Both the position numbers and the translations under genes were made by a program. A DNA stretch of 64,000 nucleotides from an uncultured delta proteobacterium (GTDB lineage Bacteria > Desulfobacterota > Desulfobulbia > Desulfobulbales > Desulfocapsaceae), in the NCBI GenBank assembly GCA_903875445.1, contig CAIQWD010000113.1, positions 62,001 through 126,000 of the forward strand, read 5' to 3'. Below are positions 1 to 64,000 of this stretch, piece after piece (within the stretch, counting starts at the first letter, position 1; every line of letters starts with the position of its first letter). The notes under the pieces are model-generated. The model was not told the origin of the DNA, did not search any database, and saw nothing but the letters and a program-made list of their open reading frames with translations.

Positions 1-30
1 TACCCTCAAGGCGTCGTAAAGATATTAGTG

Positions 31-1416
31 TTACGACCTATTTTCATTACGGTCAACTCGCTTTTGGTTTCTTAGGTTGTGAGGTCGAAATAAACGTTCA
101 GGCCAGTTGTTGACGGTATAATCAATGCAGTATCCTTCATAGTCAATAATTTCAAACAACAAACTATAGAAGAGGAAAATATTCGTATACACTTGATCAA
201 TAAGAATCTGCATTGATTCATTATTTAAATCGACTTTATCCGCATGTGTTGATTTGCTCCTCAAGCTAGTCCACTCGCCAATTAATTCTTTCGATATTGT
301 ACTATTACAAGCAAGTTGATGAAGAATATTTTTAGGATTAGTGCTTTTGAGGTTACCAAGGTTGGATAATAACCTCTGCCTAATTCTATCTGGTAATTTT
401 AATAATTTAATTTCCTGTTTTGCAAGTTCAGCCTGTTCAAGAATCTCTGTATCTGGCAATCCAAGGTTAGAGAAATATTCTTTCAATACTCCTTCGATTG
501 CAACAGATATAGTAAGAGCAGAATTTTCAACACCTACTTGCCAAACACGGTGAATTTTATGCCAATATCCAAAAATAACAGAAGACTCTGATTTAATATT
601 TAGTATGTATTTATTTAGAAATTCTATCAAGCTATCTTCACCATATGCCTCACTAACACCAAAAGGGGTGTTTATAGCTTCATTTGATACACCTTTGTCA
701 ATTGATTGTATAGTAACTCTATGTTTTCCATTTTTTAAAATGGTTGTTGACAAGGGTTCAATTATTTTCCCAAAGACAATACTCAATGCCTCAAAGAACA
801 ATATTTTGAATACTTCTGGATCCCCCTTAATTTCATCAATAAACAATTTGTAATAATTGTCCTTTTGGGTGATTTTTACTGTTGTAGAATCTAGTTTCCA
901 TTCTGTTTTGTTAAAAGCAATCCGACCATTAACACCCTCTTGTTTCGCTTTCAGCGGAAACTTCAGTTTCTCTATTATAATGGTTGATATCATACTACAT
1001 GATGAGCCATTTTTAGAGGCATCAGAATCAAAAGTAATTTCGGAAAATATTTTTCTTATTCTCGACTTTATTACTTTTTTTCCAGTACTTATAAATAGAT
1101 GACCAGAACCAGATATGTTTTCAGCATTCCACTTTTTACCATCAACACCAATGGCTTCTAATTTGAAAAAATAATCCCTATTAATTATCTTCCCTAATTG
1201 AAGTTGTGTTGGAGAGTGTGATACCTCTCTCTGAATATTATCAACCTCACTGACCATTTTTAGATTCAATAGACCCTTATCGTCTTGAAATATTGTTCCT
1301 GCTCCTGTATAGATGATTGGGTTAGTATCAATTTGTTGAATCAAAATTATGCTCGAACAATCAATTTCAAATTTATTGGATACCAAATCATTTATTTCTG
1401 TGTTGTTGAGAATCAT
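31..1416 (-). CDS. HEPN-domain-like protein (ApeA-type, candidate defence gene)
   Basis: This encodes 461 aa without signal peptide or membrane segments. The N-terminal half is beta-rich and contains a YTGAGTIFQDDKG stretch that recalls ApeA-type N-terminal domains. The C-terminal third is helical and carries an R-x4-H motif (LRSKSTHADK, near residue 390) typical of HEPN RNases. The gene is visibly AT-rich with A/T-ending codons, unlike the GC-rich genes from 2 kb on, which suggests recent transfer. It stands alone, with no partner nuclease or methylase visible before the window edge. Known for the family: Apea-like HEPN proteins act in phage defence by cleaving RNA. The assignment here is inference from motif and length, so the exact role stays open. 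Confidence 0.5.
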   Translation of the reverse strand: MILNNTEINDLVSNKFEIDCSSIILIQQIDTNPIIYTGAGTIFQDDKGLLNLKMVSEVDNIQREVSHSPTQLQLGKIINRDYFFKLEAIGVDGKKWNAENISGSGHLFISTGKKVIKSRIRKIFSEITFDSDASKNGSSCSMISTIIIEKLKFPLKAKQEGVNGRIAFNKTEWKLDSTTVKITQKDNYYKLFIDEIKGDPEVFKILFFEALSIVFGKIIEPLSTTILKNGKHRVTIQSIDKGVSNEAINTPFGVSEAYGEDSLIEFLNKYILNIKSESSVIFGYWHKIHRVWQVGVENSALTISVAIEGVLKEYFSNLGLPDTEILEQAELAKQEIKLLKLPDRIRQRLLSNLGNLKSTNPKNILHQLACNSTISKELIGEWTSLRSKSTHADKVDLNNESMQILIDQVYTNIFLFYSLLFEIIDYEGYCIDYTVNNWPERLFRPHNLRNQKRVDRNENRS

Positions 1417-1830
1417 AATTGTTTAGGTCAAGCTTTCCTTGTACGTATATGTGTAGTGGGGATGTTATCAGCTATTTTTAAAATGCTCGTGCATTAGTCT
1501 TGAATTCAGGTGTTGCGTCGCCACATTCCTTCTCAAATTAAGCTACATACCTTTACAATACGAAGCAAATCCAACCGAGGGCGGGAATCTCTAACTCAAA
1601 ATCTTCCAAATGCCAAAGTCAACATATTTCCAAAACATCTTGACTCCAAACTGCATTCGAAAATCCGATGAAATTAAATGTTTGGAAGATAGCATTATCT
1701 GTAAAACTGAACAAGTTGAAATAGCGTGAAAAATCGAATTTTCTAGCACGATTATACAGCACAAAACTGCACCAATTCTCCTGGAGCCTGCAGAATCACT
1801 CCGAACTCCCTAAGATTTACCCCTCTCTAA
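1417..1830. other. AT-rich intergenic stretch without a recognised gene
   Basis: About 410 bases lie between the HEPN-like gene and the EAL remnant. I see no ORF with a credible start, no tRNA and no clear terminator. The composition changes from AT-rich to GC-rich around 1.8 kb, consistent with the boundary of an acquired segment. Confidence 0.5.
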
Positions 1831-2007
1831 CCGACAACGCCGGCAAGAAATTCCCTCGATCTGGAGGTGGTCGCGGAGGAGGTGGAGCTGGAGGAACAGG
1901 TCAAGCTGCTGCGGCTGTTGCGCTGCGAACTCATCCAGGGCAACCTCTATAGCCCGCCGCTGCCTGCGGAAGAAATCATAACCCTCCTTGGGCGGGATCG
2001 GCTGTGA
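1831..2007 (+). pseudogene. 3' remnant of an EAL-domain (c-di-GMP phosphodiesterase) gene
   Basis: The open frame between the stop at 1828-1830 and the TGA at 2005-2007 encodes a peptide whose middle (from 1861) reads VVAEEVELEEQ, then ELIQGNLYSPPLPAEE. This matches the C-terminal signature of EAL phosphodiesterases (AEGVET-EEQ ... QGYLFSRPLP-AEE). Only the last ~50 residues survive. No start codon or upstream EAL motif is present, and the end overlaps the 3' end of the converging transporter gene. I read it as a truncated, decayed gene left at the border of the AT-rich insertion. Confidence 0.6.
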
Positions 2008-2911
2008 CGGGGGAGTTGAAGACGATCAACCCGGCCGTCACCAGAAGGATGGAGGCAAGAAGATTTGCGGTTACCGCTTCGCCGAGCATGACCACGCCGA
2101 GGAAGACCCCGGAAATCGGCATGATAAAGACAAAGGAGTGGAGGGCGGTGGCCCCGTATTTGGCCATCAGGGTATTCCAGGCGACAAAGCCGAAGGAGGC
2201 AGTGACCAGGGCCTGGTACAACAAAGCCTTGACGACCGGGGCATCAAGGGATTTGATCATCTCGCCGTCGAGGAAATAGCCGCAGAGCAGATAGATCGGC
2301 ACCGTCATGGCCATCGGATAGAGGGTGATCTGCAGGGGATGAAAGCCGGCAATGATCTTTTTTACATAGACGACGTTACCTGCCCAGACGAATACCGCCA
2401 GCAGAATCAGCAAATCGCCCGGCAGGGTTTCTCCGGCCTGGGCGGAAGTATCAAAAAACAGCACCGCCACGCCGACAAAACCGAGGATGAGTCCCGCCAC
2501 TCGCCGGAAACTGATGTTATCACCGGGGAGAAAAAAGTGCGCCAGGATCATCACCACAAAGGGCAGGACATTGGAGATTAACGCGCCGTGCGAGGCGGTG
2601 GTCATGCTCTGACCGAAGTAAAACAGGGCGAGCTGGACAAAGAGGATGACCCCCAGCGGCAAAAGTTGCCGCGCCTGCCGGCGAGTAATGGCCAGGCGGT
2701 TACCGCTGCAGATCGCCCAGAGAAAAACGACCACGGTGGAAATAGCAAAGCGTAACCCGGCGGTGGTAAAAACCCCAAGCCCGGTCAGGCTTATCTTCAC
2801 CGCCACCGTGTTGGCGCCGAACAGGCTGCACAAGAACATCGTATAGAGACTTATGCCGAGGGGTAAGCCGCGGCTGGTGGCCGTCGGGCTAAAGCGCTCT
2901 TTCTTCACCAT
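1976..2911 (-). CDS. EamA/DMT-family transporter
   Basis: This 311-aa integral membrane protein has about ten hydrophobic segments arranged as two EamA repeats (roughly residues 18-150 and 165-300), the normal layout and length of drug/metabolite transporters in the RhaT/YdcZ group. The N-terminus is cytoplasmic and basic. Its start overlaps the 3' end of the upstream UPF0173 hydrolase gene by 23 bases, so the two are probably cotranscribed and translationally coupled. Substrate cannot be read from the sequence; relatives export amino acids or metabolites. Confidence 0.85.
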   Translation of the reverse strand: MVKKERFSPTATSRGLPLGISLYTMFLCSLFGANTVAVKISLTGLGVFTTAGLRFAISTVVVFLWAICSGNRLAITRRQARQLLPLGVILFVQLALFYFGQSMTTASHGALISNVLPFVVMILAHFFLPGDNISFRRVAGLILGFVGVAVLFFDTSAQAGETLPGDLLILLAVFVWAGNVVYVKKIIAGFHPLQITLYPMAMTVPIYLLCGYFLDGEMIKSLDAPVVKALLYQALVTASFGFVAWNTLMAKYGATALHSFVFIMPISGVFLGVVMLGEAVTANLLASILLVTAGLIVFNSPVTADPAQGGL

Positions 2912-3566
2912 AGCCCATAACCACCGCCTTTTTGCCGATGGCTTCCACCTGCCTTTTGAATTCTTCCGGGTCGGCGCGGATCACCGGGAAGGTATTGTAA
3001 TGTATGGGGATGGCCAGGCCGGGAGCGGCAAGCTCGACCGCCTTCACTGCATCGCGTATGCCCATGGTAAAATTGTCGCCGATCGGCAGCAGCATATAGT
3101 CGAGCGGAGTCATTTCGCCGATCAGTTTCATGTCGTAAAAGAGGCCGGTATCACCGGTATGATAGAGGGATTTGCCGTCGATGGTCAACACTACTCCGGC
3201 CGGTTCGCCGCCGTAGGTGTTATCCGGGGTCATCGAGCCATGGTGGGCAATGGTGAATTTCACCCTGCCGAAGGGAAAGTCATGGCCCCCGCCGATATGC
3301 ATATTATGGGCGCGAAAACCCTTGTGGGCGCAGTAATTGGCAAGCTCGTTAACACAGATGAACAGCGGGTCGGTACGCGCCGCGATCTTGAAGGCATCGC
3401 CGACATGATCGCCATGGGCATGGGTGAGAATAATGAAATCGGCGCTGACATCGGCCGAGCTGACCGGTGATGTCGGGTTGTCGTCGAGAAACGGATCGAT
3501 GAGGATGATCTGACCGGCATCGGTGGTAATCTGAAAGGACGAATGGGAAAAATATCTGAGTTTCAT
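2889..3566 (-). CDS. UPF0173-type metal-dependent hydrolase (metallo-beta-lactamase fold)
   Basis: This 225-aa cytoplasmic protein begins MKLRYFSHSSF, the usual start of the UPF0173 family. It carries the metal-binding THAHGDHVGD motif near residue 50, a later IAHHGS segment and a YHTGDTG segment, the standard metallo-beta-lactamase ligands. Length is normal for the family. The physiological substrate of UPF0173 proteins is not established. It overlaps the EamA transporter downstream. Confidence 0.88.
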   Translation of the reverse strand: MKLRYFSHSSFQITTDAGQIILIDPFLDDNPTSPVSSADVSADFIILTHAHGDHVGDAFKIAARTDPLFICVNELANYCAHKGFRAHNMHIGGGHDFPFGRVKFTIAHHGSMTPDNTYGGEPAGVVLTIDGKSLYHTGDTGLFYDMKLIGEMTPLDYMLLPIGDNFTMGIRDAVKAVELAAPGLAIPIHYNTFPVIRADPEEFKRQVEAIGKKAVVMGYGEERAL

Positions 3567-3627
3567 CTCTGTCTCCGGGGCTAATGTATAGAATCGGGTT
3601 TCTCGGCTTGGCCAATGGTTTAGCCGG

Positions 3628-3972
3628 TCAGCGGCGAACTATCACACCTTTGATCGGGCCGTAGGAGGATTGGCATACACATGGCGTACCGGGCGGCCCG
3701 TCTTGACTGAGGATACACCACAGCACCTCCGTTTGACAGATATTTGATGCTTCTTGCAGACGCCCATGGGTATCCGGCCGGTTAGGTTGTACCCGGTCAT
3801 CCTCTTTGACAACCGGTCGGTCCTTTGTCTCACCGCACAGCTGGTCAATATGATATTCGCTCATCCCCGTGTCGCGCATGGTCTGTTTGTCGCGAGCCGT
3901 ACATTCGCCGTAAGCGCTGCCGGCACAAAAGCAGGCGAGAAGAAAAAATCCCTGCATAATCGAGCGGTGCAT
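3628..3972 (-). CDS. Small secreted cysteine-rich protein, unknown function
   Basis: The chosen start (Met at 3972) has AGGAG seven bases upstream; a longer frame to 4026 has no such site. The 114-aa product has a signal peptide ending around SAYG-EC, then a hydrophilic domain with six cysteines (for example ECTAR, DQLCGE, NICQTE, PCVCQS), probably disulfide-bonded in the periplasm. I do not recognise a family. Confidence 0.6.
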   Translation of the reverse strand: MHRSIMQGFFLLACFCAGSAYGECTARDKQTMRDTGMSEYHIDQLCGETKDRPVVKEDDRVQPNRPDTHGRLQEASNICQTEVLWCILSQDGPPGTPCVCQSSYGPIKGVIVRR

Positions 3973-4181
3973 GGTGATACTCCTCTTGCCCTGTCGGGCA
4001 GACAGAGAGTTATTGCCTGTTGGCAAACAGCAGCCCGGACCAAAAAATAATTACCGGCAGGATACCCCCTTATGATACTCTTGGTAAGGCGAGGACTTCA
4101 AAAGAAATCATACATTCCCTCTTGTTGAGAGGTGATTTTTTGTTCATACTGCCGAAGGCTTTTTTCGTGAGGGGTAAATGG

Positions 4182-4391
4182 ATGATGAAAAGGAAAATTG
4201 CAATATCGGCACAAACGGTGGCACTGGTCTGCATCTTTGTATTTCTGCTGGGCCGGCTGCTCCTCGGCTGCGACCGAGAACGCGAGACACCTCCGGCGAG
4301 ATCGCAGCAACTAGGCGATGCCGCCCCCGATATTGCCACCAAGGGTCGGGAGGGCATGATTGTCCTGGTAAATCAGCGCGGGGACCGGTAG
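4182..4391 (+). pseudogene. Truncated redoxin (TlpA/AhpC-like) lipoprotein remnant
   Basis: An AGGGG site lies seven bases before the ATG at 4182. The 69-aa product begins with a membrane segment and lipobox (LLLGC) and continues GDAAPDIATK...GMIVLVNQRGD, which follows the N-terminal pattern of thioredoxin-like lipoproteins (GD-APDF ... G-V-L...RGK). The frame then stops at a TAG. In the +1-shifted frame the expected continuation RGPVVLRFF appears before another stop. The catalytic CxxC region is absent. A frameshifted remnant of a TlpA-like gene is the simplest reading; a functional small lipoprotein is the alternative. Confidence 0.45.
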
Positions 4392-4450
4392 TTCTTCGCT
4401 TTTTCTGAGACCAATTACCCCAAAAACCTCTGCCGGGTGGTGAATACCCT

Positions 4451-5023
4451 ATGAACAACAAAATTTGGGCGGTTTTCCTGTTCCTGATCCTTTCCGGCTG
4501 TTCCAGCGTCACCTCTAAGTATCCGGTCGGACTTGAAAATTTTGCCGTGATCGGCAATGATTGGAATGGCACATGGGGCTCTGACGAGATGGCGATTACC
4601 ATACTTGTAAAAGACGAGGCGAAGGGGATAGTGCAGCTGGCGTGGATCGAGAGAAACCTCGACAAACTGAAATTCCAATCGGTCACCTGCCGGATCATGA
4701 AAGGCCGAAAGTGGTTGTATGCCAATGTCCTGGAGGCGTCGGGTGAAAATGTCGGCGACTTCTATTTCTGGGCGAAAGTGAAAAAGGACGACAACAAAAT
4801 AGTGATCTGGCGCCCGTCGGTGGCGGCCTTCCGCGATGCGGTTGCGGCAAAACGTTTACAGGCAGCGTCTGCCGCCCCCGACCGAACAAAAGAGGATGCG
4901 ATTAGCGATGACTCCGTGCAGATAATTGATCCTCCCGAAGTCCTTGTCGATCTTGTGGAGAGCAGCGGCAGCACCTATTTTGAATGGGAAGAACCGACGA
5001 CCCTTGTAAAAATCAGTGATTAA
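4451..5023 (+). CDS. Lipoprotein of unknown function
   Basis: This 190-aa protein has a signal peptide with lipobox LILSGC (Cys about residue 17), so it is probably lipid-anchored. A central domain contains NDWNGTWGSDEMAITILV and an aromatic-rich WLYANVLEA...FYFWAKV region, suggesting a beta-sandwich or barrel. The C-terminal ~40 residues are acidic. No family recognised. It lies between a redoxin remnant and another lipoprotein gene on the same strand, and a long inverted repeat follows it. Confidence 0.65.
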   Translation: MNNKIWAVFLFLILSGCSSVTSKYPVGLENFAVIGNDWNGTWGSDEMAITILVKDEAKGIVQLAWIERNLDKLKFQSVTCRIMKGRKWLYANVLEASGENVGDFYFWAKVKKDDNKIVIWRPSVAAFRDAVAAKRLQAASAAPDRTKEDAISDDSVQIIDPPEVLVDLVESSGSTYFEWEEPTTLVKISD

Positions 5024-5070
5024 GCCGTTGTAAAAAATAACATGGCCGAAGGTATGCATGGAACGGCATA

Positions 5071-5123
5071 AGGAGCCGTAAGGAAATAGTTTTAAATGGT
5101 CTAGTTATTTCCTAACGGCTCCT
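5071..5123. repeat. Long inverted repeat (18-bp arms) between two lipoprotein genes
   Basis: The arms at 5071-5088 (AGGAGCCGTAAGGAAATA) and 5106-5123 are reverse complements with a single mismatch, separated by a 17-base AT-rich loop. It would form a strong hairpin in RNA, but no T-run follows on either strand, so a classical intrinsic terminator is unlikely. An mRNA-end structure or a small mobile palindromic element fits better. Confidence 0.75.
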
Positions 5124-5148
5124 AAGTTGAACACAAACGGAGTGCTCT

Positions 5149-5700
5149 ATGAAACTATTATGGTTGCTGTTTGTTGCAATATTTGGGCTCTGTGGCTGTG
5201 CCTCAATGACCAAAGAAGAATGTCTTGAGGCCAACGCAACCTCCTGGGAAGGCATTGGCCGGATCGACGGCAGCGACGGCTGGGACCCCGAGCGACGGCT
5301 GGAAATGCACCGTGAGGCCTGTCAGGAGGTGCGGATCCTGCCCGACCGTACGAGCTATATGCGCGGCTGGCACATAGGTGTTGTCGAGTACTGTACGCCG
5401 GATCGCGCCTATTCGGTGGGTCTTAGCGGCTCCAGCGGCAACTCCGGGGTGTGCCCGCCGGCCATCCGCGGATTTTTCGACGATAACGTCGAACTTGGCC
5501 TGCGTGTCTATAATCTGCGGAACCAGATCAGCAGCCTGGAAAGCGAGATTGACAGTTACGAAGACAGGCTTCGCGACCCAAAACTCGATGGGGAAACGAG
5601 ACACGATCTTCATGCAAAGATCCGCCATCGCGACGAGGAAATATCGCATCTTCACATGCTCTTAAATGAAGCGCAGTCGATGCCGATTATTCGGTATTAA
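5149..5700 (+). CDS. DUF2799 family lipoprotein
   Basis: This 183-aa lipoprotein has lipobox LCGC (Cys about residue 17). It shows the DUF2799 pattern: GRIDGSDGWD, a conserved EACQE, YMRGWHIGVVEYCTP, a Gly-rich YSVGLSG, GVCPPAI, and a C-terminal coiled coil of about 60 residues (NLRNQISSLESEIDSYEDRL). Length is typical. Function is unknown. The gene follows an inverted repeat and converges on sodC. Confidence 0.8.
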   Translation: MKLLWLLFVAIFGLCGCASMTKEECLEANATSWEGIGRIDGSDGWDPERRLEMHREACQEVRILPDRTSYMRGWHIGVVEYCTPDRAYSVGLSGSSGNSGVCPPAIRGFFDDNVELGLRVYNLRNQISSLESEIDSYEDRLRDPKLDGETRHDLHAKIRHRDEEISHLHMLLNEAQSMPIIRY

Positions 5701-5722
5701 CTTCGGTTTTTGCAGGAGGCAG

Positions 5723-6253
5723 CTACTTGCCGACAACCCCGCAGGCAACCCGCGCCCCACCGCCACCCAAGGCTTTCGGTGCATCGGCATAGTTGTCGCC
5801 ACCTTCGTGAATCATCAGGGAGTGGCCCGACAGATCCTCCGGTTTCAACCTGGGCGCCAGCACCGGAAGCACCGCCATACCGGAGGCGTCGACAAAAAGG
5901 GCCGGCAGATCCCCTAAATGGCCATCGCCATACGGTCCTTTGTGGGCATTGGTCTTTTCCGGATCAAAGTGTCCCCCGGCGGCTAATCCGGCCACCATCT
6001 GGCCGTCCTTTTCCATTGGCCCGCAATTGCCTGCCGCATGGACGTGAAAGCCATGCAAACCGGGAGTCAGCCCCGACAGGTTAGGGGTGAAAAGGGTTCC
6101 ATAGGCTGTTTGTTCGACCTTGATGGCGCCGATTTTTGTCTCTGTGCCTTCATGGGTGACATGCTGCATGTCAACTACCATCTCCGCCGCCCCAACTGAA
6201 ACGGCTGCCATCGCTGCTAAAAAAAATGAAAAACCAACCAGCTTCTTTTTCAT
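5723..6253 (-). CDS. sodC: Periplasmic Cu,Zn superoxide dismutase
   Basis: The protein dismutates superoxide in the periplasm. It has a signal peptide (cleavage near VGAAE), the copper ligands in [10 protein letters not shown], bridging/zinc histidines in AGGHFDP and [12 protein letters not shown], the last copper His in [11 protein letters not shown], and the paired cysteines NCGP and ACGVV. The start at 6253 has AAGGA five bases upstream; the Met two codons earlier sits on top of that site. A single gene, probably monocistronic. Its presence indicates exposure to oxygen in an otherwise anaerobic gene set. Confidence 0.95.
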
Positions 6254-6544
6254 GGTCATCCTTCAAGTTGTAGTGCCGAATTTGATCAGAGCCGCTCTTT
6301 ATGAGCCGGACCTTAGCTATTGTTCTGTTGTAAGGATGTGCCGGGATGGGATGTATTGTGGTAGTGAGAGAGCCCATCCTGACACCTTGGTGACAAGGTA
6401 ATGCACCCTGAAACTTGGTCAACCACGATTTTTTTCTGTACTTTCCCCAGTTCCAAGACCTACAATACAGACATCGACAGGGTGTGGATGACACTTGGCG
6501 CTCCGGTCCGAATACAGTGATTCTAAAAGACAAACACAAAGACA

Positions 6545-9307
6545 ATGGCTCATACCCCATCCTACCAAGAACTTCTTCGGAAGATCGCCGCCCTGGAGCA
6601 AAAATTGGCGGCAGTTCGGCAATGGGAAATCGCTCCTGTCGATCAAGAAAACAAGAGATATCGGACCATTTTCGAACAGGCTGAAGAGGTCATCGCCCGG
6701 CGTCTCCTGTCGCTTACCCAGCCCTTGGTAGACCCCTCGGCCATAGCTTTTGAGGAACTCTTCAACCTCGACGATATTCAACTCCTGCAGGACCAGTTCG
6801 CCAAGGCCACCGGTGTCGCCTCCATCATCACCCGTACCGACGGCACCCCGATCACCAGGCCAAGTAACTTCACCCGCCTCTGCCGCGAAATTATTCGCCC
6901 CTCGGAAAAAGGCTTTGCCAATTGCTGCAAATCCGATGCTGCGCTTGGCCGCATTTCCACCGAAGGGCCTTTGGTTCAACCCTGCCTGAGCGGCGGCCTG
7001 TGGGATGCAGGCGCGGGCATTTCCATTGATGGGCATCATATTGCCAACTGGCTGGTCGGTCAGGTTCGCGACCATACCCAGACCGAGGAAAAGATGCGAC
7101 AGTATGCCCGCGAGATAAATGTTTCTGAAGAGGATGTCATTCAGGCTTTCCGGGAAGTCCCGGCGATGTCCCGGCAGCATTTCGAGGAAATTGCCAGGGC
7201 ACTCTTCTCCCTGGCCAATCGCCTGTCGACAACCGCCTATCAAAACCTCCAACAGGCCCGCTTTATCACCGACTTGGAAAATGCCCAGGAAAAACTGCAG
7301 GAAAGCGAAAACAGGTTGCGTTTCGCCCTGCAAGGTGCCAATGACGGGCTCTGGGATGCCAATCTGCTTACGGGGGAAGTCTATTTTAGCCAGCGGAGCT
7401 ATGAAATTCTCGGATACTCCTCCCGGAAAATGGCCGGAGCCATTGGGAATTGGAAAAACTTGGTCCATCCTGACGATTTTCCCCCGACCTGGGAACTCAT
7501 TGTTGCTCATTTTAAGAAACAGACCCCGATACTACGGATTGAACTTCGGATGCGCACGCAGAAAGGCGGGTGGAAGTGGGTCCTGACCCGTGGCAAGGTA
7601 GTCGAATGGGAGAAAAACGGTCGGGCCCTGCGCCTGACCGGTACCCTCACCGATATTGATAATCGCAAGAAGATCGAAGAGACCCAGCTGTTTCTCCTTG
7701 AATGCGACCGTTCCGCCTCGGACGAGGATTTCTTTATAACCCTGGCCAGGTTTCTCGCGCACCAGTTGCGCATGGACTTTATCTGTATCGGCAAACTCTT
7801 AGGCGACAAGCTGTCGGTGCGAACGGTTGCCATTTTCCATGATGGCGAATTCCGGGACAATCAGACATACTCCTTGGAGGATACACCCTTCGGCAAGGTA
7901 GTTGGCGAGACGATTTGCAGTTACCCGAAAGAGGTTCGCCGGCTCTTTCCCAAAGATGCGGTGCTGCAGGAGATGGTTGCCGAAAGCTACGTCGGCACCA
8001 CCCTTTGGGATTCTCAAGGCCAAGAAATCGGTGTGATCGCCGTTATCAGCCGCAAGGCTTTGGAGAATACCGATCTGATTGAATCAGTGCTGAAACTGGT
8101 GGCTATTCGTGCTGCCTCGGAGCTTGAGCGGCGGGAAGCGGAGCATGAAAGGGCCATCCTCCAGGCTCAGCTCATGCAGGCCCAGAAGATGGAATCGGTC
8201 GGCCGTCTGGCCGGGGGAGTGGCCCACGACTTCAATAACATGCTGGGGGTTATCCTCGGTCATGTGGAAATGGCTGAGGAACGGATACATCCGATGGAGC
8301 CACTTTTGCACGATCTTCAGGAAATAAAAAAAGCCGCTACCCGTTCCGTTGCCCTTACTCGGCAACTGCTGGCCTTTGCCCGTAAACAGACGGTCTCACC
8401 GAAGGTCCTTGATCTGAATGAGACGGTGGAAAGTCTCTTGAACATGCTGCGTCGGCTGATCGGTGAGGATATCGATCTGGCATGGCTACCGGGAAGTGGT
8501 TTGTGGTCGGTAAAAATCGATCCGACCCAGGTGGACCAGATTCTTGCCAACTTGACCATCAACGCCCGAGATGCCATCGTCGGGGTAGGCAGGGTCAGCA
8601 TCGAGACCGCCAACATCGTCGTTGATGAGGACTATTGCGCCGAGCACATGGGTTTTCTGCCGGGCAGCTATGTCCTTTTGATAGTCAGCGACGATGGTTG
8701 CGGGATGGATAAGGAAACCCGTGAGCATATCTTTGAGCCGTTTTTTACCACCAAGGGCGTCGGCCAGGGAACCGGTCTCGGACTTGCGACAATTTACGGA
8801 ATTGTCAAACAGAACTCCGGGTTTATCAGTGTTTACAGCGAACCCGGCAAGGGTACGACTTTCAGGATTCTTTTCCCAAAATTCGCCGATAAAACGCCCC
8901 TCTTCGATCAGGACCATGGGGCGGAAGAGGTGCAACAGGGCCAGGAGACGATTCTTTTGGTGGAGGATGAACCTTCCATCCTTCTCCTCGGCAAACGCAT
9001 GCTGGAGAAAATGGGTTATCTTGTTCTGGCAGCGGCAACACCGGGCAAAGCCCTGCAAATGGCGGAGGAGCATGGCGGCGACATACACCTCCTCCTGACC
9101 GATGTGGTCATGCCGGAAATGAATGGCCGTGAGCTGGCCAATCGCCTGCTTCTCCGCTATCCCCGGATAGCACGAATATTTATGTCCGGCTATACCGCCG
9201 ACGTCATCGCCCACCACGGCGTGCTCGACGAGGGTGTTCAGTTTCTCGAGAAGCCCTTTTCCATGGCGGAACTGTCGACCAAGATACGGGAGGCTTTGAA
9301 AATTTAA
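6545..9307 (+). CDS. Hybrid sensor histidine kinase (PocR-PAS-GAF-HisKA-HATPase-REC)
   Basis: This 920-aa protein has no membrane segment. Domains in order: PocR sensory domain (about 74-235, with [17 protein letters not shown] and the Cys-containing [11 protein letters not shown]), PAS (about 255-375), GAF (about 385-530), HisKA with phospho-acceptor His561 in VAHDFNN, HATPase with NARDA, DDGCGMD and GTGLGLA boxes, and a C-terminal receiver with Asp853 in LLTDVVMPE. PocR domains often sense small organic ligands or redox state; the exact ligand here is unknown. A bacteriohemerythrin gene follows after 12 bases, so an oxygen or redox input is plausible. No DNA-binding output regulator is encoded next to it. 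Confidence 0.92.
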
Positions 9308-9319
9308 TTGAGGTCCAAC

Positions 9320-9742
9320 ATGGGAAGCATTCAATGGGATTCAGCTTGGAATATCGGACATGGCGAAATCGATGGACAACACCAAAGATGGGTTGAGTTG
9401 TTTAATGAGTTGGAGGATGCTTTTTTATCGGAAAACGCTATCGATATGTCCGTCGTCCAACGGAATACCTTTAAAAATATCCTCGATTACACCCGTTATC
9501 ACTTTGCTTGCGAAGAAAAGCACATGCAGGATTCAGCCTTTCCGGAAATTGCCGGCCATTGGCGGCTGCATAAAGAATTCGATAGAACCGTTTATGAAAA
9601 ATACCGCGATTTTGAAAGTGGGAAACTCATTTTGACTTCGGAGTTGTTGTCACTTATTAAAAATTGGCTGCTGCGCCATATCCAGGTTGAAGATAAGAAA
9701 TTCAGTGTGTATCTGTCTGAAATTAATAACGTTTCAAATTAA
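9320..9742 (+). CDS. Bacteriohemerythrin (O2-binding diiron protein)
   Basis: The start at 9320 has GAGG seven bases upstream; a TTG at 9308 is less likely. The 140-aa protein carries the hemerythrin diiron ligands: His in IGHGEIDGQH, His and Glu in YHFACEEKHM, His in HWRLHKEFD, and His and Asp in HIQVEDKKF. It binds O2 reversibly in the cytoplasm. It lies directly behind the hybrid kinase, probably in one transcript, and may deliver an oxygen signal or protect against oxygen. Confidence 0.92.
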   Translation: MGSIQWDSAWNIGHGEIDGQHQRWVELFNELEDAFLSENAIDMSVVQRNTFKNILDYTRYHFACEEKHMQDSAFPEIAGHWRLHKEFDRTVYEKYRDFESGKLILTSELLSLIKNWLLRHIQVEDKKFSVYLSEINNVSN

Positions 9743-9796
9743 CAAATCAGCCGGCAACTTCTGTTTCAGCGGCCTCTCAGTGGTGACTTAATTTCC

Positions 9797-11224
9797 TCAG
9801 CCTCGTTGCAGGGTGCGGATGAGCTTGCCATCGACCTGGCGAAATTCGATCAGGAGCGGCATCTGCCCCAGGGCATGGGTGGAACAACTGAGGCAGGGGT
9901 CAAAGGCGCGGATAACCGCCTCCAGCCGGTTCAAGGCCCCTTCCGAAATTTCCTCGCTGCCGCTGATAAAGCGCTTGGCCACCTGCAGCACGCCGCGGTT
10001 CATCGCCAGGTTGTTGTTGCCTGTTGCGACAATGAGGTTGGCCCAGGTCATCAGGCCGTTTTCATCGACCCGGTAATGGTGAATAAGCGTGCCGCGCGGT
10101 GCCTCGACACAACCGGTGCCTTCAAGGAAATTGGGCTGGGCGATGGCCCGCACCCGCAGGCTGAGGAGGGCCGGATCGGCAAGGATCTTCTCCATGGTTT
10201 CGATGGAAAAGAGGATCTCGATCAGCCGCGCATAATGGTTGAAAAAGGAACTCATCACCGGCCCCCGCTCAAGACTCCGGAACTCGGCCCACTCCTGGTC
10301 GGCGAGAGGCGTGCCGCAGCCGTTGCAGACATTCAGGCGGGCGGCGGGCCCCACCCGGTAGATGCCCTCCGGGTAACCGAGTGGTTTGTAGTAGGGAGCT
10401 TTTAGATAGGTCCAGTTTTCGGCGGCTTCGCCGAGATAGTTTTGGTAGTCGGCCGGATCGATGTTATCCACGACAATATGACCCTTGGCGTCGATGATCC
10501 GCAGCTTGCCGTAAACATGTTCAAGGTTGCCGTCGGCATCGACCATGCCCATGAAGAGCGTCGGGAAATTGGCAAAGGTGGCGATTTCCTCGCGATAGTT
10601 TTCCAAGGATTTCTTGAACATCGTTAGCGTTCGGGTGATAATCGCCAGGGCCTCGGGGATCATCTGCAGCATGGCATCCCGGTGTTCGGCACTAAGAGGG
10701 GCATTGACGCCGCCGGGCACCACCCATGCCGGATGAATGCGTTTGCCGCTGATGAATTCGATGATCTGCTGGCCGATTTTCCTGAGGCGAATCCCGTCTC
10801 TTGCGATCTCCGGGTGGGCCTCGATGATGCCGACGATGTTGCGCTTGGCCGGCTCCGCGTCCATGCCGAGGAGCAGATCCGGCGACGACAGGTAGAAGAA
10901 GCTGAGGGCATGCGACTGGATATATTCGCCGCAATTGAGCAGCCGCCTGAGAAGGATGGCGGTTTCCGGCGGATGGACGCCGAGGATGGCGTCGCAGGCC
11001 TTACCCGAGGCGAGCGAATGGCTGATCGGACAGATACCGCAGATCCGTTCGGTGATCGACGGCATTTCGTAGTAGGGCCGGCCTTCGCAGAGCTTTTCAA
11101 AGCCGCGGAACTGGGTCACATGAAACTTTGCATCACTGACGCTGCCGTCATCTTCGAGGGTGACGGTGATCATTCCATGTCCTTCAATCCGCGAGATCGG
11201 TTCTATGGTAAGGGTTTTGCCCAT
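9797..11224 (-). CDS. hoxH: NAD-linked [NiFe] hydrogenase large subunit HoxH
   Basis: This 475-aa catalytic subunit holds the NiFe site: the proximal motif RICGICP near residue 62 and the distal motif DPCLSCSTHA near residue 442 (Cys444 and Cys447). The short tail after the distal motif is normal for HoxH and would be removed by a maturation protease, which is not encoded in the window. It is last in hoxEFUYH, 36 bases after hoxY. Group 3d hydrogenases interconvert H2 and NAD(H) in the cytoplasm. The operon order and the diaphorase subunits make group 3d the clear choice over methyl-viologen- or F420-type group 3 enzymes. Confidence 0.95.
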   Translation of the reverse strand: MGKTLTIEPISRIEGHGMITVTLEDDGSVSDAKFHVTQFRGFEKLCEGRPYYEMPSITERICGICPISHSLASGKACDAILGVHPPETAILLRRLLNCGEYIQSHALSFFYLSSPDLLLGMDAEPAKRNIVGIIEAHPEIARDGIRLRKIGQQIIEFISGKRIHPAWVVPGGVNAPLSAEHRDAMLQMIPEALAIITRTLTMFKKSLENYREEIATFANFPTLFMGMVDADGNLEHVYGKLRIIDAKGHIVVDNIDPADYQNYLGEAAENWTYLKAPYYKPLGYPEGIYRVGPAARLNVCNGCGTPLADQEWAEFRSLERGPVMSSFFNHYARLIEILFSIETMEKILADPALLSLRVRAIAQPNFLEGTGCVEAPRGTLIHHYRVDENGLMTWANLIVATGNNNLAMNRGVLQVAKRFISGSEEISEGALNRLEAVIRAFDPCLSCSTHALGQMPLLIEFRQVDGKLIRTLQRG

Positions 11225-11260
11225 GGCAACACCTCCAGAAAAAGTTTCAGTCTACAACTC

Positions 11261-11806
11261 TTAGGCCCCAAACCGTGTCCGCCCACGCATATCGGGAATC
11301 CGACCGGCCAGCAACTCCTGGAGAAGATAAAAAATCGCCTCGGGCGGCGGCGGGCATCCGGGCAGGAAGACATCGACGTGGACGAATTCATGCACCGGCC
11401 GAGCATGCGGGCAGAGCTGCGGTACGACCTGAAAAGCGGCTTCGCCGCTTCCGGCCAGCGGCGGTTCGGCATTCTCCACATAGCCGCGCTGCAACACCGC
11501 CTCAACCGGATAGCGGTTACGCATGCCCGGCACGTTGGCGGTGACCGCGCAATCGCCGAACGACACCAGAACCCCGCTCCGTGCCCGGATATTCAGGATG
11601 TTTTTTTTGTCGGCCTCGCTGCTGACCGCCCCTTCGACCAGGGTGACATCGGCATGCTCGGGAAAGGTTTTATAATCGACCAGGGGGCCGTAGACGATCT
11701 CCACCTTGTCGGCAAGGGCAATCAAGCCCTCGTCGAGATCGAGAAAGGACATATGGCAGCCGGAGCAGCCATCCAGCCATGTTGTTGCAAGTCCTATTTT
11801 TGCCAT
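11261..11806 (-). CDS. hoxY: NAD-linked [NiFe] hydrogenase small subunit HoxY
   Basis: The 181-aa small subunit starts [20 protein letters not shown], with the CSGCH ligands of the proximal [4Fe-4S] cluster, then the EGAVSSE and FGDCAV segments and the final [13 protein letters not shown] ligand. It lacks the Tat signal of membrane hydrogenases, so it is cytoplasmic. The start overlaps the end of hoxU by 13 bases. It carries electrons between HoxH and the diaphorase module. Confidence 0.95.
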
Positions 11807-12561
11807 GATTCCTCCTGTCTGCCGCGCATCATCTGCAGATACGGCAGGAACTGGCGACGCTTGATCATTTCCGCCACCGACTTGCCTTTTTCTGACAGCG
11901 CCCCGGTCGGGCAAACTTGCACACATTTGCCGCAACCGGTGCAGGTTTCCGCAGTGCCCCAGGGCTGGTTGAGATCGGTGATGACCTTCGAGGTGATACC
12001 GCGGCCCATGATATCCCAGGTATGCGCACCTTCGATCTCGTCGCAGACGCGAACGCAGCGCAGGCAGAGGACGCAGCGGTTATGATCGACGGAGAAGCGG
12101 CTGTGCGAGGCATCGACTGCATGTTCCGGGTACAGATAATTGTAGCGGACATGGGTCACCCCCAGCTCCACCGACAGATTCTGCAGCTCGCAGTGGCCAT
12201 TGGAAACGCATACCGAACAGACGTGATTACGCTCGGTAAACAGCAGTTCGAGGATTTTCTTGCGATAGTTGACGACCCGCTCCGAATTGGTAATGACCTC
12301 CATATCCTGGCGGGGGAAGGTCACGCAGGAGGGCAGCAGCTTGGCGACGCCCCGTACCTCGACGATACACAGCCGGCAGGCGCCACGCTCCGACAGGCCG
12401 TCGAGGTGGCAGAGGGTGGGGATGGCGATACCGTTTTGCCGGGCTACTTCGAGAATGGATTCATCCTCGCGGGCGCTGACGTCGCGATCATCGATTTTAA
12501 AGGTCAAGAGGCGCGAGGGATTGAGGTCGGTTCGGAGTTTCCCCTTAGGATGATGGCTCAT
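11794..12561 (-). CDS. hoxU: Hydrogenase diaphorase subunit HoxU
   Basis: This 255-aa NuoG-like iron-sulfur subunit has an N-terminal [2Fe-2S] ferredoxin domain (Cys in [17 protein letters not shown]), a His/Cys segment ([15 protein letters not shown]), and two C-terminal [4Fe-4S] motifs ([11 protein letters not shown] and [12 protein letters not shown]). The start at 12561 overlaps the stop of hoxF in ATGA, so the two are translationally coupled. It links HoxF to HoxY. Confidence 0.94.
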
Positions 12562-14204
12562 GACACCTCCTTGGCGGTTTTGCAGGCCCCGGCCAAACAT
12601 TTTTTATCGTGAATATGCGCCAGATATTCATCGCGGAAATAGTTGAGGGTGGTCAGCACCGGATTGGGGGCGCTCTGTCCCAGGCCGCACAAACTGGTGT
12701 GTTTCACCAGGTCGCAGAGATCTTCAAGGGTTGCCAAGTCCTCGGTGGTGGCCCCCCCCGCGGTTATCTTGCAGAGAATGTCGTAGATCTGCCGCGTCCC
12801 CACCCGGCAGGGCGCGCATTTGCCGCAGGATTCGGACATGCAGAATTCCATGAAAAACTTGGCCACATCGACCATACAAGAGGATTCATCCATGACGATC
12901 ATACCGCCGGAGCCCATGATCGAACCGACCTGCATCAGCGAGTCGTAATCAACCGGCATATCGAGGAACTGCTGAGGGATACAGCCGCCCGACGGCCCGC
13001 CGGTCTGCACCGCCTTGAAACGCTTGCCTTCGGGGATACCTCCGCCGATTTCATAGACGATTTCGCGGAGAGGCATGCCCATGGGGACCTCGATCAGGCC
13101 GGTATTGACGATTTTTCCGGCAAGGGCAAAGACCTTGGTGCCCTTGCTTTTTTCCGTGCCGATGCCTGCAAACCACTTGCCGCCGTGTCGGATAATCGGC
13201 GGGATATTGGCAAAGGTCTCGACGTTGTTGATGAGCGTCGGGTGTTCCCACAGGCCGTATTCCGCTGGAAACGGCGGCCGTGGTCGCGGCCTGCCCATAC
13301 GCCCTTCGATGGAGGCGATAAGGGCGGTTTCTTCACCGCAGACGAAGGCCCCGGCGCCCAGTCGCACCTTGATATTGAAGCTGAAGTTGGTGTTGAAGAT
13401 GTTATTGCCGAGGATGCCCATGCGCTCCGCCTGGGACAGTGCCATCCGCACTCTTTTTACGGCCAACGGGTATTCGGCCCGGACATAGATGAAGCCCTGG
13501 CTCGCCCCGGTGGCGTAGCCTGCAACCGCCATGCCTTCGATAACCCGGTGCGGATCGCTTTCCAGGACGCTGCGGTCCATGAAGGCCCCCGGGTCGCCCT
13601 CGTCGGCATTGCAGATGACAAATTTGGTCGAATCGACCGTTTTGGCCACCGTCGTCCATTTGAGACCGGTGGGAAACCCCGCTCCGCCCCGGCCGCGCAG
13701 ACCGCTTTCGGTCACCTGGCCCAGCACCTCCTGGCGGGTCATCTGGGTGAGGGCGAGGTACAGTCCCTCATAACCGCTCTCGGCGATGTATTCTTCAATG
13801 CGCTCGGGGTCTATCCGGCCGCAATTCTCGGTGACGATCCGCAGTTGCCGCTGAAAAAACGCCGAATCGTCGGGGTAGAGCAGGCGATCGACGGGGCTAG
13901 CGCCGAGGGCCTCGACAATGTCGGCAACATCGGCAACCTTTACGCCTTGATAGAACCGTCCGCCAACCTCCAGGGCGATGAGCGGTCCCGCCGTGCACAG
14001 GCCGAGACAGCCGACGCCCTTGACCTGACACCAGTTGTCAAGGCCCCGTTTCCCGACCTCACGCGCCAGGGCGTCTTTCACCACGCCGCTGCCGCAGGAC
14101 AGGCAACCGGCGGCGACACAGACATTGATGCGATGCTGGAAGCCCTGTTGCGTATCCTGTTCAATTTTGGCGATCTGATGCAGATCTTCAATATTCAGGG
14201 TCAT
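12558..14204 (-). CDS. hoxF: Hydrogenase NADH-oxidising subunit HoxF
   Basis: This 548-aa flavoprotein subunit has an N-terminal thioredoxin-like [2Fe-2S] domain (Cys pairs in [10 protein letters not shown] and GCLGLC), the FMN/NADH-binding [13 protein letters not shown] and [11 protein letters not shown] motifs, and a C-terminal [4Fe-4S] motif [14 protein letters not shown]. The start at 14204 has GGAGG five bases upstream. It overlaps hoxE and hoxU by four bases each. It exchanges electrons with NAD(H). Confidence 0.95.
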
Positions 14205-14716
14205 CGCCACCTCCCTATCTTGTCAATGACATTGTCCGGGCTCAGCTTGCCGGCCACCTCGCCGTCAAAGACGCCGGCCGGAGCAAGCCCGCAGGAGCCA
14301 AGACAACGGGCAACGAGCAGGGAAACCTTGCCGTCCGGGGTGGTCTCGCCGGAACCGATGCCCACCTTCTCTTTGATATCGCCGAGGATGGCCCCGGAGC
14401 CGCCGATATAGCAGGCGGTGCCCATGCAGATGACACAGGTATGCTCGCCCGGCGGTTTCAAGGTGAAGGAGTGGTAGAAGGTGGCCACCGCATACACCCG
14501 ACTGAGCGGCACACGCAGGGTGCCGGCAACATGCTTCAAGACTCCTTCTTCAAGGTAGCCGAAGGATTCCTGGACGGCGTGCAGGGTTTCGATGAGGGCG
14601 TGCGACTGGTTCCTGTAGAGTTGCATGGTCCGGTTTACCATTCGTAACCGGTGATCTTCAGGAGGTTGTTTTGCGGAGGCGGACTTTCGTTCGGGGGTTG
14701 CACTTTCTTCCTTCAT
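14201..14716 (-). CDS. hoxE: Hydrogenase subunit HoxE (NuoE-like)
   Basis: This 171-aa NuoE-like [2Fe-2S] subunit has ligands in CMGTACYIGG and RCLGSCGLAP. The start at 14716 is preceded by AAGGAG at good spacing; the longer upstream frame has no support. It is first in the compact hoxEFUYH operon, whose genes all overlap or nearly touch. Having a separate HoxE matches the five-subunit bidirectional hydrogenases. Confidence 0.94.
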   Translation of the reverse strand: MKEESATPERKSASAKQPPEDHRLRMVNRTMQLYRNQSHALIETLHAVQESFGYLEEGVLKHVAGTLRVPLSRVYAVATFYHSFTLKPPGEHTCVICMGTACYIGGSGAILGDIKEKVGIGSGETTPDGKVSLLVARCLGSCGLAPAGVFDGEVAGKLSPDNVIDKIGRWR

Positions 14717-15173
14717 GCTCGATTCTCCTTGTGTTGACCGGCAACTGTGCGAGAAGACATAACCTGAGAGAAAAAGGCCGATAAAGGCAGCCAGGGTGTA
14801 AGGTTTTGACGCTTCATGCAGCCGTACCAAACGGAGGTGCGAGCAGCTACCCTAACTGATTTTCGATCATTTGAAGATGTTCACTATTCTACCTCGAATT
14901 GACAATTTTTTCCATCATTTCCTGGTTCGCTGACTTTCTGCACGGATCTTTCACCACACAACCGGTGAACACGATACGTATCTTGTCTCAAAGGTTGGTT
15001 GAAGACACTTCTTTGAAATACAAAATACCTATCGATTGAATAATATTAATCGATAATTATCGCTTCTCACTCTCCCGGAAGTGTGTTAAATGGAAAATTT
15101 GCGACAAACTACGACCATGTAGCAGGGCGTCGATCTCTTAAACTGTTTTATCTATTTGGAGGAACGGAGAAAA
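14717..15173. promoter_or_regulatory. Divergent intergenic region between hoxE and the sqr-like gene
   Basis: About 457 bases without a gene separate two outward-facing transcription units and must hold both promoters. The central part is AT-rich (about 14870-15070). A perfect dyad lies at 15030-15055. I cannot place -35/-10 elements with confidence. Confidence 0.6.
15030..15055. promoter_or_regulatory. Dyad upstream of the sqr-like gene, candidate operator
   Basis: TATCGATT (15030-15037) and AATCGATA (15048-15055) are perfect reverse complements separated by ten AT-only or nearly AT-only bases, about 120 bases before the sqr-like start. Size and spacing suit a dimeric regulator. Which regulator binds is unknown. 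Confidence 0.45.
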
Positions 15174-16409
15174 ATGAAGAAGTTATTGATACTGGGCGCC
15201 GGCACCGCCGGCACCATGATGGCCAACAAAATGAAGAGAAAACTGAAAAAGGGGTGGTCTATCACCATAATCGATAAAGACAACATCCACGATTATCAGC
15301 CGGGCTATCTCTTCGTTCCCTTCGACATCAACACCCCGGAAGAGATCAGGCGGACGAAACGGGAATATATCGCCTCCGGCATTGATTTTGTAATCTCCGA
15401 AATCGCAGGCATTGATTGGGATAAGCAGGAGGTAACAACCACCTCTGCCGGGAAATTCACCTATGATATCCTGATCATGGCAACCGGTTGCGATATTCGG
15501 CCGGGCGAGATTGAAGGCCTGCAGGAAGGCTGGGGCAAGGACATCCACGGTTTTTACCGCTTTGACGATTGTCTGGCCCTGCGCACGGCGCTCAACCAAT
15601 TTACCGGCGGCAAGCTGGTCATAAGCATTGCCGAGATGCCGATAAAATGTCCGGTAGCGCCCCTTGAGTTCATGTTTCTTGCCGATTGGTGGTTTCACCA
15701 GCGGGGCATTCGCGACAAGGTTGAGATTGAACTTGTCACTCCTCTTTCCGGGGCGTTCACCAAACCGGTGGCGACCGCGATCCTGACCGAGGCGGCAAAG
15801 GCGAAAAATATCAAAATCACCCCCAATTTTGCTCTCGGTTCGGTGGATCACGACAAGAAGGTCATCGAGGCCTATGACGGCACGCAGGTGGGCTATGATC
15901 TCCTGGTATCGATTCCCCCCAACTTCGGTTCCGAGGTGATGATCAACTCCGGGCTTGCCGATCCGATGGGCTACATCCCGGTAGACAAACATACCCTCCA
16001 GCCGAAGGACCATGATAATGTCTGGGTTATCGGCGACGGGACCAACGTGCCCACCTCCAAGGCCGGGTCCGTGGCGCACTTTGAAGGCGATGTGCTGGAG
16101 GAAAACATCATGGCCTATATTGACGGCATGGTGCAGCACGAACGGTTCGACGGGCATACCAATTGCTTCATCGAGTCAGGTTTCGGCAAGGCCTATCTTA
16201 TTGATTTCAACTATGAAACCGAACCGCTCACCGGTCATTTCCCTTTGCCTTCGGTAGGTCCCTTAACTTTATTGGGAGATACCACCATGAATCATATCGG
16301 TAAGCTCATGTTTAAATGGATCTACTTCAACATGCTCCTCAAGGGAGCCTGGCTCGGTCCGCATCCAATGAATATGGCGGGAAAAAATGCAGTGAGGAAG
16401 GCGGAGTAA
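15174..16409 (+). CDS. Sulfide:quinone oxidoreductase-like FAD protein
   Basis: This 411-aa protein belongs to the two-dinucleotide-binding-domain flavoproteins, with an N-terminal GAGTAGT FAD motif, an ATGCD segment, and a C-terminal VIGDGTNVP motif. Three cysteines (ATGCD, IKCPVAP, TNCFIE) sit where SQR-type enzymes keep their active-site and redox cysteines, and the C-terminus ends in amphipathic helices suited to membrane attachment. The likely role is sulfide oxidation to polysulfide with electrons to quinone. The start at 15174 has a GGAG site upstream. A bidirectional terminator follows it. Confidence 0.8.
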   Translation: MKKLLILGAGTAGTMMANKMKRKLKKGWSITIIDKDNIHDYQPGYLFVPFDINTPEEIRRTKREYIASGIDFVISEIAGIDWDKQEVTTTSAGKFTYDILIMATGCDIRPGEIEGLQEGWGKDIHGFYRFDDCLALRTALNQFTGGKLVISIAEMPIKCPVAPLEFMFLADWWFHQRGIRDKVEIELVTPLSGAFTKPVATAILTEAAKAKNIKITPNFALGSVDHDKKVIEAYDGTQVGYDLLVSIPPNFGSEVMINSGLADPMGYIPVDKHTLQPKDHDNVWVIGDGTNVPTSKAGSVAHFEGDVLEENIMAYIDGMVQHERFDGHTNCFIESGFGKAYLIDFNYETEPLTGHFPLPSVGPLTLLGDTTMNHIGKLMFKWIYFNMLLKGAWLGPHPMNMAGKNAVRKAE

Positions 16410-16449
16410 GAGCACTGTGCCATAAGCAACCCAAAAGGCCCTTAGAAGC

Positions 16450-16487
16450 AAAAAGGCCCTTCCGGAAATTTCCGGAAGGGCCTTTTT
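16450..16487. terminator. Perfect bidirectional terminator
   Basis: A 38-base perfect palindrome (arms 16450-16468 and 16469-16487) begins with A5GGCCC and ends with GGGCCT5, so it gives a GC stem followed by a T-run on both strands. It lies between the plus-strand sqr-like gene and the minus-strand tRNA-Lys and can end both transcripts. Confidence 0.9.
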
Positions 16488-16493
16488 GTTTAT

Positions 16494-16569
16494 TGGTGGA
16501 CCGCGAGTGGCTCGAACACTCGACCTGACGATTAAGAGTCGCCTGCTCTACCAGCTGAGCTAGCGGTCC
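16494..16569 (-). tRNA. tRNA-Lys (anticodon CUU)
   Basis: The 76-base gene on the minus strand folds as a full cloverleaf. The acceptor arms are GGACCGC and GCGGTCC, the D-arm is GCTC...GAGC, the anticodon loop CTCTTAA holds CTT, and the T-arm is GAGTG-TTCGAGC-CACTC. The 3' CCA is encoded. It sits alone and is followed by the bidirectional terminator. Confidence 0.96.
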
Positions 16570-16881
16570 GAAATTGATTGGTAAGCAACATAGCACAGCG
16601 CCGCAACGATTTCAATATAAGGGATAATGTTTTCCGATAATAATCGCCATAGACCATGGTTTCCTGTGTGCTTTCTCTTATAAACTCGCCCTCTAAGGCA
16701 ATCAGCAATAAGTCCGGCTATAATTATAGTTTTTTCCTGTTTGATAAATAGGGGTGGTTAGCATAAAATTACCCTTTTTTCGAAGAACTCTCGGCGCTGT
16801 TGAACGAAAAACCGGCAGTGTCAAATGGTAATCGATGGACAAACACAGGCGTACCGGCAAACACAAACTAGGAGAAGCATC
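16570..16881. promoter_or_regulatory. Upstream region of the tRNA and of the 16.9-28.7 kb array
   Basis: About 312 bases carry no gene. This region must contain the tRNA-Lys promoter (minus) and the promoter of the long plus-strand array starting with the CMD-like gene. It is AT-rich in the middle (16610-16770). No clear operator repeat was found. Confidence 0.45.
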
Positions 16882-17229
16882 ATGAGTCACGTAAGAGAAA
16901 TCGCCCAGGAATTTAAAAAAGGAATGGGCGTTCTTGCCGAAGCCCTGCCGCAAACCATTCCGGCGATGGCGAATTTCATGGGCGCCGCCGCCAAGGATGG
17001 AGCGCTCACCTATCGGGAAAAGGAACTGGTGGCCATCGGGGTGGCGCTCTACACCCGCTGCCCGGAATGCATAACCGTCCATTGCCAGAAGGCTCTGGAG
17101 GCCGGATGCAGCCGTGCGGAAATCCTGGAAGCAGCCGGCATGGCCATGGTTTTCGGTGGCGGTCCGGTCCTCGCAGCGAGCGCTACCTTGCTGCTTCAAT
17201 GTCTCGAAGAATTTGCCCAAAATAAATGA
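16882..17229 (+). CDS. Carboxymuconolactone decarboxylase / AhpD-like protein
   Basis: This 115-aa CMD-domain protein has the CPECITVH motif (CxxC plus His three residues later), which in AhpD relatives is a thiol redox centre. GAALYTRC- and GGGPVLAAS-like helical segments complete the fold. The start at 16882 has AGGAG upstream. It opens a collinear array with HdrD-like and molybdopterin proteins. AhpD/CMD proteins are known to exist in selenocysteine forms; here both positions are Cys. A thiol-disulfide or peroxide-linked role is inferred. Confidence 0.82.
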   Translation: MSHVREIAQEFKKGMGVLAEALPQTIPAMANFMGAAAKDGALTYREKELVAIGVALYTRCPECITVHCQKALEAGCSRAEILEAAGMAMVFGGGPVLAASATLLLQCLEEFAQNK

Positions 17230-17273
17230 CTTGGTGATCGGTAGTTCCGGCAATTTTTACAAGGGAGAACAAA

Positions 17274-18611
17274 ATGGGCAAGGCATTGCACATCAAATCG
17301 GCAAGAAAAAAAGCGTTTCTCGACAAGGTCCGCGAGGCCTTGCCGCAAGGTGGCAATCTCAACCTTTGTTTGACCTGCGGTGCCTGCACCGCCGGCTGTC
17401 CCGCTGCCGGACTTTTGGATATGGATCCTCGGAAATTCCTGCGCATGGCGGTCATGGGCATGGACGACGAGCTGAGTGCCCATAAGTGGGTATGGATGTG
17501 TTCCATGTGCACGCGTTGCAGCCATGTTTGCCCGATGAACATCAACATTGCCGGGCTGATCATGGAAGGTCGCAGGTTGCTGTGGCCCAGGGAAGAGCGG
17601 CCGCGCGGTATCCTTCTCTCCTGCGACATGGCCTTGAAGAATCCGAGCACCAGTGCCACCGGCACGCCTCCCGACGATTTCCGCTTCGTCGTCGAGGACG
17701 TCCTGGCGGAGGTTCGGCAGAGCCAACCCGGCTGGGAGAACCTCCAGGCCCCCATCGACAAACAGGGCGCCGTCTTCTACCTCAGTCAGAATTCCCGGGA
17801 GCCGGTATCTCTGCCCGATGAGATGGTCCCTTTATGGAAGATCCTTCATCTGGCCGGTGCCGATTGGACCTATGGCAGCACCGCCTGGGCCGGCGAGAAT
17901 TATTGCATGTTTCTCGCCGACGACGAGGGCTGGCGCCGGATTACCGAGGCGACGGTGGGTAAAGCCGACGAACTTGGCTGCCAGGTGTATCTGAATACCG
18001 AATGCGGCCATTCGACCTTTTCCGTCAATCAGGGAATCCGCCGGTTTCACATCGATACCGCTCTGAACGTCAAGATCGTCGTCCACTTTTACGCCAAATG
18101 GATACGGGAAGGCCGGCTGCAGCCGAGCAGCGACTGGAACCGCGACCTGAAAATCCGCTTTACCGTCCAGGATCCCTGCAACCAGGTGCGGAAGGAATAC
18201 GGCGACGCCTATGCCGACGATCTGCGTTTCGTCGTGAAAGCGTGTGTCGGCGAGGAGAACTTCATCGACATGACCCCGAATAAGTCGAACAACTACTGTT
18301 GCGGCGGCGGTGGCGGCTACCTCCAGTCCGGCTTCAACGAAGAACGCCACCTCTACGGCAAGGTGAAATTCGAGCAGATCATGGCCACCGGTGCCAGGTA
18401 CTGCATCACCCCCTGCCACAACTGCCATGCTCAGATTCATGATCTGTCGCACCATTTCGACGGCGGTTTTTTTGTGAGCAATCTTTGGACCTTTCTTGCC
18501 CTTTCTCTCGGTGTGCTTGGAGAAAATGAAAGGGCCGATCTCTGCGATCTTCTGAAAGATGTCTGGCTGCCGGGTCAACCGGGAACACCGGATCCTTTTG
18601 CCTACAGGTGA
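17274..18611 (+). CDS. HdrD-like Fe-S oxidoreductase
   Basis: This 445-aa protein has an N-terminal pair of [4Fe-4S] motifs (CLTCGACTAGCP and CSMCTRCSHVCP) and C-terminal CCG-type cysteine domains, including DPCNQVRK, YCCGGGGGY and a CHNCHAQ segment. This is the layout of heterodisulfide reductase HdrD and related disulfide-handling oxidoreductases. No membrane helix is present. It is followed in the same reading frame, after one TGA and two codons, by the TTG start of the molybdopterin gene, so the two are tightly coupled. The likely role is electron transfer between a thiol/disulfide couple and the molybdenum protein. Confidence 0.85.
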   Translation: MGKALHIKSARKKAFLDKVREALPQGGNLNLCLTCGACTAGCPAAGLLDMDPRKFLRMAVMGMDDELSAHKWVWMCSMCTRCSHVCPMNINIAGLIMEGRRLLWPREERPRGILLSCDMALKNPSTSATGTPPDDFRFVVEDVLAEVRQSQPGWENLQAPIDKQGAVFYLSQNSREPVSLPDEMVPLWKILHLAGADWTYGSTAWAGENYCMFLADDEGWRRITEATVGKADELGCQVYLNTECGHSTFSVNQGIRRFHIDTALNVKIVVHFYAKWIREGRLQPSSDWNRDLKIRFTVQDPCNQVRKEYGDAYADDLRFVVKACVGEENFIDMTPNKSNNYCCGGGGGYLQSGFNEERHLYGKVKFEQIMATGARYCITPCHNCHAQIHDLSHHFDGGFFVSNLWTFLALSLGVLGENERADLCDLLKDVWLPGQPGTPDPFAYR

Positions 18612-18617
18612 AGTCTC

Positions 18618-20621
18618 TTGAAAGCGATAAAAACTCCATCAATATGTCATATATGTAAAGAGAATTGCGGCATTTTGGTGCAAGGGAATGGTGCCGGCAT
18701 TCGCATAAGCGGAAATCCCCAACACCCCATCAGCCGGGGATTTATATGCCTGCGCGGCAAGAACTTCGGCGAAATATTCTCTTCGCCACACCGCCTGCGT
18801 TGGCCACTTTTGCGAAAAGGGTCGCGTTGGCAGGAAATTTCCTATGCAGACGCCTTGACCACGCTCGCCGACCGTTTGCAGCGCTGCCGGCAACAACACG
18901 GCCCGGAGAGTGTGGTCTTCTATAAGGGGGAATCCCTGAAACATCAGGAGATTTCCCACTATATGAGACATCTCGCCCATGGCTTCGGCACCCCCAACTA
19001 CATTACCGTCGGCAGTCTCTGTCACTTCGCCATGACCCTCGGCTTTAAATTGACCTGCGGCGGGATGCCGGCAGCCGATTATGCGAGAATCAAGACGGCG
19101 ATTATCTGGGGCGCAAACCCCGCCGTGGCCCTTGCCAGATCCGCCGTCGCCCTGAAGAAGGCGGTACAGGAGGGGATGAAGCTTGTCGTTATCGACCCCT
19201 CGACCACCAAGACTGCCGAATTGGCCGATTGTCACCTGGCAATTACCCCCGGCTCGGACGGCTATCTTGCCCTGGCATTGATAAAATTTGCCATCGAAAA
19301 TCGCCATATCACCCCTGGCCCGGTTCCTGGCCAGGGCTGGGATGCGATGAAGGGCATGGTTTTGGCGGTCTCCATTCCGGATCTTCTGCACCCCACCGGG
19401 ATAGAGGTAAGCAGGTTTCACCAGGCAGCATCGCTCATTTTTGCCAATCTACCCGGCTGGGTCCAGACCGGTTCGGGCCTCGAACTGCAGCCAAACGGGG
19501 TGCAGACGGTACGCGCCATTGCCTCTCTTCTCACTCTTCTCGATCCCGAAGCAGTTACCGCGCCCCTTGCCTTGCCGCTTACCGCACTGCCGGGCATAGA
19601 CCGCTATCCTGCCATGGCCGAACCGATCGGCAAGGCGGAGCGACCGCTCTTTGCCGCGAACCTCGGTCAGGGCCAGGGCATGTACCTGCCACAGGCCATT
19701 CTGAGCGATCAACCCTATCCGATCCGCGCCCTGCTGGTAGTCGGCGGTAACCCGCTGCTGACCTTCCCCAATACGGCGATGTACCAAAAAGCCTTTAAAA
19801 AGCTGGATTTCATGGCGGTCTTTGATCTGTTTATGACCCCGACCGCGCAGCAGGCTGATCTGGTTTTTCCGGCCGCGACCTTCCTCGAAAATCTGGAGCT
19901 GATCGACTATGGCCGGATGGGGCAGCCGCACCTGGGGTTGATCAGGCCGGTGCTGGACTCAGGCTTCGGCTGGCCTACCTGGAAATTTCTTTTTCGCCTC
20001 GCCGACGCCCTCGGGCTCGGCGCGCTGCTGCCATGGCAGGACAATAGCGACGCCCTGACCCACCGGCTGGCTGGCAGCGGCATAACTCTTGCCGATCTTT
20101 TCGCCACTCCGTCCTCGACCGTTGGCTATCAGAGGGAAAAACCGGGTGACGGCTGGAATACCCCGGACAAAAGAGTCCACTATTTTTCGCAGGCGGTGGA
20201 GAAGACGGGCAATCCGCCTCTCCCCACCCCGGATTCTTTCCGGCTGCCGTACGGCACCGACCAAGAGTTTCCTTTTTGGCTGAGCACCGGTGACCGGGTG
20301 CCGTGTTACCAACACAGCCAGCTGCGCGAGAGCCCCACCTGTAAGGCGACCCTGCCGGAGCCGTTTGTCGAAATGCACCTTGATGCTGCGTCGCGATTGG
20401 GTATCGGCGAAGGCGACCGGGTGAGGGTGGCTACCAGGGACGGTAGTATCGATCTTGGTGTGAGCTTCAGCGCCGAGGTCCGTCCGGACTGCCTGCGTCT
20501 CACCCATGGCTGGGTTGCCGCCAACGCCAACGAACTGACAGGCCTGGACATTCTCGACTCCCTCTCGGGCTTTCCCTGGATGCGCGCCCTGCCGGCGAGA
20601 ATCGAGCGGACTAGCGGCTGA
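18618..20621 (+). CDS. Molybdopterin-dependent oxidoreductase (cytoplasmic)
   Basis: This 667-aa protein of the bis-MGD family starts at a TTG, because no in-frame ATG precedes the conserved N-terminus. It has a [4Fe-4S] site (Cys10, Cys13, Cys17, Cys44), a candidate Mo-ligand Cys in GSLCHFA, GANPAV and GGNPLL nucleotide-binding segments and a C-terminal molybdopterin-dinucleotide domain (ending near LTHGW). It lacks a Tat signal, so it should be cytoplasmic. The substrate is unknown; the neighbours suggest a sulfur- or one-carbon-linked compound. It overlaps the next gene by one base. Confidence 0.85.
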   Translation: MKAIKTPSICHICKENCGILVQGNGAGIRISGNPQHPISRGFICLRGKNFGEIFSSPHRLRWPLLRKGSRWQEISYADALTTLADRLQRCRQQHGPESVVFYKGESLKHQEISHYMRHLAHGFGTPNYITVGSLCHFAMTLGFKLTCGGMPAADYARIKTAIIWGANPAVALARSAVALKKAVQEGMKLVVIDPSTTKTAELADCHLAITPGSDGYLALALIKFAIENRHITPGPVPGQGWDAMKGMVLAVSIPDLLHPTGIEVSRFHQAASLIFANLPGWVQTGSGLELQPNGVQTVRAIASLLTLLDPEAVTAPLALPLTALPGIDRYPAMAEPIGKAERPLFAANLGQGQGMYLPQAILSDQPYPIRALLVVGGNPLLTFPNTAMYQKAFKKLDFMAVFDLFMTPTAQQADLVFPAATFLENLELIDYGRMGQPHLGLIRPVLDSGFGWPTWKFLFRLADALGLGALLPWQDNSDALTHRLAGSGITLADLFATPSSTVGYQREKPGDGWNTPDKRVHYFSQAVEKTGNPPLPTPDSFRLPYGTDQEFPFWLSTGDRVPCYQHSQLRESPTCKATLPEPFVEMHLDAASRLGIGEGDRVRVATRDGSIDLGVSFSAEVRPDCLRLTHGWVAANANELTGLDILDSLSGFPWMRALPARIERTSG

Positions 20622-21694
20622 TGATTGATTTCACCAGAAAAGACACCTTGACCCCAAGGGAGCGGCTCACGGCGCTCATCGCCTGCAAACCCATCGACCG
20701 GGTGCCTTTCAATCCATTTTCCATGGGTTTTTCCGCGCGGCTCTTCGGGATCGACCGCGGGGAGTTCTATCGTAATCCGGAGAAGGCCTTTGCCGCAGGC
20801 CTGCATCTCATGGAGACCTATCCGTGGATGAATTGCCGGCCCTCGTACGGTTGGGCGGACCGGGGGTCCTGGGAATTTGGCGGCAAGGTGATCTGGCCGG
20901 ACAATAACCGGTTTATCGCCCCCGGTTCCGAGCCGCTGTTGCATACGCCGCAGGAGGTGGACGGCCTAGCCGATCCCGACCCCGAGCTGGCGGGCATGAA
21001 CCCCCTGATCGATCGTTTCAACGCCCTGAATCGTCGGCACGGTTTTCCCGCTTCGCTGCCGGGCGGTACCCCCACCACCCTTGCCGCCGGGATTGTCGGA
21101 CGGTCGACCTTTCTGAAATGGCTTTTACGCTATCCGGAAGCGGTGCACGGGCTGCAAAAAAAAGTGACCCGCTTTCTTCTGCGGACCGCGGAAAGGACCA
21201 TCGGCAAGTATGGCGCCGGCAATTGCAGCGTTTTTTGCGGCGTTCCCATGGAGTCCAATCAACTGATTCCGGTCGAGATGTTCGCCACCTTTGCCAAGCC
21301 GTATATTCGCGAGATCTTCGAATTCTATCGGTCTGCGGGGGTTGTCTCGGTGGTGGTGCACCTCTGTGGCGACCACACCGCCAACCTCGCCCATTGGCAG
21401 GATATCCCGCTGCCGCCGCGGACGGTGTTCTCCATCGGTCATGAAATGGATCTTGAGAAGACCAGTGCCGCCATCGGTAAGACCCACATTCTCGGCGGCA
21501 ATGTGAACAACCAAATCCTACACCGGGGAACGGAAGAAGATGTAGCTACTGAGGTCACGCGCTGTCTTACAGCCGGGATGAAACACCCCGGAGGGTTTAT
21601 CCTTATGCCCGCCTGTGAACTGCCGCCCGATACGCCGACGGAGAACCTCGAAGCTCTCGCCGGTACTCTCTCCGAACGGGGGTATTATCAATGA
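20621..21694 (+). CDS. UroD/MtaA-type methyltransferase (first copy)
   Basis: This 357-aa protein is of the uroporphyrinogen decarboxylase superfamily. It keeps the zinc-site pattern of methylcobamide:thiol methyltransferases: His-x-Cys in VVVHLCGDH and a C-terminal Cys in MPACELPPDTP. MtaA/MtbA relatives move a methyl group between a corrinoid protein and a thiol. True HemE would lack this Cys pattern. The gene overlaps its neighbours on both sides (TGATG and ATGA) in the array. Confidence 0.82.
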   Translation: MIDFTRKDTLTPRERLTALIACKPIDRVPFNPFSMGFSARLFGIDRGEFYRNPEKAFAAGLHLMETYPWMNCRPSYGWADRGSWEFGGKVIWPDNNRFIAPGSEPLLHTPQEVDGLADPDPELAGMNPLIDRFNALNRRHGFPASLPGGTPTTLAAGIVGRSTFLKWLLRYPEAVHGLQKKVTRFLLRTAERTIGKYGAGNCSVFCGVPMESNQLIPVEMFATFAKPYIREIFEFYRSAGVVSVVVHLCGDHTANLAHWQDIPLPPRTVFSIGHEMDLEKTSAAIGKTHILGGNVNNQILHRGTEEDVATEVTRCLTAGMKHPGGFILMPACELPPDTPTENLEALAGTLSERGYYQ

Positions 21695-22536
21695 CCAAAG
21701 GCATGTTCCACAAGGCAGTGACGGAGGACCAACTCAAGGTGAAGCTCTGTATCAATAACCTCCGTAAGGAATATGTAGGGGGAACACGGGATACTTTTGT
21801 CGCCCTGGATAAACTGAGCCTTCAGGTTGCCGAGGGAGAATTCGTTTCTGTGCTCGGGCCGAGCGGCTGCGGCAAATCAACTCTTCTAGAGATCATTGCC
21901 GGCTTGCAGAAGCGGAGCAGCGGCGAGATTAGCATCGACGGCCTGCCCATTGAGAAGAGCGGCACAAAACCAGCCATTGTGTTCCAGCACTATGGCCTTT
22001 TTCCCTGGCTGACGGTGCAAAAAAACATCGAATACGGACTTAAGATCCGTGGCATAGACCGCAAAACGCGAAACAAAATTTCGCATGCGCATATCGAGAT
22101 GGTGAATCTGGGCGGTTTCGCCAAGTTTTATCCCCACGAGTTGTCGGGCGGCATGCAGCAACGGGTCGCCCTGGCAAGGGCGCTGGCGAACAATCCGGAT
22201 ATTCTTCTGCTGGATGAGCCTTTTGCCGCCCTGGACGCACAGACCAGGGAAATGTGTCAGCGAGAACTCCTTAATTTGTGGAAACAGACGGGGGTGACCA
22301 TCATCTTTGTTACCCATGACGTTGGTGAAGCTATCTTCCTGTCCGACCGGGTTATTGTCATGTCAAAAAACCCAGGGACCATCAAGGAATCGATCCCCAT
22401 TGATATTGCCAGACCAAGGGATTTCCATGTCCGTCTGGCGGAAGGATTTCGCAAGACCGAACTGCATGTGCGGTTGTTGATCTCGGAGAACGGCGCGATG
22501 GTCGCAATTCCTGGAAAGGAGGGACAGCATGGCTGA
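21691..22536 (+). CDS. ABC transporter ATPase, SsuB/TauB type
   Basis: This 281-aa nucleotide-binding subunit has Walker A GPSGCGKST, signature LSGGMQQRV, Walker B ILLLDEPF and the switch His in FVTHDV. It belongs to the nitrate/sulfonate/taurine importer class by length and by its permease and binding-protein partners. It overlaps the methyltransferase gene by four bases and the permease by eight. It powers import of the (unknown) substrate of this island. Confidence 0.93.
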   Translation: MTKGMFHKAVTEDQLKVKLCINNLRKEYVGGTRDTFVALDKLSLQVAEGEFVSVLGPSGCGKSTLLEIIAGLQKRSSGEISIDGLPIEKSGTKPAIVFQHYGLFPWLTVQKNIEYGLKIRGIDRKTRNKISHAHIEMVNLGGFAKFYPHELSGGMQQRVALARALANNPDILLLDEPFAALDAQTREMCQRELLNLWKQTGVTIIFVTHDVGEAIFLSDRVIVMSKNPGTIKESIPIDIARPRDFHVRLAEGFRKTELHVRLLISENGAMVAIPGKEGQHG

Positions 22537-23317
22537 TCATAAGCTTAAAAAAACGGCGGCTCGGTTTTTGCTGAAATGTCTCCTTCCCCTGGCCATTTTC
22601 CTGGGTTGGGAAATTGCGGTAACTTACGGTGACATCCCTCCTCTTCTCCTTCCGAAGCTTGCAAAAGTAGGCGCAGATTTTGTAAAATATTCCACGAACG
22701 GCGAGCTTTTTCACCATATTTTCATAAGCTTACGTAGATGCGCCATCGGCTTCTTCATTGGCTCGACCCTAGGAATCGTCTTTGGCATCCTCTTGGGATG
22801 GTTCAAACGCTTGGAGGATTTTTTTGACTTCACTCTCAACTTCAGCCGTGCCATTCCGAAAACCGCCCTCGCTCCTCTGCTCATCGTCTGGTTCGGGTTC
22901 GGGGATTTCCCGAAGGTGATGCTTATTGGCCTTGCGGCGTTTTTCTACACCGTCATTCCGACGCTTGAAGGGGTGCAAAATGTCGACAGCCTCCTGGTCA
23001 AATCCGCTCGGTCGATGGGCGCAGGTGACCGCCAAATCGTCTTTGGAGTCATTCTGCCGGCGGCAATGCCCTCCATCTATGCCGGTATCCGCATCGCTGC
23101 CACCTCATCCTTTGTCATCCTGCTGTTTGTGGAAATCATCTCGGGCAATAGCGGCCTGGGATTTCTCCTTGAAGATGCGCGGGAAAGCTTGAACACCTCC
23201 ACCATGTTCATGACCCTCATTGTCGTCGGCATCCTCGGCTTCAGTCTTGATTGGCTCGTTCGCTACACCGAGAAAAAGGTAATGCCCTGGCAAAGGGGCA
23301 AGACCCTGTCCAGATAA
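22529..23317 (+). CDS. ABC transporter permease, SsuC/TauC type
   Basis: This 262-aa inner-membrane protein has about six hydrophobic segments and the EAA-like coupling loop in SARSMGAGDRQIVFGVILPAAMP. The size and motif fit SsuC/TauC permeases. The start overlaps the ATPase gene. Confidence 0.92.
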   Translation: MADHKLKKTAARFLLKCLLPLAIFLGWEIAVTYGDIPPLLLPKLAKVGADFVKYSTNGELFHHIFISLRRCAIGFFIGSTLGIVFGILLGWFKRLEDFFDFTLNFSRAIPKTALAPLLIVWFGFGDFPKVMLIGLAAFFYTVIPTLEGVQNVDSLLVKSARSMGAGDRQIVFGVILPAAMPSIYAGIRIAATSSFVILLFVEIISGNSGLGFLLEDARESLNTSTMFMTLIVVGILGFSLDWLVRYTEKKVMPWQRGKTLSR

Positions 23318-23351
23318 TCAGATATCTCAAACCAAAAGGAGCATTTCGCAG

Positions 23352-24305
23352 ATGAAAAACTGTATTCAGAAAATTATCGTTATCCTCGGGCTGATGAGCG
23401 TGGCAATGCCGGCCATGGCCCTTGAAAAAGACAAAATGCGTGTTGTTACCAGCACCTATGACATTACGATGGATGTGACGATCGCCAAGGAAAAAGGCTA
23501 TTTCGATCTCCTCGGTCTCGATTTTGAGCCGGTCACGGTCAAGGGGGGAACGGCAACCATTATTTCGTCCATCGGTTCTGGGGAGGTGGACGGCTGTTTC
23601 CTTGCCTCCTCCGGTGCCTTCACCGCCTATTCCAAAGGGGTGAAAATGGTGCAGGTGGCCGGGAACGGCAACCGGACCTTCGATCTCTACGCCCGCAAGG
23701 ATTCACCGATAAATTCCCTCAAGGATTTGGAAGGCAAGAAAATCGCCAATAAACCTCGCCCCTCAGGTCCATGGCTGGCGCTTCGGTATGATCTCGATGA
23801 ACAGAAAATAAACGCCGAGGTCATTGATGTAAAAACCGAAGATTTGGCCCTTTCCGCCCTGCTCAGCGGCCAGGTGGATGCTGCCATCGGCGAGGCGACC
23901 TTTCTCGCAATGTATGGCGACCAAATTAAAAAAATTAACAGTTCCAGCATCAGCAAATACCTCTTCAATTCCTGCGGGTGGTGGTTCAAGGAAGACTTTG
24001 CCAAAAAGCATCCGGAGGCGATCAAAAAATTTGTTGATGGTATTCTGCTTGCCCGTCTTTTTATCCATGAACATAAGGATGAAGCCATGCAGATCCTGGC
24101 CAGGGAGACTCATATGGATCTGGCCGCATTCAAATTCAAGGATGCCTATGACCTGCCGACCTTTGATATGCCCACCACCATCTACAAATACGGCCTCGAT
24201 AAAATGGTCGGAATTTTTCAAAAATACCAGTTGGTTGAAGGTGAGGTCAAGGTTGACGACCTGGTGGATGTCCGGTTCAGCATCATCATTGACAAAGACT
24301 ATTAA
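23352..24305 (+). CDS. ABC transporter substrate-binding protein, SsuA/NMT1 type
   Basis: This 317-aa periplasmic protein has a cleavable signal peptide (cleavage near AMA-LEKD) and no lipobox. The body has the NMT1/SsuA pattern, with an early YDITMDVTIAKEKGYFD segment, GGTATIISSIGSGEVDG and KDLEGKKIA. The family binds sulfonates, nitrate, thiamine precursors or aromatic sulfonates. The methyl-transfer and sulfur genes around it suggest a methylated or sulfonated organosulfur ligand, which is inference. Confidence 0.9.
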   Translation: MKNCIQKIIVILGLMSVAMPAMALEKDKMRVVTSTYDITMDVTIAKEKGYFDLLGLDFEPVTVKGGTATIISSIGSGEVDGCFLASSGAFTAYSKGVKMVQVAGNGNRTFDLYARKDSPINSLKDLEGKKIANKPRPSGPWLALRYDLDEQKINAEVIDVKTEDLALSALLSGQVDAAIGEATFLAMYGDQIKKINSSSISKYLFNSCGWWFKEDFAKKHPEAIKKFVDGILLARLFIHEHKDEAMQILARETHMDLAAFKFKDAYDLPTFDMPTTIYKYGLDKMVGIFQKYQLVEGEVKVDDLVDVRFSIIIDKDY

Positions 24306-24308
24306 ACG

Positions 24309-25352
24309 ATGATGGCAATGACACCCCGCCACAGACTGCTCAATGCCCTCCGGGGTGCGGCCGTTGACAGGCCACCGGTTATTATCCCAGGCGGGATGAT
24401 GGCCGGAAGTCTGTACGCCCTGCTGGAGGAGAATCATCTCGCCTATCCGACGCTGCACAACAATGCTGCGGCGATGGCCGAGTACGCCGTTCTCCTGCAG
24501 CAAACGTGTGAGATCGACAACTACGGGGTGCCTTTTTGCATGACCGTGGAGGCCGAGGATTTCGGAGCCGAGGTTGATCTCGGCAGCCCACTGAAAGATC
24601 CGCGGGTAACGCGATATCCGGCCGCAACCCTAGACCAGGTGCTTGCCATACATCCCGCGGCCTGCCCGCGGCACCGGGTAACGCTCGATGCGATTGCCAG
24701 GTTGACCGGCGGCGATGTGCCGGTGATCGGTAATTTGACCGGTCCGACCTCCCTGCTCACCTCGCTCATGGAACCCACTGAAGTTTATCGAGCTATGGCA
24801 AAAGATGAGAAGAAAGTTGCCTTAGCTCTTACCCACCTCACAGCCCACCTGATCCGCTTTGCCGAAGAGCAGGTGGCGGCGGGCGCGGATATGCTAGTCC
24901 TGGCCGATCCCGGTTCTTCCGGCGATATCATCGGCGGTGGGCACTTTAGGAGACTTGTGGCTCCGTCTTTGCTGGCGATTGTCGAGGCGGTCAAGGTCTG
25001 CGGCAAACCGGTAGTCTTGCACATCTGCGGGAATATCATGCCTCTCGCGCCGGAGTTGGCGGAAATTCCTTGGGACGCGCTTTCGGTCGATTCGGTGGTG
25101 AGTCTCTCTAAACTGCAGGTCCATTTTCCTGAGAGAACGCTCATGGGCAATGTTTCCACACATCTGCTGGCCGTATCCTCTGGGGATAAAATTTACCAGG
25201 CTGCCGGCAAGGCGGTCGAGGTGTCGGCAATTCTTGCCCCGGCATGCGGACTTTCCACGACCACGCTGCCGGAAAACATTCGCAGTATGGTCAGGGCCGC
25301 ACGAGATGCGGCCGGCAAGCTGCCTAAGTATTCAGTCCCTGGCGTTTCCTGA
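24309..25352 (+). CDS. UroD/MtaA-type methyltransferase (second copy)
   Basis: This 347-aa methyltransferase of the MtaA group has GNLTGPTSL, AGADMLVLADPGSSGDI, the His-x-Cys zinc site VVLHICGN and the third ligand Cys in LAPACGLST. It is clearly distinct in sequence from the first copy 3.7 kb upstream, so the two probably act on different methyl donors or acceptors. The corrinoid protein gene follows after 27 bases, which fits a methyl transfer to or from that protein. Confidence 0.88.
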   Translation: MMAMTPRHRLLNALRGAAVDRPPVIIPGGMMAGSLYALLEENHLAYPTLHNNAAAMAEYAVLLQQTCEIDNYGVPFCMTVEAEDFGAEVDLGSPLKDPRVTRYPAATLDQVLAIHPAACPRHRVTLDAIARLTGGDVPVIGNLTGPTSLLTSLMEPTEVYRAMAKDEKKVALALTHLTAHLIRFAEEQVAAGADMLVLADPGSSGDIIGGGHFRRLVAPSLLAIVEAVKVCGKPVVLHICGNIMPLAPELAEIPWDALSVDSVVSLSKLQVHFPERTLMGNVSTHLLAVSSGDKIYQAAGKAVEVSAILAPACGLSTTTLPENIRSMVRAARDAAGKLPKYSVPGVS

Positions 25353-25379
25353 AGGTATCAAGATCGAGGAGCAGAAAAT

Positions 25380-26054
25380 ATGTTGAAAAGAAGAGTGCAG
25401 ATTCTCAAGGAAATCGCGGCGGCTGTCGTAGCAATGGATGAAAACGGCGTTGTCCATTTGGCCCGGGAAGCGTTGCACCAGGGTGTCAAGGCCAATGAAA
25501 TTATCATGGAAGGCCTCTCCAAAGGCATGGAGGTGGTAGGCAAAAGATATGAAAGCGGGGAATACTTCATCCCGCAGATGCTGGTCGCATCCGATGCCAT
25601 GTATGCCGCAATCGAGGTACTGAAACCGCATCTCACAGGGACCGCCGGTAAATCCGCCGGCAGGATTGTCATCGGTGTGGTGGAAGGGGACACCCACGAT
25701 ATCGGCAAGAACCTCGTCAAGATCATGCTGGAATCGTCGGGTTTTACGGTTCATGATCTCGGCCGCGATGTGCCGTTGCAAAAATTCATAGAGGAAGCGG
25801 AAGCCGTTCAGGCACAGATGATCTGTCTGTCTTCTCTCATGACAACGGCAATGAGCGGTATGAAAGAAGTCGTCCGCATGCTCAAGACCAGGGGGCTGCG
25901 CCATAAATACAAGGTTATGGTGGGGGGCGGACCAATCTCGCAAGCCTTTGCCGATGCCATTGAGGCGGATGGTTATGCCGCCAATGCTGTCAGCGCTGTT
26001 AAAAAAGCTAAGGAATTACTCTCTGGTGACGAGACCCGCAGTATCATGTTTTAA
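25380..26054 (+). CDS. Corrinoid (cobalamin-binding) methyl-carrier protein, MtaC/MtbC type
   Basis: This 224-aa two-domain protein has an N-terminal helical cap (about 1-95) and a Rossmann-like B12 domain with the base-off/His-on motif D104-T-H106-D-I-G109, followed by a SLMTTAM segment and GGGPIS near the C-terminus. It carries a methyl group on cobalt between methyltransferases. It stands between the second UroD-like gene and the sulfur-relay genes. No MtaB or trimethylamine-type substrate methyltransferase is nearby. Confidence 0.93.
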   Translation: MLKRRVQILKEIAAAVVAMDENGVVHLAREALHQGVKANEIIMEGLSKGMEVVGKRYESGEYFIPQMLVASDAMYAAIEVLKPHLTGTAGKSAGRIVIGVVEGDTHDIGKNLVKIMLESSGFTVHDLGRDVPLQKFIEEAEAVQAQMICLSSLMTTAMSGMKEVVRMLKTRGLRHKYKVMVGGGPISQAFADAIEADGYAANAVSAVKKAKELLSGDETRSIMF

Positions 26055-26180
26055 TATTGATTGGCGTTTATCGATAGGATATTCCTGTTTGTAAAAACCT
26101 TATGTTACAAGTAAAGAGCAAGATGTTGAGATGGTACATTTTCGTTCATGCTCCGTTTTTTAGGCTTCCTTATCAACCCT

Positions 26181-26441
26181 ATGACAACGACCAGTGGTAT
26201 ACCCGCCTGGCAATTCGATGATGAATTCGATGGTGGTGAAGAGACCTGTGGACGGGTCATCGTCAACCTGTATCTGTATATCCGGGACCAGCCACCCGGC
26301 CGTCGCCTGCTGGTGATCTCCCGCGATCCGGGTGCACCGATCGAATTGCCGGCCTGGTGCAGAATGACCAAAAACCGGCTGATCGCAATGCAGCATCCCT
26401 ATTACCTCATCACTCTGAAACCCGAACTTATCAAGGAGTAA
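26181..26441 (+). CDS. TusA-like small protein lacking the CPxP motif
   Basis: The frame is open from an ATG at 26148, but the Met at 26181 fits the N-terminus of the related TusA-OsmC fusion; neither has a strong ribosome site. The ~86-aa product shares FDGG-x3-CG, an IRD segment and LPAWCRM with the fusion protein at 26831. TusA's sulfur-carrying CPxP is replaced by Cys-Gly. It lies four bases before the DsrE-like gene. A sulfur-relay role is inferred from fold and context. Confidence 0.6.
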   Translation: MTTTSGIPAWQFDDEFDGGEETCGRVIVNLYLYIRDQPPGRRLLVISRDPGAPIELPAWCRMTKNRLIAMQHPYYLITLKPELIKE

Positions 26442-26445
26442 TCCC

Positions 26446-26811
26446 ATGTCCAACACCTTTTGTGTAACCATTACCCACTGTAAAACCGATGGCGATAAAG
26501 CCACTCTCGGATTTGTCGTCGCCAATGCCGCCCAGGGCAGCGAGAAAGAGACCATGGTCTTTCTCAGCTCCGACGGGGTCTACTGCGCCGTTCCCGAAGA
26601 AATGGCGAAAATCAATGAAGGCAGCCCGTTTGCGCCTCTCAAAGATCTGGTGGAAAAATTCCTCAAGGCGGGTGGCAAAATCTATGTCTGCACCCCCTGC
26701 ATGAAAAAACGTGGTATCACCGAGGCAAGCCTCATTGAAGGGGCAACCCCGGCCGGTGGCGCAGCCCTGGTCGAATGGCTGACCAACGGCTCGCCCTGCG
26801 TTGCCTATTAA
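26446..26811 (+). CDS. DsrE-like protein
   Basis: This 121-aa cytoplasmic protein of the DsrE/DsrF superfamily has an N-terminal ITHCKTDGDKATLGF, a central MVFLSSDGVY and the redox or persulfide segment KIYVCTPCMKKRGI. Members move sulfane sulfur or act in thiol redox, and selenocysteine versions of DsrE-like proteins are known; this copy uses Cys in CTPC. It is between the TusA-like gene and the TusA-OsmC fusion gene. Confidence 0.85.
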   Translation: MSNTFCVTITHCKTDGDKATLGFVVANAAQGSEKETMVFLSSDGVYCAVPEEMAKINEGSPFAPLKDLVEKFLKAGGKIYVCTPCMKKRGITEASLIEGATPAGGAALVEWLTNGSPCVAY

Positions 26812-26830
26812 GATCGCCGGGAGAAGAGTA

Positions 26831-27574
26831 ATGGCCATGCCCCGGGATATGACGGCAATCGTTCCCGACAACATGTTTGACGGCGGCGATCTGGACTGTG
26901 GCTCCGGCCTGATCCTCCTCATCCGTGACGCCATGTGCCAGGTGCCGGCCCACGGCATCCTGGAGATGCGCAGCCGTGAACCGACGGTCAGCGATGATCT
27001 GCCGCCATGGTGCCGGATGTCCGGCCATGAATATCTGGGGAAAGAGGTTGCCGAAGGGTATACCAGGTATTTCGTACAAAAGGGCAAGGGGCTGCCGGAA
27101 GAGGAAGCGGCCCTGAAAAAAGACAAGGAAGAGGCGAGAAAATACCAGTGGCGCCTGCGGGCAAGGGCCACCGGTCATTTGCAATCAACGGTATACGCCC
27201 GAAATTTTGCCTTTGATGTTGGTCAGGCGGCGAGTTTTGAGGAAAAGGATACCCACCCTTCCGCCCTTGAATATTTGTTCGGTGCCCTGGCCGGCTCGCT
27301 TACCAGTGGCTTTGCCACGGAATGTGCCCGAGACAACCTCGAAGTAGATGATATTGAGCTGTCCCTGGGAGGCTCGCTCAATAATATTCTCGCCCACCTG
27401 GGCCTCGAAGAGGGCGATCCCTCGGTCGCGACCATCGAAATGAAATGCTTTGCCTCGACCTTCGACGACGAGGATAAAGTCAAATTGGCCTGGCAGCGGA
27501 CCCTTGCTCGCTCGCCCCTGGTGGCCACCCTGAAAAAGGCTGTAGACCTGCAAATGAAGCTGGTGATTGTGTAA
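26831..27574 (+). CDS. TusA-like / OsmC-like fusion protein
   Basis: The start at 26831 has GGGAG upstream. The 247-aa product joins a TusA-like domain (about 1-75, with FDGGDLDCG and LPPWCRM), a charged helical linker (about 80-105) and an OsmC-like domain (about 105-247). In the OsmC domain both catalytic cysteine positions appear to be serine: ALAGS in the central helix and RSPLVATL near the C-terminus, where active OsmC has ALAGC and CPV...TL. A peroxidase role is therefore unlikely; a binding or carrier role is more plausible. It is one of two degenerate TusA-like modules in the same operon. Confidence 0.75.
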   Translation: MAMPRDMTAIVPDNMFDGGDLDCGSGLILLIRDAMCQVPAHGILEMRSREPTVSDDLPPWCRMSGHEYLGKEVAEGYTRYFVQKGKGLPEEEAALKKDKEEARKYQWRLRARATGHLQSTVYARNFAFDVGQAASFEEKDTHPSALEYLFGALAGSLTSGFATECARDNLEVDDIELSLGGSLNNILAHLGLEEGDPSVATIEMKCFASTFDDEDKVKLAWQRTLARSPLVATLKKAVDLQMKLVIV

Positions 27575-27577
27575 GTT

Positions 27578-28744
27578 ATGCGTGAAAACAAAACGTTTCA
27601 AACCACCCAGGTTGGTTCCTGGCCGCGCTCCAAGGAGCTGCTGAAAATGCTGCGCGGCTACCAGAAGGGAACGGTCTCCCGTGCCGACTTCACTGCGGTT
27701 GCCGAAAATGAGATCCGCCGGACCGTGGCCCTGCAGGAACAGGCCGGCCTTGATATCGTCGTCGATGGCGAACACCGCCGGGAGAGCTTCTATGCCTTTA
27801 TCACCGAGAAAGTGGCCGGCACAAAGTTGATGTCGCTTGCCGATATGCTCGATTTCGTCGAGAATAAGGCGGAATTCGAAGAGATGCTGCGGACCATGGA
27901 TATGCCGGCCTCAGCGGTCAAAAACCCGACCTGCATCGGCAAACTTTCCCGGCGCGAGCCGCTGGCACTGGGCGATTTGCACTTTCTCAGGACCATTACC
28001 GCAAAGCCTGTAAAAATCACCCTGCCCGGCCCCTATCTCCTGACCCGGTCGATGTGGGTAGGCGCCTTGACCCGCAAGGCTTACCGGAATCATCAGAAGA
28101 TGGCCGACGACATTGTCAGGATTCTCCGCGACGAGCTGCTCGATCTGCGGGATGCCGGCTGCGACTTTGTCCAATTCGACGAACCGGTGCTGACCGAGGT
28201 GGTCATGTCGGAGGACTGTGAGCGGCGCACCTTCATGTGAGCAACCCTTGCCACCCGCCGGGATGCGGGTAAAGAACTGCAATTCGCCGCCGACCTGATC
28301 AACCGAATCGTCAAAGGTGTGGACGGAATCCGCATCGGCGTCCATATCTGTCGCGGCAACTGGTCGAAACAGGAAGAGGTGCTGTTGAAAGGTGACTACG
28401 CCCGCCTTCTCCCCGCCCTGGAGCCTATGAAGATCGACCAATTTGTCCTGGAATATGCCACACCCCGGGCTGGAGATATCGATGTGGTCGGCAAAAGACT
28501 CTCCGATCGTGAGTTGGGGTTAGGCGTCGTCAACCCGCGTACCGATGAAGTCGAGTCGGTTGAGACGATCGTCGCCAAGGCGGAAAAAGCCCTTGAATAT
28601 TATCGTCCGGAACAGCTCTTTCTCAATACCGATTGCGGCTTCGGTTGTTTCTCCAGCCGCTCGGTCAATGTCGAGGAAGTGGCATATAAGAAACTCTGCG
28701 CGATTGTCGAAGCGGCGAAATGTTTAAGAAAAAGGTATTGCTGA
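27578..28744 (+). CDS. Core-MetE-type methyltransferase with candidate selenocysteine at residue 221
   Basis: The frame runs 388 codons if the UGA at 28238-28240 is read as selenocysteine; both parts are in the same frame and together make one complete core MetE domain. The first part has the N-terminal TQVGSWPRS, GEHRRESFY and FVQFDEPV motifs. The second carries the zinc site: His256 and Cys258 (VHICRGNW), Glu292 (VLEYA) and Cys353 (NTDCGFG). The folate/N-terminal half of full MetE is missing, as in corrinoid-dependent methionine synthases. A SECIS-like hairpin follows the UGA. The probable role is methyl transfer from the corrinoid protein to a thiol. The alternative is a recent nonsense mutation. 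Confidence 0.75.
28253..28270 (+). promoter_or_regulatory. Candidate bacterial SECIS hairpin in the MetE-like gene
   Basis: ACCCGC (28253-28258) pairs perfectly with GCGGGT (28265-28270) around a six-base loop CGGGAT. A G lies at the second loop position, 20 bases after the UGA at 28238-28240. The known bacterial SECIS rules (short stem, G in the first two loop bases, roughly 16-37 bases after the UGA) are met. The selD hairpin in this window has nearly the same spacing. Confidence 0.65.
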
Positions 28745-28801
28745 CAATTCTCCTTAGCTTCCTTGACGGGCAGCTGCTTTTCGGCACCTGAAACGTTGAC
28801 A

Positions 28802-30025
28802 ATGAAGATACTTCATCTGATCAGTCAGCATCCGGAAAGCACCGGCAGTGGATTTTATCTGCAGAACATCATCCGTCAGGCGGCGGCTGCCGGTCATCGC
28901 AATTTTCTCATCGCCGGCAGCAGCGGAGACAGGGTGCCGGATATTCCGGGAATTGATCGAGACTGCTGTCGCTTCATCCGCTTTGCCGACGGCGATCTGA
29001 ACTTTGCCATTCCCGGCATGAGCAATGTCATGCCCTATCTCAGCTCCCGCTTTGATACCCTGACCGTAGATCAGCTGAGCGCCTATGAAAGGGCCTTTGC
29101 CGAGACAATCCGCCGCACCGCCTTGGAGTTTTCGCCCGATATCCTGCACAGCCACCATCTCTGGCTGGTAAGTTCGGTTGCCCGGAGGGTGTTGCCGGAT
29201 ATCCCCATGGTGACCTCCTGCCACTCCACCGACCTGCGGCAATTTGTGCAGTGTCCGCATCTACGCGAAAGAGTCTTGCCCGACTGTCTGAAAATAAACC
29301 GGGTGTTGGCCCTCAGCCGGGATCAGCGGGACAAGATTAAGGAGATCTACGGCATAAACGACCAGCGCATAGATATTGTCGGTGGCGGATATGACGATGA
29401 TCTCTTCCTCACCGGCCGAAAACCGCATGCACCGCCAATCCACCTCCTCTATGCCGGAAAGCTGAGCCTGGCCAAGGGGGTTGACTGGCTGCTTCGCACC
29501 TTCACCGATCTGGAAGACCCGCGACTGCACCTGCACCTGGCCGGTTCCGGGTCCGGCGAGGAAGCGCGGCTCTGTTTGCATCTGGCCGAGCAGGCAGGTG
29601 GCCAGGTAACAGTCCATGGCCGGATAAACCAACAAGAACTCGCCCGGCTCATGGGGCTCTGCCATATCTTTATCCTGCCATCATTTTATGAAGGGCTGCC
29701 GCTGGTTCTACTCGAAGCCCTCGCCACAGGTTGTCGAATTATTGCCGGCGATTTGCCGGGTTGCCGGGAATTGTTGGGGAAGGCGGGTCCCGATCTGGTG
29801 CACTTTGTCGATCTGCCGGCTCTGTCGACCATTGACCGACCCGACCCGAAGGATTGGGATATACTGCAGATAAGGCTTGCGGCAGCCATTACCGACATGG
29901 CGGATCGGGTGCGGATCGCCCCGTCTCCGGCACCGGCGGAAATTACCGGAATCACCTCTGCCTTTAGCTGGCAGGCGGTTTTTGCTAGGATTGTCAGGTC
30001 CTACGAGAAGGCGATGGCGGATTGA
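28802..30025 (+). CDS. GT4-family glycosyltransferase
   Basis: This 407-aa GT-B glycosyltransferase starts MKILHLISQHPESTG. It has an N-terminal acceptor domain with SHHLWLVSS and a C-terminal GT4 donor domain with LLYAGKLSLAKGVDWLL and the E-x7-E type motif in PSFYEGLPLVLLEALATG. The acceptor and sugar are unknown; exported polysaccharide or LPS synthesis is likely. It ends 25 bases inside the converging phosphatase gene. Confidence 0.88.
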   Translation: MKILHLISQHPESTGSGFYLQNIIRQAAAAGHRNFLIAGSSGDRVPDIPGIDRDCCRFIRFADGDLNFAIPGMSNVMPYLSSRFDTLTVDQLSAYERAFAETIRRTALEFSPDILHSHHLWLVSSVARRVLPDIPMVTSCHSTDLRQFVQCPHLRERVLPDCLKINRVLALSRDQRDKIKEIYGINDQRIDIVGGGYDDDLFLTGRKPHAPPIHLLYAGKLSLAKGVDWLLRTFTDLEDPRLHLHLAGSGSGEEARLCLHLAEQAGGQVTVHGRINQQELARLMGLCHIFILPSFYEGLPLVLLEALATGCRIIAGDLPGCRELLGKAGPDLVHFVDLPALSTIDRPDPKDWDILQIRLAAAITDMADRVRIAPSPAPAEITGITSAFSWQAVFARIVRSYEKAMAD

Positions 30026-30897
30026 GGGCTGCTGTGTAGGCGGATGGCCACGGCGGCTATGTCGTCGTGTTGCTTGAAGCGGGGAAATTTCCGACAGGTA
30101 GGATCTTCTTGCTGCAACTGACGGATGTGATTACGAACGGCCTGAAGACCCCCCGCACGATAGAAGTCAATCAGGCAATGCCAGTCGTCGCCTTCCAGGG
30201 GATGTTCCTTTGGCGGAAAGAGTCCGTCGGTGAACAACAGGATATCGCTCACTCCCGCCAGCTCATGGTAGCCGTGGCGAAGAAAGTTCACCGCCTCCGG
30301 CTCCCCGTTCAACACCCCGTAGCGAACATTCATCTGCAGTCGTACCCGGTGTATCTGGTCGGCGAGGAGGTCGTGGATGGTGGTCGCCGGCGTCACGGGT
30401 GTATTCTTCCACAGGTGCAAGGTGTCCCGGTCGATATCGCTTGCCGGTGTGACCAGACGGTAACCGCCGTCGTCCTGCAGGAGCAGGATCAGGGCGTCGC
30501 CGGTCTGACAGAATTCGAAGCGATCCTCTGCCAGGCGGATTACCGCAAGGCTGGTCGACCACAGCCGGTGCCGCTCGGTTATTGTAACATTTTCGCCGAG
30601 CAGCCTATGGCGGATGCGATGGTTGGCCATGCCGGCCAGGTGCGCCAGGCCGCCATGTTCTTCCTGAAAGGTGCGAGCGGCGATGCGGGCGGCGAGCAGT
30701 CCGCCGGTCAGGCCACCGGCGAATCTGCGTTTGTCGAGACTTGTCGCGCCGTCAAAGACGCCGAACAGGTCGTCGGCCTGCAGGAGTACATCCTCATTCA
30801 GCTCGCCGCTGCCTTTTTCCAGCAGCGTTTCCACGGCATAGTGAGGAATGGCCGGGTAGGGCCGGGAAAGAGTAAATTGTTCGGTTGAAAGATACAT
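30001..30897 (-). CDS. PP2C-like protein phosphatase
   Basis: This 298-aa cytoplasmic protein has the PP2C pattern in degenerate form: GELNEDVLL, VFDGATSLDKRRFAGG, a central FCQTGDALILLL and a C-terminal FTDGLF...HDDIAAVAI. The metal-binding aspartates of PP2C (DG and D near the end) are kept. It converges on the GT4 gene. It could act on the Ser/Thr kinase encoded 5 kb away, though that kinase has its own PP2C neighbour. Confidence 0.72.
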   Translation of the reverse strand: MYLSTEQFTLSRPYPAIPHYAVETLLEKGSGELNEDVLLQADDLFGVFDGATSLDKRRFAGGLTGGLLAARIAARTFQEEHGGLAHLAGMANHRIRHRLLGENVTITERHRLWSTSLAVIRLAEDRFEFCQTGDALILLLQDDGGYRLVTPASDIDRDTLHLWKNTPVTPATTIHDLLADQIHRVRLQMNVRYGVLNGEPEAVNFLRHGYHELAGVSDILLFTDGLFPPKEHPLEGDDWHCLIDFYRAGGLQAVRNHIRQLQQEDPTCRKFPRFKQHDDIAAVAIRLHSSPQSAIAFS

Positions 30898-31041
30898 AGG
30901 CCTCTTCTAGGTTCGCTAAACTGATGTGCAGCAGTATAATAAGCGCCGAGGATATTACAAATTGCTTGTTCCTATTGATATGGCGGCAAGCGATAGGTTC
31001 ATTCTATACTGGCGGGACGGTCGCCGGAACACGGGGACGAA

Positions 31042-32097
31042 GTGACTGAAATTCTGCGTAATCCCAGCGAAAATACATGGGACACCTATGCTTGTATAAA
31101 CAGTGCTGCCACCTTTTCCCATCGCTTCACCTGGGGGGAAAGCCTTGGCTCCGCTTATCGGATACCTGTCTTCCGCTTGGCGGCCAAGCGTTGTTCCGGC
31201 GATCAATCCCTGGTCGGCATTCTTCCCCTCATGCTCTTTGCCGCCCCGGACCGGGCCGTGCGCCTGATCTCTCTGCCCTATACCGATGCCACCGGCATCG
31301 TCGCCGACGATGCGACAACCGGCACAAAGCTGCTGGCCGCCGCCCTCGATCTGGCGGATGAACTCGGCGCGGTGCATGTTGAACTGCGTCAGGCCGGAAG
31401 TCCAATTTTTCATGGCCTAACGGAGAATTTCGGCAAGCATTGGAGCCATGCCGCCCATACCTTTAAGACCGGTCTGCGGCGCTACTTGCCCGAATCACCC
31501 GACGAACTCTGGTCCCTTCTGCCTGCCAAGGTCCGCAACCAGGTGCGCAAGGCCCGCAGGTGCGGCTGCACGGTTCGCATCGGCGGGTCGGAATGCGTGG
31601 AGGATTTTTATGCGGTGTTCTCGGAGAACATGCGGGACCTCGGTTCACCGGTGCATGCGCCGGACCTTTTCCGCCTGTTGCTGCGTGAACAGTCACTTGG
31701 CTCGCGGGTGGTCGTGGTGTCGCTTGCGGCAAGGCCTGTTGCTGCCGCCATCGTTTTTGCCGATGCTGCCGTTCTCTACAATCCCTGGGCCTCGTCACTG
31801 CGCTGCTTTCGGCCATTCTCGGCAAATATGCTTTTATACTGGGCCATGCTGGAGCTTGCCGTGAGCGGCGGTTGCCGCTGGTTCGATTTCGGCCGCTCCT
31901 CCCCGGATGCCACTACCTGCCGCTTCAAACGGCAATGGGGGGCAGACCTACAGCCGCTTGTCTGGCATGTTTTTTCCCGTAAGCCGCACAGCTGGGATCC
32001 CCGTTCGGAAACCCTGGTTGATGAAAGCTGGAAGTCCCTCGATCTTGCCATTTCCCGCCGCGACGGCCCGGCCCGCCGGCGCTGGATCAGCCTTTGA
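31042..32097 (+). CDS. FemAB-like acyltransferase (GNAT fold)
   Basis: This 351-aa protein starts at a GTG with a GGGGA site upstream. It shows the FemAB pattern seen in PEP-CTERM/exosortase-linked loci: LISLPYTDATGIV, a KVRNQVRKARR basic helix, FYAVFSENMRDLGSPV, and WFDFGRSSPDATTCRFKRQWG near the end. FemAB-type enzymes transfer amino acids or acyl groups during envelope or polysaccharide synthesis. It is followed after 11 bases by a deacetylase-like gene. Confidence 0.78.
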   Translation: MTEILRNPSENTWDTYACINSAATFSHRFTWGESLGSAYRIPVFRLAAKRCSGDQSLVGILPLMLFAAPDRAVRLISLPYTDATGIVADDATTGTKLLAAALDLADELGAVHVELRQAGSPIFHGLTENFGKHWSHAAHTFKTGLRRYLPESPDELWSLLPAKVRNQVRKARRCGCTVRIGGSECVEDFYAVFSENMRDLGSPVHAPDLFRLLLREQSLGSRVVVVSLAARPVAAAIVFADAAVLYNPWASSLRCFRPFSANMLLYWAMLELAVSGGCRWFDFGRSSPDATTCRFKRQWGADLQPLVWHVFSRKPHSWDPRSETLVDESWKSLDLAISRRDGPARRRWISL

Positions 32098-32108
32098 GAG
32101 GCCCTGCC

Positions 32109-33281
32109 ATGCAAGTTGCCGTGAATAATCTTGTTGTTTCCCTGCCGATGCCGATCTTTGTCATCGTCGAGGATGTCGGCTGGTGGCAGGGGGCGGATGG
32201 CTCGGCGTACAATGAGCCCTTTCGCAACCGCTTTCCCCGCCGCCATTGTCTGGAGGATTACCGGGCCCTGGTCCGGCTGGCCAAGCGCCTGAAGATGCGC
32301 CTCGCCTTGGGCATGGTCCTTGGCGAATGGGACCCTGACAACCTTTTACAAGACGTTGTCGGCGCTACCTGGATGGGGAAGTCCTGGGACAACCGGCGCA
32401 ATCGGGGGCCATGGCTTGACGAGTCCGGGCAATTTCTGCGCGATAATAACGACTGGCTGGAAATTGCCTGCCACGGCCTCTGCCATGAATTCTGGCGGGA
32501 TGGCCGGATGGAGCGTTCCGAGTTCCATGACCAAAACTGCCGGATGCGCCCCGGCGACATCGTCGGAAGTCACCTCGATGCCTTTGCAAAGCTCCTTGCC
32601 GCCTATAACCTGCCGGGCTTTCCTCGGCTGTTTCTGCCGCCGGCCTTATTGCACAGTTTCGGCAACGGCGAAGATTCCATGCAGGCCCTTCTCCATGAGT
32701 ACGGCATCCGCTACGTGGTCACCGTCTTTTCCAGGGCGCGTGGGTATTGCCAACACCGGCATGAAAAAATTACCTGGGAATGCGGCGTCGGTCTTTTGGA
32801 GCGCGGCCTTTCCCCGGTGCCCTGGCATGCGGTCGCCGCCACTCCTGTCTGGGATTTCGGCAACCCCATCCTGCCGTTGCATTGGGGCAATCTCCTCCAT
32901 CCCGATCCGGAACAAAATTTTCTAATCGTCGATGCCTGGGCGGAGATGCTGGAAAAACGAGCGAGCACCCAGGAATATGTGGTGGCCGCCGACTTTTCTT
33001 CCTGCTGGGAGCAGGCTGCGGCCTACCATCTGGTAAGACTAACCGCAGGTGATCGGAAAATCACCCTTGATCTTGGCAGGCTTCTACACGTTCCCGGATG
33101 CAAGGGTTCCCTTATTGTTAAAATCCACTGTCCCCCCGACCTTCTTTGGCAATGCCGCGGCGGACAGGTGCTGTCCTGTCAAAGTGATTCCGCCGAAATT
33201 GCGACCGTTGTTCTTCGTCCCCTGCCAGGACAACATTTGCTGGAGATCTTTGCGAATTCGGAGGATTCAGGGACAACGTAG
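32109..33281 (+). CDS. Polysaccharide-deacetylase-like protein
   Basis: This 390-aa protein begins with a segment containing VIVEDVGWW and later EIACHGLCHEFW, which fit the metal-binding D and H-x3-H parts of NodB-type deacetylases. A C-terminal beta-rich domain of about 100 residues follows. No signal peptide is evident. The pair with the FemAB-like gene suggests a role in envelope glycan synthesis. The family match is partial. Confidence 0.58.
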   Translation: MQVAVNNLVVSLPMPIFVIVEDVGWWQGADGSAYNEPFRNRFPRRHCLEDYRALVRLAKRLKMRLALGMVLGEWDPDNLLQDVVGATWMGKSWDNRRNRGPWLDESGQFLRDNNDWLEIACHGLCHEFWRDGRMERSEFHDQNCRMRPGDIVGSHLDAFAKLLAAYNLPGFPRLFLPPALLHSFGNGEDSMQALLHEYGIRYVVTVFSRARGYCQHRHEKITWECGVGLLERGLSPVPWHAVAATPVWDFGNPILPLHWGNLLHPDPEQNFLIVDAWAEMLEKRASTQEYVVAADFSSCWEQAAAYHLVRLTAGDRKITLDLGRLLHVPGCKGSLIVKIHCPPDLLWQCRGGQVLSCQSDSAEIATVVLRPLPGQHLLEIFANSEDSGTT

Positions 33282-33373
33282 TTTTTGGAGATGGATGGGA
33301 AGAATTAAATGCATTCCGGCAGGCTGAAGGGTATAAGATGTGATACGAAATCGATATTTGAAGGATACAAAAT

Positions 33374-33913
33374 ATGTTTGTGAAAGTTTGCGGCCTCAAA
33401 ACCATTGAGCAGATAGACAAGGCAATCGAGTACGGCTATGACGCAATCGGTGTCGTCACTTACCCGAAAAGTAAGAGGTTTGTTCCTCCTGATGAGGCTG
33501 CCAAACTTGCTGCCTATGCGAAAGGAAAGGTAGACACCTTTGTTGTCGGACTGCAATACAGCGATGTCAAAGAAGCTGCATATGCATTTGATTATATCCA
33601 AATATATGAGGCTGAGCCGCTGCCGAACCTTGCTCTTGCCGGAAAGGAAATGCCTCCGGAAGGACTCCTCTATCGGTATTTCGTCTATGATGCCAGCGTC
33701 GGCAGTGGCGTATTCGGTCCGTTTCCGGATTGGTTGAAAGGCATAGCGGCGAAGCTGATCGTCGCAGGGGGGCTCACTAAAGACAATGTCTGCACGGTGA
33801 TCAGGGAGCTAAGGCCGTTTGGGGTTGATGTGTCGAGCGGGGTGGAAAAAGATGGGGTTAAGGATTTCCGCTTAATGAAGGAATTTGTCGGGGCAGTGAG
33901 AAGCTGCAGCTGA
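33374..33913 (+). CDS. trpF: Phosphoribosylanthranilate isomerase-like protein
   Basis: This 179-aa beta/alpha-barrel protein has the TrpF motifs VKVCGLKT, GVVTYPKSKR, an AGGLTKDN phosphate loop and the C-terminal FGVDVSSGVE. It is somewhat shorter than the usual ~200-aa enzyme. AAGGA lies nine bases before the start. No other tryptophan genes are adjacent, so it may be a paralogue with a different isomerase role. Confidence 0.82.
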   Translation: MFVKVCGLKTIEQIDKAIEYGYDAIGVVTYPKSKRFVPPDEAAKLAAYAKGKVDTFVVGLQYSDVKEAAYAFDYIQIYEAEPLPNLALAGKEMPPEGLLYRYFVYDASVGSGVFGPFPDWLKGIAAKLIVAGGLTKDNVCTVIRELRPFGVDVSSGVEKDGVKDFRLMKEFVGAVRSCS

Positions 33914-34161
33914 TGCTTGTACGGCATGGTGGTACCTCTCTGTCATCCAATCCCATTTATTGTCAGGTTGGAGTCCGGCCGAAGGAGGTACAACTTCTTT
34001 CGGCCATTGCCCAGTTGACTTTTCCCGTCCTTTCTGTAACATACTTGCATGCCGGAACAATTGGTGATTTTCATCTTCCCGGCCTTTGAATGGGGCAGGC
34101 CGCAAGCCGGCGCTCACCCCCACGATTTTCCCAAGACGACCATGTGCCAGGAGGACCGCCA

Positions 34162-34635
34162 ATGCCGATACTTACCCTACGATTCAGAGACGTCAAATTC
34201 CGTGATTACCCTATTGCAGCCGGGCAAACCTTGACCATCGGACGAAAACACAGCAATGACATTGTCATCGACAACCTTGAGGTCTCCGGTAATCACGCCC
34301 GTATTGAATCGGTCGCGACGACCTTTGTACTGAGGGATCTGGGCAGCACCAACGGCACCTTTGTCAATGACCAACAGGTTACCCTGCATAATCTTCGACA
34401 TAACGATGTCATTCTGATAGGCAAACACAAACTGACCTTCGAACACCCGGAGAGTATCAAAGCCGGCTTCGGTGCCCAGGAAGATTACGATGTCGCCAAG
34501 ACCCGGATTCTTAATACCAACGCCTACCGGGACATGACCCAGCCTCCCGATGGGTCGCAAAAAGGCGAGAAGATGACCGATCCGCTGCAAGGGCAATCGT
34601 TTTTTTCCCGATTGCTGAAAAAACTATTTGGCTGA
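34162..34635 (+). CDS. FHA-domain protein
   Basis: The start at 34162 has AGGAGG upstream. The 157-aa protein has an N-terminal FHA domain (about 5-95) with GRKHSNDIVID, VSGNHARIE and GSTNGTFVN, the phosphothreonine-binding loop motifs. The C-terminal tail contains KTRILNT, a plausible phospho-acceptor region. It converges with the Ser/Thr kinase gene (12-base overlap) and very probably is a partner or substrate of it. Confidence 0.92.
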   Translation: MPILTLRFRDVKFRDYPIAAGQTLTIGRKHSNDIVIDNLEVSGNHARIESVATTFVLRDLGSTNGTFVNDQQVTLHNLRHNDVILIGKHKLTFEHPESIKAGFGAQEDYDVAKTRILNTNAYRDMTQPPDGSQKGEKMTDPLQGQSFFSRLLKKLFG

Positions 34636-36612
34636 TTCTTTTTTGGGGAGAGTTTCGTCGTCGGCTCTTGCCGGAGTGTTGTCGTTAAAGGATTTTTCAA
34701 TGCTTTTGATAAAGATCTCCGGTTTGCTTCTCAACAGGTCTTGCTGCAATTCCAACAGGCGCTTGTTCTGCGGATTGACGGTCAGTCCCTGGCGGACGTA
34801 GGTTCTCGTGCTCGGCAGCCGCATTTCCCGGAAGGCATTCTCCGCCATGTCGGCGTATTTTTCGGAAATTTTTGCAAAACCCAGCATCGCCACCGTATTC
34901 TGCGGCTCAAGCTCAAGGATCTCGTGGTAGAATTTATAGGCGTTATCCTCCTCCGGAGTCGTCAGGTCGTTTCTCTCCATCGCCTGCTCCGCCTTGACGG
35001 CCAGCGACTGAATCATCTTCTGTTGCTGCTCCCCGACCACTCCCTGCAGCGAGAGAAAACGGTTATCTTTCGGCGCATTGAACAATCCCTTGGCGGCATT
35101 TTTCTGCGTCTGGGGGAAATTACCGCCTTTCATTGCCTCCTCCGTTTCATTCCGCTGATATTCGCCGATACGGGCGATACCGGCCCGGGCTTCCCAGTGG
35201 TCCGGCTGCGTCTCCTGAACCCTGTGATAGAGGCTGAGGGCGGTTTCCAGGTCGGAGGTGGTGGGCTGCTTCTTGCCGAGGACCTCCTCCGCCTGTTCGA
35301 GAAGTCTGTTGATCTCATCCTGCGGCGGTTCCTGCTGCTCAGGCGGCAACTGCGACAACACCGGTGTTGATGTCGGCGGCGGTACCTCTGCCGGAGGTGT
35401 TTCCTTGGCCTGGATGGCGCTTTCCACCGAAACCTGTGGGGGTGCGGGAACGCCTTGCCCCCGGTCTGTCCTGAAGTGCAACCACATGAAGAAAATAACT
35501 GCGAAAAGGGTGCAGACGCCCGCGGTGGCCAGCAGTTTAACGCTGCCTGGACGGCTGGGTGGCGGAGGTTGCGCCCGGGTCTGCAGGAGCACCGTCGCTT
35601 CCACCGGTTCTTCCGAATTGCCATGGAGGTCTCTTGCCCCTGTTGTCTCCCCGGCAGCGGGACTCTTCATCCCGGTCACCGGTTGGCCCTCAAACAACCG
35701 GCGCATATAGCCTTCAAGCAGATGGGCACTTGGTCGGCTCTCAATACTGAAGAGAACCTCCTCGATATCAAAGAGCATCAGGGCGCACCCTTGGTACCGC
35801 TCGCTCACGTCTTTTGCCAGGGCCTTGTCGAGGATCGCGTAGAGCGGCGGCGGCAGGCCGGGTCGCACCGCATCCAGCCTTTCATATTCCACCCCCATGC
35901 ACTTGCGGATCAGCGTCGCCGTATCGCCGCTGTACATCCGTTTGCCGCTGAGCATCTCATAGAGCAGGATGCCGATGGCAAAGATATCCGACCGGTGGTC
36001 CACCTTTTCAGCGGTGAGTTGCTCCGGCGACATGTAAGAAATCTTGCCTTTTGCCACCCCCACCTTGGTCTTGTTATCGAAGAGGTCCGCCCGGGCAATC
36101 CCGAAATCGATGATTTTCACCCGGCCCTCGGAGGTGATGAACACGTTCTGCGGGCTGAGATCCCGGTGGATGAGATGCAGCGGTTGCAGGTGTTGATCTT
36201 TCAGGGCATGGGCATATTCCATGCCCTCAAGAATTTTGGCGGTGATAAACAGGGCCTGAGCGATCCCCAAGGGGAGATTCAGCTCTTTTGCCCGCTGGAT
36301 GACGGTATGCAGATCCTTGCCGATGAGGTATTCCATGGCGATGAAATAGCTGCCGTCAAGTTCGCCGAAGTCGTAGGTCTGGGCGATATTCTCGTGCTGC
36401 AGGAGGGCGGCGAGCTTGGCCTCGGCGATAAAATGGGAGACGATCTCGGGATCCCGGGCAAACTGGGGAAAAAGCTTTTTGATAACGACCAGCTTCTCAA
36501 AGCCTTCCGCGCCCGACAATTTGCCTTTGAACACCTCGGCCATGCCTCCCACGCCAAGGAGATCGAGCAGCGTATATTTATTGCCGAGTTTCTGTAATGA
36601 GTCACTGGTCAT
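34624..36612 (-). CDS. Ser/Thr protein kinase, membrane-anchored
   Basis: This 662-aa protein has a kinase domain (about 10-270, with GVGGMAEVFKG, the VIKK lysine, HRDLSPQNVFI catalytic loop and DFGIA), a Pro-rich linker, one membrane helix (about 365-385, TAGVCTLFAVIFFMWLHF) and a C-terminal region with TPR-like repeats containing FPQTQKNAAKGL. The start at 36612 removes an unsupported 21-residue extension. It is divergent from the PP2C gene at 36739 and convergent with the FHA gene, forming a signalling set. Confidence 0.92.
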   Translation of the reverse strand: MTSDSLQKLGNKYTLLDLLGVGGMAEVFKGKLSGAEGFEKLVVIKKLFPQFARDPEIVSHFIAEAKLAALLQHENIAQTYDFGELDGSYFIAMEYLIGKDLHTVIQRAKELNLPLGIAQALFITAKILEGMEYAHALKDQHLQPLHLIHRDLSPQNVFITSEGRVKIIDFGIARADLFDNKTKVGVAKGKISYMSPEQLTAEKVDHRSDIFAIGILLYEMLSGKRMYSGDTATLIRKCMGVEYERLDAVRPGLPPPLYAILDKALAKDVSERYQGCALMLFDIEEVLFSIESRPSAHLLEGYMRRLFEGQPVTGMKSPAAGETTGARDLHGNSEEPVEATVLLQTRAQPPPPSRPGSVKLLATAGVCTLFAVIFFMWLHFRTDRGQGVPAPPQVSVESAIQAKETPPAEVPPPTSTPVLSQLPPEQQEPPQDEINRLLEQAEEVLGKKQPTTSDLETALSLYHRVQETQPDHWEARAGIARIGEYQRNETEEAMKGGNFPQTQKNAAKGLFNAPKDNRFLSLQGVVGEQQQKMIQSLAVKAEQAMERNDLTTPEEDNAYKFYHEILELEPQNTVAMLGFAKISEKYADMAENAFREMRLPSTRTYVRQGLTVNPQNKRLLELQQDLLRSKPEIFIKSIEKSFNDNTPARADDETLPKKESAK

Positions 36613-36738
36613 TGACACAATTCCACAGGTCTTGAATAAAATTTGCCTTTCTTTCCTCGCATCGAAGCATTCCACCGACTATAATAACACAATCACTTCG
36701 ATTTTCGAGGAGCATCTTCATCGCCCAAGAATAACAAC

Positions 36739-37479
36739 ATGGATAAGAGCACCCGATTGATTGTCTGTAGCAAAACGGATAGGGGCTTGCAGCGCCGCTG
36801 CAACGAAGACACCTGCGCCGTGAATACGGCCCGTCATTTCTGTATGGTGGCCGATGGTATGGGGGGGCAAGCCGGAGGAGAACTGGCAAGCGCCCTGTTT
36901 CTCGAAGCGGTCGCCCTGATTTTTCCGGAGCAGTCCGAACTTACCGAGGAACAAGGCTCATCTCGGGTTAAGGCCGCCTTTGACCTGGCGAACACCAGGA
37001 TTCTTGCCTACGCTAATGCCAATCCATCCTTTAACGGTATGGGTTGTACGGCGGAAATTCTCGCCTTCTGCCGGGACAGGTTCGCCCTGGGACACGTCGG
37101 CGACAGCCGCACCTATCTCTTTCGGGAAGGCAACCTCAGGCAACTGACCAAGGACCATTCGCTGGTGGAGAGCCAGGTCGAGCAGGGGCTGCTCAGCCGC
37201 CAGGAAGCGCGAAGCAGCCGGTATCATAACATTATTCTGCGTGCGGTCGGTATTTCTGAAAAGATGGCCGTCGATCTCAGTTGCGGTGAGCTGCGTCCGG
37301 GCGATATTTTTCTCCTCTGCTCCGACGGCCTGCACGGCATGGTGGAGGACCACGAGATACTGCCGGTTCTCGCCTTTGATGCGCCCCTCGACCTGAAGGC
37401 GGAAATGCTCGTCAACATGGCCAATGACGCGGGTGGCAAGGACAATGTCACGGTTGTCCTCGTTCTTGTGCAGGCATAA
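36739..37479 (+). CDS. PP2C-family Ser/Thr phosphatase
   Basis: This 246-aa cytoplasmic phosphatase has the canonical PP2C motifs: DRGLQRRCNEDT, VADGMGG, GHVGDSRTYL, LCSDGLHGMVED and GGKDNVTVVLV, with the metal-binding aspartates intact. Length is typical for Stp/PrpC. It is divergent from the kinase gene (126-base gap) and should reverse its phosphorylation. Confidence 0.95.
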   Translation: MDKSTRLIVCSKTDRGLQRRCNEDTCAVNTARHFCMVADGMGGQAGGELASALFLEAVALIFPEQSELTEEQGSSRVKAAFDLANTRILAYANANPSFNGMGCTAEILAFCRDRFALGHVGDSRTYLFREGNLRQLTKDHSLVESQVEQGLLSRQEARSSRYHNIILRAVGISEKMAVDLSCGELRPGDIFLLCSDGLHGMVEDHEILPVLAFDAPLDLKAEMLVNMANDAGGKDNVTVVLVLVQA

Positions 37480-37524
37480 GACCTCGTAACGAAATGGGAT
37501 AAGAAGGCCCTTTGGTAACGACCC

Positions 37525-38553
37525 CTAATTTCTGTCTGCCGCCTGCCGCTGCATCATCAGGGCAAAGGCGATGGTGCCGTAGGCGACAAAGCTGCGAAAA
37601 TATTCGCCGAGGGCCGGATTGCCGAAGACATTCTGGCCGGCCTGGGGGGAGACGATAAAGAGACTGTGAAAAAGCAGAACCCCTAACAAGGCGTTGGCAA
37701 TACCCGCCCGAAAAATGGTGGCACCGCCGGCGAGGATGGCGGCGCAGGAGAAGATATCGCTATTGAGATGGGCGGTATAGACGTTGAGCATACCGATATT
37801 CTCTATGTAGATGATATGACCGCAACAGGCAAGAACCGTTGACAGGATTATGGCCTTGACCCTGACACCCTCCGTGTCGATCCCCACCATTGCCGCCTTC
37901 CGGCCATCAAGGCCAACGGCCACCAATTGCCTGCCGAGTCTGGTGTTCATGATGGAGTGCACGATCCCTGCAAAAATCAGCACCAGCAGGATCATGAAAA
38001 GGGGAATTTCAATCTCTCCCAACCTGAAAAGCCAGAGCTTGTCGAGGATATTGCGAAAGCCCTGGAGATCAATCATATTGCGGATGCCGATCCCCCGGGA
38101 AAGCATCATTTCTGGGTTGTGGGGATGGATGATCGTGCCATAGCCGACCATGAAGATCAACTGATAGATGCTTGTCGCCAGAAAGCCGATAATGATGGTG
38201 CTAATCATCTCCTTTCCTTTCACCCGGTTGAGACAAAGACCGATGAGAGCCCCGAGAAGGAGAGAAAGCCCGATACCGATGACGGAGATGAACAGCAGCC
38301 CGGTAAAACCGGTCAGTTGCAGGTCAACCGCGAGAACGAGACCGACCTGGGCGCACATCGCCCCGACTACGATGGCGAAATTGAGTCCCATGCCGGCATT
38401 GATCGGAATGATCAGAGCGAGAACCATTACCCCGTCGCGGATGAAACGGATGAGCACCTCATTCACCACAAAGGTCGGCCGCATCCCCGAAAGCAAGAGA
38501 CCGACAAGGGAGAGCAGGAGAAAAACCGCAGAAACCGGATTAAGATGCCGCAT
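37525..38553 (-). CDS. ABC transporter permease, BPD_transp_2 type (second)
   Basis: This 342-aa membrane protein has about nine to ten hydrophobic segments and the motif GLDGRKAAMVGIDTEGV typical of branched-chain/ribose/nucleoside importer permeases. The Met at 38553 is preferred over the longer frame. It overlaps the other permease gene by 14 bases and is last in the importer operon. Confidence 0.88.
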   Translation of the reverse strand: MRHLNPVSAVFLLLSLVGLLLSGMRPTFVVNEVLIRFIRDGVMVLALIIPINAGMGLNFAIVVGAMCAQVGLVLAVDLQLTGFTGLLFISVIGIGLSLLLGALIGLCLNRVKGKEMISTIIIGFLATSIYQLIFMVGYGTIIHPHNPEMMLSRGIGIRNMIDLQGFRNILDKLWLFRLGEIEIPLFMILLVLIFAGIVHSIMNTRLGRQLVAVGLDGRKAAMVGIDTEGVRVKAIILSTVLACCGHIIYIENIGMLNVYTAHLNSDIFSCAAILAGGATIFRAGIANALLGVLLFHSLFIVSPQAGQNVFGNPALGEYFRSFVAYGTIAFALMMQRQAADRN

Positions 38554-39586
38554 ACTTCTCTCTTGTCCTTTTCCCTTCATGCACCAGAGCGTAGAGGATG
38601 ATGCCATTGGTTATCATCATCCGGAAAATTTCCGCGACCTCGGGGACCATCAGTGCATTGGCGATCGGTCCGGAAATGACATAGGTCGTTTGAAAGAGAA
38701 AGGTCCCCAAGATGACGTGCAAGAGAGTGGTTTTTTTACCGGCACTGCCGCCGACCAGAATCGCCGAGGCGGCCGGAAAGGCCATCATCTGTGGCGCATC
38801 GTAGAGTTCAATAAAACCGTAACTCTGGGCATAGACACAGATTCCAACGGCTCCGAGAATGGTCGAAAGGATGACGGCAAGGATGCGCAGGCGGGAGATA
38901 TTCATCCCGGACAGTTTGGCAAAGGCCTCATTTTCACCAAGGGCAATCATCGCAACTCCTGTTCGGGTTTTGAAAAAAATGCCGACAGCCAGGCAGCAGA
39001 GGGCAAAAAAGAGCAGCAGACCGGCCGGGACGGTTATGCCGAAGAGATGAAAACTCCAGAGGGTATTCAGTTCCTTGGAGAAATAGTCGCGCAGGCCGAT
39101 CGTCGGCCGCATTCCCTTGCCGCCAATCGGCCAGAGCATGGCCGGATTGCTAAACGGGGCCACCGCCCAGAAGTAATTCATCAACGGTACGAAGGAAAAG
39201 CCGATAAAGGTGGCGGTAATCTCTTCCCGACCTTGCACACAATTGAGAATTCTCGCATAGCCATAGCCAAGGATTGTCGCAAGGGGAACGGCAAAGAGGA
39301 CGGCGGCGGCAAAACCGGGAAGGCCGGTGATCTTAAAATTCACCGCCAGGCAGAGACCGAGAAGGCCGGCGGTAATCGCCACCGGTAGGCCATAATTGAT
39401 ACCGATACCGGCATTGAGCATCGGCACCAGGGAAAGCACCAGCACCCCGTTCATCACCAGACGAACCAGGGCGTCGCCAAGGAGCGAGGTCAGGGAGATA
39501 TCCAAACGGAAGGCAAGACCCAGCATCGATACAAGAAACACCAGGATAACCAGTTGCGGCAGTTGAATGCCGAGCCTTCGTTTCAT
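38540..39586 (-). CDS. ABC transporter permease, BPD_transp_2 type (first)
   Basis: This 348-aa membrane protein has about nine hydrophobic segments and the permease signature ALGENEAFAKLSGMNISRLR in the cytoplasmic loop. It overlaps the ATPase gene by four bases (ATGA) and pairs with the second permease as a heterodimer. Confidence 0.88.
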   Translation of the reverse strand: MKRRLGIQLPQLVILVFLVSMLGLAFRLDISLTSLLGDALVRLVMNGVLVLSLVPMLNAGIGINYGLPVAITAGLLGLCLAVNFKITGLPGFAAAVLFAVPLATILGYGYARILNCVQGREEITATFIGFSFVPLMNYFWAVAPFSNPAMLWPIGGKGMRPTIGLRDYFSKELNTLWSFHLFGITVPAGLLLFFALCCLAVGIFFKTRTGVAMIALGENEAFAKLSGMNISRLRILAVILSTILGAVGICVYAQSYGFIELYDAPQMMAFPAASAILVGGSAGKKTTLLHVILGTFLFQTTYVISGPIANALMVPEVAEIFRMMITNGIILYALVHEGKRTREKYAAS

Positions 39587-41148
39587 ACTTTCGCCATTTC
39601 TCCGGACATCGCCTGGATAAAGACACTCTCCGCGGTGTCCGGTGCAAGTATGGCGAAGAGACGTCCCTTGTAAAGGACGGCAATTCGGTCGCAGATGCGT
39701 CGCAACTCATCAAGCTCGCCGGAGGCGATGACCAGGGTTGTTCCTTTGGTGGTATTCATGGCGATGAACATGTCGAGAATCCGTTCTTTGGCGCCCAGAT
39801 CAATGCCCCTGGTCGGTTCATTGACGATGAGAATCTCGGGTTCCATGGTCATTGCCTTTGCCAGACACACCTTCTGTTGATTGCCGCCGCTCAGTTCCCG
39901 AACCTTCTGCGCAATCCCGGTGCAGGAGATTGCGAAAGCAGCGACACATTCCAGGGCGTACCGGTTGATCTGTTTTTTGTCGGGGAAGTGCAGGGGCAGG
40001 CAGGGGAAGCGGCGGAGAAAACGATGCGCACAGTGCATTGCCGAAAAGACGATATTCTCGGCAACGCCGTGGTCCTGTAGCAGGCCTAGCTGCCTGCGAT
40101 CCTCGGGCAGCATGAACAAGCCCTTGCCGATCATGGCCGCCGTGTCATGGCGTTCGGCCTGTCGCCCCTTAATGAGCATCTTCCCCAGGACGGGATACAG
40201 CCCCATTATTCCGGGTCCGACAGCCATTTTGCCATGTCCGGAAAGGCTGGTTATGCCGAGGATTTCACCTTTTTGGATGTCAAGGTCAAGATCTTCTATG
40301 CTTTCACCCGGCATCGATACCGAAAACTTTTGCAAACTGAGAATGGTTTCCCGGCAGGTAAGATTGGCCTTCTTGCGCGAGAGAATAACCGATCCGCCGA
40401 TCATACATTTCGTTATCGCCTTGCGAGAAAAACCGTCCCGCTGGAAGTGACCTGAAACGGCACCGTTGCGGAGCACGGTAAGGTTGTCACAAAGGGCAAA
40501 AAACTCGTCGAGTCGGTGGGAAACATAAAGGATTGTCACACCCTTGCGGGCGAGATTTTTCAGGGTCCGGAGGAGCAGTGCCGAATCGCTACCGTTTAAT
40601 ACTGCCGTCGGTTCATCGAGAAGAAGCACTTTGAGGTCATCCCGGGAAATTTCCCGGGCGATCTCGATAAACTGCCGCATGTTCAGCGGCAATTGTCCGG
40701 CAAGGCACCGGGGTGCCAGGGCGACCCCGAACATCCCGAGGGCCTCCTGTGCTTTTTTGTGACTCTTGCGGTTGTCGATCGGGGCAAAATCACGGCCAAA
40801 ATATTTCTCGCTGTGCGGGAACACCGGTTCTCTTGTTATGGTGATATTTTCAGCCACTGTCATCTCGTGGACGACGGCAGGCTCCTGATGTACCATGCCG
40901 AAGCCCATGGCAATGGCTGACTGCGGGGATTTTATACGGCGGGATTTCCCCTGCAAGATGATTTCTCCGCCGTAACCACCGGTCTCGGCAATCAGCGGAT
41001 TGCCGAAGAGGATGTTGAGCAGGGTGCTTTTGCCCGAACCGTTGATCCCGGCAATCCCATGGATTTCGCCTCTCTCTACCTTGAGATTGACCGAATGCAG
41101 GGCAAAGTGTCGGCCAAAGCGTTTGGAGATATTTTTCAGCTGCAGCAT
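39583..41148 (-). CDS. ABC transporter ATPase with two nucleotide-binding domains
   Basis: This 521-aa fused ATPase of the ribose/simple-sugar (CUT2-like) class has a first domain with Walker A GINGSGKST, a degenerate signature LPLNMRQFIEI and Walker B LLLDEPT. The second domain has a degenerate Walker A (SLSGHGKMAV) but a good signature LSGGNQQKV and Walker B IVNEPT. This asymmetry is normal for the class. A terminator lies between it and the binding-protein gene. Confidence 0.92.
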   Translation of the reverse strand: MLQLKNISKRFGRHFALHSVNLKVERGEIHGIAGINGSGKSTLLNILFGNPLIAETGGYGGEIILQGKSRRIKSPQSAIAMGFGMVHQEPAVVHEMTVAENITITREPVFPHSEKYFGRDFAPIDNRKSHKKAQEALGMFGVALAPRCLAGQLPLNMRQFIEIAREISRDDLKVLLLDEPTAVLNGSDSALLLRTLKNLARKGVTILYVSHRLDEFFALCDNLTVLRNGAVSGHFQRDGFSRKAITKCMIGGSVILSRKKANLTCRETILSLQKFSVSMPGESIEDLDLDIQKGEILGITSLSGHGKMAVGPGIMGLYPVLGKMLIKGRQAERHDTAAMIGKGLFMLPEDRRQLGLLQDHGVAENIVFSAMHCAHRFLRRFPCLPLHFPDKKQINRYALECVAAFAISCTGIAQKVRELSGGNQQKVCLAKAMTMEPEILIVNEPTRGIDLGAKERILDMFIAMNTTKGTTLVIASGELDELRRICDRIAVLYKGRLFAILAPDTAESVFIQAMSGEMAKV

Positions 41149-41165
41149 GGCCTAGGGTATAAAGC

Positions 41166-41209
41166 AAAAAAAGATGGCCCGGTCTTCACCGGGGAAGCTC
41201 CGGGCCATC
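41166..41209 (-). terminator. Internal intrinsic terminator between binding-protein and ATPase genes
   Basis: On the minus strand GATGGCCCGG (from 41209) pairs with CCGGGCCATC (to 41173) as a perfect ten-base stem, followed by seven T (41172-41166). It lies directly after the substrate-binding protein gene. Partial termination here would make more binding protein than ATPase and permeases. Confidence 0.88.
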
Positions 41210-41230
41210 ATATTGTAATGCACCAAAATG

Positions 41231-42337
41231 TTAGTAGATGATTGAATCCATGATGATCAGAAAATAATTGTTCAGACCTGGTTTCATCGGAGTGAACCGG
41301 ACATCGACGCCGGCAACCTCGCGGGCAACGGGTTCGATAACGGCAAGATCAAACGAGGGCAGTTTTCCTTCCACTTTCAGCATAGCCAGTCTTGCGGCAA
41401 ATTCCGGGAAAAAATAGCCGACCGCCACCGGCCAGGTGGAAAGCCTGCCGGTCGTTCCCGTAGCAGCGGCTTTTTCTTTGATCTGCTCGTTGATTTTCGC
41501 AAAATTGCCCGCATCTTTTTCGGTGATTTCAAGACCCATGGCCGCCGGGAAACCTTGGGTAGGTGTCGGGCAGCATTGCTCGGGCATGATAAATTTCAAC
41601 TCAAGGGCTTTGGCGATGATGACATCCTGCATCGGGCAGTTGGTCCCGAAGATGGCGGTATCTTTACCGTATTTGGCGATTTGCCGGGGGATATCCTCCT
41701 GCAGAAATTGCAGCATCGGCGACCTGCCGCCACCGGTCGTCGGATCGGGGGTGCTGATTTCGACAAAGGTCATGCCGATTTTGCCGCAGGTTTCCTTCAT
41801 TTTATCGCGTCGTTTGGCGAGTACCTCTTTCGCCATGTGTGTCGGGAACGAGTAATGGATAAAGGTTTTTGCCCCCATTGCTTGCGCTTTCGTGGGAATG
41901 GTAATGCCGCGCTGCACCCAGTCGGTGTCAAGAGAGAGATCGATGTATTTTGCCATCATATCGGGATCATCCCAGATGGGGGCGGTGATCACTACCATTT
42001 CCGGCCGTTTGGCCTTAATCTTCTCTATCGCCGGCAGAATTCCCGAGTAGCCGGCGCAGATGACCACCGCCTTGATCTCCGGATCGTCGCCCAGGCTGAG
42101 GATCTGGGTGATGGCGGTTTCCTGTTCTTCGCTAAAATGATCCGGCAGGACGAGGTGCTTGATCATGCCCGGATATTTATTGGCCACGAGAACGGCACCG
42201 CGAAATTCGTCCTCACTGGCGGAAAGGGTGGGGGTAACAATGCCGATTTTGTAACTTGGGGTTGCGGCAAAAACCCCGGATATCGAGAAAAGGGTGAGTA
42301 GTACGGCCAATATTATCGGCCTCTTGCTGTTCGACAT
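41231..42337 (-). CDS. Substrate-binding protein, DUF3798 family
   Basis: The start at 42337 has GGAGGAAAT upstream. The 368-aa protein has a signal peptide (cleavage near VFA-ATP) and then KIGIVTPTLSASEDEFRG, VICAGYSGILPAIEKIKAK and TPDPTTGGGRSPML, matching the DUF3798 periplasmic-binding group. It is the first of the four importer genes. The ligand is unknown; the dehydratase-type genes upstream suggest an organic acid or aromatic compound, which is weak inference. Confidence 0.82.
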   Translation of the reverse strand: MSNSKRPIILAVLLTLFSISGVFAATPSYKIGIVTPTLSASEDEFRGAVLVANKYPGMIKHLVLPDHFSEEQETAITQILSLGDDPEIKAVVICAGYSGILPAIEKIKAKRPEMVVITAPIWDDPDMMAKYIDLSLDTDWVQRGITIPTKAQAMGAKTFIHYSFPTHMAKEVLAKRRDKMKETCGKIGMTFVEISTPDPTTGGGRSPMLQFLQEDIPRQIAKYGKDTAIFGTNCPMQDVIIAKALELKFIMPEQCCPTPTQGFPAAMGLEITEKDAGNFAKINEQIKEKAAATGTTGRLSTWPVAVGYFFPEFAARLAMLKVEGKLPSFDLAVIEPVAREVAGVDVRFTPMKPGLNNYFLIIMDSIIY

Positions 42338-42362
42338 ATTTCCTCCGTGGTAATTATGTTTG

Positions 42363-43499
42363 TCAGGCGAGCAATTCAAGAAATGCCTCGATTCGGGTCT
42401 TGAGTTGCCCGGTATCATTTTGCGAGTAGTCGGTGGTGATATGCAGGTAGGGGCGGGCAAACTGTTCGCTTATCGCCCGTTCGATGGTAAAGGCCTCGAT
42501 ATTATAGGTGTGGCAACCTTCCCAGGTCAGTTCGATGACGCCGTCAACCCGGTATTCGTTGATCAGCTTCTTCAGTATGTCGATACGCCGAGGATTGGGA
42601 GACATGCAGGCACAGGCGGTGTCGAGATACCGTTTGGCCAGCGACTCCATGGGATCGCCCGTTTCGTCGACGCCAAATCCCGCGGTTTTCAAGCCTCCGC
42701 AGTTTTCCATGGCGACGATGACACCGCCGTTTTCTTCGATGAGCTTCAGGACTTTTTTGTTGGTTGAGGGGCATCCGGTTAAAAGAATGCGCGGACGATG
42801 CTGCATTTTTTTTTGAAAGAGCGTATCCTTCGATCGCTGGTGAACAGCGGCAATGGCCTCGCGCATTTCGCCGATGCGGGCGGGAAGATTACATTCAAAG
42901 CCGGCCATCGAGGTGATGTGATCGATTTCATAGCCGTACAGCAACGGCATTTCGCCGCAATTCAGCGCAAATACCTCGCATATTGTCGCCCGCAAGGTGT
43001 TGTAGATGCGGATTTGCGCAAGGAGGCCCGCATCGGTGATACTTATCCCTGTCCGCCGTTCAAGAAGTGCCCTGATCCGGTAGAGTTCCTGCAGCCAGGA
43101 GGCGTGGCTCTCGGGCGTTTCCGCCGTCTGGGGCAGTTGCAGCAGAGAGAGGGGTTTTAGGTCGGCGAGAAGCTCAAACATTTTCTTCTTGCCGTCACAG
43201 GTTGCGTCGGCCAGGAGATAATCGGCCATGTGGAGATAGGGACAGGTATCGTTTAAGGCGTGTCCGTAACTGGCTTTAATGAGAGGGCAGAGATTGCGGG
43301 GAAGATGAGCCTCGGCGGCAGGGATCGCCTGACTCGTCCCGGAACAAAGGGCTACCGGTATGGCCCCTGCCGCAGCGATCAATTCCTTTGGGGTGAAAGC
43401 ACAATAGACCCCGACTATTTTCGCCCCGGTTTCTTTTTGCAGAATAGTGTCTTTAAAGACTCTCTCTTCGATCCGGGTAAGATAGGTTTCTTCAAACAT
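42363..43499 (-). CDS. 2-Hydroxyacyl-CoA dehydratase D-type / double-cubane cluster protein
   Basis: This 378-aa protein of the HgdB/BcrC/YjiM superfamily has cysteines in RNLCPLI, ADATCDGKKKM, CACMSPNPRR, ENCGGLKT and TWEGCHTYN, candidate ligands for the double-cubane or [4Fe-4S] cluster. The pair with one activator and no second alpha/beta subunit is typical of the stand-alone double-cubane cluster proteins, which reduce small molecules with ATP-energised electrons. The substrate is unknown. It overlaps the activator gene by eight bases. Confidence 0.85.
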   Translation of the reverse strand: MFEETYLTRIEERVFKDTILQKETGAKIVGVYCAFTPKELIAAAGAIPVALCSGTSQAIPAAEAHLPRNLCPLIKASYGHALNDTCPYLHMADYLLADATCDGKKKMFELLADLKPLSLLQLPQTAETPESHASWLQELYRIRALLERRTGISITDAGLLAQIRIYNTLRATICEVFALNCGEMPLLYGYEIDHITSMAGFECNLPARIGEMREAIAAVHQRSKDTLFQKKMQHRPRILLTGCPSTNKKVLKLIEENGGVIVAMENCGGLKTAGFGVDETGDPMESLAKRYLDTACACMSPNPRRIDILKKLINEYRVDGVIELTWEGCHTYNIEAFTIERAISEQFARPYLHITTDYSQNDTGQLKTRIEAFLELLA

Positions 43500-44250
43500 C
43501 GTCGCTCACCAGTAAGGCTGCACCGAGTGCTCCTACCATTTGCGGATCCTCGGGGACGAAGACCTTCTGGCCGATATTCTCTTCAAGCAAATGGAGGATA
43601 CATGTGTTTCTGGCAACCCCGCCGGCAAAAACGACGGGGCCTCCGGTCCATACTCGCCTGAGCATATTCGCGGCCCGTTGGACAACCGCCACATGCAGGC
43701 CATGGGCAATATCGTTTCTGTTTTCTCCGCCGGTGATGAGCGTTGTCACCTCCGACTCGGCAAATACCGTGCACATGCTGTTTATTGTCAGTTGTTTGGT
43801 CGAAAGCAGGGCTGCTTCCCCGAAAGAATCAAGGTGGTAATTGAGGGCCTGGGCCATTATTTCCAGAAATTTTCCGGTTCCGGCGGCACAGCGGTCGTTC
43901 ATTTCGAATTTTCTCACTTTACCCGCGTCGGACAGGGCAATAGCCTTGCTGTCTTGTCCCCCGATATCCAAGATGGCTAGGGCGGTGGGGAAAAATGCCC
44001 GAACTCCCCGTGCATAGGCCTTGATTTCGGTGACCGTCGAGGCATCGAAAGCAACCTCAAAGAGATTTCTGCCATAGCCGGTCGCCATGATACGGTCGAA
44101 CGACTCGCCGTTCAGGAGCTTTTCCGCAGTCCGCATCGGCGCATAGCCGGTATCGGCTTGAAGACTGCGAACGATTTTTCCTGCCTCGTCCACCACCACC
44201 AGTTCAATGGTACGGGAACCGATGTCAATTCCGGCAAATCGGTTGTTCAT
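43492..44250 (-). CDS. ATPase activator of the dehydratase/double-cubane protein
   Basis: The start at 44250 has AAGGAA upstream. The 252-aa protein of the BadF/BadG/BcrA ASKHA ATPase family has GIDIGSRTIELVV, the LDIGGQDSKAI motif, the cluster-ligand Cys in MNDRCAAGTG and NSMCTVFAESE, and VFAGGVARN near the C-terminus. It uses ATP to push low-potential electrons onto the partner protein encoded just downstream. Confidence 0.92.
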   Translation of the reverse strand: MNNRFAGIDIGSRTIELVVVDEAGKIVRSLQADTGYAPMRTAEKLLNGESFDRIMATGYGRNLFEVAFDASTVTEIKAYARGVRAFFPTALAILDIGGQDSKAIALSDAGKVRKFEMNDRCAAGTGKFLEIMAQALNYHLDSFGEAALLSTKQLTINSMCTVFAESEVTTLITGGENRNDIAHGLHVAVVQRAANMLRRVWTGGPVVFAGGVARNTCILHLLEENIGQKVFVPEDPQMVGALGAALLVSDDV

Positions 44251-44646
44251 CGAACATTCCTTAACAGTTTTAGTTGGGTAATTAACCTGTATGCTTATAA
44301 TAGAACCAAGCGATATGTCAAACAGGTATATCTTATTGATAATCGGTAACCAGTAGGTTCTTCCGATGCCATGGCGGACTATCGACCTGACAATGAAACC
44401 GGACAAATCTCCCGTAGGCTCTATTATGATATGATTGCGAAACAAAACCGGGACAGGTTGTGACATCACTATAGGAAGAAGCAATAGCTCGTGCTGGGGT
44501 CATAGGATATATGTATTTGACATACCAGATCATTTCAATAACAATTACAACGCTAAGGAGTATGTCTATTGTCGACTTGCAGGATCGTATGGGTAACGCA
44601 CTGCCGGTCATCACTTGCCTGACAGAGGGTTTGAAAGAGATTCATT
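44251..44646. other. AT-rich intergenic region without a supported gene
   Basis: About 396 bases lie between the activator (minus) and the 44.6-kb gene (plus). It must contain both divergent promoters. A short frame starting at 44562 has an AGGAG placed only one base before its ATG and no recognisable product, so I do not call it. Confidence 0.4.
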
Positions 44647-45183
44647 ATGCTGCTACGCTATATCTACTCCTCCCGTTCGCTTGCCAAACAACTCCATGGA
44701 CTGCAAAAAGCCGGCAAAAAAGCCGAGTCGGCTGCAAGCAAATGTGAGACTATCATTAATGATATCAAGCGAAACGGATGTCAGTGCGAAGGTGTTCTGA
44801 GCCAACGTACTCGAAAGGGCGAACTGCGAATCAAAAACTGTATCAAGTACGATCTCGGCGGAGGGTATAGACTGGTCACCATCAGGGCGGACAGCCACCT
44901 TTTTATTACTTTCGTCGGCAGTCATGATGACACGGATCAATGGATCGAACATCACCGCTATGATACCTTTTCCCCTGGTAAGCTCCTCTATCGCTGCGAA
45001 GAAAGAATTATCCCGTCGGATATCACAGAAACACCAGCTGCTGAAAATTTTAAGGCAGACGATATCGACGACGATTACGAAGATCAGCTCAGTGCCAGGC
45101 TCGATGAAAGGCAACTGAAATCAATCTTCCAGGGGCTCTTCATAAATCCTTCCTTGGCAGCGGACAAGACCGAGACGGCGTAA
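44647..45183 (+). CDS. Hypothetical protein with a RelE/ParE-like central segment
   Basis: This 178-aa soluble protein is not assigned to a family with confidence. The centre reads YRLVTIRADSHLFITFVGSHDDTDQWIEHH, in short the beta-strand pattern (YRLV...FVGSHD...W) of RelE/ParE/HigB-like toxins. A basic N-terminal helix precedes it and an acidic tail (DDIDDDYEDQL) follows. No antitoxin gene is adjacent. It lies 74 bases upstream of selD on the same strand. Confidence 0.5.
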   Translation: MLLRYIYSSRSLAKQLHGLQKAGKKAESAASKCETIINDIKRNGCQCEGVLSQRTRKGELRIKNCIKYDLGGGYRLVTIRADSHLFITFVGSHDDTDQWIEHHRYDTFSPGKLLYRCEERIIPSDITETPAAENFKADDIDDDYEDQLSARLDERQLKSIFQGLFINPSLAADKTETA

Positions 45184-45257
45184 GGGCAGCAAAACACTCG
45201 ACCGTCAGAGTTAACAGCACATTGACAATCCGTTGAATGAAGATGGTTCGTATAAAA

Positions 45258-46328
45258 ATGGATGATCAGAATAAAAAGACAGTCCACCTGACCAGTTGCG
45301 TAAAAGGGTCGGGTTGAGCCGCAAAAATTTCTCCAGGGGACTTGGAGTACATCTTGAGCGGGTTGACCATTCCCAGCAACGAAAATGTCCTGATCGGGAT
45401 GGCAACCGCCGATGACGCCGGAGTTTATAAAATATCGGATGATCTGGCACTCATTCAGACTGTCGATTTTTTTACCCCGATAGTCGATGATCCCTATGAC
45501 TTCGGGCGCATCGCCGCCGCCAATGCTCTTTCCGATGTTTACGCGATGGGAGGAACACCAAAAACGGCCTTAAATATTGTCGCTTTTCCGATAAACACCT
45601 TTGATGGCGAAATCCTGCGGGCCATTCTCGCAGGAGGTCTCGATAAATTACGGGAGGCGCAGGCCGTTCTCCTCGGGGGCCACAGCATCGTCGATGATGA
45701 AATGAAGTTTGGCATGGCGGTTACCGGCTTTATCCATCCTCGGAAAATTCTTGCCAATCAAGGTCTTCAAAACGGGGACTGTCTCATACTCACCAAGGCC
45801 CTGGGTACAGGCATTATCTGTACCGCGGTCAAGGGTGGACTTGTTTCCGAGCAGACACTGCGCCGGGTTACCACCTTGATGGCGACTTTGAACAAGTACG
45901 CTGCGGCGATTATGGCCGACTTCCCGGTATCCGCCTGCACCGATATTACCGGTTTCGGACTCCTTGGACACCTAGCCGAAATGATTTCCGGCACCGGTAT
46001 GGGTGTCGTTATCGACAGCCGGGCTGTACCGGTTCTCCCGGAAGCGCTCGACTTCGCGGCCATGGGTATGGTTCCGGCCGCTACCCACAAAAATCGCCTT
46101 TTCCGCCAACAGAGAGTGGTGATGGATGACGCTTTTGATCCGGTCCTTCGCGATGTTCTCTTTGACCCGCAAACCTCCGGAGGACTTTTGATCGGATGTG
46201 CGGCAAAAGATGCTTACGTCTTGCAGCAGCGGTTGCTTGGGGAAGGTGTGGCTGATGCTCGCATTATCGGCTATGCAACGAGCAGTAGGGAAGAGAAAAT
46301 TTATCTTGAGAAAGACGGAGGCTTGTGA
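45258..46328 (+). CDS. selD: Selenophosphate synthetase with selenocysteine at position 20
   Basis: The protein makes selenophosphate from selenide and ATP. Read through the UGA at 45315-45317, the N-terminus is ...TSCVKGSG-Sec-AAKISPGDLE, exactly the SelD active-site pattern (GSG-C/U-AAKI). The 356-aa product continues with GMATADDAGVY, FFTPIVDDPYDFGRIAAANALSDVYAMGG and DITGFGLLGH. Start at 45258 or an in-frame ATG at 45243; neither has a strong ribosome site. It is followed almost directly by yedF. It shows that this organism inserts selenocysteine. Confidence 0.95.
45331..45347 (+). promoter_or_regulatory. Bacterial SECIS hairpin in selD
   Basis: CTCCA (45331-45335) pairs with TGGAG (45343-45347) around the loop GGGGACT. 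The first loop G is 19 bases after the UGA at 45315-45317. This is the expected place and form of a bacterial SECIS element for SelB-dependent selenocysteine insertion. Confidence 0.75.
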
Positions 46329-46330
46329 AG

Positions 46331-46945
46331 ATGACAAAGACTATCGATGCCCGGGGGCTTGCCTGCCCGGCGCCGGTCCTGATGGTCAAGGATCTTGTGG
46401 AAAAGGACAATCCCGGCGAATTGACCGTTATGGTCGACAACGATGCATCGCGGGAGAATGTGACTCGTTTTCTCACGACCAGAAATTACCTGGTTAAGGC
46501 GGACCGGCAAAACGGAGGATTCCTCCTCCTTGCCCGGCACAAGGACGGTGGTGAACAACCGACCGAGGCTCCCATGCCGGAACTTGTTTCCTGCATCGGT
46601 GTCCGGTCGAAAATTGTCGTTCTGGTGACGAGTGCGCAACTCGGACGTGGCGACGATCGCCTGGGCGACAAACTCATGGCCAATTATCTGAAAACTCTTA
46701 AAGAGATGGGTAATGATCTTTGGCAGCTCATCTTCGTCAACAGCGGGGTACAACTGACCATCGATTCGTCCCCGGTCTTGGCGGAGTTGCAAGAGTATGA
46801 AAAAAACGGGGTGATCATCCTCGCTTGTGGAACCTGTCTTGAGCATTTCCACCTGACTGATTGTAAAAAAGTCGGCGCCACCACCAATATGCTCGATATC
46901 GTCACTGCCATGCAATTGGCCGATAAAGTGCTCACCATCGGCTGA
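46331..46945 (+). CDS. yedF: YedF-like sulfurtransferase (TusA domain plus DsrE-like domain)
   Basis: This ~204-aa protein has an N-terminal TusA/SirA domain with IDARGLACPAPVL (intact CPxP) and a C-terminal DsrE-like domain ending VIILACGTCLEHFHL. This architecture is the selenium-metabolism-linked YedF family, usually found beside selD. GGAGG sits nine bases before the ATG at 46331; a GTG at 46325 is possible. It overlaps or touches selD. It may deliver sulfur or selenium in selenophosphate supply. Confidence 0.9.
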   Translation: MTKTIDARGLACPAPVLMVKDLVEKDNPGELTVMVDNDASRENVTRFLTTRNYLVKADRQNGGFLLLARHKDGGEQPTEAPMPELVSCIGVRSKIVVLVTSAQLGRGDDRLGDKLMANYLKTLKEMGNDLWQLIFVNSGVQLTIDSSPVLAELQEYEKNGVIILACGTCLEHFHLTDCKKVGATTNMLDIVTAMQLADKVLTIG

Positions 46946-47031
46946 ACCGGCCAGCCATTGATTGGAAAAAAGACATGAAAGCAGATAACTCAACGTAGGT
47001 AAAGAGAAATTTTAGCAAAAAGGAAAGTACC

Positions 47032-47373
47032 ATGCTGGACGTAACTGCGCAGGCAAATGAAAAACTGGTTGGATATATGAAGGACAATAATATTACCTCC
47101 GCCCTCAGAGTGATGTTGATGCAGGGCGGCTGTTCCGGCCCTGCTTTGGGCCTTGCTCTGGACGAAGAAAAACCGCTTGATGAGCTGTTTCAGCGGCAGG
47201 AGTTGACGATTCTCATCGAAAAAAATCTGTTGCAACAATGCGGCGATATCACCATCGATTATCTCGATGCCGGCAGTCGTTCCGGCTTCAACATCAGTTG
47301 TTCGAATCCTCTTCCCGGTGCCGGCAGCGGTTGCAGTTCAGGCTCCTGTGGATCCGGTGGTTGCGGCTGCTGA
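47032..47373 (+). CDS. HesB/IscA-like protein with Cys/Gly/Ser tail
   Basis: This 113-aa protein has a HesB/IscA-like fold with VMLMQGGCSGPALGL and ISCSNP (cysteines at the usual first and last ligand positions), then a C-terminal tail rich in Gly, Ser and Cys ending GSGGCGC. AAGGA precedes the start. It lies 86 bases after yedF, and HesB-like proteins of this form are known neighbours of selenium genes, some being selenoproteins. This copy has Cys throughout. Confidence 0.82.
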   Translation: MLDVTAQANEKLVGYMKDNNITSALRVMLMQGGCSGPALGLALDEEKPLDELFQRQELTILIEKNLLQQCGDITIDYLDAGSRSGFNISCSNPLPGAGSGCSSGSCGSGGCGC

Positions 47374-47396
47374 GGGTAAGCAATGGAATAATGAAC

Positions 47397-47428
47397 AAGG
47401 AAGCAGCAGCTGTACCTGCTGTTTCCTT
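47397..47428. terminator. Hairpin between the converging HesB-like and arnT genes
   Basis: AAGGAAGCAGCAG (47397-47409) pairs with CTGCTGTTTCCTT (47416-47428) over 13 positions with one G-T pair and a six-base loop. It lies between convergent genes and probably marks the end of both transcripts. Its T-run is weak, so confidence is moderate. Confidence 0.6.
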
Positions 47429-49098
47429 TAGTAGTGCAGCAGGAAAAAACCCTGGCTGCCGCTCGAATCAGTGGAAACCGGAGGTGGCAGTATACTCTGC
47501 CATCGTTCATATTCCTTAGAATCGGCGACCAGAACCACCTGACCGGGATAATTCCGGATAAGTTCAGCGGCATCCGCAGGGCTCAGTAACTTTCGGGCAT
47601 TGTCATGGTAATCCAGGCCGTACTGCAACTCACCTGCCCGTTCTATCAAATAAACATCCTGTCGCTTTAAGTACCAGCATACGGCAACTGCAACCTGTTC
47701 ACTTGCGAGGACATATGTTTGTGGAGTGATGCCCTGCGCGTGACGTGCAAGAAGCGTCCCGGGGGCTTTTTGCTGCACGGTAAGAGTTGGCAAGGTGAAC
47801 TGCGCAATGCAAAACAAAAATGCGAAGGAAACAGCAATGAACAGTATTTTATGGAGGAGCTTACCGGCTCGAAAAGCAACAAGCAGAAAGAAACCAGTAG
47901 TTAAAAAGCCGCCACCTAACAGCAACCACTCATGAAGATGGCTGAAAACCGGCACTTGGTCGACAGGCCAAAAAAAATAACATCCTACCAGCGCAAGCAG
48001 TGCAGTCCCAGCAACCAGGCCGGCTGCAACAATACTCTGTTGCAGATAATTCTTAATTTTTTCATTGCCTAGCAGGTAGTCGATACCCATGGCAAAAAGA
48101 ATGGCCAAAGGCGGAAAACAGGGAAGGATATAGGTGATCAGTTTTCCCTTGGCTATCGAAAAGAAAACAAAGGGAAAGAGAAACCAACACAGGCAAAAAA
48201 CCAGCAATCGAAATTCTGCGACACCCACCCAGGATTTTTTGCATAAGCCGATAATGGCTGCAGGGAGCATGAAGGTCCAGGGCAGGAACATTGCCGGCAG
48301 TACGGCGGCAAAAATCCAAAAAGGATGCCGGTGTTGGGCCGATTCTGAAAAGAAGCGTTGAACATGTTCAATCCAGAAAAAATAATGCCAGAAATCGGGC
48401 TCCCGAAGATAGATAAGTATCGCCCACGGCAGGCTTACCGCAAGGGCTCCGACAACGGGCAGCCAAAGCATCCGCCCAATATCCCACCAACGCCGTTGCA
48501 AGATCAGGTAAGGGCCTGCCACTACAACAGGTACTGCAAAAGCGAGAAACCCTTTGGTGAGAAAAGCACAGCCTGCCATGGCTCCTGCCAAGAGTAACTG
48601 AGTGCGTTCCCCACGAGAGCCGGGCAGCGACTCTGTTGCCAGCATAAAAAAGATCAGGGTGGCGGCAAGAAAGAGGGACAGAGGCGGGTCAAGAACCGCA
48701 AAGGTGCCGATACCCGCCACTGCGAGTGAGCTGAGATACACCAGTACTGCAAGATAGGGAAGCCGGCAATCATTGCGGTGATAAAAACGGCGACAAAGAA
48801 AAAAAATGAGCAGTGCGGTAAGTCCGGTTGACAGGGCTTGGGCAAAGCGCACCGCAAAATTATTCTCACCAAAAAGTGATAAGGAAAGAGCCGTCAGCCA
48901 ATAGCCCATGACCGGTTTTTCAAAATAGCGCAACCCGTTGATCCGAGGGACAATCCAATCCCCCGTTACAACCATTTCCCTCGGTACTTCGGCATAGCGT
49001 GTCTCATCGGGAATAATGAGCGGTCTTTCGGCCAAGGGCAATAAGTAAAGAACAGCAAAAAGAGCAAGGAGGAAAGCTGAAAATATCTTGTGGGTCAT
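47428..49098 (-). CDS. arnT: ArnT-like lipid A 4-amino-4-deoxyarabinose transferase
   Basis: This 556-aa inner-membrane GT83 protein begins with a membrane segment and the catalytic region IIPDETRYAEVPREM, RYFEKPVMGYW and about a dozen membrane helices, then a soluble C-terminal domain. It moves L-Ara4N from undecaprenyl phosphate to lipid A on the periplasmic side. It is last in arnBCADT, ten bases after arnD. Lipid A modification with Ara4N lowers binding of cationic peptides. Confidence 0.9.
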   Translation of the reverse strand: MTHKIFSAFLLALFAVLYLLPLAERPLIIPDETRYAEVPREMVVTGDWIVPRINGLRYFEKPVMGYWLTALSLSLFGENNFAVRFAQALSTGLTALLIFFLCRRFYHRNDCRLPYLAVLVYLSSLAVAGIGTFAVLDPPLSLFLAATLIFFMLATESLPGSRGERTQLLLAGAMAGCAFLTKGFLAFAVPVVVAGPYLILQRRWWDIGRMLWLPVVGALAVSLPWAILIYLREPDFWHYFFWIEHVQRFFSESAQHRHPFWIFAAVLPAMFLPWTFMLPAAIIGLCKKSWVGVAEFRLLVFCLCWFLFPFVFFSIAKGKLITYILPCFPPLAILFAMGIDYLLGNEKIKNYLQQSIVAAGLVAGTALLALVGCYFFWPVDQVPVFSHLHEWLLLGGGFLTTGFFLLVAFRAGKLLHKILFIAVSFAFLFCIAQFTLPTLTVQQKAPGTLLARHAQGITPQTYVLASEQVAVAVCWYLKRQDVYLIERAGELQYGLDYHDNARKLLSPADAAELIRNYPGQVVLVADSKEYERWQSILPPPVSTDSSGSQGFFLLHY

Positions 49099-49108
49099 CG
49101 ACGTTGCC

Positions 49109-50011
49109 TTATGCGCCTTCCTGAGTAGAAATCCAGCCATCCCGACCCTCGGCAGTTCTCTGTAACATCGGCGATGATCCGAATGATTGTGCCAACTCAA
49201 GCAACTCCTTGAGGGGCAGAAACCGGATGCCGCGTTTCTCGGCCATTGACAGAAAATCTTCAAAGAGGGCCGCACAGCTCAAGCCTTCGGCTTCCGCATG
49301 GATGGTTAAAACGTTCAGGCGATCGGCTCTGAAAAGAGACAATAAATGGCTATTGTAGTTGGCTTTGGTAATTCCATTTCGGCCGATCAGCTCGTCATAG
49401 GTGGGTAATGTCGTTGGGATCTGCGGGTGGGTGAGCTTTCTGCCATGGATTTCAGGGAAAAAAATGGAATTCCCCCGACAATCGGAATTATAGAGAAAAC
49501 CAAGAGACTCTTTGGCAAGCAGAGCGTTCTCGCTGCAGCGCCAGCCTGGTGCCGCCGAAGAGGAAACCGGCATGCCGATAATCCCTTCCAGCATTGCCTT
49601 GCCTTTTTGCAATTCCGAGCCTATGCGCTGTGCAGCCATTGTCTCTATTTTTTTCTGCCAGAGGTGATGGTCCCAGGCATGCAAACCTATCTCATGGCCG
49701 GCTTCAGCGGTGCGCCTGATGATATCGGCGCAGGACCGACCGATAACCGGTCCCGGCCACAGCGTACCGCGCAAGATTATATCCCAGCCATAGAGGCTTG
49801 CCGCTCCGCTGCGCAGCATTTTCAGCAAAAAGGTTGGTCGCAGGAGGCGCCAGAGGTGACGCCCCATATTATCGGGACCAACCGAAAAAAAGAAAGTTGC
49901 TTTGATCTTATGTCTTGCCAGGGTGTCCACTAAGTTGGGAACACCCCGTTGCGTGCCGCGCAAGGTATCGATATCGACGCGCAGCCCTGTTGTGCATCCT
50001 ACTTCGCACAT
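49109..50011 (-). CDS. arnD: ArnD-like polysaccharide deacetylase
   Basis: This 300-aa NodB-type deacetylase has [10 protein letters not shown] (metal-binding Asp), [14 protein letters not shown], the H-x3-H motif in [13 protein letters not shown], and a late LTIHAEAEG. It removes the formyl group from undecaprenyl-phosphate-L-Ara4-formyl-N. The start overlaps the arnA end by 13 bases. Confidence 0.93.
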
Positions 50012-51993
50012 TTTTCCGTGGCCCCAAGCGCCTGTTTCAAGAAATAATCAAGGGTTTCCTCAACGGACTGACCAAGAGATATCTGCGGTTGCCAATCCAA
50101 CAAGCGTTTTGCCAGGCGAATCGACGGTCGGCGGTGTTGCACATCTTCATAGCCCGGACCGTAGAATTCACGGCTTTCGACCGATTGAATTCCCGCAAGG
50201 GGTGGAAATTCGCGGCGCAAGGGGTGTTCTTCAAATTTTGCGGTTAAGAGATGGGCAAGCTCACTGATACTTGCTTCATTGTCGGGGTTCCCGATGTTAA
50301 AAATCTTGCTGTCACAGCAGCGATCCTTGTTCTCAATGATTTTAAACAAACACTCGATGCCGTCTTTCACGTCGGTGAAGCATCTTTTTTGCTTGCCGCC
50401 ATCCACTAGTTTGATAGGGGTTCCTTCAACCAAATTCAAGATGAGTTTGGTAATAACCCGGGAGCTGCCGATTCTCGCCGATTCCAGATTGTCGAGCCGC
50501 GGCCCCACCCAGTTGAAAGGCCGAATCAAGGTAAACTGCAAGCCCTGGGTTGCCCCGTAGGCCCAGATGACTCGGTCAAGAAGCTGTTTACTGCAGGAGT
50601 AAATCCACCGCTGTTTATGAATGGGACCCAGCACCAGCTTGGAGTGCTCTTCGTCGAATTCATCCTCTTGGCACATCCCGTACACTTCCGATGTCGAGGG
50701 AAAGATGATGCGCTTGCCGTATTTGGCGCAGTAGCGGACGATGCGGAGATTTTCCTCGAAATCAAGTTCAAAAACCCGGAGCGGATTGCGCACGTATTCG
50801 GCGGGGGTGGCAATGGCGACAAGGGGCAGGATGATATCACATTTACGTACATGGTATTCGATCCACTCCCGGTGAATGGAGATATCGCCCTCACTGAAAT
50901 GAAAGCCCGGCGTCCCGAGTAAACGGCCGATGGAATTACTGCTGAGATCCATGGCATGCACTTCATAGTGACCGCTGTCAAGCAAACGCTCGCTCAAATG
51001 GTTGCCGATGAAGCCATCGGCCCCCAGGATGAGGACATGCTTTTTTCTTTTTTGTTCAAAGGACTGTGATCTTTTCTTGCCCAAACGCATACCTGCGGCC
51101 AGACCGAGTTCGTCGACCAACTGGTTGCCGCTCATGAACAGGCCATTCTCGGTTTGTCCGGCATGTACCCTGACGCTTCCTTGGTTGCAACTAATGATCA
51201 AGGGGTTAGTGGAAATAATGGTCCCGGGTTGTTGGTCCGGATAGTCCTCGCCAAGGCTCACAGACCAGAATAAAACTTTCTGATCACCAAGATAGCTAAA
51301 GGCCCCGGGATACGGTCTGGTTACGGCACGAACCAGGTTGTAGATGCGCTCGCTGCTCTCTTGCCAGTCTATTTCTCCATCGGCAGGCTTTCGTCCGCCA
51401 AAATAAGAGGCGAGAGCTTGGTCCTGAACAGTGCCGGAAAAATTACCGGCCAAGAGAGCAGGAAGAGCTTCACTGAGGAGACGCTCCGCCGCCGTTGTCA
51501 GTTTCTTGTGCAGGGTCAGAGCGGTGTCTTGAGAAGAGATGGCAATTCGTTGCCGGCTGATAATATCGCCGTTGTCTGGTTGGGGAGTCATACGGTGCAA
51601 GGTAACTCCCGTTTCCTTTTCGCCATTGACCAACACCCAGTTGACCGGACAGCGACCACGATATTTCGGCAGAAGGGAACCATGCAGGTTGAAACAGCCA
51701 TTTTTCGGGATACCGAGAATATCTTTCCCGACCATGGCGCGATAATAAAAAGAAAATAGAATATCCGGCGAAAATTCACGGATTCGTTCAACCCAAAGAG
51801 GATGATTGATATTCCCCGGTGCAAAAACAGGGATATCATGTTCTGCCGCCAGTTGCTCAACGGAATCGAACCACACGTTTTCGCCGGGGTCATCTTTATG
51901 GGTAAAAATCGCTTGGATGGTAAATCCATGGTCGAGTAACGCCTTTACACCTGCACAGCCTATATTGTGATAGGCAAGGACGACTGCTTTCAT
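49999..51993 (-). CDS. arnA: Bifunctional UDP-Ara4N formyltransferase / UDP-GlcA decarboxylase
   Basis: This 664-aa two-domain protein has an N-terminal formyltransferase domain (about 1-300, with [18 protein letters not shown] and the GVTLHRM segment) and a C-terminal SDR decarboxylase domain (about 320-660, with [10 protein letters not shown] and the PSTSEVYGM...YSCSKQ catalytic set). Length matches ArnA. The start at 51993 is [12 protein letters not shown]. The gene follows arnC by four bases. Confidence 0.95.
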
Positions 51994-51997
51994 TATG

Positions 51998-53014
51998 TTA
52001 TTCCCGAATAAGTGAATGAGTTTCTGTTGAAGGCCGCGCAGTTTCAAGAGATGTAACGGACCCATCCTTCTCTTCCCCGGTCACGACTTGACTTACAAAA
52101 TAACTAGGTCTGTCGCGGACATCCTGGTAAATACGGCCGATATACTCACCGAGCAGGCCAAGCCCGATGAACTGAGCACCAATAAACACAAAAAGTACTG
52201 CAAATAAAGTAAAAACACCCTGCGCCGCCCAAACTGAGCCCATATAAAAACGCATGACCAGCAAAAAGACGCCAAAGGCCATGCCGCAGAGCGCCACAAT
52301 CGTACCTAAAAACGAAAGCAGTCGGAGAGGAAAGGTTGACATGGACGTCAACAGATCAAACTGCAAGGAAATCAGTTTTAACAGGGAATACTTGGAGTCC
52401 CCCTGCAGGCGGGGGTCATGCGCCACCGAGATCTCGATGGTTTTTCCGGCAAAGCTGTTGGCGAGAATCGGAATAAAAGTGGAGTGTTCCCGGCACTGGA
52501 GAATCGCCTCTATTATCGGCCGACGATAGGCTCGCAGCATACATCCATAGTCGTGCATCATCACGCCGGTGGTTCGCCGAACCACATAGTTTATCAGGCT
52601 GGAAGCGAATTTTCTAAACCAACTGTCACGCCGACTGGTGCGAATAGTGCCGACAACATCAAAGCCTTTACGCATCTCTTCCAGGAGTTTTGGTATTTCT
52701 TCGGGCGGATTCTGCAGGTCGGCATCGAGGGTGACGACAATGTCCCCGCAACTTTGTGCCAGACCGGCCATTACCGCCGCGTGTTGACCATAATTGCGAT
52801 TCAGGATAACCCCGATCACCTCCCGGCCATAGGTTTTTGCGGCCTGGCTAATCATCGCATCCGAGCCATCGCTGCTGCCGTCGTCCACCAGGATAATTTC
52901 AAACGATCCGCCATGGTTCCTGCAAACCAGAAGACAGCGTCGGATGAGTTCGCCGAGGTTATCCGCTTCATTGAATACCGGGATGACCAGAGAAAAATCG
53001 ACTTTTTCTTTCAT
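51998..53014 (-). CDS. arnC: Undecaprenyl-phosphate Ara4FN transferase
   Basis: This 338-aa GT2 membrane glycosyltransferase has [33 protein letters not shown] and [10 protein letters not shown] motifs, then two membrane helices (about 230-300). It attaches Ara4-formyl-N to undecaprenyl phosphate. The start at 53014 has GGAGG upstream and overlaps the arnB stop by four bases. Confidence 0.94.
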
Positions 53015-54162
53015 GAACAGAGAACCTCCTTGATGGCGGCTACCACACTCAGGACGTCGTCTATGGTCATATCGGGGAACAGAGGGAGGGAAAAGATGCG
53101 GTCGGAATTCCACTCGGTGGCCGGGAGCATCCCCGGCTTAAGCGGCATAGTTTTCCGATAGTATTGTTGCGTATGCACAGCACGAAAATGGAGTCCGGTG
53201 CCGATATTACGTTTTTTCAGTTCTTCCATGAACTGATCGCGGGTAAGCGCAGTCCGCTCGGTATCGAGACGCACCACAAACAGATTCCAGGCATGGCGGC
53301 TTGTCACGGCAGGTACCCGCAATGGCAATATCTCCTCCACATCTGCCAAAAGTTCCAAGTACTGCTCGGCAAGCACGGTTCTTTTGGCGATGAATTCCGG
53401 CAGGCGCTGAAGTTGCCCCAGGCCGAGAACGGCGGAAATATCCATCATATTGTATTTGAAGCCCGGTTCCAAGACTTCGGCCTGGGGACTTCTACCCTGT
53501 TGGCGACGATCGTGGGCATCTACACCCAAGCCATGGAACTTGAGGCTTCTTATTGTCCGCAACAGCGCCTCGTTATCGGAACTTACTATGCCACCTTCAC
53601 CGGTGGTAATATTTTTAATCGGATGGAAGGAAAAGATCGCCGTCCCCCGGCGCCCTGTTTCCTCGCCATTGTACTCTGTGCCGACGGCATGCGCTGCATC
53701 TTCAACCAAGGCAATCGCCCGCGCGGCGGCGAGGGTACGAATCGGCGCCATATCGACGGCAGCACCGGCAAAATGTACCGGAATGATGAGCTTTGTACGT
53801 TCGGTAATGAGGGGTTCAATAAGGTCGGCGCCGGTCATAAGGGTATCTTTATCGATATCGACAAAGACCGGTGTTGCCCCCATGCGAACAATCATATTGA
53901 CCGTGGAAACCCAGGTCATCGAAGGGGTAATGACTTCGTCTCCTGGGCCGATATTCAGGGCCATGAGGGCGAGGTGCATGCCGGCAGTCGCCGAAGACAG
54001 TGCAACCGCCCCGCCACAACCACAGTAACTACAGAAATCCTCTTCAAATTGGGCAGTCTTTGGCCCGGTCGTAATCCAACCGCTGCGAAGAACCTCACCC
54101 ACCGCAAGGATTTCGCTTTCGCTGATAGATGGCCTGGAAAAGGGAAGAAATTCCTTCCGCAT
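53011..54162 (-). CDS. arnB: UDP-Ara4O aminotransferase
   Basis: This 383-aa PLP-dependent DegT/DnrJ/EryC1 aminotransferase has SSATAGMHLAL, the VEDAAHAVGTEYNG segment and the PLP-lysine in FSFHPIKNITTGEGG. The start at 54162 has AGGAG upstream. It opens arnBCADT. No arnE/arnF flippase genes follow in the window. Confidence 0.95.
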   Translation of the reverse strand: MRKEFLPFSRPSISESEILAVGEVLRSGWITTGPKTAQFEEDFCSYCGCGGAVALSSATAGMHLALMALNIGPGDEVITPSMTWVSTVNMIVRMGATPVFVDIDKDTLMTGADLIEPLITERTKLIIPVHFAGAAVDMAPIRTLAAARAIALVEDAAHAVGTEYNGEETGRRGTAIFSFHPIKNITTGEGGIVSSDNEALLRTIRSLKFHGLGVDAHDRRQQGRSPQAEVLEPGFKYNMMDISAVLGLGQLQRLPEFIAKRTVLAEQYLELLADVEEILPLRVPAVTSRHAWNLFVVRLDTERTALTRDQFMEELKKRNIGTGLHFRAVHTQQYYRKTMPLKPGMLPATEWNSDRIFSLPLFPDMTIDDVLSVVAAIKEVLCS

Positions 54163-54204
54163 ATGTGCTCCTTTTTTGTTCAATTCAACTCAACTTTCGT
54201 CTCT

Positions 54205-56757
54205 TTATACCATAGCCTTAAGAAAGTTACTGCGTCGTTTATACAGCTCGAAGCCGGTAATACTCAGGAAGCCGCAGGCAACACAGATGCCGATTTCTAA
54301 GGGGTCTGCCGGGCTGAAAAGAAACACCTCCCGGAGAAAGGGGACATTCAGGACTAATGCCAAAAACACTAGCGCGCCGCCCACCACCCATTTTACGGTT
54401 GGGTTGGGGGAAGCCAGGATCTGAAAAATATTGCGTGTCCACGACCGGTTGGAGAGGATGACGGCAATGTTTGCGGAGATCAGGGTAATAAAAGCAAAGG
54501 TTCTGACCTCATTTGTTGCATACCCAAGGTACAGGCCGACACCGTATACAGCCAAAACTATTATCAGGACACTCACTCCTTGCAGACAGCTGAAAAGAAT
54601 CTTCCGCCCGCCAAAAAAAGGTTCATCAATTTTGGCCGGTGGCCTGTGCATCACCTCGGCCTCGGCCTTTTCCGCCTCAAAAATTATGGAACATGCCGGA
54701 TCTATAATTAATTCCAGAAAGACGATATGGACAGGTAAGAGAATGAGAGGCAGGTTGGAGAAAAATATCGGGATGAGGGAAAGACCTGCAATGGGTACAT
54801 GGATGGCAAAGATGTATCCCAAGGCCTTTTGCAGATTATCGAAAATCCGCCGCCCCATACGAATAGCGCCGACGATGGAGGCAAAATTATCATCCATAAG
54901 CACCAGCGCCGAGGCCTCGCGGGCTACGTCGGTACCTTTCTCGCCCATGGCAATGCCGATATGCGCCGCCTTGAGGGCCGGGGCATCGTTGACTCCGTCA
55001 CCGGTCATGGCAACGATTTCCCCGTTTTTCTTCAAGGCGTTGACGATTTTCAGTTTCTGCTCGGGCACCACTCGGGCAAAGACGTTGATGTCGCGGATTC
55101 TCCCGCACAGTTCCTCCTCGGCCATGGTTTGCAGTTCCTGGCCGGTGATGCAGGCGTGCGGGTTTTTCAGGCCGATCTCCCCGGCAATATTCATCGCCGT
55201 CACCGGATAATCGCCGGTTATCATGATGACTCTGATGCCGGCCCGGTAACATTCGGCCACCGCCTCCGGCACATTTTTGCGGATGGGGTCGGACAAGCCG
55301 ATCAAGCCGATGAACTCGAAGTCGAAATCGTGCTGTAGAGCGGGCAGGGAGCTGGCCGCAATCTTTGCCCGGCCGACTCCCAGGACCCGTAAGCCTTTGG
55401 CCGCCAGAGCCTCGACGGCAATGCCCAAGGTTTTCTGTTTCTCGGCATCCAGATGACACAGATCGAAAATTGCCTCCGGGGCACCTTTCACGGCAATTGT
55501 CCGGGTATCCGTTCCCGTCTGCCGAAATACCCTCGACATGGCCAGCAGGTCCCCCGACAAGGGGTATTCCTTTAACATCTGCCAATCGCTATGAATATGC
55601 TCGGTCCCCTGCAGGTACAGTTCGCTCATCTGCAGAATGGCCTTTTCCATGGGATCAAAGGGATTGGTTTGGCTGGAGAGCATGCCGTATTCGATAATCT
55701 CGTGAAACTTCTCGGGGAAATGCTGAGCGCCCGCCAGGGAGAAAAAGTCCGAGCCGTTATACAACCAGGCAACAGTCATTTTATTTTGGGTAAGGGTGCC
55801 GGTTTTGTCAGAGCAGAGGACGGTAGCCGAACCGAGGGTTTCAATAGCGGCGGGTTTTCTCGTCAAAACGCTCCGTTTCGACATACGCCAGGCCCCGAGG
55901 GCGAGAAAGACGGTAAGGACCACCGGGAATTCCTCGGGCAGCATGGCCATCGCCAGGGTAATTCCGGCAAGGAAGCCCTGGAGTAATCCGCCTCTTGAAA
56001 TGGTATAGACCACCACCACCAGCACACAAAGGAGCGCGCCGATAATGGCCAGCTTTTTTATCAGCGCAGCCATTTCCCGCTTCAGCTTGGTTTCTTCCTC
56101 GGTAACCGACTCAAGGGCCTTGCCGATTTTGCCGATCTCCGTATTGAGACCGGTGGCAGTTACTTTGGCCATGCCGTTGCCCTGGACGATCAACGACCCG
56201 GAGTAGACAAACGGCAGGTCGTCGCCACCCGGATGGATCTTCTCCATGGCATTGTCCCACTCGGTTTTGCGAACCGGCACCGATTCGCCGGTGAGGAGAG
56301 ACTCGTCGGCCAGGAGATTGACGGAGCGCAGTACCGTTGCGTCGGCGGGCACCCGGTCGCCCTCCTGGAGGATAAGGATATCGTCCCTTACCACCTCCCG
56401 ACCGGCAATTCTCGTTTCTTTGCCATCGCGAATTACCAGGGCGCGGGGGCTGGCAAGATCCTTCAGGGCATCGAGGGCCTTCTCGGTCTTTTTTTCCTGA
56501 TACAGCTCAATCCCCATAATGACGAAGACAAATCCGAGCAGCATCAAGCCTTCATGCACATCGCCGAGGAAGAGGTATAGGGTGCCGCAGGCCACCAGCA
56601 GCAGGAACATCGGTTCCCTGGCTACCCCCAAAGCGATCAGGAGGAAATTCTTCGGTTTCGAGGAAGGCAACTCATTATAGCCTTCTTTCTTAATCTTTTC
56701 ATCTACTTGCGCTGGCGACAGGCCCTGCGGCGGATCAGATTGTCCAAGGTTTTTCAT
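54205..56757 (-). CDS. P2-type cation-transporting ATPase (PacL/PMR-like)
   Basis: This 850-aa membrane ATPase has the N-terminal cation-ATPase domain, an LTGESVPV actuator motif, the PEEFPVVLTVFLALG membrane motif, CSDKTGTLTQNKM phosphorylation site, GDGVNDAPALKAAHIGIAMG and about ten membrane segments. The PEEFP form in TM4 fits Ca2+/Mn2+-type pumps. The gene is downstream of mgtA and the EIIA-like gene on the same strand, nine bases after the latter. Confidence 0.9.
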   Translation of the reverse strand: MKNLGQSDPPQGLSPAQVDEKIKKEGYNELPSSKPKNFLLIALGVAREPMFLLLVACGTLYLFLGDVHEGLMLLGFVFVIMGIELYQEKKTEKALDALKDLASPRALVIRDGKETRIAGREVVRDDILILQEGDRVPADATVLRSVNLLADESLLTGESVPVRKTEWDNAMEKIHPGGDDLPFVYSGSLIVQGNGMAKVTATGLNTEIGKIGKALESVTEEETKLKREMAALIKKLAIIGALLCVLVVVVYTISRGGLLQGFLAGITLAMAMLPEEFPVVLTVFLALGAWRMSKRSVLTRKPAAIETLGSATVLCSDKTGTLTQNKMTVAWLYNGSDFFSLAGAQHFPEKFHEIIEYGMLSSQTNPFDPMEKAILQMSELYLQGTEHIHSDWQMLKEYPLSGDLLAMSRVFRQTGTDTRTIAVKGAPEAIFDLCHLDAEKQKTLGIAVEALAAKGLRVLGVGRAKIAASSLPALQHDFDFEFIGLIGLSDPIRKNVPEAVAECYRAGIRVIMITGDYPVTAMNIAGEIGLKNPHACITGQELQTMAEEELCGRIRDINVFARVVPEQKLKIVNALKKNGEIVAMTGDGVNDAPALKAAHIGIAMGEKGTDVAREASALVLMDDNFASIVGAIRMGRRIFDNLQKALGYIFAIHVPIAGLSLIPIFFSNLPLILLPVHIVFLELIIDPACSIIFEAEKAEAEVMHRPPAKIDEPFFGGRKILFSCLQGVSVLIIVLAVYGVGLYLGYATNEVRTFAFITLISANIAVILSNRSWTRNIFQILASPNPTVKWVVGGALVFLALVLNVPFLREVFLFSPADPLEIGICVACGFLSITGFELYKRRSNFLKAMV

Positions 56758-56766
56758 AGAAGGATC

Positions 56767-57570
56767 TTATTTGGGGCGCGGTGCATTGCCCTGCATCATC
56801 TTAATTGCCAGACAGTCATAGGTGACTCTCCCGCCTTGATAGTTGACCGTACCTCGCCGCAAAAGGCGCCAGCCGCCATTCTGGTAGACGCCGTCGGCTT
56901 CTATGCGTTCGACCACATCACTTGTCGAATCGAGCCATTTGGCCAGTTCGGCATTCTGAGCAAGGGCGATGTGCCCTATACCGTCACCTGCCACAAGAGT
57001 CACCGGTTCCACAAGCAGATTGGAAAGGTCGCGAAAGGAGAATGTATCAAGAGCCTCCTTGGTTTGTAGCCGGATCATTTTCGCCCGGGCATCCGGACCA
57101 ACCGTGGCCTTGGTCGTTTCGATGAGGTCGAGCAGGTAGTGACGGACATCGTCCAGGTCGTCGGCCTCGTGCAACTTGTCAAGGTCGGGATGGGTCTCAA
57201 GGGCCTTGGCCAGCATAGACACCTCTCGCAAATAGTGGTTCCGCTGGTTGTCGGGAACCATGTACATGACGACCAGCGCAACGGACATGCCGTCCGTGGC
57301 GCCGTAATCGATTCCCGCCGGGCTCCAGCCGATGACGCACATGAGATCTTCCTCATAGGATACCCGGGCATGCGGACAGGCCCACCCTTTGCCGATGGCC
57401 GTGTTCGTTGCTTCTTCCCTTTTTGTCACCAGGCCGACGACATCCGTGCCGGCGGTGGTCTCGGGAAAGGCTTCAATGATGTGCGCCAGAAATTGCAAGG
57501 TATGCGCCTTGTCGTTTTCCGGCAGCTCAAACAATCTGCCTTCCTGCAGGGCATCTAAAATCGTATCCAT
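56767..57570 (-). CDS. PTS EIIA (fructose/nitrogen)-like regulatory protein
   Basis: This ~267-aa protein has an N-terminal EIIA-like domain (about 1-150) with TNTAIGKGWACPHARV, where the His matches the phosphorylated His of PTS_EIIA_2 domains. The C-terminal 110 residues (after KMIRLQTKEALDTF) look like a CBS- or PII-like regulatory part and are not assigned. GGAGG lies nine bases before the Met at 57570. It is sandwiched between two P-type ATPase genes, so a role in their control is a natural inference. Confidence 0.75.
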   Translation of the reverse strand: MDTILDALQEGRLFELPENDKAHTLQFLAHIIEAFPETTAGTDVVGLVTKREEATNTAIGKGWACPHARVSYEEDLMCVIGWSPAGIDYGATDGMSVALVVMYMVPDNQRNHYLREVSMLAKALETHPDLDKLHEADDLDDVRHYLLDLIETTKATVGPDARAKMIRLQTKEALDTFSFRDLSNLLVEPVTLVAGDGIGHIALAQNAELAKWLDSTSDVVERIEADGVYQNGGWRLLRRGTVNYQGGRVTYDCLAIKMMQGNAPRPK

Positions 57571-57572
57571 AA

Positions 57573-60230
57573 TCATTCACCTCCAAACCGGTTGAAGAAC
57601 CACGTCTTTACCCTGTGTGTCAGGACTGCATATATCATCAGGAAGGCGCCTATCCATGCCCAGTAGACGGCAGGCAACGGCACCATTCCCAGATCGGCCG
57701 CGAATGGCGAGTAGGGCAGCCATGCGCCTACGGCCATGATGGCCAGGGTGGTCATCGTCATGTGCACCGAAGCCCGGCTGCCGAAGAAAGGTATTCGTCT
57801 TGTCCTGATGATGTGGACTATCAAGGTCTGGGTCAAGAGCGACTCGACGAACCATCCTGTCTGAAAGAGTTTTTCCAAGCCTTCCTTGTGAACGGCGCCG
57901 GCTGCAGGGTCGAGATAATCGCTGCAATGGAAAAAGAACCACATCAGGGCGAAGGTGGCGTAGTCAAAGATGGAACTGATCGGACCGATCCAGACCATGA
58001 ACCCCTTGATGTTGTCGATATTCCATTTGAGGGGTTTGACGATGAGTTCTTCATCGACGTTGTCGGTGGGAATACCGGTTTGCGAGAAGTCGTAGAGCAG
58101 GTTGTTGGTAAGGATCTGCACCGGCAGCATGGGCAGAAAGGGCAGGAGATAGCTGGCCCCGACCACGCTGAACATGTTGCCGAAATTGGAGCTTGCACCC
58201 ATGCGGATGTATTTGACGATATTGGCAAAGACCTTCCGGCCTTCCATGATGCCCTCCTCCAGGACCAGGAGGTTTTTTTCCAGGAGGACGATGTCTGCCG
58301 CCTCCTTGGCGACGTCCACCGCCGAATCCACCGAGATGCCGACATCGGCCGCTTTCAGCGCCGGCGCATCGTTGATACCGTCACCGATAAATCCGACGAC
58401 ATGGCCGTTTCGTCGCAGTTCCTTGACGATCTGTTCTTTTTGCGCGGGAGACAGCTTGACGAAGACATTGCTCTTCTCAACCGTCGTCGCGAAGTCACCC
58501 GGGGCAAGCTGTGCGAGTTCCGATCCGGTAACCATCCTCTCCACCAGAAGCCCAACATCCCGGCAGACCTTTTCGGTTACCAGGCCATTGTCGCCGGTCA
58601 GGACCTTGACCTGCACCCCGGCTTTGGCCATGAGTTCTATCGCCTCCATCGCCGAAACCTTAGGAGGATCGTAGAAGGCGATATAGCCGAGGAGGACAAG
58701 TTTTGCCTCGTCATCGACGGTAAATACCGTCTTCGACCTGGGGAATTCCCGATAGGCTATTCCCAAGACGCGGAAACCGTCACGATTGAGTTTTTCGACC
58801 TCCTCAAACAGGTCGAAGCGGATCAGATTAATAAGGGGATACACATCGTCATCGATCTGATAATGGGTGCAACACTGGTAAATCTCTTCCGCTGCGCCTT
58901 TGCAGATGAGGACATGGTCCCCTTCAAAATCGACCACCACCGACATCCTGCGCCGTTGAAAATCAAAAGGGAGTTCGTCCACCAGACGGCAGTCCCGCTC
59001 AACATTCAGGTTGGCATGCTCAAGTACCGCCCGGTCGATCAAGTTGCGCAGGCCGGTCTGGAAGTAACTGTTGAGATAAGCGTAGCTCAGGACATCTTCA
59101 CTGATATGCCCGACGATATCGACATGCCGCTCCATGACGACCCGGTCTTGAGTGAGCGTTCCCGTCTTGTCGGTGCAGAGGATATCGATTGCCCCAAAAT
59201 TCTGGATCGACGGCAGCCTCTTAACGATAACCTTCTTGCCGGCCATGGTCAGCGCGCCTTTGGCCAGATTGACGGTGACGATCATCGGCAGCATTTCCGG
59301 GGTCAGGCCGACGGCAATGGACAGACCGAAGAGCAGTGCCTCAAGCCAATTGCCCTTGGTCATCCCGACAATAAAGAACACCGCGCAGACCATCACCAGC
59401 ATGAAGCGGATCATCAGCCAGGTGAAGGAACGAACGCCTGTGTCAAAGCTGGTTTCATCCCGTTTTTCGTTCAGCCGCTCGGAAATGGCGCCGAACACGG
59501 TGCGGGTGCCGGTGCTCACAATCACGCCCCGTGCCGTGCCGCTGGTGACCGAGGTTCCTAAAAAACAGGCATTGGTGAGTTCCATGGCCGACTGGATGGA
59601 GGTGACGCTTGCATTGGCCGTTTTTTCGACGGGCATCGATTCGCCGGTCAGGGCCGATTGGCTGACGAAGAAATCCTTGGCGGCGATCAACCTGAGGTCG
59701 GCTGGAACAATGGACCCGGCCTGCAGGAGGACAATGTCGCCCGGAACGATTTCCGAGATCCTGACCTCGGTCTCCTCGCCCTCCCGCAGGACGAAGGTGC
59801 GGGATTGGACGCGCTTGCCAAGCGAATCGACGGTACGACTGGAACGGCGGTCAAGGATGTAGGACAAGCCGACGCTCAGGATGATCATCGCCGAGACGAT
59901 CATGGCCGACTTCAACTCGCCGATCACCCCGGAGACCAGAGCGATCACCAGAAGTTGCAGGACGAGCGGGCTCTTCATGCGGTGTGCCATGTCGGCCCAG
60001 AACCCCATGCGCCCGAGGTGCGACAACTCGTTGGGGCCGTAGTCGTCAAGCCGTTGCAAGGCGTCTTCGGCCTTCAGCCCCTGAGGTGTGGTCTTGAGAG
60101 AAACAAACGCATCCTGGATGGGAATATTGCAAAGTCCCACCAGTTGCTGCTCGTGATCGTTTATATTGCGGGATGCGTGCGGATGCACGGCAGTGCCCTT
60201 GGAGAATAGTGCAAACAGGCTTTTTTTCAT
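57573..60230 (-). CDS. mgtA: Mg2+-importing P-type ATPase
   Basis: This 885-aa P3B-type ATPase has FVSLKTTPQGLKAEDALQRL near the start, SALTGESMPVEK, the family-specific GLTPEMLPMIVTVNLA membrane motif, CTDKTGTLTQDR, GDGINDAPALKAADVGISV and about ten membrane helices. This TM4 motif and length are those of MgtA/MgtB. AGGAGG lies just before the ATG. The leader upstream contains a small ORF with an MgtL-like motif. It starts an operon with the EIIA-like and P2 ATPase genes. Confidence 0.95.
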   Translation of the reverse strand: MKKSLFALFSKGTAVHPHASRNINDHEQQLVGLCNIPIQDAFVSLKTTPQGLKAEDALQRLDDYGPNELSHLGRMGFWADMAHRMKSPLVLQLLVIALVSGVIGELKSAMIVSAMIILSVGLSYILDRRSSRTVDSLGKRVQSRTFVLREGEETEVRISEIVPGDIVLLQAGSIVPADLRLIAAKDFFVSQSALTGESMPVEKTANASVTSIQSAMELTNACFLGTSVTSGTARGVIVSTGTRTVFGAISERLNEKRDETSFDTGVRSFTWLMIRFMLVMVCAVFFIVGMTKGNWLEALLFGLSIAVGLTPEMLPMIVTVNLAKGALTMAGKKVIVKRLPSIQNFGAIDILCTDKTGTLTQDRVVMERHVDIVGHISEDVLSYAYLNSYFQTGLRNLIDRAVLEHANLNVERDCRLVDELPFDFQRRRMSVVVDFEGDHVLICKGAAEEIYQCCTHYQIDDDVYPLINLIRFDLFEEVEKLNRDGFRVLGIAYREFPRSKTVFTVDDEAKLVLLGYIAFYDPPKVSAMEAIELMAKAGVQVKVLTGDNGLVTEKVCRDVGLLVERMVTGSELAQLAPGDFATTVEKSNVFVKLSPAQKEQIVKELRRNGHVVGFIGDGINDAPALKAADVGISVDSAVDVAKEAADIVLLEKNLLVLEEGIMEGRKVFANIVKYIRMGASSNFGNMFSVVGASYLLPFLPMLPVQILTNNLLYDFSQTGIPTDNVDEELIVKPLKWNIDNIKGFMVWIGPISSIFDYATFALMWFFFHCSDYLDPAAGAVHKEGLEKLFQTGWFVESLLTQTLIVHIIRTRRIPFFGSRASVHMTMTTLAIMAVGAWLPYSPFAADLGMVPLPAVYWAWIGAFLMIYAVLTHRVKTWFFNRFGGE

Positions 60231-60260
60231 GGTTCACCTCCTGTCCGGCCGCAGTGACTA

Positions 60261-60337
60261 GCGGACGACCGAAGGCGAATCTTTACTCAGGAAAAGAGAG
60301 GAGGAAAGGTATCGACAGCGCAGTCGTCCGCCTGCGC
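60261..60337 (-). promoter_or_regulatory. Mutually exclusive RNA pairings in the mgtA leader
   Basis: On the minus strand GCGCAG (60337-60332) pairs with CTGCGC (60323-60318) as a local hairpin. The loop bases 60331-60323 (GCGGACGAC) are also perfectly complementary over nine bases to 60269-60261 (GTCGTCCGC). The two structures cannot form together. The switch overlaps the end of the leader ORF, so translation through the ORF could decide which forms. This mirrors, in principle, the Salmonella mgtA leader. Confidence 0.6.
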
Positions 60338-60420
60338 AAATGAGGGCCAGGCTCTTCTTGTTCGTGTTCGACAACGGTTTGAGTCACGTTCGGGCTACTA
60401 CTGCCATCGGGACTGCCCAT
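60283..60420 (-). CDS. Leader peptide upstream of mgtA (MgtL-like)
   Basis: A 45-codon ORF with a strong site (GGAGG, five bases before ATG at 60420) precedes mgtA by about 50 bases. Its product is hydrophilic, and residues 22-31 are EEPGPHLRRR. MgtL of enterobacteria has EPDPTPLPRRR, and acidic/proline runs there destabilise translating ribosomes when Mg2+ is low. The likeness is in pattern, not overall sequence. The ORF end overlaps the alternative RNA pairings. It has no other known function. Confidence 0.6.
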   Translation of the reverse strand: MGSPDGSSSPNVTQTVVEHEQEEPGPHLRRRTTALSIPFLLSFPE

Positions 60421-60667
60421 GATTTCCTCCAGAAAAAGTTATTCTTCAGACTGCTGACAAAGCAGCCCGCAAAACTGCATCAACATACATTTCAACGCAT
60501 TCTTTGGCAAGGAAAACCTTCGAGAGGTGCAACGCCGCCTTTTGCAAAAATCAACTTTCTTCTTACTTTCTTCATGCGTTCTTGAGCTTCAGCTGTTATC
60601 GTGCGGGTTTAAATTTTTCCGGAAAAGTTCCCGGACGTATACGATGAATCAAAAAGCAGAGTGCAGG

Positions 60668-63292
60668 ATGAAAAAATTTTCCATAATTATTCCGACACTG
60701 AATGAAGCAGATAACATCACCCCTCTCCTCCAGCAGATTGCTGAAGTCACTCTGCCGCTGGGATTGACTCCAGAGGTTATTTTCGTTGATGACGGCTCTA
60801 CCGATAACACTCGGCAAAACATTACCGCCTACTCGGGGGATTTGGAGGTTCGGCTTGTTTGCCGCGATTCACAGAAGGGGTTGGCTGGTGCCGTTGTCGC
60901 GGGTGCTCGGGCCGCTTCCCATCCTCATGTGGTCGTCATGGATGCCGATCTCAGTCACCCGCCGCAGATGATTCCAGCACTTGTCGAGCCGTTGGCTGAG
61001 GGTGGATACGATATGGTCATCGGCAGTCGCTACCAGGATGGTGGCGGGACACCCGACTGGCCGCTTGTCCGCCGTCTCGGGTCACAATTCGCCTCCTTGC
61101 CGGCACGGCTCCTTACCTCCGTTCGCGACCCCCTCGCCGGTTTTTTTGCCGTCGACCGGGATCGACTGAGGGCACTTGCCGACAATATGCCCGGCTTCAA
61201 GATCGGCTTGGAAATACTTACCGCAACAGCCGAACCTCTGCGGGTTTTGGAGATACCCATAACCTTCAGAGACCGTCACAAGGGCACCTCAAAGATGGGT
61301 TTTATCGTTTTAAAAGAGTATGTTAACCAATTGTGGCGGATTGTTTCAAGCAACTCTCATCCCCGCAACATTCCTCTGCTTTTCTGTCTCGGATGTGTGG
61401 CCGGACTCTTGGATTACAGCTTTTTTTCATGGCTCACCAGGTGGGGAGTACCCCTTGAAGCGAGCCATATGGCAAGCCTTCTGGTGGCAATGCACGTCTG
61501 TTATCCGATCGCCGAAACCTTCGCCAAAAAAGCGGCGGCAATTCAACTGCCGGGCGGTTACCGCCAGTTTCTCCTAGTTGTAGTTCTGGGTCTCTTTCTC
61601 CGCGGCGGCCTGCTGGCATCTCCTGCCGCCATGGGCCAATCGTCCGCTCTTTTTCTTCCCTTGATAATCTTTGGCACCTCCTGCCTCATCTGGTGGTCGG
61701 CAATCCTTGCCAGCCGATTCGGGGGATTGCGACCGCAGGGCGGCAACTGGACGATCTTCGGCGCCCTGCTCATTGGTTACACCATTCTCCTCCGTCTGCT
61801 CTACCTCGGCAACTTCGATCTGATCCAGGAAGAGGCCTACTATTGGAACTACGCCCAGCATCCGGCCGCCGGTTATCTCGACCACCCGCCGGTTGTTGCC
61901 CTGCTCATCAAGCTCGGCACCCTGCTTTTCGGCCAGGGTGAATTCGGTGTGCGGTTCGGGGCTTTTCTCTGCTGGTTCGTCACCGCCTTTTTCACCTACC
62001 GACTGACCAGGAGCATCTTCGATAAAGACACTGCAAAGAGAGCCTTGGTCCTGGTCGCCACACTGCCTATTTTTTTCGGGGTTGCGCTCGTCATGACGCC
62101 GGATGCACCTCTTATCGCCTGCTGGGCGGGGGCACTCTACTTCCTCTATCGCGCTCTGGTTGTCGGGGCTCCGAAGGCTTGGATCGGCGCCGGAATATGC
62201 CTTGGAATCGGCCTTGCCGCCAAGTACACCCTCGCTTTTCTTGGCCCCGCTGTTGTTCTCTTTATGCTGATCGATCCTTCGGCACGAAAATGGTTTCTCC
62301 GGCCACAACCGTATCTCTGCGCCATCCTGGCGGGGCTTATCTTTTCGCCGGTTATCTGGTGGAATTACCAGCACCACTGGGCCTCGTTCTTGTTCCAGAG
62401 CCAGGGGCGGCTGCAAGCCGGTTCGGTATTTTCCACCCACCTCTTGCTGCTCAGTACCCTGATCCTCCTGACCCCCGTCGGACTTTTGACGGCGATTTAC
62501 GGCCTGTGGCCGTGGCAAAGCGGTATCATCCAGGGGGTTGCGGAAAAGATGCGACAACGCGGATACATTTTTTGCCTGATAATGGCCATCACCCCCCTCT
62601 CCATTTTCACTCTCTTCAGTTTTACCAAAGAGATTAAACTGAACTGGACCGGACCCTTATGGCTTGCTCTTCTGCCTTGCATGGCCACCGCCATGGTCGT
62701 CGGCAGCGGCAGACTGCAACAGCGAATAGCCCGTCTTTGGCCGGGTACGCTTGTTGTTCTGGTACTCACTTACGGCATACTCCTCCATTACTTCGCCCTC
62801 GGGCTTCCCGGGGTACCTTTCATGAAGAGTGCTTTTCTTTTCGGCTGGGACGACCTCGCCCAAAAGGTAGAAGAGCGGGTCAAAACGATAGGCGAACAAG
62901 AGGGGAAGCGCCCCTTGGTTGTCGGCATGGACTCCTACAGGATGGCCAGCGGACTCGCCTTCTACCGCTCCAAGCAACGGGTCGGCATTGATATAAATGA
63001 AACAACCGGGTATCACCTTTTCGGCCATAACAGTCTTATGTATAGCTACTGGTACCCGCCCAAGTGGGCTGCCGGTAGGGATATCCTTGTATTCTCTGAA
63101 GACCTAAGGCGGATGGATCCCGTCTATTTCGGCAACTTTTTTCAACATCTCGGGGAAATCCAGGAAATCAAGGTGGAAAAGCGAGGAAAAGAAAGCGGTC
63201 TTTTATATTATCGTTTACTCACCGGGTACAATCCCGGAGATCTCCAGGGGAACCAGGCCAGTGGTGATAACGAGGGCAAAACAAGCAACTGA
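60668..63292 (+). CDS. GT2 / GtrA-like / PMT-type glycosyltransferase fusion
   Basis: From the Met at 60668 (GAG six bases upstream; Met at 60644 also possible) the ~874-aa product has an N-terminal dolichol-phosphate-mannose-synthase-like GT2 domain (about 1-230: SIIIPTLNEADN, VDDGSTDNT, VMDADLSHPP), a GtrA-like four-helix part (about 235-345) and a C-terminal GT39/GT83 membrane transferase (about 350-870, with EEAYYWNYAQHPAAGYLDHPP). Making the lipid-linked sugar and using it for transfer in one protein is inferred. It is divergent from mgtA, near the arn genes. Confidence 0.85.
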   Translation: MKKFSIIIPTLNEADNITPLLQQIAEVTLPLGLTPEVIFVDDGSTDNTRQNITAYSGDLEVRLVCRDSQKGLAGAVVAGARAASHPHVVVMDADLSHPPQMIPALVEPLAEGGYDMVIGSRYQDGGGTPDWPLVRRLGSQFASLPARLLTSVRDPLAGFFAVDRDRLRALADNMPGFKIGLEILTATAEPLRVLEIPITFRDRHKGTSKMGFIVLKEYVNQLWRIVSSNSHPRNIPLLFCLGCVAGLLDYSFFSWLTRWGVPLEASHMASLLVAMHVCYPIAETFAKKAAAIQLPGGYRQFLLVVVLGLFLRGGLLASPAAMGQSSALFLPLIIFGTSCLIWWSAILASRFGGLRPQGGNWTIFGALLIGYTILLRLLYLGNFDLIQEEAYYWNYAQHPAAGYLDHPPVVALLIKLGTLLFGQGEFGVRFGAFLCWFVTAFFTYRLTRSIFDKDTAKRALVLVATLPIFFGVALVMTPDAPLIACWAGALYFLYRALVVGAPKAWIGAGICLGIGLAAKYTLAFLGPAVVLFMLIDPSARKWFLRPQPYLCAILAGLIFSPVIWWNYQHHWASFLFQSQGRLQAGSVFSTHLLLLSTLILLTPVGLLTAIYGLWPWQSGIIQGVAEKMRQRGYIFCLIMAITPLSIFTLFSFTKEIKLNWTGPLWLALLPCMATAMVVGSGRLQQRIARLWPGTLVVLVLTYGILLHYFALGLPGVPFMKSAFLFGWDDLAQKVEERVKTIGEQEGKRPLVVGMDSYRMASGLAFYRSKQRVGIDINETTGYHLFGHNSLMYSYWYPPKWAAGRDILVFSEDLRRMDPVYFGNFFQHLGEIQEIKVEKRGKESGLLYYRLLTGYNPGDLQGNQASGDNEGKTSN

Positions 63293-63499
63293 TGTTTCCT
63301 GAAGAGAATGCTTGTCACAGCCGCCATTCTTTACTTGCAAAAATCTCGAATTTCGATAAAGAGAGAAGGCTAGGTTGTCTTTCAGATTTATAAATTGTTG
63401 ACTGAGGTCCCTTACGTTCGGCTGGGAAACATGCCGGTAACCTCGGACGGTAATTACCATCCGAAAACAAAAAAACACAAAGATCTAAGGATGCTTCGT
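63293..63499. other. Intergenic region before the PagP-like gene
   Basis: About 200 bases follow the fusion gene. I see no additional gene. It should carry the promoter or leader of the barrel-protein gene. No clear terminator or operator was found. Confidence 0.4.
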
Positions 63500-64000
63500 A
63501 TGAAATCCTGCCGTAATTGCATATCAGTATGTCTCGGGCCGCTGTTTGTATTGGTGTTACTTCTCGGTGCTCAGCATCAGGCTTGGGGTGAAGAACTCGA
63601 CAACAACAAAACCGACCACGACAAAACTTTCTTTGAATATCTCAAGGGGGAGCCGACCGACAATCAGTTCTTTCTAGGGATGGCCACCTTTCACTTTACT
63701 ACCTCAAGCCGGGAAAAGGACCAATGGAACAATAAGCTCATCGGTTTTCAGTATAAGGATTTTTTTGCCTGCACCTTTGAAAATTCCTTTTACAATCAGA
63801 CATGGGTAGCCGGTATCGCAAGAAACTTCTCCAAAACTCAGCTCAGTGACAACTGGGACATGACCTTTGGTTATCGTCTCGGCGGGGCCTATGGCTATAA
63901 GGGCGGCGAGGCGCCTTTCTCAAGTAGTTCTTCGATTATCCCGGTAGTTGAGATCTATAACCAGTATTATTTCCAAAAACACTTCGGCGTGGAACTGATG
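63500..64000 (+). CDS. PagP-like outer-membrane beta-barrel protein (3' end outside window)
   Basis: The gene is cut by the window end after ~167 codons. AAGGA lies eight bases before the ATG at 63500. A signal peptide (cleavage near AWG-EE) and amphipathic beta strands suggest a small outer-membrane barrel. Two positions recall PagP: His65 in ATFHFTT (PagP WHARF) and Ser96 in TFENSFY (PagP FKDSW), although the Asp is Asn here. PagP moves palmitate onto lipid A. The neighbours (arn, mgtA) fit a lipid A modification role; the match remains partial. Confidence 0.5.
   Translation, partial: MKSCRNCISVCLGPLFVLVLLLGAQHQAWGEELDNNKTDHDKTFFEYLKGEPTDNQFFLGMATFHFTTSSREKDQWNNKLIGFQYKDFFACTFENSFYNQTWVAGIARNFSKTQLSDNWDMTFGYRLGGAYGYKGGEAPFSSSSSIIPVVEIYNQYYFQKHFGVELM

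Follow-up and report, generated by a model that had tools for sequence, protein, structure and literature searches.

A core-MetE gene with an in-frame UGA

The DNA analysed here, called the window throughout, is a 64,000-nucleotide stretch of a contig from an uncultured delta proteobacterium of the Desulfocapsaceae. On its plus strand it carries a conserved module in which genes for sulfur-carrier-type proteins precede a methionine synthase-like gene with an in-frame UGA; a selD gene lies further downstream. The features are:

26148..26441, plus strand: TusA-like sulfur-carrier protein, with which the conserved module opens (Pfam TusA 26.9 bits, cut-off 28.6)
26446..26811, plus strand: DsrE-family protein with an invariant CxPC motif (from Pfam and neighbours)
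26801..27574, plus strand: TusA-OsmC fusion protein, start codon uncertain (from Pfam and neighbours)
27578..28744, plus strand: metE-core gene with predicted Sec221, 388 residues when the UGA is read through (from homologues and Pfam)
28238..28240, plus strand: in-frame UGA, codon 221, putatively read as selenocysteine (46 UGA and 40 Cys homologues)
28253..28270, plus strand: SECIS-like hairpin with a 6-bp stem (28253-28258/28265-28270) and the loop CGGGAT (28259-28264)
45237..46328, plus strand: selD with an in-frame UGA at 45315-45317; host Sec machinery, outside the module
46325..46945, plus strand: TusA-DsrE two-domain protein after selD, which we take to be YedF-like; its DsrE part scores just below cut-off

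The initial annotation had described the metE-core gene as a single frame, open on both sides of the UGA, and this was confirmed: the UGA is codon 221 and the frame ends at the stop codon at 28742-28744. The product is a predicted zinc-dependent core-MetE enzyme without a folate-binding domain, as indicated by the Meth_synt_2 domain of Pfam (residues 7-380 of the read-through protein, E 2.5e-37), the presence of the zinc ligands HCEC and the absence of the folate domain. All matches to the methionine-synthase models of NCBIfam were far under cut-off (the best, NF003317, reached 194.5 of 406 bits; TIGR01371 scored 115 against a cut-off of 930), and the Sec/Cys family is thus unrecognised at cut-off by every one of these models. 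A search of the source genome with the MetE-core query returned one match, the window gene itself, and no second one. Elsewhere in the window, on the minus strand, the genes at 9797-14830 presumably encode a multi-subunit NAD-linked hydrogenase, judging by eye.

Codon 221 among homologues

Relatives were collected as 57 loci from GTDB contigs, plus plasmids. In the class of the source genome, 24 of 257 genomes had a relative (E<=1e-40). At E<=1e-60, relatives were found in 10 of 299 genomes in the class of a Bacillaceae genome, in 17 of 294 in the class of a Dehalococcoidia genome, in 22 of 84 in the phylum of a Poribacteria genome and in 14 of 150 in the order of a Desulfovibrionaceae genome, where all 14 had one in-frame TGA. 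The identity of codon 221 was taken from the loci whose match spans it. The resulting census of 88 distinct near-full-length rows comprised 46 with UGA and 40 with Cys at 221; the other two, the distant relatives L053 and L054 (27-29% identity), do not have the Sec segment and were counted in neither group. No residue other than Sec (UGA) or Cys was found at 221 among the 86 distinct near-full-length homologues. Fragments and broken copies were kept out of these 86 rows, although some of them (L048, L050 and L079) also have UGA at 221. An alignment of homologues at this position had been proposed as a check on the candidate new core-MetE selenoprotein; with UGA and Cys exclusively, and no unrelated sense residue, its outcome supports the candidate.

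In the phylogenetic tree, 45 of the UGA rows grouped in a single clade (SH-aLRT 100), which is largely Desulfobacterota and also includes Bacteroidota and Eisenbacteria; the remaining one, L096 (35% identity), comes from the class of the Bacillaceae genome. Two changes, either origins or losses, are needed to account for UGA on the tree, and the starred branches force two. The long branch of L096 leaves its position in the tree unsure; its UGA is itself firm, lying in a frame with intact zinc ligands. The L096 genome has selA. The UGA of this member (L096/L140, genome G270) is a probable independent gain of Sec. The same distant member, with its UGA at the same position, adjoins a rhodanese gene and a glycine-betaine-type ABC transporter.

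Because the UGA is kept in 46 distinct near-full-length sequences and replaced by Cys in the other 40, it is not a chance occurrence. The UGA-bearing sequences stem from isolates as well as from metagenome-assembled genomes (MAGs). Separately, a few family members are interrupted in other ways: the MetE-Sec gene is broken or frameshifted in two MAGs (L047/L079 and L050/L080), L095 has a TAA, and a Cys-form gene from a Dehalococcoidia-class genome (L102:1504-2622) has an early in-frame TAG, for which decay, error or recoding are candidates.

Host Sec machinery and the SECIS-like hairpin

SelB scored above cut-off in all 12 host genomes or records examined, the source genome and four hosts of the Cys form included. 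The source genome also has a tRNA-Sec match (72 bits) and so has SelB, SelD and tRNA-Sec together. The in-frame UGA seen by the initial annotation in selD is real, and its Sec context reads TSCVKGSG-U-AAKI.

The hairpin reported after the metE-core UGA was found exactly as placed, with its six-base-pair stem starting 12 nt past the UGA and the first G of its loop 20 nt past it. Comparable hairpins are frequent in the window: a G-loop hairpin with a stem of at least 6 bp follows 271 of 1968 UGA trinucleotides (both strands; 14%), and 12% of 1969 window UGAs have a minimum free energy at least as low as that of the candidate. The hairpin alone is thus weak evidence that cannot carry the selenoprotein claim, and hairpin statistics were rejected as proof of Sec.

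A test of synonymous variation, for constraint at the RNA level, covered the 45 sequences of the UGA clade, L096 being left out, with 245 scorable codons and a mean diversity ratio of 0.89 (sd 0.18) over the gene. Codons 222-225, directly past the UGA, vary freely (ratio 0.96-1.10), whereas T226 and R227, which encode the 5' arm of the stem, are nearly frozen: T226 is ACC in 44 of 45 sequences (ratio 0.07) and R227 is CGC in 42 of 45 (ratio 0.17). Synonymous diversity is also lowered at R228 (0.64) and G231 (0.51), and the stretch at codons 226-236 is the lowest of 336 such windows. Synonymous variation is therefore suppressed at the hairpin codons and not at codons closer to the UGA.

The stem was also scored in an alignment of 50 distinct sequences (300 stem cells, again without L096). 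It is paired in 93.7% of the cells, compared with 24-49% when slid. Covariation is scarce, consisting of one change on both sides and fourteen changes from G-C to G-U, and its score was matched or exceeded in 29 of 500 shuffles; as proof of the SECIS stem, covariation was therefore set aside as weak. L035 retains the stem with a different closing pair, the hairpin fits poorly in L033 and L038, and in L096 a different hairpin is possible that competes with an alternative fold. All together, the homologue and genome comparisons make it almost certain that the host's Sec machinery, aided by the downstream hairpin, inserts selenocysteine 221 at the UGA at 28238.

Active-site residues and the Sec segment

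Residue conservation was read from 43 relatives chosen for spread, from which L102, with its TAG, had been dropped. The four zinc ligands that the initial annotation had placed after the UGA (His256, Cys258, Glu292 and Cys353) proved to be invariant in all 43 rows, and so are S14, E65 and D201, which are of the homocysteine-binding type, and position 221 (Sec/Cys). These residues match the zinc and homocysteine residues of core-MetE enzymes in the part of Price et al. that treats them (PMC7857596). Judging by the invariant residues, the substrate that zinc binds is likely to be homocysteine or another amino-acid thiol (or selenol) like it.

Positions 221, 258 and 353 are the sole invariant Cys/Sec positions in the 43 rows, and the enzyme accordingly has no built-in resolving Cys. 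No UxxC or CxxU motif is found at Sec221, whose context is FM-U-ATL with no Cys within three residues.

An AlphaFold2 (AF2) model of the protein had a pLDDT of 88.4 and a pTM of 0.90, with a less confident loop at residues 211-230 (pLDDT 60-69), which holds Sec221. The top PDB match to the model was 3rpd (Z 37.7, rmsd 2.6, 327 aligned residues), treated as MesD in the relevant text of PMC7857596; 1xdj, a MetE with homocysteine, followed with Z 35.7, rmsd 2.8 and 333 aligned residues. The family profile aligns with 3rpd and with Thermotoga maritima MetE to about residue 200 and resumes at residue 235 or later, with 202-234 unaligned, which makes the Sec segment a family-specific insertion past the strand that bears D201. 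In the model, a position of Sec221 next to the zinc site is plausible.

Sulfur-carrier genes and fusions around the MetE core

Neighbouring genes were counted in the 47 loci of L001-L058 that reach 1.5 kb or more ahead of the match, with L049 and L050 set aside. TusA, DsrE and TusA-OsmC lie upstream of the MetE core in 42 of the 47, among them all 38 loci with a UGA-type gene start. The five loci without carriers are L043 (Cys form), the distant L053 and L054, and L052 and L057, where the match starts inside the gene. Among 20 further loci, eight have TusA, DsrE and TusA-OsmC, and four (L145-L148) have TusA, DsrE and a TusA-like stretch ahead of MetE; L137 has DsrE and TusA-OsmC, L139 and L142-L144 have an OsmC-type match only, and no carriers were found near the MetE core in L140, L151 and L149, the last being cut by the end of its contig. 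In Paracoccus a TusA domain and the MetE core are joined in one protein, and the same kind of fusion occurs in the Dehalococcoidia loci L146 and L147.

The cysteines of the carriers are strongly conserved: the CxPC of DsrE in 71 of 71 sequences, C34 and C71 of TusA in 72/72 and 71/72, and C33 and C71 of TusA-OsmC both in 59/59, those of the OsmC domain being less so (41/59 and 45/59). Gene order and fusions thus make the MetE core a partner of TusA, DsrE and TusA-OsmC, and the proteins would be expected to interact physically. Two kinds of additional neighbour were seen. In L134 and L137 the module borders on a gene for a DsbD/CcdA-type membrane protein (the L137 match being under the Pfam cut-off), and a rhodanese gene lies downstream of MetE and OsmC in L144 and upstream of MetE in L140.

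The corrinoid operon upstream of the module

Upstream of tusA, the window contains an operon (17274-26054) for an HdrD-like iron-sulfur protein, a molybdopterin oxidoreductase, two MtaA/MtbA-type methyltransferases, a sulfonate-type ABC transporter and an MtbC-like corrinoid protein, which perhaps serves the demethylation of an imported methylated compound. The initial annotation had called the MetE-type protein corrinoid-linked, and this was not borne out: of the 31 other loci that extend 3 kb or more upstream of tusA, not one has the corrinoid or UroD genes, and these had no match elsewhere in L002-L058 at E<=1e-5. As the linkage is not conserved, the operon was rejected as a functional partner.

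Matches to other genes of the upstream stretch in L002-L058 are sporadic: the ABC ATPase matches only in L008, L022 and L050, the molybdopterin oxidoreductase in L020 and the HdrD-like protein in L040 (94%) and L019 (26%). In L040, a close relative (94% identity), the HdrD-like gene lies about 200 bases from tusA, with no corrinoid or UroD genes between them, and the corrinoid operon therefore looks as if it was inserted before tusA in the lineage of the window.

Link to selenium genes

Of the 52 UGA-type and the 23 Cys-type loci, three of each type have Sec genes in the flanks that were fetched. Taking roughly three such genes in every 4.0 Mb, 0.39 UGA-type and 0.26 Cys-type loci would be expected to have them (Poisson p 0.007 and 0.0025, both post hoc and with relatedness not removed). 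The UGA-type cases are L002, L018 and L035, which have selD near the MetE core; L035 also has YedF and a SelB-like protein (58 against 242 bits, cut by the end of the locus). Among the Cys-type loci, Paracoccus L085 has selA in its flank and selB about 11 kb away. In two Dehalococcoidia-class genomes, selB (L148:2184-4019 and L149:2648-4501) lies a few kb from Cys-form MetE genes.

The Paracoccus region has a further feature. In Paracoccus ferrooxidans pFER4, a UGSC-family selenoprotein (L155:13407-13973) appears as two CDS due to an in-frame UGA; it scores 87.6 bits against a cut-off of 125 and is not annotated as such. A 363-residue protein without an NCBIfam match sits after this UGSC gene. 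The presence of the UGSC selenoprotein in the same cluster may explain the Sec genes beside the Paracoccus module.

At the level of genomes, selA was found in 9 of 10 family carriers and 59 of 289 other genomes in the class of the Bacillaceae genome (p 8.6e-6), and the tenth carrier there (G259) has a SelB match above cut-off. The corresponding figures were 15 of 17 carriers and 182 of 277 others in the Dehalococcoidia (p 0.04), and 18 of 22 carriers and 53 of 62 others in the Poribacteria, where there is no enrichment (p 0.78). The link between selA and the family is therefore clear only where Sec use is rare.

A candidate relay between sulfur carriers and a MetE-type enzyme

These observations are best explained, and we hold this to be highly probable as a whole, by a selenocysteine-containing core-MetE enzyme that works with a TusA/DsrE/TusA-OsmC persulfide or thiol relay. 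The relay partners would be the TusA-like protein, the DsrE protein with its CxPC and the TusA-OsmC protein. Zinc would bind and activate an amino-acid thiol that accepts or donates a group; TusA would dock at the mouth of the barrel; and Sec221 or Cys221, carried on a mobile loop above the active site, would act as the nucleophile between the TusA cysteine and the thiol. We only tentatively suggest that residue 221, as the nucleophile, exchanges either methyl or sulfane sulfur with the cysteine of TusA, zinc meanwhile activating the thiol. Slightly more doubtful is a joint action of a zinc-bound amino-acid thiol or selenol and the selenolate in passing methyl or sulfane sulfur to a protein-bound TusA cysteine or taking it from there. 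What travels on the carriers could be sulfur, selenium, methyl groups or electrons. If the proposed relay is true, a methyl or persulfide relay would tie sulfur carriers directly to methionine-type chemistry, in a further folate-independent member of the MetE group.

The protein may instead be a folate-independent methionine synthase that methylates homocysteine, with Sec/Cys221 as an intermediate carrier of the methyl group, which a methylated sulfur-carrier protein would donate. The invariant zinc site and S14, E65 and D201 agree with such a role, as do a fold nearest to MesD (3rpd) and to homocysteine-bound MetE, and a source genome with neither a MetH match at E<=1e-100 nor a second MetE-core match. 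However, MetH is above cut-off in 14 of 24 host genomes, with a weaker match in three more, so methionine synthesis need not depend on the Sec-MetE core; moreover, the conserved Cys pairs of the carriers suggest persulfide or redox rather than methyl traffic. We consider this role somewhat unlikely.

A role in selenium trafficking or assimilation, in which the carriers move Se or S and the MetE-like enzyme acts on a seleno-amino acid or on methylated Se, is unlikely, even though selA, selB or selD are found in flanks of both UGA-type and Cys-type loci and selA is enriched among carriers in the class of the Bacillaceae genome. Selenium genes are to be expected beside a selenoprotein gene in any case, the enrichment is absent in the Poribacteria and weak in the Dehalococcoidia, the Sec genes of Paracoccus may belong with the UGSC selenoprotein of the same region, L148 and L149 represent one MetE subgroup, and the genomes are related. 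Both methionine synthesis and selenium handling overlap with the relay proposed above.

Residue 221 could also be a regulatory redox switch, non-catalytic, on an otherwise ordinary methyltransferase: MetE is subject to oxidative regulation through a cysteine, and the residue lies in the low-confidence loop of the AF2 model. This is quite improbable, given that all 86 rows, with identities as low as 35%, have U or C at position 221 and that no resolving Cys is conserved. Finally, that the UGA is a true stop in a split or decayed gene, or a product of wrong assembly, is extremely improbable, even if some family members carry breaks at other places (L047/L079, L050/L080, L102 with TAG and L095 with TAA): the same UGA recurs in 46 distinct sequences, with both isolates and MAGs among their sources, and the downstream half, with the entire zinc site, is under amino-acid constraint.

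Returning to the Sec core-MetE enzyme with its relay, the family would add to the known selenoproteins one that occurs mostly in the Desulfobacterota, has members in Bacteroidota and Eisenbacteria, and probably arose separately in the class of the Bacillaceae genome; it would also bring selenium into the fold of a zinc methyltransferase. Automated annotation will probably truncate such genes at the UGA, with loss of the zinc site. The pairs of Sec and Cys forms, together with the TusA fusions, offer a direct route to the role of sulfur-carrier relays with a methionine-synthase-like enzyme.

Comparison with known systems

With the known prokaryotic selenoprotein families, the MetE-type protein shares an in-frame UGA, a downstream hairpin, Cys homologues and the Sec machinery of its hosts. 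It is very probably a real selenoprotein, judged by these features of the genes, and belongs to a family that is apparently unlisted so far: no MetE/PF01717 family is among the 119 prokaryotic families in Table 1 of the May 2026 inventory (PMC13188914), which in that table takes in families credited to PMC12013261 and PMC9879109 (Haft and coworkers), and no MetE-type protein is among the nine new deep-Sep families in Table 3 of PMC12013277. Likewise, no published MetE-type selenoprotein was recognised among the matches listed in literature searches, whose scope excluded supplements; the 34 putative selenoproteins mentioned in the main text of PMC8318568 are given in supplementary tables. Most families in Table 1 of PMC13188914 have a thioredoxin-like fold, whereas the protein described here has a MetE-type barrel and, unlike thioredoxin-type selenoproteins, neither UxxC nor CxxU.

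The family is apparently a further core-MetE family. As described in the pertinent text of PMC7857596, MesA, MesB, MesC and MesD likewise consist of a MetE catalytic domain without the folate domain, and they have in common with it the zinc ligands HCEC and the Ser/Glu/Asp for homocysteine; to these core methionine synthases the present family adds the Sec/Cys221 insertion and the sulfur-carrier neighbours. Barrel, zinc and substrate residues are also shared with MetE itself (1xdj, 1t7l), from which the family differs in having no N-terminal folate domain and in its extra Sec loop.

As to the carriers, the module contains the same protein families as the TusA/DsrE sulfur relays, with conserved carrier cysteines. 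The usual TusA motif is CP. The TusA variant found here has CG in its place. In further contrast to those relays, TusA also occurs fused to OsmC or to the MetE core, and the carriers stand beside a methyltransferase-type gene.
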